From a virus, in IMG/VR virus record IMGVR_UViG_3300043313_000271, positions 1 to 33,984 of that record: a stretch of 33,984 nt of DNA. One strand, given 5' to 3'. This document shows, one piece after another, positions 1 through 33,984 of the stretch. The position numbers were made by a program, and so were the translations under genes. Numbering within the stretch: position 1 is the first letter of the stretch; every line of letters starts with the position of its first letter. The notes under the pieces are model-generated. The model was given only the letters and a program-made list of their open reading frames with translations. It was not told the origin of the DNA and made no database searches.

Positions 1-59
1 TGCGGTGTGAGCGCGTACATCGGCCGCGGCTTCTGGCGCGGAGTCGTGGGCCGAGGTGA
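1..59 (+). other. Possible 3' end of an upstream gene (frame uncertain)
   Basis: Sequence enters from the left edge. One frame (from base 3) ends with TGA at 57-59, directly before the hairpin at 61-82. Frame 1 has more typical GC-ending codons but would read through that hairpin to a TGA at 94-96. The tail is too short to assign a product, and the frame cannot be decided from this window. Confidence 0.25.
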
Positions 60-60
60 G

Positions 61-92
61 GGCGGGGGAGCAATCCCCCGCCTTCGCTGTTT
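61..92 (+). terminator. GNRA-capped hairpin, probable terminator
   Basis: Bases 61-68 (GGCGGGGG) pair with 75-82 (CCCCCGCC). The inner A-T pair closes a GCAA tetraloop, and a T-containing tail follows. The same hairpin design recurs at 445-468, after the next gene, and at 31505-31524. Confidence 0.6.
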
Positions 93-120
93 GTGACTGA
101 CGGCGTGGGCCTGTTACTCA

Positions 121-143
121 GTTTACTAATACTCTGGGTAAAC
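121..143. promoter_or_regulatory. Small inverted repeat upstream of the 218 gene
   Basis: GTTTAC (121-126) and GTAAAC (138-143) form a 6-bp inverted repeat with an 11-base spacer, about 75 bases before the start at 218. It could be an operator, but arms this short can occur by chance, and no clear -35/-10 pair is visible nearby. Confidence 0.2.
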
Positions 144-217
144 CCAAAATCATTGCGGGGCGCTGCTCGACGTGATACAACGTTCCCTGTTGAAACACAT
201 GTAAACGGAGTATCGAT

Positions 218-436
218 ATGTGGAACACAGTCTACGTTGTTTATTGCCTGGACGAAAAGATCGCGGCCTTCGTTGAAGAAGACGACGCTTGCAATCATGT
301 GCTTGAGGACGCTTGCGACGATGACGAAGTGCGTTGCAATTATAATATCAAGCTTGAGGAGGTCACTCAGGAGATTCTCGATCTCATGCCGGAAGAGGAG
401 CAGGCGGCTCTCGGCGTGCAAAGCTACTTCCATTAA
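218..436 (+). CDS. Small acidic protein, unknown function
   Basis: 72 residues, not recognised. ATG preceded by GGAG in a good position. The protein is acidic, with Glu/Asp-rich stretches (EEDDAC, EDACDDDE, PEEEQ), four cysteines and no membrane segment. It stands alone between two GNRA-capped hairpins (61-82 and 445-468), so it may be a monocistronic unit. The small size and isolation fit an early phage accessory protein, but nothing in the sequence gives a function. Confidence 0.65.
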   Translation: MWNTVYVVYCLDEKIAAFVEEDDACNHVLEDACDDDEVRCNYNIKLEEVTQEILDLMPEEEQAALGVQSYFH

Positions 437-444
437 ACGAGTGT

Positions 445-470
445 GGGCGGGGGAGCGATCCCCCGCCCTT
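445..470 (+). terminator. GNRA-capped terminator between convergent genes
   Basis: A perfect 9-bp stem (445-453 with 460-468) extended by an inner A-T pair closing a GCGA tetraloop. It lies between the + gene ending at 436 and the - gene ending at 480. As a palindrome it could stop transcription from both sides. Confidence 0.65.
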
Positions 471-479
471 GCTTTGTGC

Positions 480-623
480 TCAGCCGTAAATCACGACCTC
501 GCATTCATCGACTAACGTTTCATATTTTGCGACGCGCTGCGCGAGCAGGCGTTTGATATGTTCCCGGGCTTCGTCGTCGTCACATTTCGACAACGCATGC
601 TCGAGGGCTTCACGTAAACTCAC
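480..623 (-). CDS. Small minus-strand protein with an unusually strong ribosome binding site
   Basis: 47 residues, from GTG at 623-621 to TGA at 482-480: starts MSLREALEHALSKC, ends CEVVIYG. Mostly helical in character and mixed-charge, with no known domain. The start is fixed by an exceptionally long Shine-Dalgarno sequence, AAAGGAGGTGATC at 640-628, which complements the whole 3' tail of 16S rRNA. It is convergent with the 218 gene across a shared hairpin. The strong binding site suggests high expression. Function unknown. Confidence 0.7.
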   Translation of the reverse strand: MSLREALEHALSKCDDDEAREHIKRLLAQRVAKYETLVDECEVVIYG

Positions 624-639
624 GATTGATCACCTCCTT

Positions 640-905
640 TCGATTGCCGATCATTGCACGTCAGAGCGCCCCTGAGCAGGCCCCCGATTGCATGGGGCCC
701 TTTGCAACCAAAATACCTTGGGACTCCCTAGGACGCTCCCTGTACGTCTGAACAGGGGGCAAAGGGCCCCCGTTTGAACGGGGCCACGTCGCGAGCAACG
801 GGGCCCCCATAGCGATTGCCCGCCCCGACGCCCCCGAACACAGGGGGCGCCCCCGAACCCCCTGTGCTGCTCCCCTGCAAACGGGTGTGAAACGTCGCGG
901 CAGTA
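640..905. other. Non-coding GC-rich stretch with multiple hairpins
   Basis: No convincing gene. Several GC-rich inverted repeats sit close together: 679-684 with 694-699 (GGCCCC/GGGGCC), 768-774 with 777-783 (CCCCGTT/AACGGGG), and 839-847 with 858-866 (CACAGGGGG/CCCCCTGTG). The open frames here encode Gly/Arg/Pro/Cys-rich strings typical of chance frames. They could be terminators for the minus gene at 910-1065 or a structured DNA/RNA site. Confidence 0.5.
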
Positions 906-909
906 TGTG

Positions 910-1065
910 TCAGTGCGCGAGACGTTCAACATTGCACACCCCGCACATCCCGAACCCCTCCGCAAAACCATAGGTCATCCCGTCAACCGGGTGGGCCCTG
1001 ATCTGAATAGTGTCAGTCAGCCCATAGTCGCCTGACCAGCCTGCCAGACGCATCGAGTGCACCAT
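910..1065 (-). CDS. Possible very small minus-strand protein with CxxC
   Basis: 51 residues from ATG at 1065 (47 from the internal ATG at 1053). It reads as a plausible protein: MRLAGWSGDYGLTDT, then a hydrophobic/polar middle, then GMCGVC and the tail NVERLAH. The CxxC pair could bind metal with a partner. GAGG lies upstream of the internal ATG. Candidate minus promoter 1205-1234 is upstream, and GC-rich hairpins follow its stop. A competing 35-residue minus frame (1017-1124) overlaps it. Unknown function, uncertain gene. Confidence 0.45.
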   Translation of the reverse strand: MVHSMRLAGWSGDYGLTDTIQIRAHPVDGMTYGFAEGFGMCGVCNVERLAH

Positions 1066-1171
1066 CCTCGGGCCGGGCCTTCAACCTTTACGAGTCCTCT
1101 CGTCTTGTCCACGAGAACGCACATTCGGGTTGAGTGTGAAACGCTTCAAGAATGGGGGTCACCAATGGAGC

Positions 1172-1192
1172 GGCAGGGAGACTAGTCCCTGC
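1172..1192. repeat. Perfect hairpin GCAGGGA / TCCCTGC
   Basis: A 7-bp inverted repeat with a 6-base spacer. It lies just downstream of the candidate minus-strand promoter at 1205-1234, so it would be the first structure in that RNA. It has no T-run and is not obviously a terminator. No coding sequence spans it. Confidence 0.4.
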
Positions 1193-1204
1193 GGTGTGTA
1201 AAAC

Positions 1205-1234
1205 AATCTAGCCTGTCCGACGTGACGGTTTCAA
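1205..1234 (-). promoter_or_regulatory. Candidate sigma-70 promoter, minus strand
   Basis: Read on the minus strand: TTGAAA (1234-1229), 18-base spacer, TAGATT (1210-1205). It would serve the small minus gene at 910-1065. The -35 overlaps a GTGTGGGATTGATTG string related to the GTGTGATTG motifs nearby. Box matches are only moderate. Confidence 0.35.
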
Positions 1235-1294
1235 TCAATCCCACACTTAGCCTTCGTGCTATGGTGTGGGGTTATGCTGCCAACGCTCGGGTTT

Positions 1295-1416
1295 CAATCA
1301 CACTTGAACGCATTGATAAGAGAAGAGTGTGAAGCGTGATTGTGCGATCACACTGAGGTGTGAGAACCAACACGACACAGACACCCCGATAAAACGTGTG
1401 ATTGTGGGTGTGATTG
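1295..1416. promoter_or_regulatory. Cluster of GTGTGATTG / CAATCACAC motifs, probable operators
   Basis: Exact or near copies: CAATCACAC at 1295-1303, GCGTGATTG at 1334-1342, CGATCACAC at 1345-1353, GTGTGATTG at 1396-1404 and again at 1408-1416. AGTGTGA (1326-1332) and TCACACT (1348-1354) form an inverted repeat. The last two copies are 12 bases apart and abut the -35 of the promoter at 1414-1442. This looks like a repressor or activator binding region between divergent promoters; the three DNA-binding-type proteins just downstream are candidates to bind it. Iterons of an origin are an alternative. Confidence 0.5.
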
Positions 1417-1442
1417 CATCGCATATGACTTCGCGCTACAAT
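1414..1442 (+). promoter_or_regulatory. Candidate sigma-70 promoter for the regulator operon
   Basis: TTGCAT (1414-1419), 17-base spacer, TACAAT (1437-1442), about 50 bases before the ATG at 1494. The -10 is good and the -35 is weak, which would fit a promoter controlled by the protein that binds the overlapping GTGTGATTG repeats. Confidence 0.45.
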
Positions 1443-1493
1443 GTCAGGCCCAGCAATGAACACTGGGTGTGTAGCAGAGGAGTATCGAACGAC

Positions 1494-1877
1494 ATGGCAA
1501 AGCAGACTGATATCACAGGCACGTTCCGCGTACCTGAAGAAGCATGGGGCAAATTCTGGAACCTCATGCTCACCATACCCGGGGCTGACATTGCGCCCAA
1601 CACTCGGGTAGAGCCTGCGGGTAAGAAGACCAACGGCAGGGCCGCCGAAGGTTCGACAAGCAAGTGCATCATACTCGCGCACTTGAACGCATTGTCTCCT
1701 GACTATGCGGGCACAGCGACGTTGACCCAGGCAATCGTTGCAGCCGGTAAGGCCGCGCGGTCGTCAGGCAGCGTGCTTCATGAACTGTTGAAAGCCAAAC
1801 AGATCAAACGAGGCCCCAAGGGCTACGCGATCACAGCCGCAGGCGGCCACTACCTCGCAACCAAATGTAAAGGGTAG
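1494..1877 (+). CDS. Possible winged-helix DNA-binding protein
   Basis: 127 residues from ATG 1494, which has AGAGGAG upstream; an in-frame GTG at 1329 would place the operators inside the gene and is rejected. The N-terminal half is unassigned. Residues from about 60 to the end (ALSPDYAGTATLTQAIV ... LLKAKQIKRGPKGYAITAAG) have the helix-helix-hairpin rhythm of a winged helix, with a basic turn (KAKQIKRGPKG). First gene after the motif cluster at 1295-1416, so it may regulate its own promoter. Family not identified. Confidence 0.6.
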   Translation: MAKQTDITGTFRVPEEAWGKFWNLMLTIPGADIAPNTRVEPAGKKTNGRAAEGSTSKCIILAHLNALSPDYAGTATLTQAIVAAGKAARSSGSVLHELLKAKQIKRGPKGYAITAAGGHYLATKCKG

Positions 1878-1882
1878 CCGCC

Positions 1883-2074
1883 ATGCCTACTGACCCATTG
1901 ACCCACGACTTCGATCAACTCGACGCCGTGGCTATCGAAGCGATTGAACTGCATTGTGCCGACGATGGCAGGGTGTGGTTCAACGTCAACGGCAAGTGTA
2001 TGTTCCGCGCGCAGACCGTGCGGCGCATCGAGATCAACGACCAACGCAAATCAAAACGGAGGAAGACCACATGA
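1883..2074 (+). CDS. Small protein, unknown
   Basis: 63 residues, starting five bases after the previous stop, with AAAGG upstream. The first half is acidic (PLTHDFDQLDAVAIEAIELHCADDG), the middle is a short beta-like stretch (RVWFNVNGKCMF) and the tail is basic (QRKSKRRKTT). Its last bases overlap the next ATG (ATGA), so it is translationally coupled to the HTH-type gene at 2071. Function not recognised. Confidence 0.6.
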   Translation: MPTDPLTHDFDQLDAVAIEAIELHCADDGRVWFNVNGKCMFRAQTVRRIEINDQRKSKRRKTT

Positions 2075-2454
2075 GAAAGCGTACCTACTCGTTTGTGAAC
2101 AAGGACCCGGTGTGCGACGAACTCGCATCGCTCGTTGACGCCGTTGGTCTGAGGGGCCCGAAGAACACGGGCAAGATCGCGATCCTCGCGACGTGTGCGA
2201 AGGCCACGGTCGACGGCATCTTGTACGGGGACACGAAGACCCCGCGCAACGCCACGGTCATGGGCATCGCAACGGGGCTCGGCTATGAACGCCGCTGGGT
2301 CGCGTCGCAGGGCAAATGGAACCTGGAACAAGAGTTGGAGTTGGCCCGCGCATTTATCAAGGCGCAGCGCAAGCTCATGGAGAAGCATAAAAAGACTCCG
2401 CGCAAAAAGCGCGCCGCGAAGAAGCCGCACCTGCGGCTCGTCAAGTCTGCATAA
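2071..2454 (+). CDS. Helix-turn-helix type phage regulator
   Basis: 127 residues. The start at 2071 has GGAGG at good spacing and overlaps the previous stop as ATGA; the longer in-frame start at 1954 has no such site. Residues 28-75 (GPKNTGKIAILATCAK ... TVMGIATGLGYERRWV) resemble a lambda-repressor-like helix-turn-helix with the recognition helix near ATVDGILYG. The tail is a basic Lys/Arg-rich extension (KKTPRKKRAAKKPH), suitable for non-specific DNA contact. It sits between a possible winged-helix gene and an XRE gene, so this is a regulator block. Exact family uncertain. Confidence 0.6.
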   Translation: MRKRTYSFVNKDPVCDELASLVDAVGLRGPKNTGKIAILATCAKATVDGILYGDTKTPRNATVMGIATGLGYERRWVASQGKWNLEQELELARAFIKAQRKLMEKHKKTPRKKRAAKKPHLRLVKSA

Positions 2455-2479
2455 CCTCAAACCCGTGTAGGAGTACAAC

Positions 2480-2857
2480 ATGGCTAAGAAAGCAAGGAAG
2501 AACCAACGCGCCGCAGGCGTCAACGACCAAGAGCTCGGCAATCGTATTCGTGCGCGCCGCATCGAAGCGAACATGTCACAGATGGAGCTCGGTCAGGCTC
2601 TTGGCGTGTCGTTCCAACAGGTGCAGAAGTATGAGAAGGGAGTCAACCGCGTGTCCGTCACGCGATTGCAGGAGATCGCAAAGACGCTTCACGAAGGTCT
2701 CGACTACTTCATGGGTGCCGACAAGGCAGGCCCGACGACGCAACTAACCGCGTTGTTGCAGGACGACGTTTCGCAGCGCATGCTGCGGGCGTTTCATTCA
2801 ATCGACAAACCTATGCGCTATAAGATTGTCGATCTCCTCGAGTCCATCGCGGCTTGA
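2480..2857 (+). CDS. XRE-family transcriptional regulator (alphaproteobacterial type)
   Basis: 125 residues, AGGAG upstream. Residues 16-73 form a canonical XRE helix-turn-helix: LGNRIRARRIEANMSQMEL, then ALGVSFQQVQKYEKG, then NRVSVTRLQEIAKTL. The wording FQQVQKYEKG.NRVS is characteristic of the small regulators common in Rhizobiales and Caulobacterales, which points to the host group. The C-terminal half (QDDVSQRMLRAFHSID...) is a helical extension, probably for dimerisation. A GC hairpin follows the stop, ending this unit. A role in controlling the early promoters is inferred, not shown. Confidence 0.88.
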   Translation: MAKKARKNQRAAGVNDQELGNRIRARRIEANMSQMELGQALGVSFQQVQKYEKGVNRVSVTRLQEIAKTLHEGLDYFMGADKAGPTTQLTALLQDDVSQRMLRAFHSIDKPMRYKIVDLLESIAA

Positions 2858-2864
2858 TTGCTGC

Positions 2865-2885
2865 GGGCCCCGTGCGGCGGGGCCC
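2865..2885 (+). terminator. GC-rich hairpin after the XRE gene
   Basis: GGGCCCCG (2865-2872) pairs with CGGGGCCC (2878-2885) around a 5-base loop, beginning eight bases after the stop codon. No T-run follows, so termination may be weak or the hairpin may stabilise the mRNA 3' end. Confidence 0.55.
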
Positions 2886-2913
2886 CAGGCAGTATGTCAT
2901 AATAGGGTGTGAC

Positions 2914-3303
2914 ATGAGGAAGAAACGCATACGGCACCACGTGCCGGGAAGAACGAGAGGGTCATCCCCGAAAAAGCGGATGACCCTTCGAACCGTTCAT
3001 AACATCATGTTCACGGGGCACGCGTTCATCCCCGTGGAAAGACCCGGGGCGCACGTCGCGCAAGTCCCGGTTGGAATATGGGAGCGGTACACAATCGCTC
3101 GCACTGAATATCAACTAGTGGTGAAAATGATCAAAGCCCACTTCACACAGGAGCAATTAGATCATGGCAAAGAAGCAGGCGCACAAGAAGCGGTTCAAAA
3201 AGCAGGGACCGCTACCGCTGCACTCGCGCACTCCGAAGAAGGTGGTCTCAAAGCCCGGGCACATTCCAAGCCCGGAAGACTACATGATCCTCGCGAACCT
3301 TGA
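2914..3303 (+). CDS. Uncertain ORF, basic N-terminus
   Basis: Open from ATG 2914; 129 residues. The first ~85 residues look plausible (RTVHNIMFTGHAFIPVERPGA, then VPVGIWERYTIARTEYQLVV), but the last ~46 overlap the better-supported gene at 3164 by 140 bases and read like a shadow frame. A 9-bp hairpin lies inside (2959-2967 with 2978-2986). GGG and a CATAAT box lie just upstream. It may be a genuine gene with a long overlap or a remnant. Confidence 0.35.
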   Translation: MRKKRIRHHVPGRTRGSSPKKRMTLRTVHNIMFTGHAFIPVERPGAHVAQVPVGIWERYTIARTEYQLVVKMIKAHFTQEQLDHGKEAGAQEAVQKAGTATAALAHSEEGGLKARAHSKPGRLHDPREP

Positions 3304-3439
3304 CGGCATCGGTAAGGGCGCAGTGTGCAGGGTGCTCAATCGATACGCGCCGAACCTGACGGTGTGCCCGGAATGTCGCGTCGATGACTTCACTCACGTC
3401 GCGACATGTTCGATCCTCGCGAAGCTGAGCACGCCATGA
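3164..3439 (+). CDS. Small basic protein with C-terminal cysteines
   Basis: 91 residues, AGGAG upstream. The N-terminus is strongly basic (MAKKQAHKKRFKKQG); the C-terminus carries CPEC and two further cysteines with a histidine (DDFTHVATC), a possible zinc site. The middle (PSPEDYMILANLDGIGKGAVCRVLNRYAP) resembles a helix-hairpin-helix-like stretch around LDGIGKG, which would fit DNA contact, but this is tentative. Codon use matches neighbours. The end overlaps the next start (ATGA). Confidence 0.65.
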   Translation: MAKKQAHKKRFKKQGPLPLHSRTPKKVVSKPGHIPSPEDYMILANLDGIGKGAVCRVLNRYAPNLTVCPECRVDDFTHVATCSILAKLSTP

Positions 3440-3534
3440 GATTGATCACCCGGTACGCGAGACTGTTGCGCTTGCGTATCGCGGTGATCGAAGCAATGCA
3501 GAAGATACTGAAACAACGGAGAAAAAGGAGATGA
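3436..3534 (+). CDS. Possible 32-residue basic helical peptide
   Basis: ATG 3436 overlaps the previous stop (ATGA) and its own TGA overlaps the next ATG (3531). The peptide MRLITRYARLLRLRIAVIEA, continuing to KQRRKRR, is a basic amphipathic helix. No ribosome binding site of its own is visible, so translation would depend on coupling. Being fitted exactly between two genes supports it; the short length keeps confidence low. Confidence 0.4.
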   Translation: MRLITRYARLLRLRIAVIEAMQKILKQRRKRR

Positions 3535-3752
3535 GCGAACGCCCAATGACCCAACCGACTGAGACCATGGAGCAACGCATACACTCGATGCTCGATGACG
3601 CAATGAACAACGACTATGACATCTCGACGTGGACGGCGGATGATATCGTTGCAGACCTCTACGCCTTCGCCGACCTGTACGATGACGAAACGCCCGAGGC
3701 AATCAAGCCTCACGTTATAACGTGGAAGATGGGAAGGGGGTATAATCCGTGA
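3531..3752 (+). CDS. Small acidic protein, unknown
   Basis: 73 residues. GGAG lies nine bases before the ATG, and a second AGGAG touches it. Acidic, with aromatic and Asp-rich stretches (NNDYDISTWTADDIVADLYAFADLYDDE) predicted to be helical. No recognised family. It overlaps the following GTG start by four bases (GTGA), so these genes form one translationally coupled run. Confidence 0.6.
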   Translation: MSERPMTQPTETMEQRIHSMLDDAMNNDYDISTWTADDIVADLYAFADLYDDETPEAIKPHVITWKMGRGYNP

Positions 3753-3955
3753 AGGCTAAGAAAAAGCCGCCGCCGCGTGAACGCCTGGTCGAGGTCGAGG
3801 TCGTGGCCCCGCCTTCGATCAAGCAGTCAAAGTCACGCGTCAAGCAATGCGCCTTCTGCAAACACTTCTACATTCAACCTTGCGATGACAGGAGCAAGGA
3901 GAAGTGTCCGAACTATCTGTTCCTGCAATCGAAGGCGAAGAAGGGGAAGCGGTGA
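3749..3955 (+). CDS. Small zinc-finger-like protein carrying an RERL motif
   Basis: 68 residues from GTG 3749, with AAGGGGG upstream. Basic start MKAKKKPPPRERLVEVEV; the RERL string at residues 10-13 recurs near the termini of other proteins in this window. Residues 34-54 hold a four-cysteine cluster (CAFC ... PC ... KCPNY) with a histidine, typical of a small zinc finger. It ends with KAKKGKR. Probably nucleic-acid or protein binding; no specific role is visible. Confidence 0.65.
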   Translation: MKAKKKPPPRERLVEVEVVAPPSIKQSKSRVKQCAFCKHFYIQPCDDRSKEKCPNYLFLQSKAKKGKR

Positions 3956-4449
3956 TGGGACGACGCCGACCCACCTGTACGATATACACCGATGGCTCTT
4001 GCCGATGGTACCTGAACCCGAAGAAGCGCCACGGGGGCTGGGCCTTCATTGTCATCTCCGACAATGACGACGAGTCGAACGTATATCGCTCAGGGCACTA
4101 CCCACCACCGCAGACCAATCAGACTATGGAGCTCTTGGCCGTGCTCGAGGCCCTGCGCTACGTCAAAGAGTATGGGCTTCGTGCTCATGCGATCACGATC
4201 CACACTGACTCAATGTACGTCATCAATGGGATGACCTCGCAGTTTCGCCACCACGTGGCGGGCGGCATGGATGCTCCGAACTCGGAGATTTGGTTACTCT
4301 TGCATCGTCATGCCGAACGCTGCAAGAAACTATCGTTCCGACATGTCAAAGGCCACGCCGGCGATACGTGGAATGAAATGTGCGACAAGATGGCGGGTAA
4401 GGCCCGACTGTCTGGCATCAACCTCAACAGGAGAACGACAAATGGCTAA
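3955..4449 (+). CDS. rnhA: Ribonuclease HI
   Basis: 164 residues from ATG 3955; GTG 3952 is an alternative and AAGGGG lies upstream. The RNase HI fold is clear: first strand with TDGS (Asp13), Glu59 in QTMELLAVLEAL, Asp85 in HTDSMYV, then HVKGHAGD with the histidine, and Asp144. All four acidic metal ligands are present, so it should be active. It cuts the RNA strand of RNA-DNA hybrids and would remove primers or transcripts during phage replication. Length is normal for the family. The 3' end overlaps the next gene by eight bases. Confidence 0.9.
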   Translation: MGRRRPTCTIYTDGSCRWYLNPKKRHGGWAFIVISDNDDESNVYRSGHYPPPQTNQTMELLAVLEALRYVKEYGLRAHAITIHTDSMYVINGMTSQFRHHVAGGMDAPNSEIWLLLHRHAERCKKLSFRHVKGHAGDTWNEMCDKMAGKARLSGINLNRRTTNG

Positions 4450-4972
4450 CCATCAGCGAACAGCAGCAGACGTTGCCCAGCTCGAGTCTGACAATGAACA
4501 CTACCGCAATGAGAATGAACGCCTCGAGCGTGACCTCGCCATCGTCACAGCAGACCGCAATCGGTTGCAGGTTGAGAATGCAATGATCGCGGGCAACGCG
4601 AGGGAGAACCTCATTAAGGCAACACGCATGGAAACAATCGTTCGGCAGGTGTCGGCCGGCCTTGTCTCCGCGCTGAACGAACTCACGCAAGAGCGTAAGG
4701 TGCAGGGGGAAATGCGTCGTCAGGTGCAGGTCGAGCAAATGGAAGAGGAGACAGGGGCACCCCCTGCGTTCCTGCGCCAGCAGCGGAGCGGCGATCCAAC
4801 GCGGGCGGTCGCACGTGCGGCCGAAATGATTGCGCCGCCCCGTGCCCCTACGCCGGCGCGCATTGATCACACGATTGCCGACAAGGACCCGCGCTTGCCC
4901 CCTGCGTCATATGGGAGTGATCAGGACGACGACGAACTCGCCCGACTGGGCGGTAACATCCAATCGCGCTAA
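4442..4972 (+). CDS. Coiled-coil protein, unknown
   Basis: 176 residues, AGGAG upstream, overlapping the end of rnhA. Residues about 10-100 are a long helical coiled coil with heptad spacing (LESDNEHYRNENERLERDL, then TADRNRLQVEN). A proline/alanine-rich linker follows (APPAFLRQQ, then PPRAPTPARID), and the tail is acidic (DQDDDELARLGG). This suits a scaffolding or bridging protein. No enzymatic motif. Function unknown. Confidence 0.65.
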   Translation: MANHQRTAADVAQLESDNEHYRNENERLERDLAIVTADRNRLQVENAMIAGNARENLIKATRMETIVRQVSAGLVSALNELTQERKVQGEMRRQVQVEQMEEETGAPPAFLRQQRSGDPTRAVARAAEMIAPPRAPTPARIDHTIADKDPRLPPASYGSDQDDDELARLGGNIQSR

Positions 4973-4988
4973 CAAACAGGAGTGGTCA

Positions 4989-5495
4989 ATGCCGAAGAAA
5001 TGGGTACTGAGAGCCAACGACAAAAACTTGACTAGCACGTGCACTGGGTACATCGTGCAACTTCTACAAGCGAAGCGAGCGCCCAAGTACTTAGACAATT
5101 GGGAAGACACGTTCGATTGGTTTCAAGAGCGCGTGACCATTGAGCCGAAATTGTGGAAGCCCAACAGCGATGGCGAGATCAAGTGGAAGCAGGCCATACG
5201 CAACATTGCCAAGGTGCACCCAAACGCAAAGACTCCTAATGCTTTGACGGAAGGGGAGTTGATTGTTTTCAAGGGTGGTGGGTTCGCACTTCCCAACCAC
5301 GTCCCGAAAGGCAAGGAGGTTGTCGAGTTCCCGCAGCTTCACGGTCTCGCCATTCCTCGCGTGAAACCAAAACCCCGTCTAACGAAGTCGGGCAACCCGA
5401 AGCATGAACGGGAGGCTGCTGCTTTTATCGACGCCATAGAACAAATGGGCACTTCAATGACTCGAATACTTAAAATGTTGAAAGGAGATCGATGA
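4989..5495 (+). CDS. Hypothetical protein
   Basis: 168 residues from ATG 4989 with AGGAG upstream; the longer in-frame start at 4830 would lie inside the previous gene. Tryptophan-rich N-terminal half (NWEDTFDWFQERVTIEPKLWKP), then a Lys/Pro-rich stretch (PRVKPKPRLTKSGNPKHE) and a short C-terminal helix. No recognised domain. Its TGA overlaps the next start, so it is coupled to the 5495 gene. Confidence 0.6.
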   Translation: MPKKWVLRANDKNLTSTCTGYIVQLLQAKRAPKYLDNWEDTFDWFQERVTIEPKLWKPNSDGEIKWKQAIRNIAKVHPNAKTPNALTEGELIVFKGGGFALPNHVPKGKEVVEFPQLHGLAIPRVKPKPRLTKSGNPKHEREAAAFIDAIEQMGTSMTRILKMLKGDR

Positions 5496-6037
5496 TGCTA
5501 ACTGCAAATCGATTTGATCAAATCAAGACCTTCGTGAAGTCGCTGCACGGCAAGAGCATCTCCAAGATCCCTGACCAACATGTCAGGGAGATGGCGATCA
5601 TGCTTGCCGAACTCGCAGCCGAAGTCGAACGACTGCTAACCCCCGCTCGGGGGCCAGGCGGCAACCGGAGCAACATAAGACCCGTGGTGCTCGACGCCCG
5701 CGGCCAGCCTGTGTTGCCTCCACCCGTCTCGCATCAATTGGCTGCTGATCGTCGCGAGCAGTATGACATTGATCGGCTTGAAGCGATCATGCAGCCAAAC
5801 GATATAACCCAGTGGATCAAGTTCAGCCTGCGGTGGGGCCTTACTCCTCCACCGGGAGGCTGGGACAACGTGGACGCCATGCTGCACGTCATACACGGGG
5901 TTCGATTGGGCATCAGAGCCGTGCCCCATCTCGAAAAGCATTACTCCGCGACCTGGCTAACATCGCGCGGGCACAGACTCCCGCAAGGTGTGACGTTGAG
6001 CAACGGTGTCTTGTCGGGCACCGTATCAGACGAGTGA
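5495..6037 (+). CDS. Hypothetical protein
   Basis: 180 residues from ATG 5495 (181 from ATG 5492, which overlaps the previous stop). AAAGGAG is seven bases before 5495, which favours that start. Helical N-terminus (IKTFVKSLHGKSISKIPDQ, MAIMLAELAAEVERLL), proline-rich middle (PVLPPPVS), then a mixed region with LRWGLTPPPGGW. No catalytic motif or membrane segment recognised. Confidence 0.6.
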   Translation: MLTANRFDQIKTFVKSLHGKSISKIPDQHVREMAIMLAELAAEVERLLTPARGPGGNRSNIRPVVLDARGQPVLPPPVSHQLAADRREQYDIDRLEAIMQPNDITQWIKFSLRWGLTPPPGGWDNVDAMLHVIHGVRLGIRAVPHLEKHYSATWLTSRGHRLPQGVTLSNGVLSGTVSDE

Positions 6038-6064
6038 CTGCTATGCGGGACAGTATGTCGTTAC

Positions 6065-6604
6065 ATGACGCACACAGATCGTCTCGCAAAAGCGATCCGC
6101 GCAACCACGGGGCTCACCTCTGAGGAGTTGCAGGAGTTACGGGCACACATAACCGCTCTCCTGCAACTAGGTCCCGGCAGCGCTGATCGTGCGGTAGCAT
6201 TGCCCGATGCACCCGAAGAATTAGTTATGATTGCGGAGCACGGCCGCAATCGAGGGGGACGTCTGGTCCCCACCACCGATCTCATGCGGGCGACGCAGTA
6301 TGACACGTTCAAGTCAAAGCTGCCTCGCTTGCGTGCATTCCTTGAACAGGTCGGATCAAAGACTGCCCAGCGCGCGTTATTCAAACTCGGGCTGGTACTG
6401 TTGGAACGCGACATGCGAACGCGCAAGCTCACGCCGTCTTACATGTCGTTCATGAATGAGGTCCACCGTATGCGTTCGCTGATCAATCGGGAGTTCCCCG
6501 GCTACGAAGCGAATGGCATGCTCAAGCTGATCATAAGAAAGGAAGACCATGTTCGGAAAGAACCAAGTAAGCGGCCCATACAACGAAAGCGGAGAACAGC
6601 TTAG
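6065..6604 (+). CDS. Hypothetical protein overlapping queE
   Basis: 179 residues from ATG 6065; only a weak ribosome binding site. Helical, with a leucine-rich N-terminus (LTSEELQELRAHITALLQLG) and a basic C-terminus (RKEPSKRPIQRKRRTA). The last 56 bases overlap the start of queE in another frame, longer than the usual 1-11 base overlaps here. The QueE start is well supported, so the basic tail may be an extension created by stop loss. Function unknown. Confidence 0.6.
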   Translation: MTHTDRLAKAIRATTGLTSEELQELRAHITALLQLGPGSADRAVALPDAPEELVMIAEHGRNRGGRLVPTTDLMRATQYDTFKSKLPRLRAFLEQVGSKTAQRALFKLGLVLLERDMRTRKLTPSYMSFMNEVHRMRSLINREFPGYEANGMLKLIIRKEDHVRKEPSKRPIQRKRRTA

Positions 6605-7265
6605 GGTCAATGAGATCTTTTACACACTGCAAGGCGAGGGCCCCGACTCCGGCTGTCCCGCTATCTTTGTTCGCTTGTCAAAATGTAATCTGCGCTGCTA
6701 CTTCTGTGACACCGAGTTCGAGACGGGCCAGGATATGCCACTGCCCATACTCATACTCGAGGTTCTCGAACTCGCGAAGGAACACGGGTGCAGGCTTGTC
6801 GTGATCACAGGGGGCGAACCCCTTTTGCAGAATATCGTGCCTTTCGTGCGACGCATGAATGAGTGCGGCATCTCCTGCTCGGTCGAGACCGCGGGCACCG
6901 TTGTGCTCCCCGAACTTTATACCGTGTTCGATCCCATGCGTTCGATCTCGGGTAACCTGATCGTGTGCAGCCCCAAGACTCCGAAGATCCACCCGGAGAT
7001 CGAACGATTGGTTGGCGCGTGGAAATATGTCGTCAAGGATGGTGAGGGTGATCAGTGGGGGCTGCCGTCGAAGTCAACGCAGGTCGTTGATCGAGACGTG
7101 ACTGTGTTCAAGCCCGTTTTCCCCGTTGTGGAGATCTGGGTCAACCCAATGGACGAGTATGACGCGGACAAGAACGAAGCGAACCTGAAGTGGGCGCGGG
7201 ACGTTGCATTGAGGCACGGCTACCGCATGGGAGTTCAATTACACAAACTGGCGGACGTTCGATAA
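6549..7265 (+). CDS. queE: 7-carboxy-7-deazaguanine synthase QueE (radical SAM)
   Basis: 238 residues, AAGGAAG before the ATG. QueE converts 6-carboxytetrahydropterin to 7-carboxy-7-deazaguanine using an iron-sulfur cluster and SAM. Cluster cysteines are C46, C50 and C53 in KCNLRCYFCDT, and the SAM-binding TGGEP lies near residues 87-91. N-terminal NEIFYTLQGEGPDSGCPAIFVR is the family signature. Length is normal. With folE and queD it makes the 7-deazaguanine core. It lies 14 kb from queD, among replication genes, which fits DNA modification better than tRNA queuosine. Confidence 0.93.
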   Translation: MFGKNQVSGPYNESGEQLRVNEIFYTLQGEGPDSGCPAIFVRLSKCNLRCYFCDTEFETGQDMPLPILILEVLELAKEHGCRLVVITGGEPLLQNIVPFVRRMNECGISCSVETAGTVVLPELYTVFDPMRSISGNLIVCSPKTPKIHPEIERLVGAWKYVVKDGEGDQWGLPSKSTQVVDRDVTVFKPVFPVVEIWVNPMDEYDADKNEANLKWARDVALRHGYRMGVQLHKLADVR

Positions 7266-8699
7266 ATGGCCGACACACTCAACCACGCGTTGCAAGAAAA
7301 CCTGATCACCCTGCTCTGTTATAACAACGAGCAGGGTAAGGTCGTTTCGAACATGCTCAATATCGAACTGATGGAGGGCGATTACCGCATGATCGCGGAA
7401 CGCGCCATTGACTATTGGCGCAAGTACAAGGCCGCACCCGGGGATCACACCGCCGACATGTTCGGCGACATCCTCGGAGACAAACACAACCGCAGGGGCA
7501 ACACGATCCGACGCCTGCTGCGCAACATGATCTCGCTGAGTGAGAACCTCAATACCAAGTACGTCATGGATCAGCTGCGTGACTTCTCGCGGCTGCAACG
7601 CTTCAAGCAAACGATTGTGGACTCGGCGGAGAAGCTGAACAACATTCAACAGGCGGCGCTGCCCGAGATCGAGGAGCTCTGGGACAAACTCCTGCGAACA
7701 CGCGAGGTCGATTTCCAAGCCGGCCTTCGTCTCAACGAGATCGGGCGCGTGCTCGCGCACCTGCAACAATTGCAGGCGGAGTTCCGATGCGGTATCAAGG
7801 AACTCGACCGTCGCCACTTCGTGCCGCAACGCGGCAAACTCATGCTGTTCGGTGGCGCAGCGGGCCGCGGCAAGACGTGGTACCTTGTTCATATCGGCAA
7901 ACACGCGCTGATGGACCGCAAGAAGGTCGTGCATCTGTCAGGCGAAATTGACGAGGAAGAAGTGCTGGGCCGTTACTACCAGAGCATCTTCTCCGTGTCG
8001 AAGCGCAGGGAGCCGGTCGAGATCACTTCATTCGAACGCGACCTGGAAGACTTCACGGGCCTTGCACGCTCTGACTACAAGCCGCAGTTTAGCCTTGAGG
8101 ACGATCTCGCCTCGCTCGAACTGACGGAGCATATGAACTCATTCGGACGCAAGGCCGAGAACCTTGTCGTCAAACGTTTCAAGCCGAACGAATGGACGGT
8201 GGGCCACATCCGCGCGTACCTTGACATGCTCGAGCAGACCGAGGGCTTCGTGCCTGACGTGATCATTCTCGACTACCTGGGGCTTTTGAAGAAGGACATT
8301 AAAAACATTCGCGGCAGCATGAGCATGAACTGCGAAGACCTGCGCGGCCTCATGATCGAACGCAACGCCGCGGGCGTCACGGCCCATCAATTGTCAAAGG
8401 CCGGCGAACTCGCAGTGATGGCCAAGGGCACGCACCTTGCGGAGGACTGGTCGATCATGGGCACGTGCGATAGCGTCGTGACGTACTCCTGCACCGACCT
8501 CGAGTTCGAGCATGGGCTTGGTCGAATGTTTGTCAGCAAGAACCGCAGCGACAAGGACAGGTTTCAGATCGTCGTCACGCAATCATATGCGGTCGGGCAA
8601 TTCGCGCTCGACTCCATGTTCATGAACCGCGACTACAAACAAGCCTTTGAAGACTTCGCAGGCTCGGAAGATGCGGAGGACAGCGACGATGAAGAATAG
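7266..8699 (+). CDS. DnaB-like replicative helicase
   Basis: 477 residues, ATG adjacent to the queE stop, weak ribosome binding site. The RecA-like ATPase domain starts near residue 170: Walker A GGAAGRGKT at 196-204, Walker B VIILDYLGLL at 332-341, and the downstream VTAHQLSKAGE element as in DnaB family sensor regions. The N-terminal ~165 residues are helical, as in DnaB N-domains, but diverged. C-terminal acidic tail (EDAEDSDDEE). It would form a ring that unwinds DNA ahead of the phage fork, working with the primase at 19252. The tail overlaps the next gene by 11 bases. Confidence 0.88.
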   Translation: MADTLNHALQENLITLLCYNNEQGKVVSNMLNIELMEGDYRMIAERAIDYWRKYKAAPGDHTADMFGDILGDKHNRRGNTIRRLLRNMISLSENLNTKYVMDQLRDFSRLQRFKQTIVDSAEKLNNIQQAALPEIEELWDKLLRTREVDFQAGLRLNEIGRVLAHLQQLQAEFRCGIKELDRRHFVPQRGKLMLFGGAAGRGKTWYLVHIGKHALMDRKKVVHLSGEIDEEEVLGRYYQSIFSVSKRREPVEITSFERDLEDFTGLARSDYKPQFSLEDDLASLELTEHMNSFGRKAENLVVKRFKPNEWTVGHIRAYLDMLEQTEGFVPDVIILDYLGLLKKDIKNIRGSMSMNCEDLRGLMIERNAAGVTAHQLSKAGELAVMAKGTHLAEDWSIMGTCDSVVTYSCTDLEFEHGLGRMFVSKNRSDKDRFQIVVTQSYAVGQFALDSMFMNRDYKQAFEDFAGSEDAEDSDDEE

Positions 8700-8850
8700 G
8701 TGGGACGGCGTTTGCGTGTGCGGCAAGGAAGAGGCTGACGGTGTGCGGTGTCGTTTCGGCGCGAGCCACCGGCCCCTGATACGCAAGCCGCGCGAAAGGG
8801 AGCGTCTCCCTGCGCCCCGCAAACGCGAACGTCTCGACGATGACGAGTAG
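8689..8850 (+). CDS. Small cysteine-pair protein with two RERL motifs
   Basis: 53 residues, GGAGG upstream. The N-terminal part holds CVCG and RC, a minimal metal-binding arrangement. The C-terminal half is highly charged and contains RERL twice (residues 37-40 and 46-49, in KPRERERLPAPRKRERL) before an acidic end DDDE. The string RERLP..RKRERL recurs in the unrelated protein ending at 15378. Followed by a bidirectional terminator. Function unknown. Confidence 0.65.
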   Translation: MKNRWDGVCVCGKEEADGVRCRFGASHRPLIRKPRERERLPAPRKRERLDDDE

Positions 8851-8861
8851 GCAAAGAAAAA

Positions 8862-8891
8862 CCCGGGAGGCTGAACCCCCCGGGCGTTTAG
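8862..8891. terminator. Bidirectional intrinsic terminator
   Basis: CCCGGGAGG (8862-8870) pairs with CCCCCCGGG (8876-8884), one central mismatch, loop CTGAA. On the minus strand it is followed by GTTTTTC, a proper T-tract, ending the minus gene at 8905; on the + strand GTTTAG follows. It separates two convergent genes. Confidence 0.75.
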
Positions 8892-8904
8892 TTTGGTCGT
8901 CGGA

Positions 8905-9180
8905 TCAGGCTGCGAGTTGTTCGCGCTCCTTCTTCGCGGGCTTCTTGGCCTTCGCCTTCGCGGGGGCCGCCTTTTTCGCGGTCGACTTCTTGCCCTTGTT
9001 CACGACCGCCTTCTTGCCCTTGCTCCACGACGAGCACCACGTGCGGGCCGTCGACTCCTGCAACCCGAGCGCCAGTGCCTTCTTCACTGCGGCCTCTCGG
9101 TCCTGCGCCTTGAGAAACACAATCGCGACCTTCTCCTTGTTCGAACCTTCGCGAATGTTCAACTGTGCTAATGTCGTCAT
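8905..9180 (-). CDS. Basic DNA-binding-type protein with histone H1-like tail
   Basis: 91 residues from ATG 9180, with AGGTGG upstream on the minus strand; a longer in-frame start at 9234 has no comparable site. Residues 1-55 form a helical domain ending in GLQESTARTWCSSWSKGKK. The rest is a Lys/Ala-rich tail (KKSTAKKAAPAKAKAKK) like histone H1 or bacterial HU-tail proteins, ending EREQLAA. The folded part resembles the N-terminal domain of the protein at 15381 (both end in a T...W.S.W.KG pattern). Probably binds DNA. One of few minus-strand genes. Confidence 0.75.
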   Translation of the reverse strand: MTTLAQLNIREGSNKEKVAIVFLKAQDREAAVKKALALGLQESTARTWCSSWSKGKKAVVNKGKKSTAKKAAPAKAKAKKPAKKEREQLAA

Positions 9181-9316
9181 GATAAACCACCTACTCTGAG
9201 TTACACAAACTGGCAATGTCGCCAGCCCCGGCATTATGGGTCAACCACGCGCGACGATCAAGCCCCCGAGTATGCGGTCCGCGTTAACGACTTTGGGTCA
9301 CAGGAACTGAAACCAA
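9181..9316. other. Divergent intergenic region
   Basis: 136 bases between the minus gene at 9180 and the + gene at 9317. It must hold promoters for at least the minus gene. A small inverted repeat TGGCAATGTCGCCA is present. No pair of promoter boxes stands out on either strand, and no small ORF with a ribosome binding site was found. Confidence 0.4.
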
Positions 9317-10975
9317 ATGGCTATATCGCCCCGAGCAGTCAAGGCATTTCATGCGCGACCCCACCGCGATTACTCCCTGTGGAAAAACCTGAGCGAGGAC
9401 GACATTGACTTTAGGATGTCGAAACTAGAAGTCCGCCCGCCGATATGGAACAAGCTTCGATATGATCAACGCGTCTGCTTCGTGATCGGCGCACGCAAGA
9501 AGCGGTTCGCGTTCTTCAACGAAACGGGCACAGGCAAAACGTTCCTCTCGCTCGCGCTCATGCGTTACTTCAAACGTACAGGCGAAACGAAATGCAACCT
9601 CGTCCTCGTCCCGAACAAGATCAACAAATGGGAATGGTTGGAAGAGGGCTTTCGAAAGCACACCCCGTCCATGGACTGCGTCGTGTTGCACGGCTCGACG
9701 GAAGGCAAGTGGGCCGCACTCGAGGAGAACCCCGATGCCGACGCATTCGTGGAAACCTATATGGGCTTCGTTCGCATGTGCTGCGACCTCAAGAAGGTGA
9801 CACGCAAACGCAAAGGCAAGAAGGTCAAGATCAATAAGCTCGTACCGAACAAGAAAAAGATCCGCGCGTTGATGAAACGTTTCGACGGTGTGTACCTTGA
9901 CGAGTCGACCTATGTCAAAAACAAAGCCGCGTTGCCGTGGCGTCTCTGCAATCAATTGAGCAAGGCGGCGAACGCGTTCTTCATCCTGACGGCGACCCCG
10001 TTCGGTCGCGACGTGACAGACGCATGGGGCCAGGCTTTTCTTGTCGACCGCGGGCAGACGTTGGGCGAAACGTTGGGCCTGTTCCGCGCAGCGTTCTTCG
10101 AGGAGAAGGAAGAGTATTGGGGCGGCAAGGAATACAAACTGACGAAGATCGGCAAGCGCATGTTCAGCGAGCGGCTTGATAACGTCTCGATTGCGTACCC
10201 GGCCGACGAGACGGTGATGCCTCATCTGACGCGCGTGCCGAAGTACGCTGTGCTCCCTGAGGCGGCCGAACAATATCTCGACCGCGCCAAGGACGCCATG
10301 AAGCAGGCCAAGGGCGACTTCCAAGCCCTGAAGAACGCGTTCCTGCGACTGCGACAAATCAGTTCGGGGTTCGTCGGGTTCAAGGATGACGACACGGGTG
10401 TCCGCGCGAAGTTCGAGTTCGACACGAACCCCAAGCTCGATCTGCTCGAGGCGTTGGTGACGACGTTCAAGCCGAACCATAAGTTCATCGTGTTTCACGA
10501 GTTCCAACACTCGAGTAAGGTCATCATGGCCAAGCTCAAGGAACTGGGGATCGGGGCCGTCGCCATCAATGGCATGACGAAGAAGAGCGACGAGGCACGC
10601 GCCGCGTTCAAGAACGATCCGAAGGTGCAGGCGCTCGTGCTATCAAACTCTGCGGGCGGGTACGGCCTCAACCTTCAATTCGCGAAGTACGGTATCTACT
10701 ACGAGAGCCCGGTCGGTGCGATCCTGCGCAAACAAACCGAGAAACGTTTCGACCGTCAATACTCCCTGCACAAGACGGTGATCCTATATGACCTGATCGT
10801 TCGCGGCACGGTCGATGAAAGCATATTGCGCTTTCACGCTGAGGGTCGGAGCCTGTGGAAGGCCATTCTCAACACGGGAGCCGAGGCCGTGTTCCGCACA
10901 CCGCGCAGTGTGAAACGTCGCGAGCGTGATCAATCACACCGCAGTGTGAAACGTCGCGAACGGTTGGCAGCGTGA
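9317..10975 (+). CDS. SNF2/DEAD-like superfamily 2 helicase
   Basis: 552 residues. Superfamily 2 motifs in order: a Q-like RYDQ (48-51), Walker A NETGTGKT (68-75), Walker B YLDEST (194-199, DEST in place of DEAH), motif III TATPFG (225-230), then a second RecA-like domain with FHEFQHS, SNSAGGYGLNLQFA and the arginine-rich motif QTEKRFDRQY. Likely an ATP-driven DNA translocase used in recombination, repair or origin remodelling, as in the SNF2-type proteins of other phages. The C-terminus repeats SVKRRER twice and ends RERLAA. An AT-rich region with a DnaA box follows. Confidence 0.88.
   Translation: MAISPRAVKAFHARPHRDYSLWKNLSEDDIDFRMSKLEVRPPIWNKLRYDQRVCFVIGARKKRFAFFNETGTGKTFLSLALMRYFKRTGETKCNLVLVPNKINKWEWLEEGFRKHTPSMDCVVLHGSTEGKWAALEENPDADAFVETYMGFVRMCCDLKKVTRKRKGKKVKINKLVPNKKKIRALMKRFDGVYLDESTYVKNKAALPWRLCNQLSKAANAFFILTATPFGRDVTDAWGQAFLVDRGQTLGETLGLFRAAFFEEKEEYWGGKEYKLTKIGKRMFSERLDNVSIAYPADETVMPHLTRVPKYAVLPEAAEQYLDRAKDAMKQAKGDFQALKNAFLRLRQISSGFVGFKDDDTGVRAKFEFDTNPKLDLLEALVTTFKPNHKFIVFHEFQHSSKVIMAKLKELGIGAVAINGMTKKSDEARAAFKNDPKVQALVLSNSAGGYGLNLQFAKYGIYYESPVGAILRKQTEKRFDRQYSLHKTVILYDLIVRGTVDESILRFHAEGRSLWKAILNTGAEAVFRTPRSVKRRERDQSHRSVKRRERLAA
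10906..10963 (+). repeat. Short direct repeat at the 3' end of the helicase gene
   Basis: The string CGCAGTGTGAAACGTCGCG occurs twice, with CAATCACAC (10931-10939) between the copies. It encodes the doubled SVKRRER peptide. Related strings occur at about 886-899 in the non-coding region and at 18234-18246. CAATCACAC is also the core of the operator-like cluster at 1295-1416, so these bases may act as a protein-binding site as well as code. Confidence 0.55.
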
Positions 10976-11105
10976 ATTTCGGATTGTCCGGAAATGTTAA
11001 AATTTTAATGATTTCGGGGGTGTGGATAACGGGGACAAACCCGCAAACCCTATAAAACAAGGGCCCCCAGTTCATGCGCTATTCAATTGACCTTGTTTTA
11101 TAGGG
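10976..11105. other. Candidate replication origin (DnaA box, AT-rich stretch, inverted repeat)
   Basis: Non-coding on the + strand and strikingly AT-rich for this DNA. It holds a hairpin (10976-10995), the 12-bp palindrome TTAAAATTTTAA (10997-11008), an exact consensus DnaA box (TGTGGATAA at 11021-11029, complement TTATCCACA) and a 15-bp inverted repeat (11048-11062 with 11091-11105). A DnaA box next to an AT-rich stretch is the usual layout of an origin opened by host DnaA. A regulated promoter region is the other reading; both could be true. Confidence 0.45.
11048..11105. repeat. Perfect 15-bp inverted repeat overlapping a promoter
   Basis: CCCTATAAAACAAGG at 11048-11062 and its exact complement at 11091-11105, separated by 28 bases. 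The right arm begins at the last two bases of the -35 and fills most of the spacer of the promoter at 11087-11114. It could be a two-site operator with DNA looping, or a long hairpin. Confidence 0.8.
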
Positions 11106-11294
11106 CTTTATAATAGGGGCGTAAATCGACGTTCGCATGGCCCTCTTGCCCCGGCGTCGTTTTAAGGGGACCGACAATAACAACCCGTTGCAGCCCCTCC
11201 AATGAGCGCAGTGATTGCGGTCAGGGCAGATCAGGCGGAGACCTCGCGCGTCAATCATTGACGTGGGCAGCCGAGCATCGACTCCCTGATCCAT
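11079..11294 (-). CDS. Possible small Cys/His protein, minus strand
   Basis: 71 residues from ATG 11294, with GGAGGG nine bases upstream on the minus strand. The middle holds CPDRNHCAHWRGC, a Cys/His cluster that could bind zinc, followed by a basic stretch (PLKRRRGKRAMR). Its translation start region (11281-11305) is identical over 25 bases to that of the sigma-like gene at 20460, which supports it as a real start. However, the frame runs antisense through the strong promoter at 11087-11114. A genuine gene or a decayed duplicate are both possible. Confidence 0.45.
   Translation of the reverse strand: MDQGVDARLPTSMIDARGLRLICPDRNHCAHWRGCNGLLLSVPLKRRRGKRAMRTSIYAPIIKPYKTRSIE
11087..11114 (+). 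promoter_or_regulatory. Near-consensus sigma-70 promoter driving the ribozyme operon
   Basis: TTGACC (11087-11092), 16-base spacer, perfect TATAAT (11109-11114). This is the best promoter seen in the window. The transcript would start near 11121 and run through the first ribozyme (11310) into the small-gene array. Overlap with the inverted-repeat arm suggests repression. The host's primary sigma factor could use it without phage factors, fitting early expression. Confidence 0.75.
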
Positions 11295-11309
11295 GTTTGT
11301 TTCCCTCCA

Positions 11310-11400
11310 TATCGAAACCCCTGCGATGCGCCGACAGAGTAATGGCATCAAGCGCGGGGTCTTGCACGTGTGGCGACGTGCGACTGATGATGACAGCCAC
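11310..11400 (+). ncRNA. Hammerhead-type ribozyme, copy 1
   Basis: Core in type II order: GAA (11314-11316), stem III from A11317 to U11360 (ACCCC/GGGGU with an extended inner hairpin), C17 at 11361, stem I (UU-GCACGU/ACGUGC-GA, 11362-11383), CUGAUGA (11384-11390). Predicted cut 11361|11362. Stem II is UAUC (11310-11313) with GACA (11392-11395), one mismatch, after one extra U. Loop I GUGGC (11370-11374) complements GCCAC (11396-11400), just before GGAG. This copy has the largest stem III and would cut off the ~240-base leader. Confidence 0.82.
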
Positions 11401-11413
11401 GGAGTAAAACGAC

Positions 11414-11611
11414 ATGACCAAGAAGGTAAAGCGCTTGAAGGGATTTCATTTGCTTGGCACGATACAAACGGAGACGATGCCGTGGGTACAGCGTGCGATT
11501 GACGCGGGGCGCCCAGTCCCGAAATGGATCGCAGAGCGCAGTGCCACGGAGAAGGAGTTCGAGGAGAACATGGCGTTGCGCGAAGCAGCGTTCCCTCAAA
11601 CGAAAAAGTAA
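11414..11611 (+). CDS. Small basic protein, first gene of the ribozyme operon
   Basis: 65 residues, GGAG (11401-11404) directly after the ribozyme pseudoknot strand. MTKKVKRLKGFHLLGTIQTE, then PWVQRAIDAGRPVPKWIAER and a charged helical tail (TEKEFEENMALREAAF). No known domain. After predicted cleavage its mRNA would begin 52 bases upstream, at 11362. The stop lies one base before the next ribozyme. Possibly an early host-takeover protein, by position only. Confidence 0.7.
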   Translation: MTKKVKRLKGFHLLGTIQTETMPWVQRAIDAGRPVPKWIAERSATEKEFEENMALREAAFPQTKK

Positions 11612-11612
11612 A

Positions 11613-11677
11613 TTGTCGAAACGGCCCACGGGCCGTCTGATGCGAGTGGCTCTTGCATCACTGATGATGACAAGCCA
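11613..11677 (+). ncRNA. Hammerhead-type ribozyme, copy 2
   Basis: Stem II UUGUC (11613-11617) with GACAA (11669-11673), five pairs; GAA 11618-11620; stem III ACGGCC/GGCCGU with loop CACG (11621-11636); C17 at 11637, predicted cut 11637|11638; stem I UGAUGC/GCAUCA (11638-11660); CUGAUGA 11661-11667; extra U 11668. Loop I UGGCU (11647-11651) complements AGCCA (11673-11677). GGAG follows at 11680. Confidence 0.87.
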
Positions 11678-11690
11678 ATGGAGAATGAGC

Positions 11691-11870
11691 ATGAAGTTCG
11701 TACAAACGATTGAGCGCAGTGAGCTGTCAGTGTCGGATCATGATTTTCAAAAGATCAAGGTCGGCAACGTGTACACGTTCAAAGGCGAGCGCGTTAAGGT
11801 GATCAAGAAGATGGTCCTCTGGGTTGGAGGATCAACGGTGAAGGTTCGCAGAATGTCGAAACGGGCATAA
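11691..11870 (+). CDS. Small beta-rich protein; its last codons lie inside a ribozyme
   Basis: 59 residues, GGAG upstream. The core LSVSDHDFQKIKVGNVYTF, then VKVIKKMVLWVGG and STVKVRR, looks like a small beta barrel and resembles the protein at 15995 (shared I..G.VY.F....V.V...VKV pattern). The last residues MSKRA and the stop codon are encoded by the next ribozyme: the UGUCGAAA core gives M-S-K and the UAA is the stem III loop. Translation to the end must unfold that ribozyme. Function unknown. Confidence 0.75.
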   Translation: MKFVQTIERSELSVSDHDFQKIKVGNVYTFKGERVKVIKKMVLWVGGSTVKVRRMSKRA

Positions 11871-11919
11871 GTGCCCGTCTGATGCGAGTGGCTCTTGCAT
11901 CACTGATGATGACAAGCCA
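11854..11919 (+). ncRNA. Hammerhead-type ribozyme, copy 3 (overlaps coding sequence)
   Basis: Stem II UGUC (11854-11857) with GACA (11911-11914); GAA 11858-11860; stem III ACGGGCA/UGCCCGU with loop UAAG (11861-11878), where UAA is the stop codon of the upstream gene; C17 at 11879, predicted cut 11879|11880; stem I UGAUGC/GCAUCA (11880-11902); CUGAUGA 11903-11909; extra U 11910. Loop I UGGCU (11889-11893) complements AGCCA (11915-11919). Only copy whose core codes for protein. Confidence 0.87.
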
Positions 11920-11932
11920 ATGGAGAGTAAAC

Positions 11933-12343
11933 ATGAAAACGAAAACATTCAAAACGATCACGGAACGCCTGGACCTCACTCCTCTTGAGAAGAAGTTCAT
12001 TCCAATCGTTCAGAACGTGGTCGGCACTGTTGTTACAACGGTCGATGCCGCGGGCCCATTGTCGCAAGACTTCGAATGCACGTTCGGTGTCGTTATGACT
12101 GAATGGTCTGCGCACTTCATAATGTGCAAGGTGACGGTGACGCCCAAAGATGAGACGACCATTGACGCGTTGAAAACGATCCTCGCACGACTCGAGAAGT
12201 TCGCGACATATGATGACATGCCGTGGCGCCACGCAAACAAGTGGTGGTTGATCGGTGACGGTGACGACGCCAACGCCGTTTATTTCGAGAAGGGTTCGTT
12301 TTGTATTTGGTTGCGTGGTTGGACAGAGAACCCGCACTGCTAA
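11933..12343 (+). CDS. Hypothetical protein in the ribozyme operon
   Basis: 136 residues from ATG 11933, GGAG upstream; the longer in-frame start at 11882 lies inside the ribozyme and is rejected. Mixed alpha/beta, with VVGTVVTTVDAAGPL, a beta-rich centre (HFIMCKVTVTPKDE), a helix (LKTILARLEKF) and a Trp-rich tail (HANKWWLIGDG, FCIWLRGW). No known domain. Stop codon TAA immediately precedes the next ribozyme. Predicted leader after cleavage: 53 bases. Confidence 0.72.
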   Translation: MKTKTFKTITERLDLTPLEKKFIPIVQNVVGTVVTTVDAAGPLSQDFECTFGVVMTEWSAHFIMCKVTVTPKDETTIDALKTILARLEKFATYDDMPWRHANKWWLIGDGDDANAVYFEKGSFCIWLRGWTENPHC

Positions 12344-12410
12344 TGTCGAAACCCCCTACCAAGGGGGTCTGCAACGATTGATCCCGTTGCACTGATGATG
12401 ACAGATCAAT
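12344..12410 (+). ncRNA. Hammerhead-type ribozyme, copy 4
   Basis: Stem II UGUC (12344-12347) with GACA (12400-12403); GAA 12348-12350; stem III ACCCCCU/AGGGGGU, loop ACCA (12351-12368); C17 at 12369, predicted cut 12369|12370; stem I UGCAACG/CGUUGCA (12370-12391); CUGAUGA 12392-12398; extra U 12399. Loop I AUUGAUC (12377-12383) pairs with GAUCAAU (12404-12410) over seven bases, directly against GGAG. The cleanest example in the array. Confidence 0.92.
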
Positions 12411-12421
12411 GGAGAATGAAC

Positions 12422-12679
12422 ATGAACATCTATACCGTATATTGTAACGCCGGTCGATACGATCTCAACGCACTCGTGCAAGCGAGGAGCGCGGCAATCG
12501 CAAAGAAGAAGGTCGAGCGGTTTGTGAAAACGCATTCGTTCTTGTGCGAAAATTATCGCGCGATGTCTGCTCGCTTCGCAGACGCAGCGTTCATAAAAGA
12601 AATGGACCTTCAAAACGAGGTTCGCAAGTTGAAGCGTGGCGACGCAACGACCATCGTCGTTTATGACGAAGGCACCTAG
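12422..12679 (+). CDS. Small protein in the ribozyme operon
   Basis: 85 residues, GGAG eight bases before ATG 12422. Starts with a short beta-like segment (NIYTVYCNAGRYDL), followed by basic helices (ARSAAIAKKKVERFVKTH) and a mixed C-terminus ending VVYDEGT. No recognised domain. It is followed by two short hairpins, 12684-12697 and 12700-12713, before the next ribozyme, which no other gene of the array has. Confidence 0.7.
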   Translation: MNIYTVYCNAGRYDLNALVQARSAAIAKKKVERFVKTHSFLCENYRAMSARFADAAFIKEMDLQNEVRKLKRGDATTIVVYDEGT

Positions 12680-12683
12680 TAGT

Positions 12684-12713
12684 GACCCCCTTGGGTCCCG
12701 TGGGAGCACCCAC
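12684..12713 (+). repeat. Two adjacent short hairpins between gene and ribozyme
   Basis: GACCC-CCTT-GGGTC (12684-12697) and GTGGG-AGCA-CCCAC (12700-12713). They lie between the stop at 12679 and ribozyme copy 5. They may protect the mRNA 3' end or act as a weak attenuator within the operon; no T-run follows. Confidence 0.5.
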
Positions 12714-12714
12714 A

Positions 12715-12784
12715 TGTCGAAACCCCCGGTCCAAACGGGGGTCTGTCACGATTGATCCCGTGGCACTGATGATGACAGATCAAT
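12715..12784 (+). ncRNA. Hammerhead-type ribozyme, copy 5
   Basis: Stem II UGUC (12715-12718) with GACA (12774-12777); GAA 12719-12721; stem III ACCCCCG/CGGGGGU, loop GUCCAAA (12722-12742); C17 at 12743, predicted cut 12743|12744; stem I UGUCACG/CGUGGCA (12744-12765, one U-G pair); CUGAUGA 12766-12772; extra U 12773. Loop I AUUGAUC (12751-12757) pairs with GAUCAAU (12778-12784). The different stem III loop and inner pair keep the fold. Confidence 0.9.
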
Positions 12785-12795
12785 GGAGAATGAAC

Positions 12796-13002
12796 ATGAC
12801 ACATGAACAGGCACTCGCACACGTACTCGATATAGCGTCGCGGTTCGGCGAAAATGTTGAAGAAGGTTTTGCGCAACGAGTGCAAGCCTCTGACAGTGAC
12901 GAAGTCTGTGCCTACAACGCAGATCAATCGGGCGCCGACTTAGAGGAAGTGATTTTAGTTCGCGATTTGTGGCGCGCGGTCGAAGTGTTGCAAAAGAAAT
13001 GA
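12796..13002 (+). CDS. Small acidic protein in the ribozyme operon
   Basis: 68 residues, GGAG upstream. Mainly helical and acidic: MTHEQALAHVLDIASRFGEN, then SDSDEVCAYNADQSGADLEEV and the C-terminal helix LVRDLWRAVEVLQKK. No known domain. The stop is two bases before the next ribozyme. Predicted leader 52 bases. Confidence 0.7.
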   Translation: MTHEQALAHVLDIASRFGENVEEGFAQRVQASDSDEVCAYNADQSGADLEEVILVRDLWRAVEVLQKK

Positions 13003-13004
13003 AA

Positions 13005-13071
13005 TGTCGAAACCCCCTACCAAGGGGGTCTGGTACGATTGGTTATCGTGCCACTGATGATGACAAACCAA
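13005..13071 (+). ncRNA. Hammerhead-type ribozyme, copy 6
   Basis: Stem II UGUC (13005-13008) with GACA (13062-13065); GAA 13009-13011; stem III ACCCCCU/AGGGGGU, loop ACCA (13012-13029); C17 at 13030, predicted cut 13030|13031; stem I UGGUACGAU/AUCGUGCCA (13031-13053); CUGAUGA 13054-13060; extra U 13061. Loop I UGGUU complements AACCA (13066-13070); both strands differ from the other copies yet still match. Confidence 0.9.
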
Positions 13072-13084
13072 ATGGAGAAACAAA

Positions 13085-13402
13085 ATGGCAGACCATGCGA
13101 AGGTATATCGCAATCAGCGATTGCTCACCAAGGAGCACCCAGGTACGATGCAGCCGAAAGCGGGCCGCAAGTATTACACGCTCCTTGAACGTACAGCCGG
13201 CGAGTTGTGGGCCCCTCAGTTCGGGGACTACGACCGAAAGGTTGTTGAGCAGGAGCAACGCGATATGAAAAACTCCGGGTCCTTTACGAAGGGCACGAAG
13301 TTCCTGATCATTGAAACGGGCACGCGACAATATCAAGTGTCCGACGCAATCAGGTTGCTCAATGACGAGTTGGCCCCGATTGCATTGAAGGAGAAGAAGT
13401 AA
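13085..13402 (+). CDS. Hypothetical protein in the ribozyme operon
   Basis: 105 residues, GGAG upstream. MADHAKVYRNQRLLTKEHPG, then a beta/alpha region with YYTLLERTAGELWAPQFGDYD, and TKFLIIETGTRQYQVSDAI near the end. No recognised domain. It heads a group of four genes (13085-13852) not separated by ribozymes; its stop overlaps the next start (TAATG). Confidence 0.7.
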   Translation: MADHAKVYRNQRLLTKEHPGTMQPKAGRKYYTLLERTAGELWAPQFGDYDRKVVEQEQRDMKNSGSFTKGTKFLIIETGTRQYQVSDAIRLLNDELAPIALKEKK

Positions 13403-13572
13403 TGAGTGATATCAGAAAGGTGCAGGCGTCGATTGAACGTCTGCACGGCAATTGCGAACGTGACCGCCTGCGCAAGTATGCGTCGTTTACGGCGTGGCAA
13501 CTTGCACGTCGCGAGGAGCGTTCGGGTCTTGACCCCTCGCCCCTGTTGAAGAAGGAGGACCACGAGCGATGA
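13402..13572 (+). CDS. Small basic helical protein
   Basis: 56 residues, AAGGAG eight bases before ATG 13402. Rich in Arg and Glu: MSDIRKVQASIERLHGNCER, then LRKYASFTAWQLARREERSG and a tail KKEDHER. Predicted helical, no known domain. Coupled on both sides (TAATG before, ATGA after). Too short for most automatic gene calls, but spacing and codon use are those of its neighbours. Confidence 0.65.
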   Translation: MSDIRKVQASIERLHGNCERDRLRKYASFTAWQLARREERSGLDPSPLLKKEDHER

Positions 13573-13721
13573 ATACGATCTACTACAAGGTCGATTGGCG
13601 ATTGTTGAGTGATGAAGCGTTGCAACACTACTTGAAGGGTACCAAGATGCAACGCATCAGCGCGAAGGCTGAGATCGAACGTCGCGCAAAGGTAAAAGCA
13701 TGTACAAACTCACAGACGTAG
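13569..13721 (+). CDS. Small protein, unknown
   Basis: 50 residues from ATG 13569 (ATGA overlap); GAAGGAGG lies upstream at 13551-13558. MNTIYYKVDWRLLSDEALQH, then LKGTKMQRISAKAEIERRAK. The last 22 bases overlap the following gene. Unknown function. Confidence 0.6.
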   Translation: MNTIYYKVDWRLLSDEALQHYLKGTKMQRISAKAEIERRAKVKACTNSQT

Positions 13722-13852
13722 AAGAGACGGTCACGGAATTCCTCAAGAAGGAGTTCCCTGAAATACTGAGCGACGTTGAGAGTTCGGGTGTGGCGTCAGA
13801 GATCGCAGTTGTGATTTTCGACATGCTCACGGGCGATGACGACGACGAATAG
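13700..13852 (+). CDS. Small acidic protein, unknown
   Basis: 50 residues from ATG 13700 with AAAGG upstream. Acidic: YKLTDVEETVTEFLKKEFPE, then a hydrophobic helix IAVVIFDML and the tail TGDDDDE. Its TAG (13850-13852) provides the first two bases of stem II of ribozyme copy 7, so a terminating ribosome would cover that ribozyme. Confidence 0.65.
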   Translation: MYKLTDVEETVTEFLKKEFPEILSDVESSGVASEIAVVIFDMLTGDDDDE

Positions 13853-13916
13853 TCGAAACCCCCTACCAAGGGGGTCTGTGCCGGGTGGCTCCCGTCACAC
13901 TGATGATGACAAGCCA
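13851..13916 (+). ncRNA. Hammerhead-type ribozyme, copy 7
   Basis: Stem II AGUC (13851-13854) with GACA (13908-13911), three pairs; GAA 13855-13857; stem III ACCCCCU/AGGGGGU, loop ACCA (13858-13875); C17 at 13876, predicted cut 13876|13877; stem I UGUG-C-CGGG/CCCG-U-CACA (13877-13899, one mismatch); CUGAUGA 13900-13906; extra U 13907. Loop I UGGCU (13886-13890) complements AGCCA (13912-13916). Confidence 0.87.
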
Positions 13917-13929
13917 ATGGAGAAGCAAC

Positions 13930-14496
13930 ATGATGACCGAACTTTGCGAAACACTCGCAGTCAACCATCCCGAGGAAGATATTTTCATTCGGCAGGTGAC
14001 CATGATCCCACACGAAGGGCATCTGATCATTTACGAAGTGGGCGACGCGGACAGCAAGTACCATGTCGCAAATGTGGTCATGGGCATGATCAAATGGGCA
14101 CACCCAATTGATTATGACGTGACGCGTCTTGCAGAACTGACGGGCTCAAAGCCCCTTGGCGAAATCCTCGGAGCAACGGAGAACGTTGGGTCCTGCGACC
14201 CGGGGCCGATGATCCTTTGGGACAAGACGCAAAAGACGTGGCACACTGACGTGCCGAAGGTTGGGCGATACAGCGTGCGGCGCATGGGCAAGCGTATGCC
14301 CTTCGCGGCGTACCTCAATGGTAAACAGATCGCTGCTGAGGAGCACACTAACGTCGAAGTCGTGAAGCGATCAGTTGAGCGTCGCATCCGCGAAGCCCAT
14401 CGGATCAATGAAGTGACGAAGCCGGGTTCGCCCGGCCCGCGATTGTTGCAGCAGTTGTTGCCGCGCGTTGGTAACAGCCAATTGAACAAGCGCTAA
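13930..14496 (+). CDS. Hypothetical protein in the ribozyme operon
   Basis: 188 residues from ATG 13930 (a second ATG follows at once), GGAG upstream. Acidic N-terminal half (LAVNHPEEDIFIRQVTM), middle with a Gly/Pro loop (GSCDPGPMILWDKTQKTWH), then a beta stretch (RYSVRRMGKRMPFAAYLNGK), a basic helix (VEVVKRSVERRIREAHR) and a flexible end. No known domain. The longest unknown product inside the ribozyme array. Overlaps the next start by one base. Confidence 0.7.
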   Translation: MMTELCETLAVNHPEEDIFIRQVTMIPHEGHLIIYEVGDADSKYHVANVVMGMIKWAHPIDYDVTRLAELTGSKPLGEILGATENVGSCDPGPMILWDKTQKTWHTDVPKVGRYSVRRMGKRMPFAAYLNGKQIAAEEHTNVEVVKRSVERRIREAHRINEVTKPGSPGPRLLQQLLPRVGNSQLNKR

Positions 14497-14603
14497 TGCC
14501 CTTCTCACCCGAGTCGATGAAGCGCAAGTTCATGCTAGTCTTTGCAATCAAAATTACGATAGCGGGATTGTCTTACTACTTTTCCCGCTGGCCGATCATG
14601 TGA
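14496..14603 (+). CDS. 35-residue single-span membrane peptide
   Basis: ATG 14496 overlaps the previous stop (TAATG). MPFSPESMKRKFMLVFAIKI, then TIAGLSYYFSRWPIM: a basic start, one ~18-residue hydrophobic segment, then RW. This looks like a one-pass inner-membrane protein. No strong ribosome binding site, so translation is probably coupled. Its stop is one base before ribozyme copy 8. Small membrane peptides of phages often act on host membrane processes; no specific role is shown. Confidence 0.6.
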   Translation: MPFSPESMKRKFMLVFAIKITIAGLSYYFSRWPIM

Positions 14604-14604
14604 G

Positions 14605-14670
14605 TGTCGAAACGCCCTACCAAGGGCGTCTGATGCAGGTGGCTCCTGCATTACTGATGATGACAAGCCA
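14605..14670 (+). ncRNA. Hammerhead-type ribozyme, copy 8
   Basis: Stem II UGUC (14605-14608) with GACA (14662-14665); GAA 14609-14611; stem III ACGCCCU/AGGGCGU, loop ACCA (14612-14629), a compensatory C-G to G-C change relative to copies 4, 6, 7 and 9; C17 at 14630, predicted cut 14630|14631; stem I UGAUGCAGG/CCUGCAUUA (14631-14653); CUGAUGA 14654-14660; extra U 14661. Loop I UGGCU (14640-14644) complements AGCCA (14666-14670). Confidence 0.9.
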
Positions 14671-14683
14671 ATGGAGAAGCAAC

Positions 14684-14935
14684 ATGATGAAAGCAATAAG
14701 CAGTACAGACTTTGGCTGCCCGGACCTATCGTGGAACGTGCGGGCCCCTGTGGAACTTTGCGTCGTGTTGACGCAAGACGACGCGGGCAAGTACGCGTGC
14801 TACTGCGGCATCGTCCCCAAAAACATGACCGATGGGCATAAGCAGCATCGCGTTATGGGCTCGGGTTCGAAGTTGGCATTCCGTCGCGCGGTCGTGTTTT
14901 TCCCCGACCTCCATATTGAGGAGTACAGGGCGTGA
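14684..14935 (+). CDS. Small protein in the ribozyme operon
   Basis: 83 residues, GGAG upstream. MMKAISSTDFGCPDLSWNVR, then a beta-type stretch VELCVVLTQDDAGKYACYCG and FRRAVVFFPDLHIEEYRA. Four cysteines. No known family. It overlaps the next GTG start as GTGA. Confidence 0.68.
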   Translation: MMKAISSTDFGCPDLSWNVRAPVELCVVLTQDDAGKYACYCGIVPKNMTDGHKQHRVMGSGSKLAFRRAVVFFPDLHIEEYRA

Positions 14936-15378
14936 CATGGTTTGATGACGGGGCGCTGATCTCGGACGAGGAGAACCAGCGTCGCGTGTTCAATGCGGCC
15001 CAGAAGGGCGGCACGTTCACAGTATGCACGGTCGGCACGCGTGTCGGGGAGTTTGATAGCACACTCGTCTATCGAACGTACCCGCAGGCGTTGGCCGTGT
15101 TCCTGCACATGTTCAACCAACAGCGCAGGCCTATTATGTATTGTGCCGACGCGACCGCGGGGGTCTTCTTGCTCCCGCGTCGCTCGTATCAAACCGATGA
15201 CAAGCGATGGGTCTCTGTCAATGACGCGACGGCAGACGCAGCGCAATCGCTACTCGACGCATGGTGCAGGGGGATTGGCATCACAAACCAACCCCTCGCT
15301 CCCATGATCAACACGATCCGAACAGTCAGACGACGAACTCGCGAGCGGTTACCCGTTCGCAAACGTGAAAGGTTGTAA
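14932..15378 (+). CDS. Hypothetical protein ending in a doubled RERL motif
   Basis: 148 residues from GTG 14932, GAGGAG upstream. The folded part (about 1-125) is mixed alpha/beta (VFNAAQKGGTFTVCTVG, ALAVFLHMFNQQRRPIMYC). The last 16 residues are basic, RRRTRERLPVRKRERL, with RERL at 137-140 and at the very C-terminus (145-148); nearly the same doubled string occurs in the protein at 8689. Since the rest of these two proteins is unrelated, the tail looks like a separate functional tag. Confidence 0.7.
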   Translation: MTWFDDGALISDEENQRRVFNAAQKGGTFTVCTVGTRVGEFDSTLVYRTYPQALAVFLHMFNQQRRPIMYCADATAGVFLLPRRSYQTDDKRWVSVNDATADAAQSLLDAWCRGIGITNQPLAPMINTIRTVRRRTRERLPVRKRERL

Positions 15379-15380
15379 CA

Positions 15381-15998
15381 GTGAAGAAGAAAGCGAAACA
15401 GGCGAACCCGTACAAGGCGGGCAGTCGCAAGGCCGAGATCTATGACGCGTTCATGGAAGCAGGCGGAGGCGACGCAGGGTTAAAGGCTGCGACCAAGGAG
15501 GCGACGGCGAAGGGCAAGAAGGTGATCAAGCCCGGAACCATCAAGTCATGGGCGAGCATGTGGCTCAAGGGCGTGACGAAGCCCGAGGCCAAGGAGAACG
15601 ACGACAAGCCCGCAAAGGTCGTGGTCGAACGCGACAAGGGCTACCACCCTGACTTCAAGTACACGACGCGACAACAGGCCGACCGACACCACGAGACGTT
15701 ATGTACGCGGTCGGGCCTGAGGCCACACGCGTTCCACGTGCTCGAGGACGGCGGCATGTTCGCCGTTGTGCCCGCGCACTACAAGCCGGGTGGCCCCGTG
15801 CCCACGTTCGAACGCGGGGACATCGTGTATGATGCAATGATTGCGAACAGCAAGGCGAAGGTCATCGAAGCAGGACCCGAGCAAACGTTGGTGCGATACG
15901 TCACGGAGCGCAAGACCGGTCCACGCGAAGAATGCGTGATCAATCGGTATCTCGTCAAACTCCCTGACCCAAAGAAGAAGGAGCGTGTCCGACTATGA
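15381..15998 (+). CDS. DNA-binding-type protein related to the 8905 gene
   Basis: 205 residues from GTG 15381, AAAGG upstream. Basic start, then a helical domain (about 10-65) ending KVIKPGTIKSWASMWLKG, resembling the folded part of the minus-strand basic protein at 8905-9180. The C-terminal part (about 95-205) is another fold with many His/Tyr residues and beta stretches (FAVVPAHYKPGGPVPTFERG). It ends KKKERVRL, a variant of the RERL tail. Probably two-domain, nucleic-acid binding by inference. Confidence 0.7.
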   Translation: MKKKAKQANPYKAGSRKAEIYDAFMEAGGGDAGLKAATKEATAKGKKVIKPGTIKSWASMWLKGVTKPEAKENDDKPAKVVVERDKGYHPDFKYTTRQQADRHHETLCTRSGLRPHAFHVLEDGGMFAVVPAHYKPGGPVPTFERGDIVYDAMIANSKAKVIEAGPEQTLVRYVTERKTGPREECVINRYLVKLPDPKKKERVRL

Positions 15999-16207
15999 AA
16001 CCGATACCATTTAGTTTCGGCGAAGGCTTCGCCGACTTCGAAGTTCTTTCAATCGACCGAGACGACTACAATCGCATTGATACGGGTCAGGTCTACGAGT
16101 TCCGCAATCACCCCGAAGCACAGGTGAGGGTGGCGACGATTGTAGACAAGGCGATCACACGGGGCGATTGTTTAGTCAAAGTGAAATGGGTGACGGTGCG
16201 TGAATAG
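15995..16207 (+). CDS. Small beta-rich protein, relative of the 11691 gene
   Basis: 70 residues, AAGGAG upstream, ATGA overlap with the previous gene. FADFEVLSIDRDDYNRIDTG, then QVYEFRNHPEAQVRVATIVD and LVKVKWVTVRE. The order of beta segments and the I..G.VY.F pattern match the protein at 11691, so the two are probably diverged copies. Its TAG supplies the first bases of stem II of ribozyme copy 9. Function unknown. Confidence 0.7.
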   Translation: MKPIPFSFGEGFADFEVLSIDRDDYNRIDTGQVYEFRNHPEAQVRVATIVDKAITRGDCLVKVKWVTVRE

Positions 16208-16273
16208 CCGAAACCCCCTACCAAGGGGGTCTGCCACGTTGAGCAATCGTGGCACTGATGATGGCTGCTCAAC
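16206..16273 (+). ncRNA. Hammerhead-type ribozyme, copy 9 (compensatory stem II and pseudoknot)
   Basis: Stem II AGCC (16206-16209) with GGCU (16263-16266), replacing the UGUC/GACA of other copies by covarying bases. GAA 16210-16212; stem III ACCCCCU/AGGGGGU, loop ACCA (16213-16230); C17 at 16231, predicted cut 16231|16232; stem I UGCCACG/CGUGGCA (16232-16254); CUGAUGA 16255-16261; extra U 16262. Loop I UUGAGC (16239-16244) pairs with GCUCAA (16267-16272). Strongest single proof of the fold. Confidence 0.92.
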
Positions 16274-16287
16274 AGGAGAAACCAAAC

Positions 16288-16647
16288 ATGATAAAGTTCA
16301 AAGCGAAGCATCTGCGCGCCTCTTACGTGGGCTACTCAATGCACCTGACAGGTAATGACGGTGAGTGTGAGTTGATCATTGTCACGTCATGGGGCCAGGA
16401 CGGGCGTACCCGTCTTGTGATCGTGGGCGCAGAGTGTGACGGCAGCGTGGTCGTGTTGCATGAAGGCAAGGCCCGCGTCACTCTCGCGCAAGTCGTCACG
16501 ACCATTGATAACGTTGTGAAGAAGTGGTCGCAGGCGGGGACGAAGCCGAACGTCGAAGAACAGTTGTGGCTCGACAAGCAGCGCGAGAAGCTGATTGTTC
16601 GCCTCGACAAACTCTGGAACCACGGCGTGACAGCGAAGGCGGCCTGA
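16288..16647 (+). CDS. Hypothetical protein in the ribozyme operon
   Basis: 119 residues, AGGAG upstream. N-terminal beta-rich half (KFKAKHLRASYVGYSMHL, ELIIVTSWGQDGRTRLVIVG, SVVVLHEGKARV), then a helical C-terminal half (VTTIDNVVKKWSQAG, QLWLDKQREKLIVRLDKLW). No recognised family. Next gene starts one base after its stop. Confidence 0.7.
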   Translation: MIKFKAKHLRASYVGYSMHLTGNDGECELIIVTSWGQDGRTRLVIVGAECDGSVVVLHEGKARVTLAQVVTTIDNVVKKWSQAGTKPNVEEQLWLDKQREKLIVRLDKLWNHGVTAKAA

Positions 16648-16648
16648 C

Positions 16649-16849
16649 ATGATCGGACCGCACGACTACGGGCGGCCTTGTCCCTGCGGTTCGGGCAAGA
16701 CCTCCTTCTGGCAAAAGGATGCACGTGGCATCGAGTTGTGTCGCACGTGTGACGATTGCCACGACGAGAAGATGAAACGATATCGTCCTGAGGTTCTCGC
16801 GAACTCTCAGTACGAGGCTGACGAACCAATCGAACCTGAGGAGTATTGA
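16649..16849 (+). CDS. Small SEC-C-like zinc protein
   Basis: 66 residues. Starts MIGPHDYGRPCPCGSGKTSFW: the PCPCGSGK string is the signature of the SEC-C metal-binding motif, followed by C-x2-C-x2-C (CRTCDDCHDEK) for the remaining ligands. Acidic C-terminus (ADEPIEPEEY). SEC-C-type modules bind zinc and often mediate protein contacts (as in SecA). Probably a zinc-bound adaptor; partner unknown. No strong ribosome binding site of its own. Confidence 0.7.
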   Translation: MIGPHDYGRPCPCGSGKTSFWQKDARGIELCRTCDDCHDEKMKRYRPEVLANSQYEADEPIEPEEY

Positions 16850-16851
16850 GT

Positions 16852-17061
16852 ATGGGTTACCATGATGATGACGACGAGATTGACGGCGTAGGGTTCGCAG
16901 ACCCCGGCGGCCGTTCAGCGTTGCGTGCGGCAACGAAGTCCAATCCGCGCAATCTCCCCTGTCCGAACTGCGAGCGACCCAATCGGCTCACGCCGATTGA
17001 CGTGCAGCGCGGATATCAATGCGACGCCTGCGCCGATCAAGCAGAGCGAGGAGGCTACTAG
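16852..17061 (+). CDS. Small zinc-ribbon protein
   Basis: 69 residues from ATG 16852, which has GAGGAG at good spacing; a TTG at 16846 is also in frame. Acidic start (GYHDDDDEIDG), then CPNC and CDAC separated by about 21 residues (CPNCERPNRLTPIDVQRGYQCDAC), a standard four-cysteine zinc ribbon. Probably nucleic-acid or protein binding. Confidence 0.68.
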   Translation: MGYHDDDDEIDGVGFADPGGRSALRAATKSNPRNLPCPNCERPNRLTPIDVQRGYQCDACADQAERGGY

Positions 17062-17062
17062 C

Positions 17063-17239
17063 ATGGCGACTATGTTCCGCATTATGCACGTCAACCCGAC
17101 CGACTACGAAATGAGCGACGACCGCGAGAAGCTGCAAGTGATCGCGGACGAGCTCAATAAGGACGCCCGGGCGCAGGGCGACACAAAGTCGCGTTGGATC
17201 GTGATCCACGACGTTGCGGTTGGCGATCTGTTCAAGTAA
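17063..17239 (+). CDS. Small protein, unknown
   Basis: 58 residues, AGGAGG nine bases before ATG 17063; the longer in-frame start at 16925 is inside the previous gene. MATMFRIMHVNPTDYEMSDD, then REKLQVIADELNKDAR and WIVIHDVAVGDLFK, a short alpha/beta chain. No known family. Its TAA directly abuts ribozyme copy 10. Confidence 0.65.
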   Translation: MATMFRIMHVNPTDYEMSDDREKLQVIADELNKDARAQGDTKSRWIVIHDVAVGDLFK

Positions 17240-17306
17240 TGTCGAAACGGGCCCACGGGCCCGTCTGACCGGGAGTGGCTCTCTCGGCACTGATGATGAC
17301 AAGCCA
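17240..17306 (+). ncRNA. Hammerhead-type ribozyme, copy 10
   Basis: Stem II UGUC (17240-17243) with GACA (17298-17301); GAA 17244-17246; stem III ACGGGCC/GGCCCGU, loop CACG (17247-17264); C17 at 17265, predicted cut 17265|17266; stem I UG-CCGGGAG/CUCUCGG-CA with one bulged A (17266-17289); CUGAUGA 17290-17296; extra U 17297. Loop I UGGCU (17276-17280) complements AGCCA (17302-17306). Last copy; no further one was found to the right edge. Confidence 0.88.
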
Positions 17307-17322
17307 AATGGAGAAAACGACA

Positions 17323-18279
17323 ATGACAAGCGCAGTAGAGAAGATGGCCTATGCAGGCCAGGTCCCGTGGCATGGTCTTGGTGAACCTGTTTCGTCAAAG
17401 CTTACCGCCGAGCAAATGCGCAAGGCGGCGCATCAAGACTACACGGTGTCGAAGCGTCAGGTCTACTTCACTGACGAGCAAAAGAAACAGCACGCGATCA
17501 AGAACAAGTTCGCACTCGTTCGCGATAGCGACGACAAGATGCTGAGTATCGTGGGCTCGGTCTACAAGCCCGTGCAAACGAAACAGGTCTTCGCGTTCTT
17601 CCACGACTTCGTCGCGGCCGCGAAGATGCAAATGGAAACGGCCGGCTCCTTGTGGGACGGCAAATATGTTTGGGCCCTCGCCCGCGTCGTCGGCCAAGAC
17701 TTCGCAATCGGCAAGAAGGACGAGATGCGCAACTACCTTTTGTTGTGCAGCCCGTTTGAACACGGCAAGGCCCTGATCATGCAGTACACCAACGTCCGCG
17801 TGGTGTGTTGGAATACGTTGAGCATGGCAATCGGCGCGAACTTGATGGGCAAGGGCAATGCGTTCCGCATGCCGCACACCAAGAACTTCGAGGTCGAGAA
17901 GGAAGAGGCCAAGCGCGTGCTCGGCCTGATCACGGAGCAGGGCAAGCAGTTCAAGGAAGCGGCTGCGATCCTCGCGAAGTCAAAGGCAACCGATGCACAG
18001 GCCGAGAAGTTCTTTCTCGACGTGTTGAAGAAGAGCCCCGACGCCGCGCGAACTCCCGTCGCCCTGCCGAAATACAAGGCGGCGTTAGAGTTCGCACCGG
18101 GGGCCATGCTCCCGTCAGCGAAGGGCACATGGTGGGGCGCACTGAACGCGGTCACCTATGTGGTCGATCACGAGCAGGGCCGCACCCGGGACTCCGCGTT
18201 GAAGAATGCGTGGCTCGGTAACCAAGCGAACGTGAAACGTCGCGCCCTCAAGCTCGCACTCGACGCGGTCAAGAAGTGA
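17323..18279 (+). CDS. DUF932 / phage-plasmid-like protein
   Basis: 318 residues, GGAG upstream; start 17323 lies after the ribozyme. The N-terminus (VEKMAYAGQVPWHGLGEPVS) carries the WHGLG string typical of the DUF932 family found in phages and plasmids. Further family-like segments are VGSVYKPVQTKQVFAFFHDF and TNVRVVCWNTLSMAIG. C-terminal helices are basic (VKRRALKLALDAVKK). The family is widespread but its biochemical role is not established. It is the first large gene after the ribozyme array. Confidence 0.82.
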   Translation: MTSAVEKMAYAGQVPWHGLGEPVSSKLTAEQMRKAAHQDYTVSKRQVYFTDEQKKQHAIKNKFALVRDSDDKMLSIVGSVYKPVQTKQVFAFFHDFVAAAKMQMETAGSLWDGKYVWALARVVGQDFAIGKKDEMRNYLLLCSPFEHGKALIMQYTNVRVVCWNTLSMAIGANLMGKGNAFRMPHTKNFEVEKEEAKRVLGLITEQGKQFKEAAAILAKSKATDAQAEKFFLDVLKKSPDAARTPVALPKYKAALEFAPGAMLPSAKGTWWGALNAVTYVVDHEQGRTRDSALKNAWLGNQANVKRRALKLALDAVKK

Positions 18280-18473
18280 TCGCCTGTCCTGTGTGCTCGT
18301 CGGAGTATGATCCACGTGAGACAGAATGTCCCACGTGCGGTCCGATCCCTCGAGTCCCCGGTCTGAACCCGCACATCCGCGTGCCAGACTATTCACAACC
18401 AGGCGTCAAGGAACGCGTAGCAGCAGAGGTCGACTTCATCGTTGATCTCGATAACCCACAACGGAGATCGTAA
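18276..18473 (+). CDS. Small zinc-ribbon protein
   Basis: 65 residues from GTG 18276 (GTGA overlap with DUF932). CPVC at residues 4-7 and CPTC at 18-21 give a compact four-cysteine zinc ribbon. The rest is Pro-rich (IPRVPGLNPHIRVPDYSQPG) and ends in an acidic/hydrophobic stretch. Own ribosome binding site weak; coupled translation likely. One of several mini zinc-ribbon proteins in the window. Confidence 0.65.
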   Translation: MIACPVCSSEYDPRETECPTCGPIPRVPGLNPHIRVPDYSQPGVKERVAAEVDFIVDLDNPQRRS

Positions 18474-19252
18474 TGAGTACCGTATCTGAAGCGATGATGA
18501 AACGCATACGCTCACTCCTCGCAATGTCGCGAGGGACGGCGAACGAGAACGAGGCTGCGGTGGCAGCCTCAAAGGTGCAGGAGCTTCTAACGCAATTCAA
18601 TTTGTCAATCGATGACGTTGAGAAGCGTGACGCTCACGGCAAGGTAATCGAGGACGGCGATCTGATGACCTCGAGTTCGAACCCGTGGCGACGTTCACTT
18701 GCAAACGCGATTGCGCGATTGTATTTCTGCGACTACTACTGGCAGCATGTGCGAACGCCGGCCCCGCATCGGAAGCGGCCCTACGTTCGCGGTGACAAGC
18801 ATAACTTCATTGGCCTGCCTCACAACGTCGTGGTGGTCAAGGAAATGTTTGTGTACCTGGTCGACACAGTCGAACGGCTTGCGAACGAAGCCCGCAAGGA
18901 CGTGGTCAAACGCAAGGTGAGCATTGACGGCTCACCAGCCGAGTACGAGCACGCGTTCCGTCATGGCTGCGCCACGCGGATCACCAATCGCATTTGGCAA
19001 CGATACTACGAGCAGACCGAGCCACCCGCCGGCCTGATCGCGAAGTCAAACGTCCCTGCGCTGTATACGAAGTTGAGCGCAGAGGTCTCCGACTACATGA
19101 GCAAGAACCACGGCTCGCTCCCCGTGAAGAAGAGCAGGGGCAAGCACTCGTCAATGGCGGGTGTGATCGATGGGAACGCGGCTGGTGATCGCGTGTCGCT
19201 CGACACGCAGATTGCCGACATGCAACCAACCAAGCAGATTGGATGCGGGTGA
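18473..19252 (+). CDS. DUF2786 domain protein
   Basis: 259 residues, GGAG upstream, TAATG junction. Residues 8-50 (MKRIRSLLAMSRGTANENEA, then ASKVQELLTQFNLSID) match the DUF2786 pattern: a short helix, Gly-Thr, then NE-A and KVQELL. The central part holds WRRSLANAIARLYFCDYYW and YVRGDKHNFIGLPHNVV, as in the C-terminal module often fused to DUF2786. Found in many phages and some bacteria; function unknown. Position beside primase suggests a link to DNA metabolism, by inference only. Confidence 0.82.
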   Translation: MSTVSEAMMKRIRSLLAMSRGTANENEAAVAASKVQELLTQFNLSIDDVEKRDAHGKVIEDGDLMTSSSNPWRRSLANAIARLYFCDYYWQHVRTPAPHRKRPYVRGDKHNFIGLPHNVVVVKEMFVYLVDTVERLANEARKDVVKRKVSIDGSPAEYEHAFRHGCATRITNRIWQRYYEQTEPPAGLIAKSNVPALYTKLSAEVSDYMSKNHGSLPVKKSRGKHSSMAGVIDGNAAGDRVSLDTQIADMQPTKQIGCG

Positions 19253-20244
19253 TGGCCTTCAACTGGGTTCAGTTCCTTGACTCGAACCACGTTCACTATG
19301 CGACCTCGGGACCTAACGTGTCCCGGGGTCACGTCGCAGTGAAGTGTCCGTTCTGCGGGTCGCAAGACCCGTCAGAGCACATGTCTCTCAACCTTAAGCA
19401 CGGCGGCTGGCGTTGCTTCCGCAATCACAATCATTCGGGCAAGTCCCCCGTGTACCTGGTGCAGGCGCTCATATCCTGTTCTAGGGAGCGAGCACAGGCG
19501 ATTGTCGGGGAAGGCGTGTTCATACCCGACGATTTCCTAGGGACGGTTCGTGGCCTCATTGCTCCCCAGCAAACGGCGCCCCGGGCGCCCCTGATCATGC
19601 CCCCTGACTTCAAGCCGTTCGGCACGGGCCTGCCCAGTAGCGAGCGCTTCATGAAGTATCTGCTTGATCGCGGGTTCTCGCGTCAGCAAATCAATCTCAT
19701 GACAAAGCGGTGGGGCCTGCGCTACTCCACGTCTGGCAAGTTCAAGGGCCGCATTATTTTCCCCGTTACATTCGACGGGGAACTGATGACGTACACAGGT
19801 CGCACGATCTACAAGGACGTTGAACTCCGCTACAAGACGCTGAGCTATGACCCCGAACTCGAGGAGACCCCAGCGGTCGGGCCGATCTCCGACTACCTGT
19901 TGTTCTTCGACAAACTCAAACGCAACAAACGCGACGCCGACACCTTGATCTTTTGTGAAGGCCCGTTCGATGCGCTCAAGGTCAATGTGCTCGGCAGGCC
20001 TCACGGCATCATGGCGACGTGCTTCTTTACTGCGTCACCCTCGCAAGGGCAGATCGATCTTGCGGGTGACCTGGTCTCTGTGTTCAAGCGTCGATACTTG
20101 ATGCTTGATCAGGGCACGCTCGCGACGGCACTCAGAACCCAGATCGACATGTCCACACTTGTCCACAGGGTATTGACATTGCCGAAACACGTTAAAGACC
20201 CCGGCGATTTGGACGAGCAATCGTTGCTCGACATTGTGCCTTGA
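19252..20244 (+). CDS. DNA primase (zinc finger plus TOPRIM)
   Basis: 330 residues from ATG 19252, which overlaps the previous stop; ATG 19243 is possible. N-terminal zinc-binding region CPFC (32-35) with Cys55 and His59/61, a CHC2-like finger for template recognition. The TOPRIM domain has LIFCEGPFDAL with Glu236 and Asp240, and a following LMLDQG (Asp286). No helicase domain, so it works with the separate DnaB-like helicase at 7266. It would make RNA primers for the polymerase at 25461. Length suits a compact phage primase. Confidence 0.85.
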   Translation: MAFNWVQFLDSNHVHYATSGPNVSRGHVAVKCPFCGSQDPSEHMSLNLKHGGWRCFRNHNHSGKSPVYLVQALISCSRERAQAIVGEGVFIPDDFLGTVRGLIAPQQTAPRAPLIMPPDFKPFGTGLPSSERFMKYLLDRGFSRQQINLMTKRWGLRYSTSGKFKGRIIFPVTFDGELMTYTGRTIYKDVELRYKTLSYDPELEETPAVGPISDYLLFFDKLKRNKRDADTLIFCEGPFDALKVNVLGRPHGIMATCFFTASPSQGQIDLAGDLVSVFKRRYLMLDQGTLATALRTQIDMSTLVHRVLTLPKHVKDPGDLDEQSLLDIVP

Positions 20245-20459
20245 CGAGATCGAGGGGATCGTGCCTTATGCACACCTCTCACGAAAACATCAGCGGCGGA
20301 TGCGATTGCCCTAAAGCAGGCTAGACCTCTCCAAGGGCGGTCATCATCGCGGAGACTACGGGGGCCCGTTACGCCGCACCCCCGACCTTTCTTTGTGCCT
20401 CACCGCGTCAACTGTCATCATACCAACGAAAGCTTGCAATGGGTATCGGGGAAACAAAC
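20245..20459 (+). other. Intergenic region with a tiny ORF and a GC hairpin
   Basis: Holds an 18-codon frame (20268-20324) with GAGGGG upstream, encoding MHTSHENISGGCDCPKAG, too short to call a gene. A terminator-like hairpin at 20359-20384 follows. The last ~60 bases lead to the sigma-like gene; no strong promoter boxes are seen. The final bases, from 20449, belong to the 25-base string shared with 11281-11305. Confidence 0.4.
20359..20394 (+). terminator. Terminator-like hairpin after primase
   Basis: CGGGGG (20359-20364) pairs with CCCCCG (20379-20384) around a 14-base loop, followed by ACCTTTCTTTG. The pyrimidine-rich tail gives moderate support for intrinsic termination. Confidence 0.5.
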
Positions 20460-20981
20460 ATGGATCAGGGAGTGCGCGGCTGGATTTATAAAACCGCCCG
20501 CGAGAATATGTGGCGCGTCTCAAATCATATTGACTTGGCCGACCTTATGCAGGACGGCTTTCTAGTGTGGCATCGCGTGTACATCAAGTACCCGAACGTC
20601 ACAGAGCAAAAGCATCGCATGGCTCTTTTCAAAACCGCCTTCACCAATCACATCCACGACCTATCGAAAAAGCGCAGCCGGCTTGACCTCATTGCAGAGG
20701 CCGATCTCGACACGCCTATGGACGTCATGCTCGAGGGCGAAGACCCGACGAGTGACCCTGACCTCGCGTTCATTGTCAAGCAACTGCCGCCCGCCCTTAT
20801 GCGGGTTCTCTCCCGTGTGATCGAAAGCAACGGCCCCTACCGTCTCCGCCTTGATCGCACTCGCGAAACGACGAATGAACGTCTCTGCCGTTTCGCAGGC
20901 CTAGACCCCACCAAGCGCAACGTTCAAGCCGCCGTACTCCAGTATCTGGCGGGAGCACGTTTACACCCTCAGTATGATTGA
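20460..20981 (+). CDS. Sigma-factor-like protein
   Basis: 173 residues from ATG 20460; ATG 20439 is in frame but has a poorer site. Residues 25-75 (VSNHIDLADLMQDGFLVWHRV, then MALFKTAFTNHIHDLSKKRSR) resemble sigma-70 region 2: a D-L-x-Q-x-G core-binding helix followed by the DNA-melting and -10 helix. The C-terminal part is less clear, and no certain region 4 was seen. It may direct RNA polymerase to later phage promoters. The start region is identical over 25 bases to that of the minus ORF at 11294. A strong hairpin follows. Confidence 0.65.
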   Translation: MDQGVRGWIYKTARENMWRVSNHIDLADLMQDGFLVWHRVYIKYPNVTEQKHRMALFKTAFTNHIHDLSKKRSRLDLIAEADLDTPMDVMLEGEDPTSDPDLAFIVKQLPPALMRVLSRVIESNGPYRLRLDRTRETTNERLCRFAGLDPTKRNVQAAVLQYLAGARLHPQYD

Positions 20982-20987
20982 ATAGGA

Positions 20988-21030
20988 GCTACCGACACCT
21001 GACGAGCGCGTTCTCGTCGGGTGCGGTAGC
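20988..21030 (+). repeat. Very stable 18-bp hairpin before queD
   Basis: GCTACCG pairs with CGGTAGC, then CACC with GGTG, then T-G, then GACGAG with CTCGTC, around the loop CGCGTT, with only one bulged A (20995). It begins six bases after the sigma-like gene and ends 30 bases before queD. No T-run follows. It may be a terminator, an RNase III-type processing site or a regulatory leader. Confidence 0.75.
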
Positions 21031-21060
21031 CTGCCTACATCATCACACAGGGGGTTGACC

Positions 21061-21510
21061 GTGTATCACGTTACAAAACATTATCCGCACTCGCTCGGCC
21101 TGTCCGCATGCTTCCGTCAGCATCGCGCCATGTCGCATTGCAATCAACTGCATGGCTACGCGCTCGCGTTCACGTTTGAGTTCGAGGCCATCGATCTCAA
21201 CGCGCAGAACTGGGTCATCGACTTTGGGTCAATGCGGCCCGTCAAGTCATGGCTTGAAGATACGTTCGATCACCGCCTGCTGTTCGCAGCCGACGATCCC
21301 GAACGTGATTTGATCTACGACCTCGCACGTCGCAAGGTCGCAAACATTCTTGAACTCGAGCGTGTGGGCTGCGAAGCCTTCGCCAAACTCGCGTTCAAGT
21401 TTACCAAGGACTGGCTCGCATCGATGGGCCAGGTCGCACGTGTACGACTCACGAAGGTTACGGTCGCGGAGCATGACGGCAATAGCGCCGCGTACTCCGA
21501 ACCCTTGTGA
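21061..21510 (+). CDS. queD: 6-carboxytetrahydropterin synthase QueD-like
   Basis: 149 residues from GTG 21061, with AGGGGG six bases upstream (TTG 21055 has no spacing). The PTPS/QueD family converts dihydroneopterin triphosphate to 6-carboxytetrahydropterin. Visible: His21 in CFRQHRAM, the catalytic Cys27 in SHCNQLHGY, His31, WVIDFGSMRPVK (substrate-binding strand) and DHRLL. In the family the HGH motif supplies two zinc ligands; here it is HGY, with Tyr33 in the second place, so metal binding may differ. It works between FolE and QueE. Confidence 0.85.
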   Translation: MYHVTKHYPHSLGLSACFRQHRAMSHCNQLHGYALAFTFEFEAIDLNAQNWVIDFGSMRPVKSWLEDTFDHRLLFAADDPERDLIYDLARRKVANILELERVGCEAFAKLAFKFTKDWLASMGQVARVRLTKVTVAEHDGNSAAYSEPL

Positions 21511-21554
21511 AACGATACGACCCCCCGCGCCACTGGCATCAACAGGAGTAACCA

Positions 21555-22382
21555 ATGCCAAAGTCGAAAATGCAAGCTGAGTTCTTGAAGGCAACGAAGC
21601 TCGACGCCGACGAGTACGAGAACCGCCAAGACTTTCTCACGGCGGTGGTTGAGAAGGTCAACACGTTCAAGGACCCGCAGTGGGACAAGCTGAGCGAGGA
21701 CGCGCAGAATTGGATCAATGATGCGATCAAGAAGGTGAAGGCCAAGAAGCGCGTGCCCGAGTTCCCGGATGTCGGCTCGGTCCCTGCTGACGATGACGAG
21801 GACGAGGCGCCGAAGAAGAAGGCCAAGAAGCCCGTAGTCGAAGATGACGACGACGAGGAAGAGGCCCCGCCGAAGAAAAAGAAAAAGCCCGTCGCCGAAG
21901 ATGACGACGACGAAGAAGAGGCTGCCGACGACGACGAGGCCGAAGAAGCCGACGAGGACGAGGACGACGAACCCGCTCCGAAGAAAAAGAAAAAGCCCGT
22001 CGCCGAAGAAGATGACGACGACGAGGAGCCGGCCCCGAAGAAAAAGAAGAAGGTCGTCGCGGCTGACGATGACGACGACGAGGACGAAGCCCCCAAGAAA
22101 AAGAAGAAGGCCAAGCCGGCCGACGATGACGACGACGAGGAAGACGAGAAGCCGGCTAAGAAAAAGGCTGCGAAGATCGAAGCGAAGCCGACCGGAGTCA
22201 AGGTGGCCATCAAGACGGCCATCATCGAGAACCCGGAGATCACGGTCGATGCTCTGATCAAGAAGCTGGGCAAGGGCGGCGCTCCTGTTTCGAAGGTCAC
22301 GGTCTCCAACGTTCGCGCGGAGTTCCGCCACACGCTCCGCGTCCTCAAGGACCTGGGCAAACTCAAGGGCGTTGATTTCTAA
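21555..22382 (+). CDS. Polyampholyte repeat protein with folded ends
   Basis: 275 residues, AGGAG upstream. An N-terminal helical domain (about 1-70, SKMQAEFLKATKLDADEYEN) and a C-terminal winged-helix-like part (about 212-275, VKVAIKTAIIENPEITVDAL, VSKVTVSNVRAEFRHTLRVL) flank ~140 residues alternating DDDDEEE blocks with PKKKKKP blocks, about six units. The same blocks form the tail of the gp32-like protein at 30290. Such charge-block tracts are disordered and can drive condensation or steer binding. An intrinsic terminator follows. Confidence 0.8.
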   Translation: MPKSKMQAEFLKATKLDADEYENRQDFLTAVVEKVNTFKDPQWDKLSEDAQNWINDAIKKVKAKKRVPEFPDVGSVPADDDEDEAPKKKAKKPVVEDDDDEEEAPPKKKKKPVAEDDDDEEEAADDDEAEEADEDEDDEPAPKKKKKPVAEEDDDDEEPAPKKKKKVVAADDDDDEDEAPKKKKKAKPADDDDDEEDEKPAKKKAAKIEAKPTGVKVAIKTAIIENPEITVDALIKKLGKGGAPVSKVTVSNVRAEFRHTLRVLKDLGKLKGVDF

Positions 22383-22406
22383 CGTCTGAACGACACGACA
22401 CAAGAG

Positions 22407-22437
22407 GGGTCGGGTGATCAAACGCCCGGCCCTTTTT
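22407..22437 (+). terminator. Intrinsic terminator
   Basis: GGGTCGGGTG (22407-22416) pairs with CGCCCGGCCC (22423-22432) with two G-U pairs, loop ATCAAA, followed by TTTTTCTC. The most classical terminator in the window; it ends the queD-21555 unit. Confidence 0.9.
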
Positions 22438-22555
22438 CTCGGTTCCCATATCCAATTACAGGCCCCCAGCAACGCGGCGCGTTCTCGCGACGTGCATTGC
22501 CCCGCCCGGGCCCCGTTACACACCCCCATCCCGCTCGTATTCAAAGGACGCCGCT
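22438..22555 (+). other. Intergenic leader before folE
   Basis: 118 bases, very GC-rich after about 22470. It must hold a promoter for folE if the terminator at 22407 is efficient, but no convincing -35/-10 pair was found. It contains a CGCGTTCTCGCG inverted repeat. No ORF. Confidence 0.35.
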
Positions 22556-23149
22556 ATGCAGGGATTCCCCGACGATGACGACATGGACGCGATAAGGTCC
22601 CTCTTGCAGTTACTCGATCCCGACGCCGACCGCGAGGGCCTACGCGAAACGCCCGACCGCGTGCTCAAGGCGTGGAAGGAGTGGACTGCAGGCTATCACG
22701 TTGATACCGACCTACTCCTCAAGACATTCAAAGACGGAGCAGACTCATATGACGAAATGGTCTTTGTGGGCTGCATCCCGTTCTACTCAACGTGTGAGCA
22801 TCACCTCGCCCCCTTCTTCGGTGTGGCTCATGTCGGTTATATCCCAAGCGGTAGCATCGTGGGGTTATCGAAGCTCCCGCGATTGGTTGACGCTTTTGCA
22901 CGTCGTCTATCTGTACAGGAGCGAATTACAACGCAGATCGCAGAGACGTTGGTGAAGGTGCTCAAGCCGAGAGGGTGCGGCGTCGTGTTGCAGGCCAGGC
23001 ATATGTGCATGGAGTCCCGCGGCATCAATCGTCCCGGGACCGTGACGACAACGGCCGCAATGCGAGGAGCACTCAAGACCGAGCCCGACGCTCGCGCAGA
23101 GTTCTACAAAATGATCGACCAAGCAAAGGGGGTGGGCATTGGCTGCTAG
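22556..23149 (+). CDS. folE: GTP cyclohydrolase I
   Basis: 197 residues, AAAGGA upstream. Catalyses GTP to dihydroneopterin triphosphate, the entry step to 7-deazaguanines. The family core is intact: FYSTCEHHLAPFFG with zinc ligands Cys80 and His83, VGLSKLPRLVDAFARRLSVQERIT, and third ligand Cys151 in RHMCMESRG. Length is typical. Overlap of 11 bases with the DpdA-like gene links precursor supply and DNA modification. A role in folate supply alone is less likely given queD and queE. Confidence 0.95.
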   Translation: MQGFPDDDDMDAIRSLLQLLDPDADREGLRETPDRVLKAWKEWTAGYHVDTDLLLKTFKDGADSYDEMVFVGCIPFYSTCEHHLAPFFGVAHVGYIPSGSIVGLSKLPRLVDAFARRLSVQERITTQIAETLVKVLKPRGCGVVLQARHMCMESRGINRPGTVTTTAAMRGALKTEPDARAEFYKMIDQAKGVGIGC

Positions 23150-24422
23150 AGAACGATTGGTCCCGGAGTTCGAGAAGCGCATGGCCAAGCGTGAACGCGA
23201 GGTGATGGAGTTCGAAGGCCGAGCGAAGGTGAAGCAGAAGCCTAAGGTCAACCTATTCCTTGACTCCGGTGTGTTCAGTGCGTGGTCCCGCAAGGACGCG
23301 CCCGGGATCGATGCGTCGATTAAAGACAAGGTCAAGCGCGTGCTCAACGTCAAGAACTACGCGAAGTTCATCAAGAAGCATGAACACCTGCTCGAGTGTT
23401 ACGCGACGATGGACGAGATACCTGGGACGTTCGGAACGAAGCGCACGCAGAAGCAGGTCGAGCAATCGGCCAAGAAGTCATATGACAATCAGCAGGAGCT
23501 CAAGTCGCTTGGCTGCACGCCGATACCGATCTTCCATCAGGGCGAACCGTTCGATTGGCTCGAGCGTTATGTCAGGGACGGCGAACCTTATGTGGGTATC
23601 GCGACGATCAAGGACACGACTGCCACTGAACAACGCGAGTGGCTTGACCGCGCGTTCTCCGTGATCACGGACAGCAAGGGTCGTCCCTTCGTCAAGACAC
23701 ATGGGTTCGGCATCACAAACATTTCGCTGCTGTGGCGTTACCCGTGGTTCACCGTTGACTCGACAACATGGAGTTTGGCCGCAGGGTTCGGTCTGATCTA
23801 TGTGCCGGGCATCGATCACGACCACGTGCCCGACTACTCCAGACTCCCCATGCGCATCATAACGTCAGGCCGAACGCAGAAGGCGTGGTCGAGCTCCAAG
23901 CGTCAGTACGAAGGGCTGAACCCCGTCGACCTCGCATGGGTTCAGCGATGGCTCAAGCACGTTGGTATCACGCAAGAGGAAGCCCGATACAAGAGCGCGT
24001 CACGTCGCAAGGCGTGTCTCAAGTACTTCGTGGAGTTCGGCGAACACTATAAGATCCAGCCGTTCGATCATGACTTCCGTCACACCAACAATGGCCTGCT
24101 CGACCCGCTGCCTGACATGTCGGGACTCAAGCCCCCGAAACTCTGGCCGCACATGCGGGTGATCATGGCGACGATGATGCACAACGGCCAGTTCTCCATG
24201 ATACTCAACGATGCCGGCTCATGGAACCGACTGGTCTCCTATTGGGAAATCATCGACCGCGATCACTCCGACCTCGAGAAGTTTGTCATGCAAGGCATGA
24301 CCGACCTGAACTACAAGCCGCGCCCAGCCCGCGAGGACTGGAGCAATGATACCTTCATCTCACGTCGCGCCATGCAACACCTCGAAAGGATCAATGCCAA
24401 TGGAAACGAAGACCTTGATTGA
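23139..24422 (+). CDS. dpdA: DpdA-like 7-deazaguanine DNA transglycosylase
   Basis: 427 residues from TTG 23139 (AAGGGGG upstream); ATG 23181 is an alternative without a good site. Shows the tRNA-guanine-transglycosylase-like barrel of phage DpdA proteins: LFLDSGVFSAW (Asp42), CYATMDEIPG, CTPIPIFHQGEPFDWLERY, YVGIATIKDT, HGFGITNISLLWRYPWFTVD with a later Asp in VDSTTW as possible nucleophile. It would swap guanine in DNA for the base made by FolE, QueD and QueE. N-terminus MAARERL carries the RERL string. Overlaps folE and the clamp gene. Assignment rests on motifs and context. Confidence 0.8.
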   Translation: MAARERLVPEFEKRMAKREREVMEFEGRAKVKQKPKVNLFLDSGVFSAWSRKDAPGIDASIKDKVKRVLNVKNYAKFIKKHEHLLECYATMDEIPGTFGTKRTQKQVEQSAKKSYDNQQELKSLGCTPIPIFHQGEPFDWLERYVRDGEPYVGIATIKDTTATEQREWLDRAFSVITDSKGRPFVKTHGFGITNISLLWRYPWFTVDSTTWSLAAGFGLIYVPGIDHDHVPDYSRLPMRIITSGRTQKAWSSSKRQYEGLNPVDLAWVQRWLKHVGITQEEARYKSASRRKACLKYFVEFGEHYKIQPFDHDFRHTNNGLLDPLPDMSGLKPPKLWPHMRVIMATMMHNGQFSMILNDAGSWNRLVSYWEIIDRDHSDLEKFVMQGMTDLNYKPRPAREDWSNDTFISRRAMQHLERINANGNEDLD

Positions 24423-25461
24423 AGCACTGCGGAACGTCGACCCCGCGCGCTCCGTCACAAACAGTGCTGAGGTCATGAAGACCTTTTGGTTCACGGGGAA
24501 ACGTGTGATGGCTTTCAACGGGGGCATTGCTCTTGCCGTCCCGTTCAAGTCAGAGTTCGTCGGCGCTGTGCAGGCCACGCTGTTCCCCCTGCTCGCATCG
24601 TCCGCGGCCCCTGAGTGTGAGTTTGTCATGACCGACAAGGGTGTGACGATCAAGGCCGGCGCGTCGAAGTTCAAACTGTTGTCAATGGACCCGGATCAAT
24701 TCAACTTCTCGATGCCGAAGTTCCCGGAGACGTCGCTGCCCATCGTTGACGTGGGCAAGTTCCTGATCGCACTCAAGGCGTGCAAACGTTCGCTTGGCGC
24801 GGAGACGTCCGAGTCTTCGTTCAAGGGCATCACTATGATACCTGAGGGCAAGGTGCTGCACATGTTTGGGTATGATCGCCTGACGCTGACGCATTGCCAA
24901 ATCAAACTCAAGGGCGAGGTCGGGTGGGATCGTGTCGTGGTGCCGACCGCCGTGGTCGATCAATTGATCCGCATCACTGAGGGGGCGACCGAACTCACGC
25001 TCGCGATTGACGACAAGGTGCTGCTTGCTAATTGTCAGGGCGTGATCCTCTGGGGCGCGCTCGAGGATCAGGATCGCAAGAACCGCGACTTCGTTGATCA
25101 GTCTCGCAGTTACAAGAAGGAGGCCAAGTCAACAATCGACGTGGGCGACAAGAAGTTCGCGCAGAAGTTCCCGATGATGCTCGAGCGCAGCGTGATCATA
25201 TCGGCCGACGCGGTCGAGAGCACGAAGCTCAAGATCACCATCGCCGAGAATAAAATCAACTTCTATTCGAAGTCAACGCGCGGCGTCGTCGAAGACTCGA
25301 TCATGCCGCCGGCTGGGCAGAAGCATCATGACGTAGAGATCCGCGTGCCACCCGCGCGATTGTTGCAGGGCCTCGAACTCGGCTCCCTGTCAATCACAGA
25401 GAAGGCCGCGATCCTCTCGAACCATGATCAATCGATCTCCTACCTGATCGCGAGCGACTGA
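24400..25461 (+). CDS. DNA polymerase sliding clamp, DnaN-like
   Basis: 353 residues from ATG 24400, AAAGGA nine bases upstream; ATG 24394 is too close to that site. Length and repeated beta-alpha pattern suit the three-domain bacterial beta clamp, strongly diverged: FNGGIALAVPF, DQFNFSMPKFPE, LHMFGYDRLTLTHCQIKL (like the DGHRL region), then VEIRVPPARLLQGLELGS and a C-terminal end ISYLIASD. It would tether the polymerase encoded directly after it. The clamp loader at 28635 supports the call. No phage gp45-type features. Confidence 0.72.
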   Translation: METKTLIEALRNVDPARSVTNSAEVMKTFWFTGKRVMAFNGGIALAVPFKSEFVGAVQATLFPLLASSAAPECEFVMTDKGVTIKAGASKFKLLSMDPDQFNFSMPKFPETSLPIVDVGKFLIALKACKRSLGAETSESSFKGITMIPEGKVLHMFGYDRLTLTHCQIKLKGEVGWDRVVVPTAVVDQLIRITEGATELTLAIDDKVLLANCQGVILWGALEDQDRKNRDFVDQSRSYKKEAKSTIDVGDKKFAQKFPMMLERSVIISADAVESTKLKITIAENKINFYSKSTRGVVEDSIMPPAGQKHHDVEIRVPPARLLQGLELGSLSITEKAAILSNHDQSISYLIASD

Positions 25462-28166
25462 TGGGTTTCTTCGGCATGGACGACAAGCCCGAGCCTAGTG
25501 CTCGGGTGAAGGGCGCACCGCGTGGTGTGCAGTTATCGACGTTGCACGAGCAGGGCTGCAACATGTGCCCGCTCAACGCTGCGACGTGCAAGACCCCCAA
25601 GATGAAACCCACGGGTTCGAAAGAGGCCACGGTCTACATACTTGGCACGGCTCCAAGCGCGGTCGATGACAAGCAGGGCAAGCCGTTCAGTGATGACGCC
25701 GGACGCTACGTGCGCTCGCGTGTGCCTGGCCCATGGCGCGACATGGTCCGCTATGGGAACGTGATCAAGACTTACCCGGGGATGGGCGTCACGGTCGAGA
25801 ACAAGAACCGCGACGACAAGCGAGAACTGACGCACGTCCGCAACCCTGAGTATATCGAGATCGAATGTTGCCGTCCGCAAGTGCGTGCTGACATCCTGAA
25901 GATCAAGCCTGAGGCCGTCATAGTCGTTGGTGGCGTGGCCCTGCGATGGATCGCAGAAGAGACCCATGCCTACCTGTGGCAGGGTCGACGTTTCCCGGCC
26001 ACGATCGCAGACGGCGACAACGAGCACACGTTTTGGGTCTACCCGATGACCCATCCTTATGAGGTGATCAAGAACAGACGTTGGGACGGGCACGTGCCTG
26101 ACGACGAAATGACCTGGTCGCGTCAGTTCAGAAACATCTTCCGCGAACTCAACGGTAGCAAGGCCCCGACTGTCATCACCGAGAAGCAAGCGATGGCAGG
26201 GGTCGAGTGTGTCATGGGCGAGGGCAAGCAAGACCTGTACAGGATCGAGAAGCATTTGCAAGAGGCCTGCACCGACACGATCAACGGTGTGGACTACGAA
26301 ACGTCAGTGCTGCGTCCGTACAATGACGACTCGAAAATACTCACCGCATCGGTGACGCACAAAGGAGGCACGCTCGCGTTCCCGTTCGATCACAAGGAAG
26401 CGTTGTGGACCCCTGCACAACGCGACTATCTGGATGACATGTGGACGGAGTATCTCTGCGACGATGGCCCGATCAAGATCGCGCATCAACTCGCGTTCGA
26501 ACTTGAATGGTCGGCCGTGGAGTTCGGGGTCGAGGTCATGAACTCCAAGTGGGGCGACTCGATATCGCAGGCCTACATACTCAACGAGAAGCAGGGCATG
26601 CTCGCGCTCGAGGTTCTGACGCAACAATACTATGGGATCAATATCAAGTCGCTGAGCAACGTCAATCGCAAGCGCATGGCGGACGAGCCGTTGAAACGAA
26701 TACTGCCCTACAATGGCATGGACTCTAAGTTCCATCGCAAACTGTTCTTGCGTCAAGCGCCATTGATCGCAGAGCAGGGACTCGAGGCTGTCTACGAGCA
26801 TCAGATCGCACGCATACCCGCGCTCGTTCGAACACAGATGCACGGCATCCCGATTGATCAGGGAGTGCTCGCCGACCTCCGCAAGCCGTGGGTCACTGCG
26901 CAGACGAAGGCACTGGCCGCTCTCAAGGAATTAGATTGCTGGCGTAAGTACGAGAAGCAACATGGATCAGAGTTCAATCCCGCTTCGTCGCATGACCTGA
27001 AGAAGATGCTGACGATGCTAGGGCAACCAAAATTGAAAGGCGACGAGAAACAACTCAAGGCTTGGGGCCACCCGCTCGCGGCGGCTCTGATCAAGTGGCG
27101 CAAGCCGACCAAGGTGTTGAGCACGTACTGCGAGCCGATCACGCCGGGCACTGAGAATTGTCAACTGATGGACGACGCGAAGATCCATCCGATCATTTCG
27201 ACGTACAAGGTCGAGACGTGGCGCACGTCGAGCGAGGACCCGAACATTCAGAACTGGCCGGTGCGCGGACCCAACTACGTGATCCGCAAGGTCGTGGCCA
27301 AGACGGGCAAGAAGATTGTCAAGTTCGATTATGCGGGCATCCAAGCGCGCAATATCGCAATGGAGTCTGAGGACGCAGCATTCATGCAAGCGTTCTTCGA
27401 TTGGTATGACATACACACCGAGTGGTCGAACAACTTCAAAGAGCGTATGCCCAAGTGGGCACCCGCGGAGTTCAACGACCCCAAGGTGTTCAAGGAGGTT
27501 CGCTCCTTCATCAAGAACAGTTTCGTGTTCCCATCGTTCTTCGGCGCGAAGGCCAACAGCATCACGGTCTCGATCAACGCGATCCCAGGCATACGCAAAC
27601 ACATGCCGGTCGAGGTTGTGCAGGAGTTGCAGGATGATTTGTTCAATCAGTTCCCGCGCATCAAGAAATGGCAGGAGAAACTAAAGGCGTTCTACGATAA
27701 GAACGGGTATGTGACGGGGCACTCGGGCTTCAAGCGTCGTGCGCCGATCAGTTACAACCAGCTGATCAACAGCCCGATCCAAGGGGACGAAAGCATCATC
27801 GTGCTGTCTGCACATATTGCTTGCGTGAAGCGCGGCCTCATTCCGATGATGGAGATCCACGACGACCTGACGTTCCTATGGGACCACGACAAGGTCGAGA
27901 AGAATAGTGAGATCGTTATCACGGAGATGCTCAAGCATCGCTTCGACTGGATCAATGTCCCGCTCGTCGTGGAGCGTGCGATTGGCGACAACTGGGCAGA
28001 GTGTGAGAAGGCTGGGGAGTTCGAGTCGGTCGGCCCCGACGATTGGCGCGAGCATGGTGGTGGTGACAAAACGGGCTTCACCGCTGACGCATACCTGGAC
28101 AGTATGAGCTCATTGCGCAAACAAGGATCTGCTGCTGCGAAGCGGAGGAAAGAACATGGAGCATGA
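25461..28166 (+). CDS. Family A DNA polymerase with N-terminal uracil-DNA-glycosylase-like domain
   Basis: 901 residues. N-terminal UDG-like domain (about 25-230): CNMCPL.AATC (C33, C36, C43) and C136/C137, LGTAPSAVDDKQGKPF, VIVVGGVALR and MTHPY, as in iron-sulfur family 4 UDGs. 3'-5' exonuclease: VDYET (D278, E280), IAHQLAFELEW, Asp368, YNGMD (D421). Polymerase: motif A FDYAGIQAR (D623), motif B RSFIKNSFVF (K685), N770-G775 NSPIQG, motif C IHDD (800-802). Motif A reads IQAR, not the usual IELR, so the steric-gate Glu is Gln. UDG-PolA fusions are known in SPO1-like phages. Main phage replicase. Confidence 0.92.
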   Translation: MGFFGMDDKPEPSARVKGAPRGVQLSTLHEQGCNMCPLNAATCKTPKMKPTGSKEATVYILGTAPSAVDDKQGKPFSDDAGRYVRSRVPGPWRDMVRYGNVIKTYPGMGVTVENKNRDDKRELTHVRNPEYIEIECCRPQVRADILKIKPEAVIVVGGVALRWIAEETHAYLWQGRRFPATIADGDNEHTFWVYPMTHPYEVIKNRRWDGHVPDDEMTWSRQFRNIFRELNGSKAPTVITEKQAMAGVECVMGEGKQDLYRIEKHLQEACTDTINGVDYETSVLRPYNDDSKILTASVTHKGGTLAFPFDHKEALWTPAQRDYLDDMWTEYLCDDGPIKIAHQLAFELEWSAVEFGVEVMNSKWGDSISQAYILNEKQGMLALEVLTQQYYGINIKSLSNVNRKRMADEPLKRILPYNGMDSKFHRKLFLRQAPLIAEQGLEAVYEHQIARIPALVRTQMHGIPIDQGVLADLRKPWVTAQTKALAALKELDCWRKYEKQHGSEFNPASSHDLKKMLTMLGQPKLKGDEKQLKAWGHPLAAALIKWRKPTKVLSTYCEPITPGTENCQLMDDAKIHPIISTYKVETWRTSSEDPNIQNWPVRGPNYVIRKVVAKTGKKIVKFDYAGIQARNIAMESEDAAFMQAFFDWYDIHTEWSNNFKERMPKWAPAEFNDPKVFKEVRSFIKNSFVFPSFFGAKANSITVSINAIPGIRKHMPVEVVQELQDDLFNQFPRIKKWQEKLKAFYDKNGYVTGHSGFKRRAPISYNQLINSPIQGDESIIVLSAHIACVKRGLIPMMEIHDDLTFLWDHDKVEKNSEIVITEMLKHRFDWINVPLVVERAIGDNWAECEKAGEFESVGPDDWREHGGGDKTGFTADAYLDSMSSLRKQGSAAAKRRKEHGA

Positions 28167-28638
28167 TGCCGAGTCTCTATTCGAAGGGCTGCGGTTCACG
28201 AAGATCAGGCACGGGAACAAGGGCTACCCTCGCGACCCGATCACGGGCCAGGTTCGCGACGAAGAAAAGCATCTAGGCTACGCGTGGCATTATCGATGCG
28301 TCGAGATCCCCCGTCTCGTCATGGTCCATCATATCATGAACCCTGTGCTCGCCGATTGGACAGAGTGGTGGGTCGACGGGGAGAAGTGCATTGACGCGGC
28401 CCAAGCCTGCAATCGTCTCAACGTGCCCGCAGAGCTTACGCTCCCTGAGTACCTGGTGCTCGAGCGCATCGGTCAATTCCCCTGCGGCCGAACGTGGGCA
28501 ATCAACACAGCGGCAGGCGCCGAGAACCCAAACGAAACTTTCATTGACGGGCGGTGGGCGCAGGTGTCGCGCGCCATAGACTCGTTAGTCGATAAGGGCA
28601 TACTCAAATGGAGAGAAGGGTTACTGTGCATCAAATGA
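28156..28638 (+). CDS. Hypothetical protein
   Basis: 160 residues, GGAGG upstream, overlapping the polymerase end by 11 bases. N-terminal part with Trp/His-rich stretches (LGYAWHYRCVEIPRLVMVHH, ADWTEWWVDGEKCIDAAQAC), then a C-terminal segment that could be a small winged helix (VSRAIDSLVDKGILKWREG), often used in DNA contact. Position between polymerase and clamp loader suggests a replication accessory role. No firm family. Its TGA overlaps the next start. Confidence 0.65.
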   Translation: MEHDAESLFEGLRFTKIRHGNKGYPRDPITGQVRDEEKHLGYAWHYRCVEIPRLVMVHHIMNPVLADWTEWWVDGEKCIDAAQACNRLNVPAELTLPEYLVLERIGQFPCGRTWAINTAAGAENPNETFIDGRWAQVSRAIDSLVDKGILKWREGLLCIK

Positions 28639-29582
28639 CTGAGCAAGCATCATATCACACGAAGTATCGTCCGCAGTCGTTCAAGACGGTGCGCGGCCAG
28701 GATGAGCAACTCAAGAAGCTAGAGAGCGTGCTTGCCAAGGGCACGTCGCAAGCCTTCATCTTCGTAGGCCCGTCAGGCTGCGGCAAGACGACGCTCGCTC
28801 GCATCGTTGCAAAGCATGTCGGCTGCGACCCTGCGGACGTCGTGGATGTTGACGCCGCGACGAACTCCGGTGCTGAGGAGACACGCAAACTGCAAGAGGT
28901 CATGGCCTACCGTCCCATCGGCGGGGGTGAGAAGCGCGCCATCATCATTGACGAAGCGCACGGTCTCAGTCAGAAGTCGTGGGACACGCTCCTCAAAACA
29001 ATCGAGGAGCCAAGCCAACACGCGTTCTGGTTCTTTTGCACGACGAACCCGGGCAAGGTTCCGAAGACCATCATGACCCGCTGCGTTCGCATTGAATTGC
29101 TGGCCTTGAACGACCGCGAACTCGAGCGCATTGTCAATCGGGTGTGCGAGAAGGAGGGCATCGACCTCGACCCCGGTGTCAAGTCTGTTGTGATCAATGA
29201 AGCATATGGCTCCGCACGTCAGGCGCTCGTCAACCTTGCTGCGGCTGAGCATTGCACGAACCGCAAGGAAGCGGCGAGAGCCCTGCAAGCAGTTCTCGAG
29301 GGCGACCCGATCCGTGAACTCTGCCAGTTTCTGCTCAAGCCCGGGTCGTGGATCAAGGCGATGGCGATACTCGACAAGTTCCCAGAGGACGACCGCAACT
29401 ATGAGGGGCGACGCATCATAGTATGTAATTACATGGGGTCCGTATTGAAGGGCGCGAAGTCCGACGACGCGGCCACCAACGTGTTGCAAATACTCGAGGC
29501 ATGGAGCACGCCTTACAACCCGTCCGAGGGGGCTGCTCCATTTCTGTTGTCAATCGGGCGGACTATGTTCGCAGGAGGATAA
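28635..29582 (+). CDS. Clamp loader AAA+ ATPase (DnaX/RfcS-like)
   Basis: 315 residues from ATG 28635 (ATGA junction); GTG 28626 and ATG 28608 are alternatives. The AAA+ core is complete: KYRPQSFKTVRGQ at the start, Walker A GPSGCGKT (45-52), Walker B IIIDEAH (103-109), sensor 1 CTTN, and TRC (148-150) in place of the usual SRC arginine-finger motif. Sensor 2 region YGSARQALVNL. The C-terminal collar domain is helical. A single subunit may form the pentamer or pair with another protein. Opens the clamp at 24400 and loads it on primed DNA. Confidence 0.9.
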   Translation: MTEQASYHTKYRPQSFKTVRGQDEQLKKLESVLAKGTSQAFIFVGPSGCGKTTLARIVAKHVGCDPADVVDVDAATNSGAEETRKLQEVMAYRPIGGGEKRAIIIDEAHGLSQKSWDTLLKTIEEPSQHAFWFFCTTNPGKVPKTIMTRCVRIELLALNDRELERIVNRVCEKEGIDLDPGVKSVVINEAYGSARQALVNLAAAEHCTNRKEAARALQAVLEGDPIRELCQFLLKPGSWIKAMAILDKFPEDDRNYEGRRIIVCNYMGSVLKGAKSDDAATNVLQILEAWSTPYNPSEGAAPFLLSIGRTMFAGG

Positions 29583-29583
29583 G

Positions 29584-30135
29584 GTGGTCAAACGTGTGAG
29601 GATCGAAGATCGGTGGAAAGGACCGCAGGACGAAGACTCAATCGATGCGTTCTATGACGAGTACCGGGCTCGGCTTCAAATCGACAAACACGCTATGGAC
29701 GACATGTGGTTGGAACAGCCAGCCATTGTGCAGGAGATCGGGGAGCGCGTCGCCCTCGAGACGTCACGTCGCGACGAAGCGAAGGACGAGCTTGCTGATA
29801 TCACGGCGGTTGCCGATGGCGAGGTGCGCGAACTCCACGCCGACGACGACAAGAAGCCCACGGAAACTGCAATCAAGAATGAAGTCAAGCAGGACCTGCG
29901 GGTGGTGAAGGCACAGAAGAGACTGCGCCAACTCGAACTGAACGTTGCTCGATTGCAAACACTATCGACCTCGTTCCATCAGCGTCGGTACGCGTTGCAG
30001 GATCTCACGACCCTGTGGACAGCCGGCTACTTCACTTCGAACTCGGGGGCCGCAAAGCAAGCCCGGGATCGCATTGGTCAAACAGGACGCGAGGCTATGC
30101 AGGCCGAGCGTAAGCGTAGAGAAGAAAGGGACTGA
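29584..30135 (+). CDS. Coiled-coil protein in the replication block, unknown
   Basis: 183 residues from GTG 29584 with AGGAGG upstream. The N-terminus VRIEDRWKGPQDEDSIDAFY, then LQIDKHAMDDMWLEQP, leads to a long charged helical region (VALETSRRDEAKDELADITA, RVVKAQKRLRQLELNVARLQ). Near the end RRYALQDLTTLWTAGYF is a conserved-looking segment before a basic tail. Looks like a structural partner of replication or recombination enzymes. Family not named here. Confidence 0.7.
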   Translation: MVKRVRIEDRWKGPQDEDSIDAFYDEYRARLQIDKHAMDDMWLEQPAIVQEIGERVALETSRRDEAKDELADITAVADGEVRELHADDDKKPTETAIKNEVKQDLRVVKAQKRLRQLELNVARLQTLSTSFHQRRYALQDLTTLWTAGYFTSNSGAAKQARDRIGQTGREAMQAERKRREERD

Positions 30136-30137
30136 GT

Positions 30138-30293
30138 ATGTGTTCTTTAGGTGACTATATCATTGCAATGCTGGCGACGGCGCTGGTCATCTATGCAACG
30201 GGTAGACTGTTGATCGCGGCACACTTCGCTGCGCGTCGTCGTCACTTCCATCAAACCATGGTCGATATCGCAAGAGGAGAACAGGTATCATGA
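30138..30293 (+). CDS. 51-residue single-span membrane protein
   Basis: ATG 30138, AAAGGG upstream; the TGA overlaps the next ATG (30290). MCSLGDYIIAMLATALVIYA, then TGRLLIAAHFAARRRHF: one hydrophobic segment (about 7-29) followed by a basic cytoplasmic-type stretch, which predicts N-out/C-in insertion. It sits oddly among replication genes and might anchor the replisome to the membrane, by inference only. Confidence 0.65.
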   Translation: MCSLGDYIIAMLATALVIYATGRLLIAAHFAARRRHFHQTMVDIARGEQVS

Positions 30294-31486
30294 TCGCCAG
30301 AGTTGGCAAGAAGAATAAGGCCACGGGCGGAGGCTCAGGCTTTAAGTATCGAAAGAGGACGGTCGATGACGTGAAGAAGCGCGCCGACCAGCGTGGTGGC
30401 AATTTCGATAGCCCGGTCAAGTCGGGCATCGACATGTGGCGTCCGGCCGCAGGGGAGAACGTCATTCGCATTCTCCCTGCGACGTGGGACGACTACGAGC
30501 ACTATGGGTATGACGTGTTCATGCACCGCTTCATCGGTTCTGACACGTCGAACTATATCTGCCTCAACAAGATGAAGGGCAAACACTGCCCCGCATGTGC
30601 AGAGCAGAAGGCGGCCAAGGACGGGGGCGAGGACGACGAAGCGAAGCAGCTTCAATACGCCAAGCGCTGTTGGGTGTGGATCATTGATCGCGCCGACAAG
30701 AGCGAGACCCCGCAGATCTGGGACATGTCATGGTCGCAGGACCGTGACATCTCGGGCCTGACTTACTTCAAGTCGGGTAAGGTGTTGCTCATCGACCATC
30801 CGGATGATGGGTATGACGTGATCGTTAAGAAGACTGGCTCGGGTCTCAAGACGAAGTATTCATTTAACATCGAGCGAGACTCGTCACCGATCAGTGATGA
30901 CGAGGAGAAGCAGGAGGAGATCTTGAACTACATCCAAGAAAACCCGATACCGACCATACTGAATTTCTTCAGTGCGGATCATATCGCGAAGAAACTCGAA
31001 GGCACGACTGCCGAGCGTGACGAAGACCTCGACGACGACGAGGACGAGGACAAGGGTCGCAAGCGTAAGGCCGGGAAGCGTCGCGACGAGGACGACGACG
31101 AAGAAGAGGCTCCGCGCAAGAAGAAAAAGCCTGCGGCGGATGACGATGACGACGAGGAAGAAACTCCCCGGCGGAAGAAGCGCCCCGCCGATGATGACGA
31201 CGACGACGAGGAAGAGCCGCCGAAGAAGAAGCGCAAGCCGGCTGACGATGACGACGACGAGGAAGAGACCCCGCGCCGCCGTCGCAAGCCTGCTGATGAC
31301 GATGACGACGAGGAAGAGGCGCCCAAGAAAAAGAAGAAGCGCCCCGACCCCGACGACGAGGACGACGACGAAGAACCCGCGCCCAAGAAAAAGAAGCGGG
31401 TAGTCGAGGACGACGAGGACGACGAGCCGGCGCCGAAGAAGAAGAAGCGCCGCGTGGTCGAGGAGGACGAGGACGACGACGACTAG
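30290..31486 (+). CDS. gp32-like single-stranded DNA-binding protein with polyampholyte tail
   Basis: 398 residues, AGAGGAG upstream. The core (about 1-235) has the gp32 pattern: WRPAAGENVIRILP, a zinc site ICLNKMKGKHCPAC (Cys, His, Cys, Cys), CWVWIIDRADKSETPQIWDM, and VIVKKTGSGLKTKYSFNIER. gp32-type proteins coat single-stranded DNA and organise the replisome. The last ~150 residues repeat DDDDEEE-(A/T/P)P-(K/R)KKK(R)P about seven times, ending EEDEDDDD. SSBs normally have a short acidic tail for partner binding; this one is hugely extended and similar to the middle of the 21555 protein. Confidence 0.82.
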   Translation: MIARVGKKNKATGGGSGFKYRKRTVDDVKKRADQRGGNFDSPVKSGIDMWRPAAGENVIRILPATWDDYEHYGYDVFMHRFIGSDTSNYICLNKMKGKHCPACAEQKAAKDGGEDDEAKQLQYAKRCWVWIIDRADKSETPQIWDMSWSQDRDISGLTYFKSGKVLLIDHPDDGYDVIVKKTGSGLKTKYSFNIERDSSPISDDEEKQEEILNYIQENPIPTILNFFSADHIAKKLEGTTAERDEDLDDDEDEDKGRKRKAGKRRDEDDDEEEAPRKKKKPAADDDDDEEETPRRKKRPADDDDDDEEEPPKKKRKPADDDDDEEETPRRRRKPADDDDDEEEAPKKKKKRPDPDDEDDDEEPAPKKKKRVVEDDEDDEPAPKKKKRRVVEEDEDDDD

Positions 31487-31504
31487 TCGCACGCGATCAC
31501 TGGG

Positions 31505-31524
31505 CCCCCGGAGCAATCCGGGGG
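31505..31524 (+). terminator. GNRA-capped hairpin after the SSB gene
   Basis: CCCCCGGA (31505-31512) pairs with TCCGGGGG (31517-31524), loop GCAA. Starts 18 bases after the stop. No T-run. Same loop type as the hairpins at 61 and 445. Confidence 0.6.
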
Positions 31525-31551
31525 TCACGTCGTTTGAACAGGGAGATACCA

Positions 31552-32559
31552 ATGAAGCGCGAGAGACTGAACGGCGGTGGCGGCAATTACTTCTCCGCAC
31601 CGAAAACCAATATCCAATTCATCAAGACGGGCTGCAAGCTGCTTGACCTTGCGCTCGGGGGCGGGTGGGCTGAGGATCGAATTGCAAACCTCGTCGGCGA
31701 CAAGAGCACAGGCAAGACCCTCTTGTGTATTGAGGCCGCCGCTAACTTCGCAGCCAAATACCCAAAGGGTCGCATCCGATATCGTGAGTCGGAAGCTGCA
31801 TTCGATAAGGGTTACGCCGCAGCCTTGGGCATGCCCGTCGAGCGTATTGACTTCGGCGAAGGCAAAATGGAAACGGTCGAGGACCTATTCGAGGACCTGA
31901 CTGGCATCATCAGCAGGGCGAAGCAGAAGGAACTCGTGATCATTGACAGTCTCGACGCGTTGTCTGATCGGTCGGAGATGGAGCGCGAGATAGACGAGGG
32001 GTCGTATGGTGCGAACAAGGCCAAGAAGATGTCGGAGTTGTTTCGACGCCTCACCCAGAAGATGTCAAACAAATCAGTTACCCTGATCATTGTCAGTCAG
32101 GTGCGTGACAAGATCGGCGTGACGTTCGGCGCGAAGCACACTCGCACAGGGGGCCGCGCCCTCGACTTCTATGCGTCGCAGGTGCTCATGCTCGCGCATC
32201 TATCGCGCATCGTGTTGACACGCAAGGGCATCAAACGTGCAACGGGTGTCCGGGTGCTGAGCAAGGTCGACAAGAACAAGATCAGCCTGCCGTTCCGCGA
32301 GGCCGAGTTCAGCATCAATTTCGGGTACGGTATCAACGACGCTCAGGCGTGCATCGAGTGGCTCAAGGCGACGAAGGGCTTTGACCCCAAGGAATACAAT
32401 TTGACGGCTGAGGAAGCGAAGAACGTGCTGCCCGTCATGCACGACATGACGCCGGTCGAGGAGCGTGTGCTGATGGAGGATCTGCACATGGCGGTGCATG
32501 ATCGATGGTATGAGATCGAGTCGTCGCTGATGCCCAAGCGTGCGAAGTATGCTGCATAA
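31552..32559 (+). CDS. RecA/UvsX-like recombinase
   Basis: 335 residues from ATG 31552 with GGGAG upstream; the in-frame start at 31534 is less good. RecA-type core: GCKLLDLALGGGWAEDRIAN, Walker A GDKSTGKT (49-56), catalytic-type Glu in RYRESE (79-81), Walker B LVIIDSLDAL (128-137), and a loop 2 region IIVSQVRDKIGVTFGAKHTRTGG. It would pair homologous strands in recombination-dependent replication, with the gp32-like SSB. Begins MKRERL, another copy of the RERL string, and ends KRAKYAA. Confidence 0.9.
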   Translation: MKRERLNGGGGNYFSAPKTNIQFIKTGCKLLDLALGGGWAEDRIANLVGDKSTGKTLLCIEAAANFAAKYPKGRIRYRESEAAFDKGYAAALGMPVERIDFGEGKMETVEDLFEDLTGIISRAKQKELVIIDSLDALSDRSEMEREIDEGSYGANKAKKMSELFRRLTQKMSNKSVTLIIVSQVRDKIGVTFGAKHTRTGGRALDFYASQVLMLAHLSRIVLTRKGIKRATGVRVLSKVDKNKISLPFREAEFSINFGYGINDAQACIEWLKATKGFDPKEYNLTAEEAKNVLPVMHDMTPVEERVLMEDLHMAVHDRWYEIESSLMPKRAKYAA

Positions 32560-32566
32560 GGTTGAC

Positions 32567-33034
32567 ATGTGGGACCCGAACACCTGGGTCCCTGATCAGC
32601 ATGAGCATCGCATCTACGCTGACGAAACCCTCGACCACTACGCGGTCGTGGATGCAATCGATTACTCGTGGTGTTCGCAATGGCTGTGGTCGATGCACAG
32701 CCGAAAGAAGTGGCAACGGACAGGGCGCTTCTATCTTCGACGTGCGATCACGGTATTCTACGCTCCTGATGGTGAACGATACGAGTCCCCGATCCACGGG
32801 CATGTCGTGCGCAATCGTCACCGCACGGTTACGACCCGCTTCCTGCATACGGAGATTCTCCTGCGGATGGGCGCGCCACAACCAACGCCCGAACATATCG
32901 AGGGGGATCATATCAACAGGCAGTGGTGGGATTGCCGACGCAACAACTTGCGATGGGCGACACGCAAGGAGCAAGTCGCGAACTCGTGCTATCGTGATAA
33001 CCTGATCAAGGCGAGGGCCAAGAGATGGCGGTAA
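32567..33034 (+). CDS. HNH endonuclease
   Basis: 155 residues from ATG 32567 (AAGG upstream); longer in-frame starts at 32540 and 32549 overlap recA. The C-terminal half shows a homing-type HNH core: FLHTEILLRMG, then IEGDHINRQWWDCRRNNLRW (D-H-I-N and N-N-L-R-W) and ATRKEQVANS. The N-terminal half has DYSWCSQWLWSMHSR. Free-standing HNH genes in phages are often mobile; here it sits between recA and the resolvase without disrupting either. It could also nick DNA in phage metabolism. Confidence 0.87.
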   Translation: MWDPNTWVPDQHEHRIYADETLDHYAVVDAIDYSWCSQWLWSMHSRKKWQRTGRFYLRRAITVFYAPDGERYESPIHGHVVRNRHRTVTTRFLHTEILLRMGAPQPTPEHIEGDHINRQWWDCRRNNLRWATRKEQVANSCYRDNLIKARAKRWR

Positions 33035-33216
33035 AGAAAAGAGAGTACCCATACTTGTTCAGTCGACGCGAGCACCCTGAGGATGGGCCATGGACGGTAT
33101 ATTCAATTCAAGAAGACTGTGTGGTGATCTTCAGGACGCTAGGCCCTAAGAGTCTTCCTGGCGCGTGGCAGTTCATCGCAGCAGAAAGGAGACCGGGCGA
33201 TGCGCAGCAAGGGTAA
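33025..33216 (+). CDS. Small protein, unknown
   Basis: 63 residues, overlapping the HNH gene by 10 bases and the next gene by 17. MAVKKREYPYLFSRREHPED, then GPWTVYSIQEDCVVIFRTLG and FIAAERRPGDAQQG; a short beta-rich protein. No known family. GAGGG and AAGAG lie upstream of the start. Confidence 0.6.
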   Translation: MAVKKREYPYLFSRREHPEDGPWTVYSIQEDCVVIFRTLGPKSLPGAWQFIAAERRPGDAQQG

Positions 33217-33733
33217 GCAGAAGGGGTCGGCGTTCGAACGCAAGGTCTGCAAGTCGCTAAGCCTGTGGGTCTCGAGCGGCGAGCGTGAAGATCTGTTTTG
33301 GCGTTCGGCAATGTCAGGGGGCCGCGCAACCGTAGGTCGCAAGGGCGGCAAGGACCACGCGAAGCATGCGGGGGACATCAGCGCCACGTCAGTCGAGGGC
33401 CACGCGCTCACGGACGTTTTCTATGTCGAATGCAAAGCGTACCTCAACCTGCAAATCGATAGCGCAATGATCAAGGGGGTGGGCAAGCTGATCAAGTTCT
33501 GGGACGAGGCCGTTGCGCAGGCCGACCACTACAACAAAGTGCCCATGCTGATCGCAAAACAAAACCAGGTGCCCATCATAGTGCTGATGCCCATGGCGAC
33601 GACCTGGCCCAAGACTGGGTATGAACATTTCACGCGAGCGCGCATCGGCACGTTCCACAAGATGGGCTGCGACGTGTTCTCATTCGGCCGCCTGCTACGG
33701 CTACCGTTCAAGGTGCGGAGGGAACGTCTATGA
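33200..33733 (+). CDS. PD-(D/E)XK resolvase-like nuclease
   Basis: 177 residues, AAGGAG upstream. Pattern of phage Holliday-junction resolvase-like nucleases: KGSAFERKVCKSLSLWV (Glu13 in the first helix), a Gly/Lys-rich segment (GGRATVGRKGGKDHAKH), AGDISA (Asp59), and VECKAY (Glu75, Lys77), giving the E...D...ExK set. Would cut branched intermediates before packaging. It ends RLPFKVRRERL, with RERL at the exact C-terminus. Family assigned by motif only. Confidence 0.78.
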   Translation: MRSKGKQKGSAFERKVCKSLSLWVSSGEREDLFWRSAMSGGRATVGRKGGKDHAKHAGDISATSVEGHALTDVFYVECKAYLNLQIDSAMIKGVGKLIKFWDEAVAQADHYNKVPMLIAKQNQVPIIVLMPMATTWPKTGYEHFTRARIGTFHKMGCDVFSFGRLLRLPFKVRRERL

Positions 33734-33984
33734 AAGCAATAGTCACAGGCGACCTGCACTTGTCGCACAACATACGGGACGCGTATCGCTTCGAGTTCAT
33801 GAAGTGGTTCACAGACCTATGCCGCAAACGCAAACCTGATCGGATCATCATCGCAGGTGATCTGACCGAGGAGAAAGATCGACATCCATCCGCACTCGTA
33901 AACAAGGTGGTCAGCTGTGTTCATGCTCTTGCCCAGATTGCTCCTGTGGATTGCATCGAAGGCAACCACGACTACAAAGACGAA
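33730..33984 (+). CDS. SbcD/Mre11-like metallophosphoesterase, 5' part
   Basis: 85 codons before the window ends; no stop. ATG 33730 overlaps the previous TGA (ATGA). Metallophosphoesterase motifs in order: GDLHLS (residues 7-12), IIIAGDLTEEKDRH, and EGNHDY. This matches the nuclease subunit of SbcCD/Mre11-Rad50 (T4 gp47), which processes double-strand ends with an SMC-like ATPase partner, expected just to the right. It completes the recombination block. Confidence 0.85.
   Translation, partial: MKAIVTGDLHLSHNIRDAYRFEFMKWFTDLCRKRKPDRIIIAGDLTEEKDRHPSALVNKVVSCVHALAQIAPVDCIEGNHDYKDE

Follow-up and report, generated by a model that had tools for sequence, protein, structure and literature searches.

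Hammerhead ribozymes were discovered in the DNA of bacteria and phages in 2011, and what they do there has been listed as an open question ever since. Here, we ask what such ribozymes do when ten of them stand in tandem in a single operon of small accessory genes in an uncultured phage. By the window, we mean the whole stretch of DNA analysed, which is 33,984 nt long (positions 1 to 33,984 of the IMG/VR record IMGVR_UViG_3300043313_000271).

Ten Type II Hammerhead Ribozymes Lie in Tandem

A preliminary description had claimed ten type II hammerhead-like elements and proposed that they be scored with the Rfam covariance model. Using cmscan against all of Rfam, we found exactly ten matches to Hammerhead_II (RF02276) in the window, all on the + strand and inside 11310-17309, which bears out the assignment: the bit scores were 37.2-46.6, all ten above the gathering score of 37, with E-values of 1.2e-6 to 3.2e-4. 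The same ten elements were recovered by an independent structure scanner, which gave no hammerhead on the - strand of the window. A stricter form of this scanner returned a mean of 0.03 matches per dinucleotide-shuffled window, and a chance origin of the elements was hence rejected.

The first element, H1 (11310-11402, 43.1 bits), is a leader hammerhead with a predicted cut after 11361. It is followed by H2 (11614-11679, 38.7 bits, predicted cut after 11637), H3 (11854-11921, 37.2 bits, after 11879), whose stem III loop contains the stop codon of the gene upstream, H4 (12344-12410, 46.6 bits, after 12369), H5 (12715-12784, 45.6 bits, after 12743), H6 (13005-13072, 39.0 bits, after 13030), H7 (13851-13918, 41.3 bits, after 13876), H8 (14605-14672, 39.3 bits, after 14630), H9 (16206-16273, 46.1 bits, after 16231), with AGCC/GGCU as its stem II, and H10 (17240-17309, 43.1 bits, after 17265). 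The ten 5′-OH positions predicted from these sites (11362 to 17266) are identical to those given previously, and the leader lengths agree with the earlier statement that the predicted cuts lie 52-57 nt ahead of each start codon. This uniformity arises largely because the ribozyme directly adjoins the SD.

All ten copies carry CUGAUGA, GAAA and a GUC cut site, in keeping with the UH rule. They also have an additional U between CUGAUGA and stem II; lying between A9 and stem II, it departs from the RF02276 consensus. It is not required, being absent from seven of the nine ribozymes of phage G023. An additional nucleotide in a viroid hammerhead core was reportedly the subject of a study by De la Pena and Flores in 2001. 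Stems I and III are closed by loops and stem II is open, with pairing maintained by covariation, which is the type II arrangement. The claim that one fold is common to all ten thus holds overall, except for H1, where the core-adjacent stem II is just 2 bp and stem III has a long insert; H1 also has no gene immediately upstream.

Among 58 ribozymes of the phage group, pairing reached 99.1% in stem III and 98.0% in stem I, compared to 77.5% and 62.2%, respectively, when the 3′ strands were swapped within each phage. Each stem position holds several pair types, and the core and cut nucleotide are almost invariant: of 67 copies, 66 have CUGAUGA and 66 are cut at C, with the stems free to vary. Such a pattern is expected only if catalysis is selected. 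In addition, loop I of all ten copies is predicted to be able to form a pseudoknot of 5-8 bp, overlooked previously, with the strand that lies 3′ of stem II and immediately precedes the SD. It was not part of the search criteria for the elements, and its mean length was 5.4, against at most 5.0 in any permutation; several compensatory sets were observed.

Ribozymes Occupy Every Non-Abutting Junction of the Operon

At the head of the operon is a sigma70-like promoter (TTGACC-16-TATAAT, 11087-11114, + strand), which agrees with the consensus at 11 of 12 bases, more than any other site in the region, and a comparable promoter is found at the same place in the related phages G012, G004 and G035. 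A non-coding leader (11121-11309, + strand) precedes H1, with no gene between the end of the helicase gene at 10975 and H1, and has stretches in common with G012. The operon itself, as defined by gene calls and junctions, comprises 18 small genes (11414-17239, + strand) divided by ribozymes. None of the 17 genes tested matched a PHROG or Pfam family (not every gene was tested in both libraries). Conserved landmarks lie on either side, namely, a DNA helicase gene on the left (9317-10975, + strand; phrog_62, E 2e-70), with orthologues in G012, G004, G017 and G003, and the gene for a DUF932 protein on the right (17323-18279, + strand; PF06067, E 7e-46; phrog_1221), which is the first after H10 and whose product has 89% identity with its G012 counterpart.

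Between 11414 and 17323, there are two kinds of junction. Nine are gaps of 62-187 nt and all nine contain a ribozyme, and nine are overlaps or gaps of 1-2 nt and none contains one. The tenth ribozyme, H1, sits in the leader below the sole strong promoter. The order within the module is fixed, with the stop codon of one gene followed by the ribozyme and then by the SD of the next.

Inside the array, the + strand promoter-like matches are weak (9 of 12 bases) and about as numerous as expected by chance, and the + strand has no terminator-like site; the repeats were hence rejected as promoters or terminators. A role of H2-H10 as SD switches was also rejected, as the predicted accessibility of the SD shifts inconsistently on cleavage. 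In four arrays, a strand complementary to SDs stands above the first ribozyme, and we regard this leader anti-SD as a lead only.

The Array Is Kept While the Genes Turn Over

Arrays of 8, 12, 15 and at least 8 copies are present beside the same conserved helicase in four related phages. The small genes turn over between these relatives, and the ribozyme pairing is kept through compensatory changes. Some genes have moved: the gene at 13930 in the window matches that at 15862 in G012, and the gene at 13402 matches that at 12380. The ribozymes ahead of orthologous genes are no more alike than other ribozymes. Stem III sharing is weakly higher within a phage than between phages (0.73 versus 0.69, permutation p 0.04) and stem I shows no such excess, and we rejected concerted evolution on this basis. 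In G035, related genes are kept with only a degenerate element, implying that the array is dispensable.

A search of a phage collection for cultured close relatives gave no DNA match to the array region, and RF02276 gave no hit in Vibrio phage KF4 or Edwardsiella phage ZHS, two distant relatives in culture. A 26-nt match to cyanophage PSS2 was rejected, since it falls within a coding gene and this phage lacks any hit to RF02276. The cultured Streptomyces phages Celia, Salutena and Diane carry 9-12 hammerhead copies each. In the related Streptomyces phages Endor1, Yasdnil and Hydra, there are no hammerheads, and covarying tRNA-like minihelices stand before the orthologous genes. The tRNA-like element and the hammerhead have no sequence in common, so the property they share is more likely to be processing than sequence. 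The minihelices before orthologous genes suggest that the processing of the junction is itself under selection.

Discussion

The sequence, structure, covariation, placement and evolutionary persistence of these elements are established. We consider it probable (about 0.82) that all ten are functional cis-cleaving type II hammerheads and process a single long phage transcript. This RNA would start at the promoter at 11087-11114; cleavage of H1 would free its leader (11121-11309), and the remainder would be divided into about ten mRNAs, each with one to four genes. Among the three hammerhead permutations, type II alone has both ends created by the cut closed by a hairpin. Here, the upstream mRNA would end in the stem III hairpin, where a 2′,3′-cyclic phosphate is expected, and the downstream mRNA would begin with the stem I hairpin, where a 5′-OH is expected; the loop I pseudoknot, ending just before the SD, would brace the latter. 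Their most likely function is to turn one phage transcript into short mRNAs, each carrying one to four genes, whose new ends are all closed by a hairpin. Both the identity of the elements as type II hammerheads and their role as operon dividers, as described preliminarily, are well supported by the Rfam scores, the covariation, the rule of two kinds of junction, the conserved location and the exchange with tRNA-like elements, with cleavage itself being predicted. We infer cleavage in vivo, end protection and insulation. Insulation is the likely benefit: with a fixed leader and protected ends for each cassette of small genes, gene turnover in this variable region would spare the expression of its neighbours.

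The elements could instead be mainly structured leaders, controlling translation or mRNA stability and cleaving little or never, for instance because of the extra U. The deviation from the consensus, the pseudoknot directly before the SD and, in four arrays, the anti-SD strand above the first ribozyme are in line with this possibility, which is nonetheless improbable, given the near-invariance of the core and cut nucleotide over 67 copies with variable stems, the absence of the U from most G023 ribozymes and the lack of a consistent change in predicted SD accessibility. It is also very unlikely that the elements are mobile or recombination modules that help to shuffle the cassettes, with self-cleavage as a by-product. 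The changed gene positions relative to G012 and the unremarkable similarity of ribozymes before orthologous genes would fit; however, stems that differ among copies are poor recombination sites, yet pairing and core are preserved, copies from one phage share stem III only slightly more often than copies from different phages do, and other phages use a tRNA-like element that is unrelated in sequence to the hammerhead.

Finally, cleavage at successive ribozymes might free gene-length RNAs that are ligated into functional circles, as in viroids and retrozymes. Tandem hammerheads on the same strand do yield 5′-OH and cyclic-phosphate ends, the substrates of RtcB-type ligases, and RtcB is found in many bacteria and encoded by 9 of 14 control genomes. 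Against this, every unit is a different stretch of coding genes, unequal in length and opening with its own SD, and the window array lacks the repeated unit-length RNA of retrozyme- or viroid-like systems. No RtcB or RNA_ligase family match was found in nine array-bearing records (some of them fragments), although a host ligase could supply the joining step, Perreault et al. sought circular or spliced products and detected none (PMC3088659), and ribozymes are replaced by tRNA-like elements in related phages. Functional circles are therefore very unlikely.

More broadly, we lean slightly towards a general junction-processing code in phage accessory-gene operons, run by interchangeable devices. 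Some lineages would use hammerheads, and relatives would use, at the same orthologous junctions, a tRNA-like minihelix that has not been described before and is a predicted substrate of RNase P or RNase Z. Selection would then act on the cutting of each cassette into its own end-capped mRNA, whichever device performs it, and not on the ribozyme in itself. It is difficult to account for arrays of 8-15 copies, in which nearly every non-abutting junction has its ribozyme, by anything other than transcript processing; the tRNA-like exchange at orthologous junctions provides a natural control, and the array-bearing cultured phages Celia, Salutena and Diane make the question open to direct testing.

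Compared to RF02276, the elements share full-length matches (10 of 10), the core, three stems, type II topology and the pseudoknot, and differ in the extra U after CUGAUGA, a stem II of 3-4 bp in most copies and the long stem III insert of H1. Synthetic insulators of the RiboJ type have a hammerhead immediately before the RBS, which shortens the 5′ leader and leaves it with a hairpin. Nature's equivalent would be the stop-ribozyme-SD module, although its ribozymes are of type II, follow one another in tandem and separate the genes of one operon, and here insulation is a presumed effect. The theta ribozymes of gut phages, which have an HDV-like fold, lie beside tRNAs and are proposed to process tRNA 3′ trailers (PMC10879173), are likewise phage self-cleaving ribozymes acting on their own transcripts, whereas mRNA division is proposed here. 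The closest precedent is that of Perreault et al. (2011), who described prophages in which hammerheads occur in clusters around single genes or short blocks of genes, already proposed the division of long transcripts and found that a three-ribozyme prophage cluster cleaves in vitro and in E. coli (PMC3088659). The present array shares with those clusters several same-strand hammerheads flanking single genes or short blocks in phage DNA, and to call it a distinct gene-expression system, as was done preliminarily, overstates its novelty, since both the prophage clusters and the same mRNA-division proposal were published in 2011 (PMC3088659). Unlike the three-copy clusters tested then, there are 8-15 copies per operon here, all type II; no non-abutting junction is without a ribozyme, the location is the same throughout a phage group, and relatives of the cultured phages with arrays have tRNA-like elements in exchange. 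The novelty lies in the size of the arrays, in the fixed order of stop codon, ribozyme and SD, in the conservation of their location and in the existence of array-bearing cultured Streptomyces phages.

Hammerhead ribozymes lie in the wider gene gaps of a small-gene operon

Comparison of the 33,984-base virus record with all of Rfam 15 (cmscan) returned exactly ten Hammerhead_II (RF02276) matches. They lie on the + strand between 11310 and 17309, each scores over the curated threshold, and they agree with the ten elements (H1 to H10, 5′ to 3′) of the preliminary description, whose predicted cut sites were also matched by an independent structure scanner. In each element, the 5′ strand of stem II (usually UGUC) and GAA are followed by the stem III hairpin, C and the cut, and then by the stem I hairpin, CUGAUGA, U and the 3′ strand of stem II (GACA). 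Each is an ordinary member of RF02276, apart from an extra U specific to the lineage. The stems proposed earlier hold, while a predicted pseudoknot, in which loop I pairs with the strand before the ribosome-binding sequence (SD), had been overlooked. In each element, stem II is followed by this pseudoknot strand, then by the SD (GGAG) and the AUG, and complete compensatory sets are found (UGGCU/AGCCA, UUGAUC/GAUCAA, UUGGUU/AACCAA and UUGAGC/GCUCAA). The same tertiary contact was shown to be critical for fast cleavage by Perreault et al. (PMC3088659).

The 19 genes predicted between 11414 and 18279 meet at 18 junctions. A ribozyme lies in each of the nine gaps of 62-187 nt and in none (0/9) of the other junctions, which are overlaps or gaps of 1-2 nt. 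The tenth ribozyme, H1, sits in a non-coding leader downstream of the region's only strong sigma70-like promoter (11 of 12 consensus bases), and three relatives have a similar promoter at the same place. Upstream stop codons are mostly -1 to +4 nt from stem II or inside the stem III loop. The leaders of the genes have a median length of 53.5 nt (64 leaders, seven arrays), this uniformity arising because the ribozyme directly adjoins the SD.

The leader between promoter and H1 (window 11121-11309; fetched locus L068:11755-11985) has stretches in common with the related phage G012 (AAGGGGACCGAC, GTTGCAGCCCCTC, TGACGTGGGCAG and ACTCCCTGATCCATGTTTGTTTCCCTCCATATCGAAAC) and would be freed by H1 cleavage as an RNA of ~240 nt. 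An inverted repeat of 18-19 nt (CCCTATAAAACAAGG / CCTTGTTTTATAGGG), possibly an operator, surrounds or overlaps the promoter (window 11045-11108; L068:11685-11749), its arm order being swapped in G012. Above the first ribozyme of four arrays (window 11280-11402; L068:11950-12081; the first elements of L071 and L074), there is a pyrimidine strand complementary to the array SDs (CCCUCCAU, CUCUCCUCUCC, CUCCUCCUCCUA), with empirical p values of 0.045 and 0.047 for the first two, which come from related phages, and 0.003 for each of the others; it was not clear in the relative G004, nor across all first elements. Elsewhere in the window, QueE-like (6549-7265), GTP cyclohydrolase (22556-23149) and queuine tRNA-ribosyltransferase-like (23139-24422) genes suggest a 7-deazaguanine DNA modification pathway.

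Arrays persist while their sequences turn over

The helicase gene to the left of the array is common to four relatives (44-88% identity), which carry 8 (G012), 12 (G004), 15 (G017) and 8 (G003, whose array reaches the contig end) ribozymes. The DUF932 gene is kept downstream of a ribozyme in G012, G004 and G017, and a further fragment has five copies, one before the same gene. The dividers persist although, for many of the intervening small genes, no relative could be detected in the other arrays. In 58 ribozymes of this phage group, stem III is 99.1% and stem I 98.0% paired, compared to 77.5% and 62.2% when the 3′ strands were permuted within each phage, percentages that are biased because the scanner demanded some pairing. 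The pseudoknot, which was not demanded, has a mean length of 5.4, against at most 5.0 in any permutation. Between the window phage and G012, ribozymes that precede orthologous genes resemble each other no more than non-orthologous ones do, indicating that the letters turn over while the pairing stays. Arrays can also be lost, since G035 (helicase 63%) has a single degenerate element (core CCGAUGA, 22 bits) and no array. Sequences flanking this H1-like element (L069:8566-8645), AUAAACAA/UUGUUUAU, could extend its stem II.

In the viral sequences searched, 38 stretches fit a strict core pattern. Among the matches listed for this and for relaxed patterns, a scan of the fetched loci found at least 418 distinct type II hammerheads. 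An SD and an open frame come after at least 363 of these, and clusters within single partial loci reach at least nine copies. For G023, a phage with nine hammerheads, comparison of genes detected no relation to the window. In another viral contig (L101:4316-5070), four hammerheads are merely 200-300 nt apart, a spacing that implies units of single very small genes. Among cultured Streptomyces phages, Celia has 10 hammerheads by Rfam and 11 by the scanner, Salutena 12 by both and Diane 9 by Rfam. In Celia, one is present in 10 of the 12 annotated gaps that measure 55 nt or more. The annotated start of Celia gene 71 (MN062705.1, 45908-46426) lies inside a ribozyme, 9 nt past the predicted cut, and is probably misannotated, as the ribozyme is followed, at the usual spacing, by an SD and an ATG.

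A tRNA-like element at the junctions of hammerhead-free phages

The Streptomyces phages Endor1, Yasdnil, Hydra, phiScoe2, Provolone and Chucky, of the same subfamily, have no hammerheads, and their gene junctions bear another kind of element. It consists of an acceptor-like stem of 5 bp, a linker of 11 nt that contains GGCA, a stem of 6 bp carrying a tRNA T-loop (UUCGAGU) and then ACU, usually with a second hairpin between ACU and the SD. Arrays of 5-12 such minihelices precede the SDs of small genes in Endor1 (MT711978, L303:3529-8599), Yasdnil (MN096379, L304) and Hydra (KT124229, L305), and others are found in IMG/VR loci (L324, L340, L354, L386 and others). In 19 distinct copies, all 11 pairs hold and seven covary on both sides; the copies were chosen with near-complete pairing required, which biases the paired percentage and not the variety of pair types. 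The covariation score was reached by none of 500 shuffles. ARAGORN called no tRNA in these elements, and no Rfam family scored above threshold, the only echo being a sub-threshold match to mascRNA. mascRNA is released by RNase P, and the element is predicted to be a processing site for RNase P or RNase Z.

No tRNA-like element was found in the Celia, Salutena and Diane loci. Among loci chosen by pattern, 70 strands carry three or more hammerheads, and only two of these strands have even one tRNA-like match. When genes of hammerhead phages were paired with their orthologues in tRNA-like phages (27 pairs), an element preceded both genes in 8, neither in 12 and one in 7 (one-sided Fisher p about 0.02, a hand calculation on pairs that are not independent). 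Six genes, including an OCR-like antirestriction gene, have a hammerhead in one phage and a tRNA-like element in another. This exchange offers a natural control.

A proposed self-dividing operon and its relation to known systems

The array would act as a self-dividing operon, in which one promoter gives one transcript and co-transcriptional cutting yields the leader and about ten mRNAs. Among the hammerhead permutations, type II is the one in which both new ends would be closed by a hairpin; the ends may thereby be protected, and the cassettes may be insulated. The 5′ portion of the ribozyme would be covered by a ribosome terminating on the adjacent stop codon, and cutting may thus be delayed while the upstream gene is translated.

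The preliminary description proposed that such an array would be a distinct gene-expression system. However, the dividing principle is not new: Perreault et al. (2011, PMC3088659) reported that prophage hammerheads frequently flank a single gene or a short block, proposed that they may divide long phage transcripts, and showed that a cluster of three ribozymes is cleaved in E. coli. In a search of mainly open-access literature, no paper was found on the following features, which are what is new here: the scale, the strictness of the junction rule, a location conserved among relatives, the array-bearing cultured phages and the exchange with an undescribed tRNA-like element.
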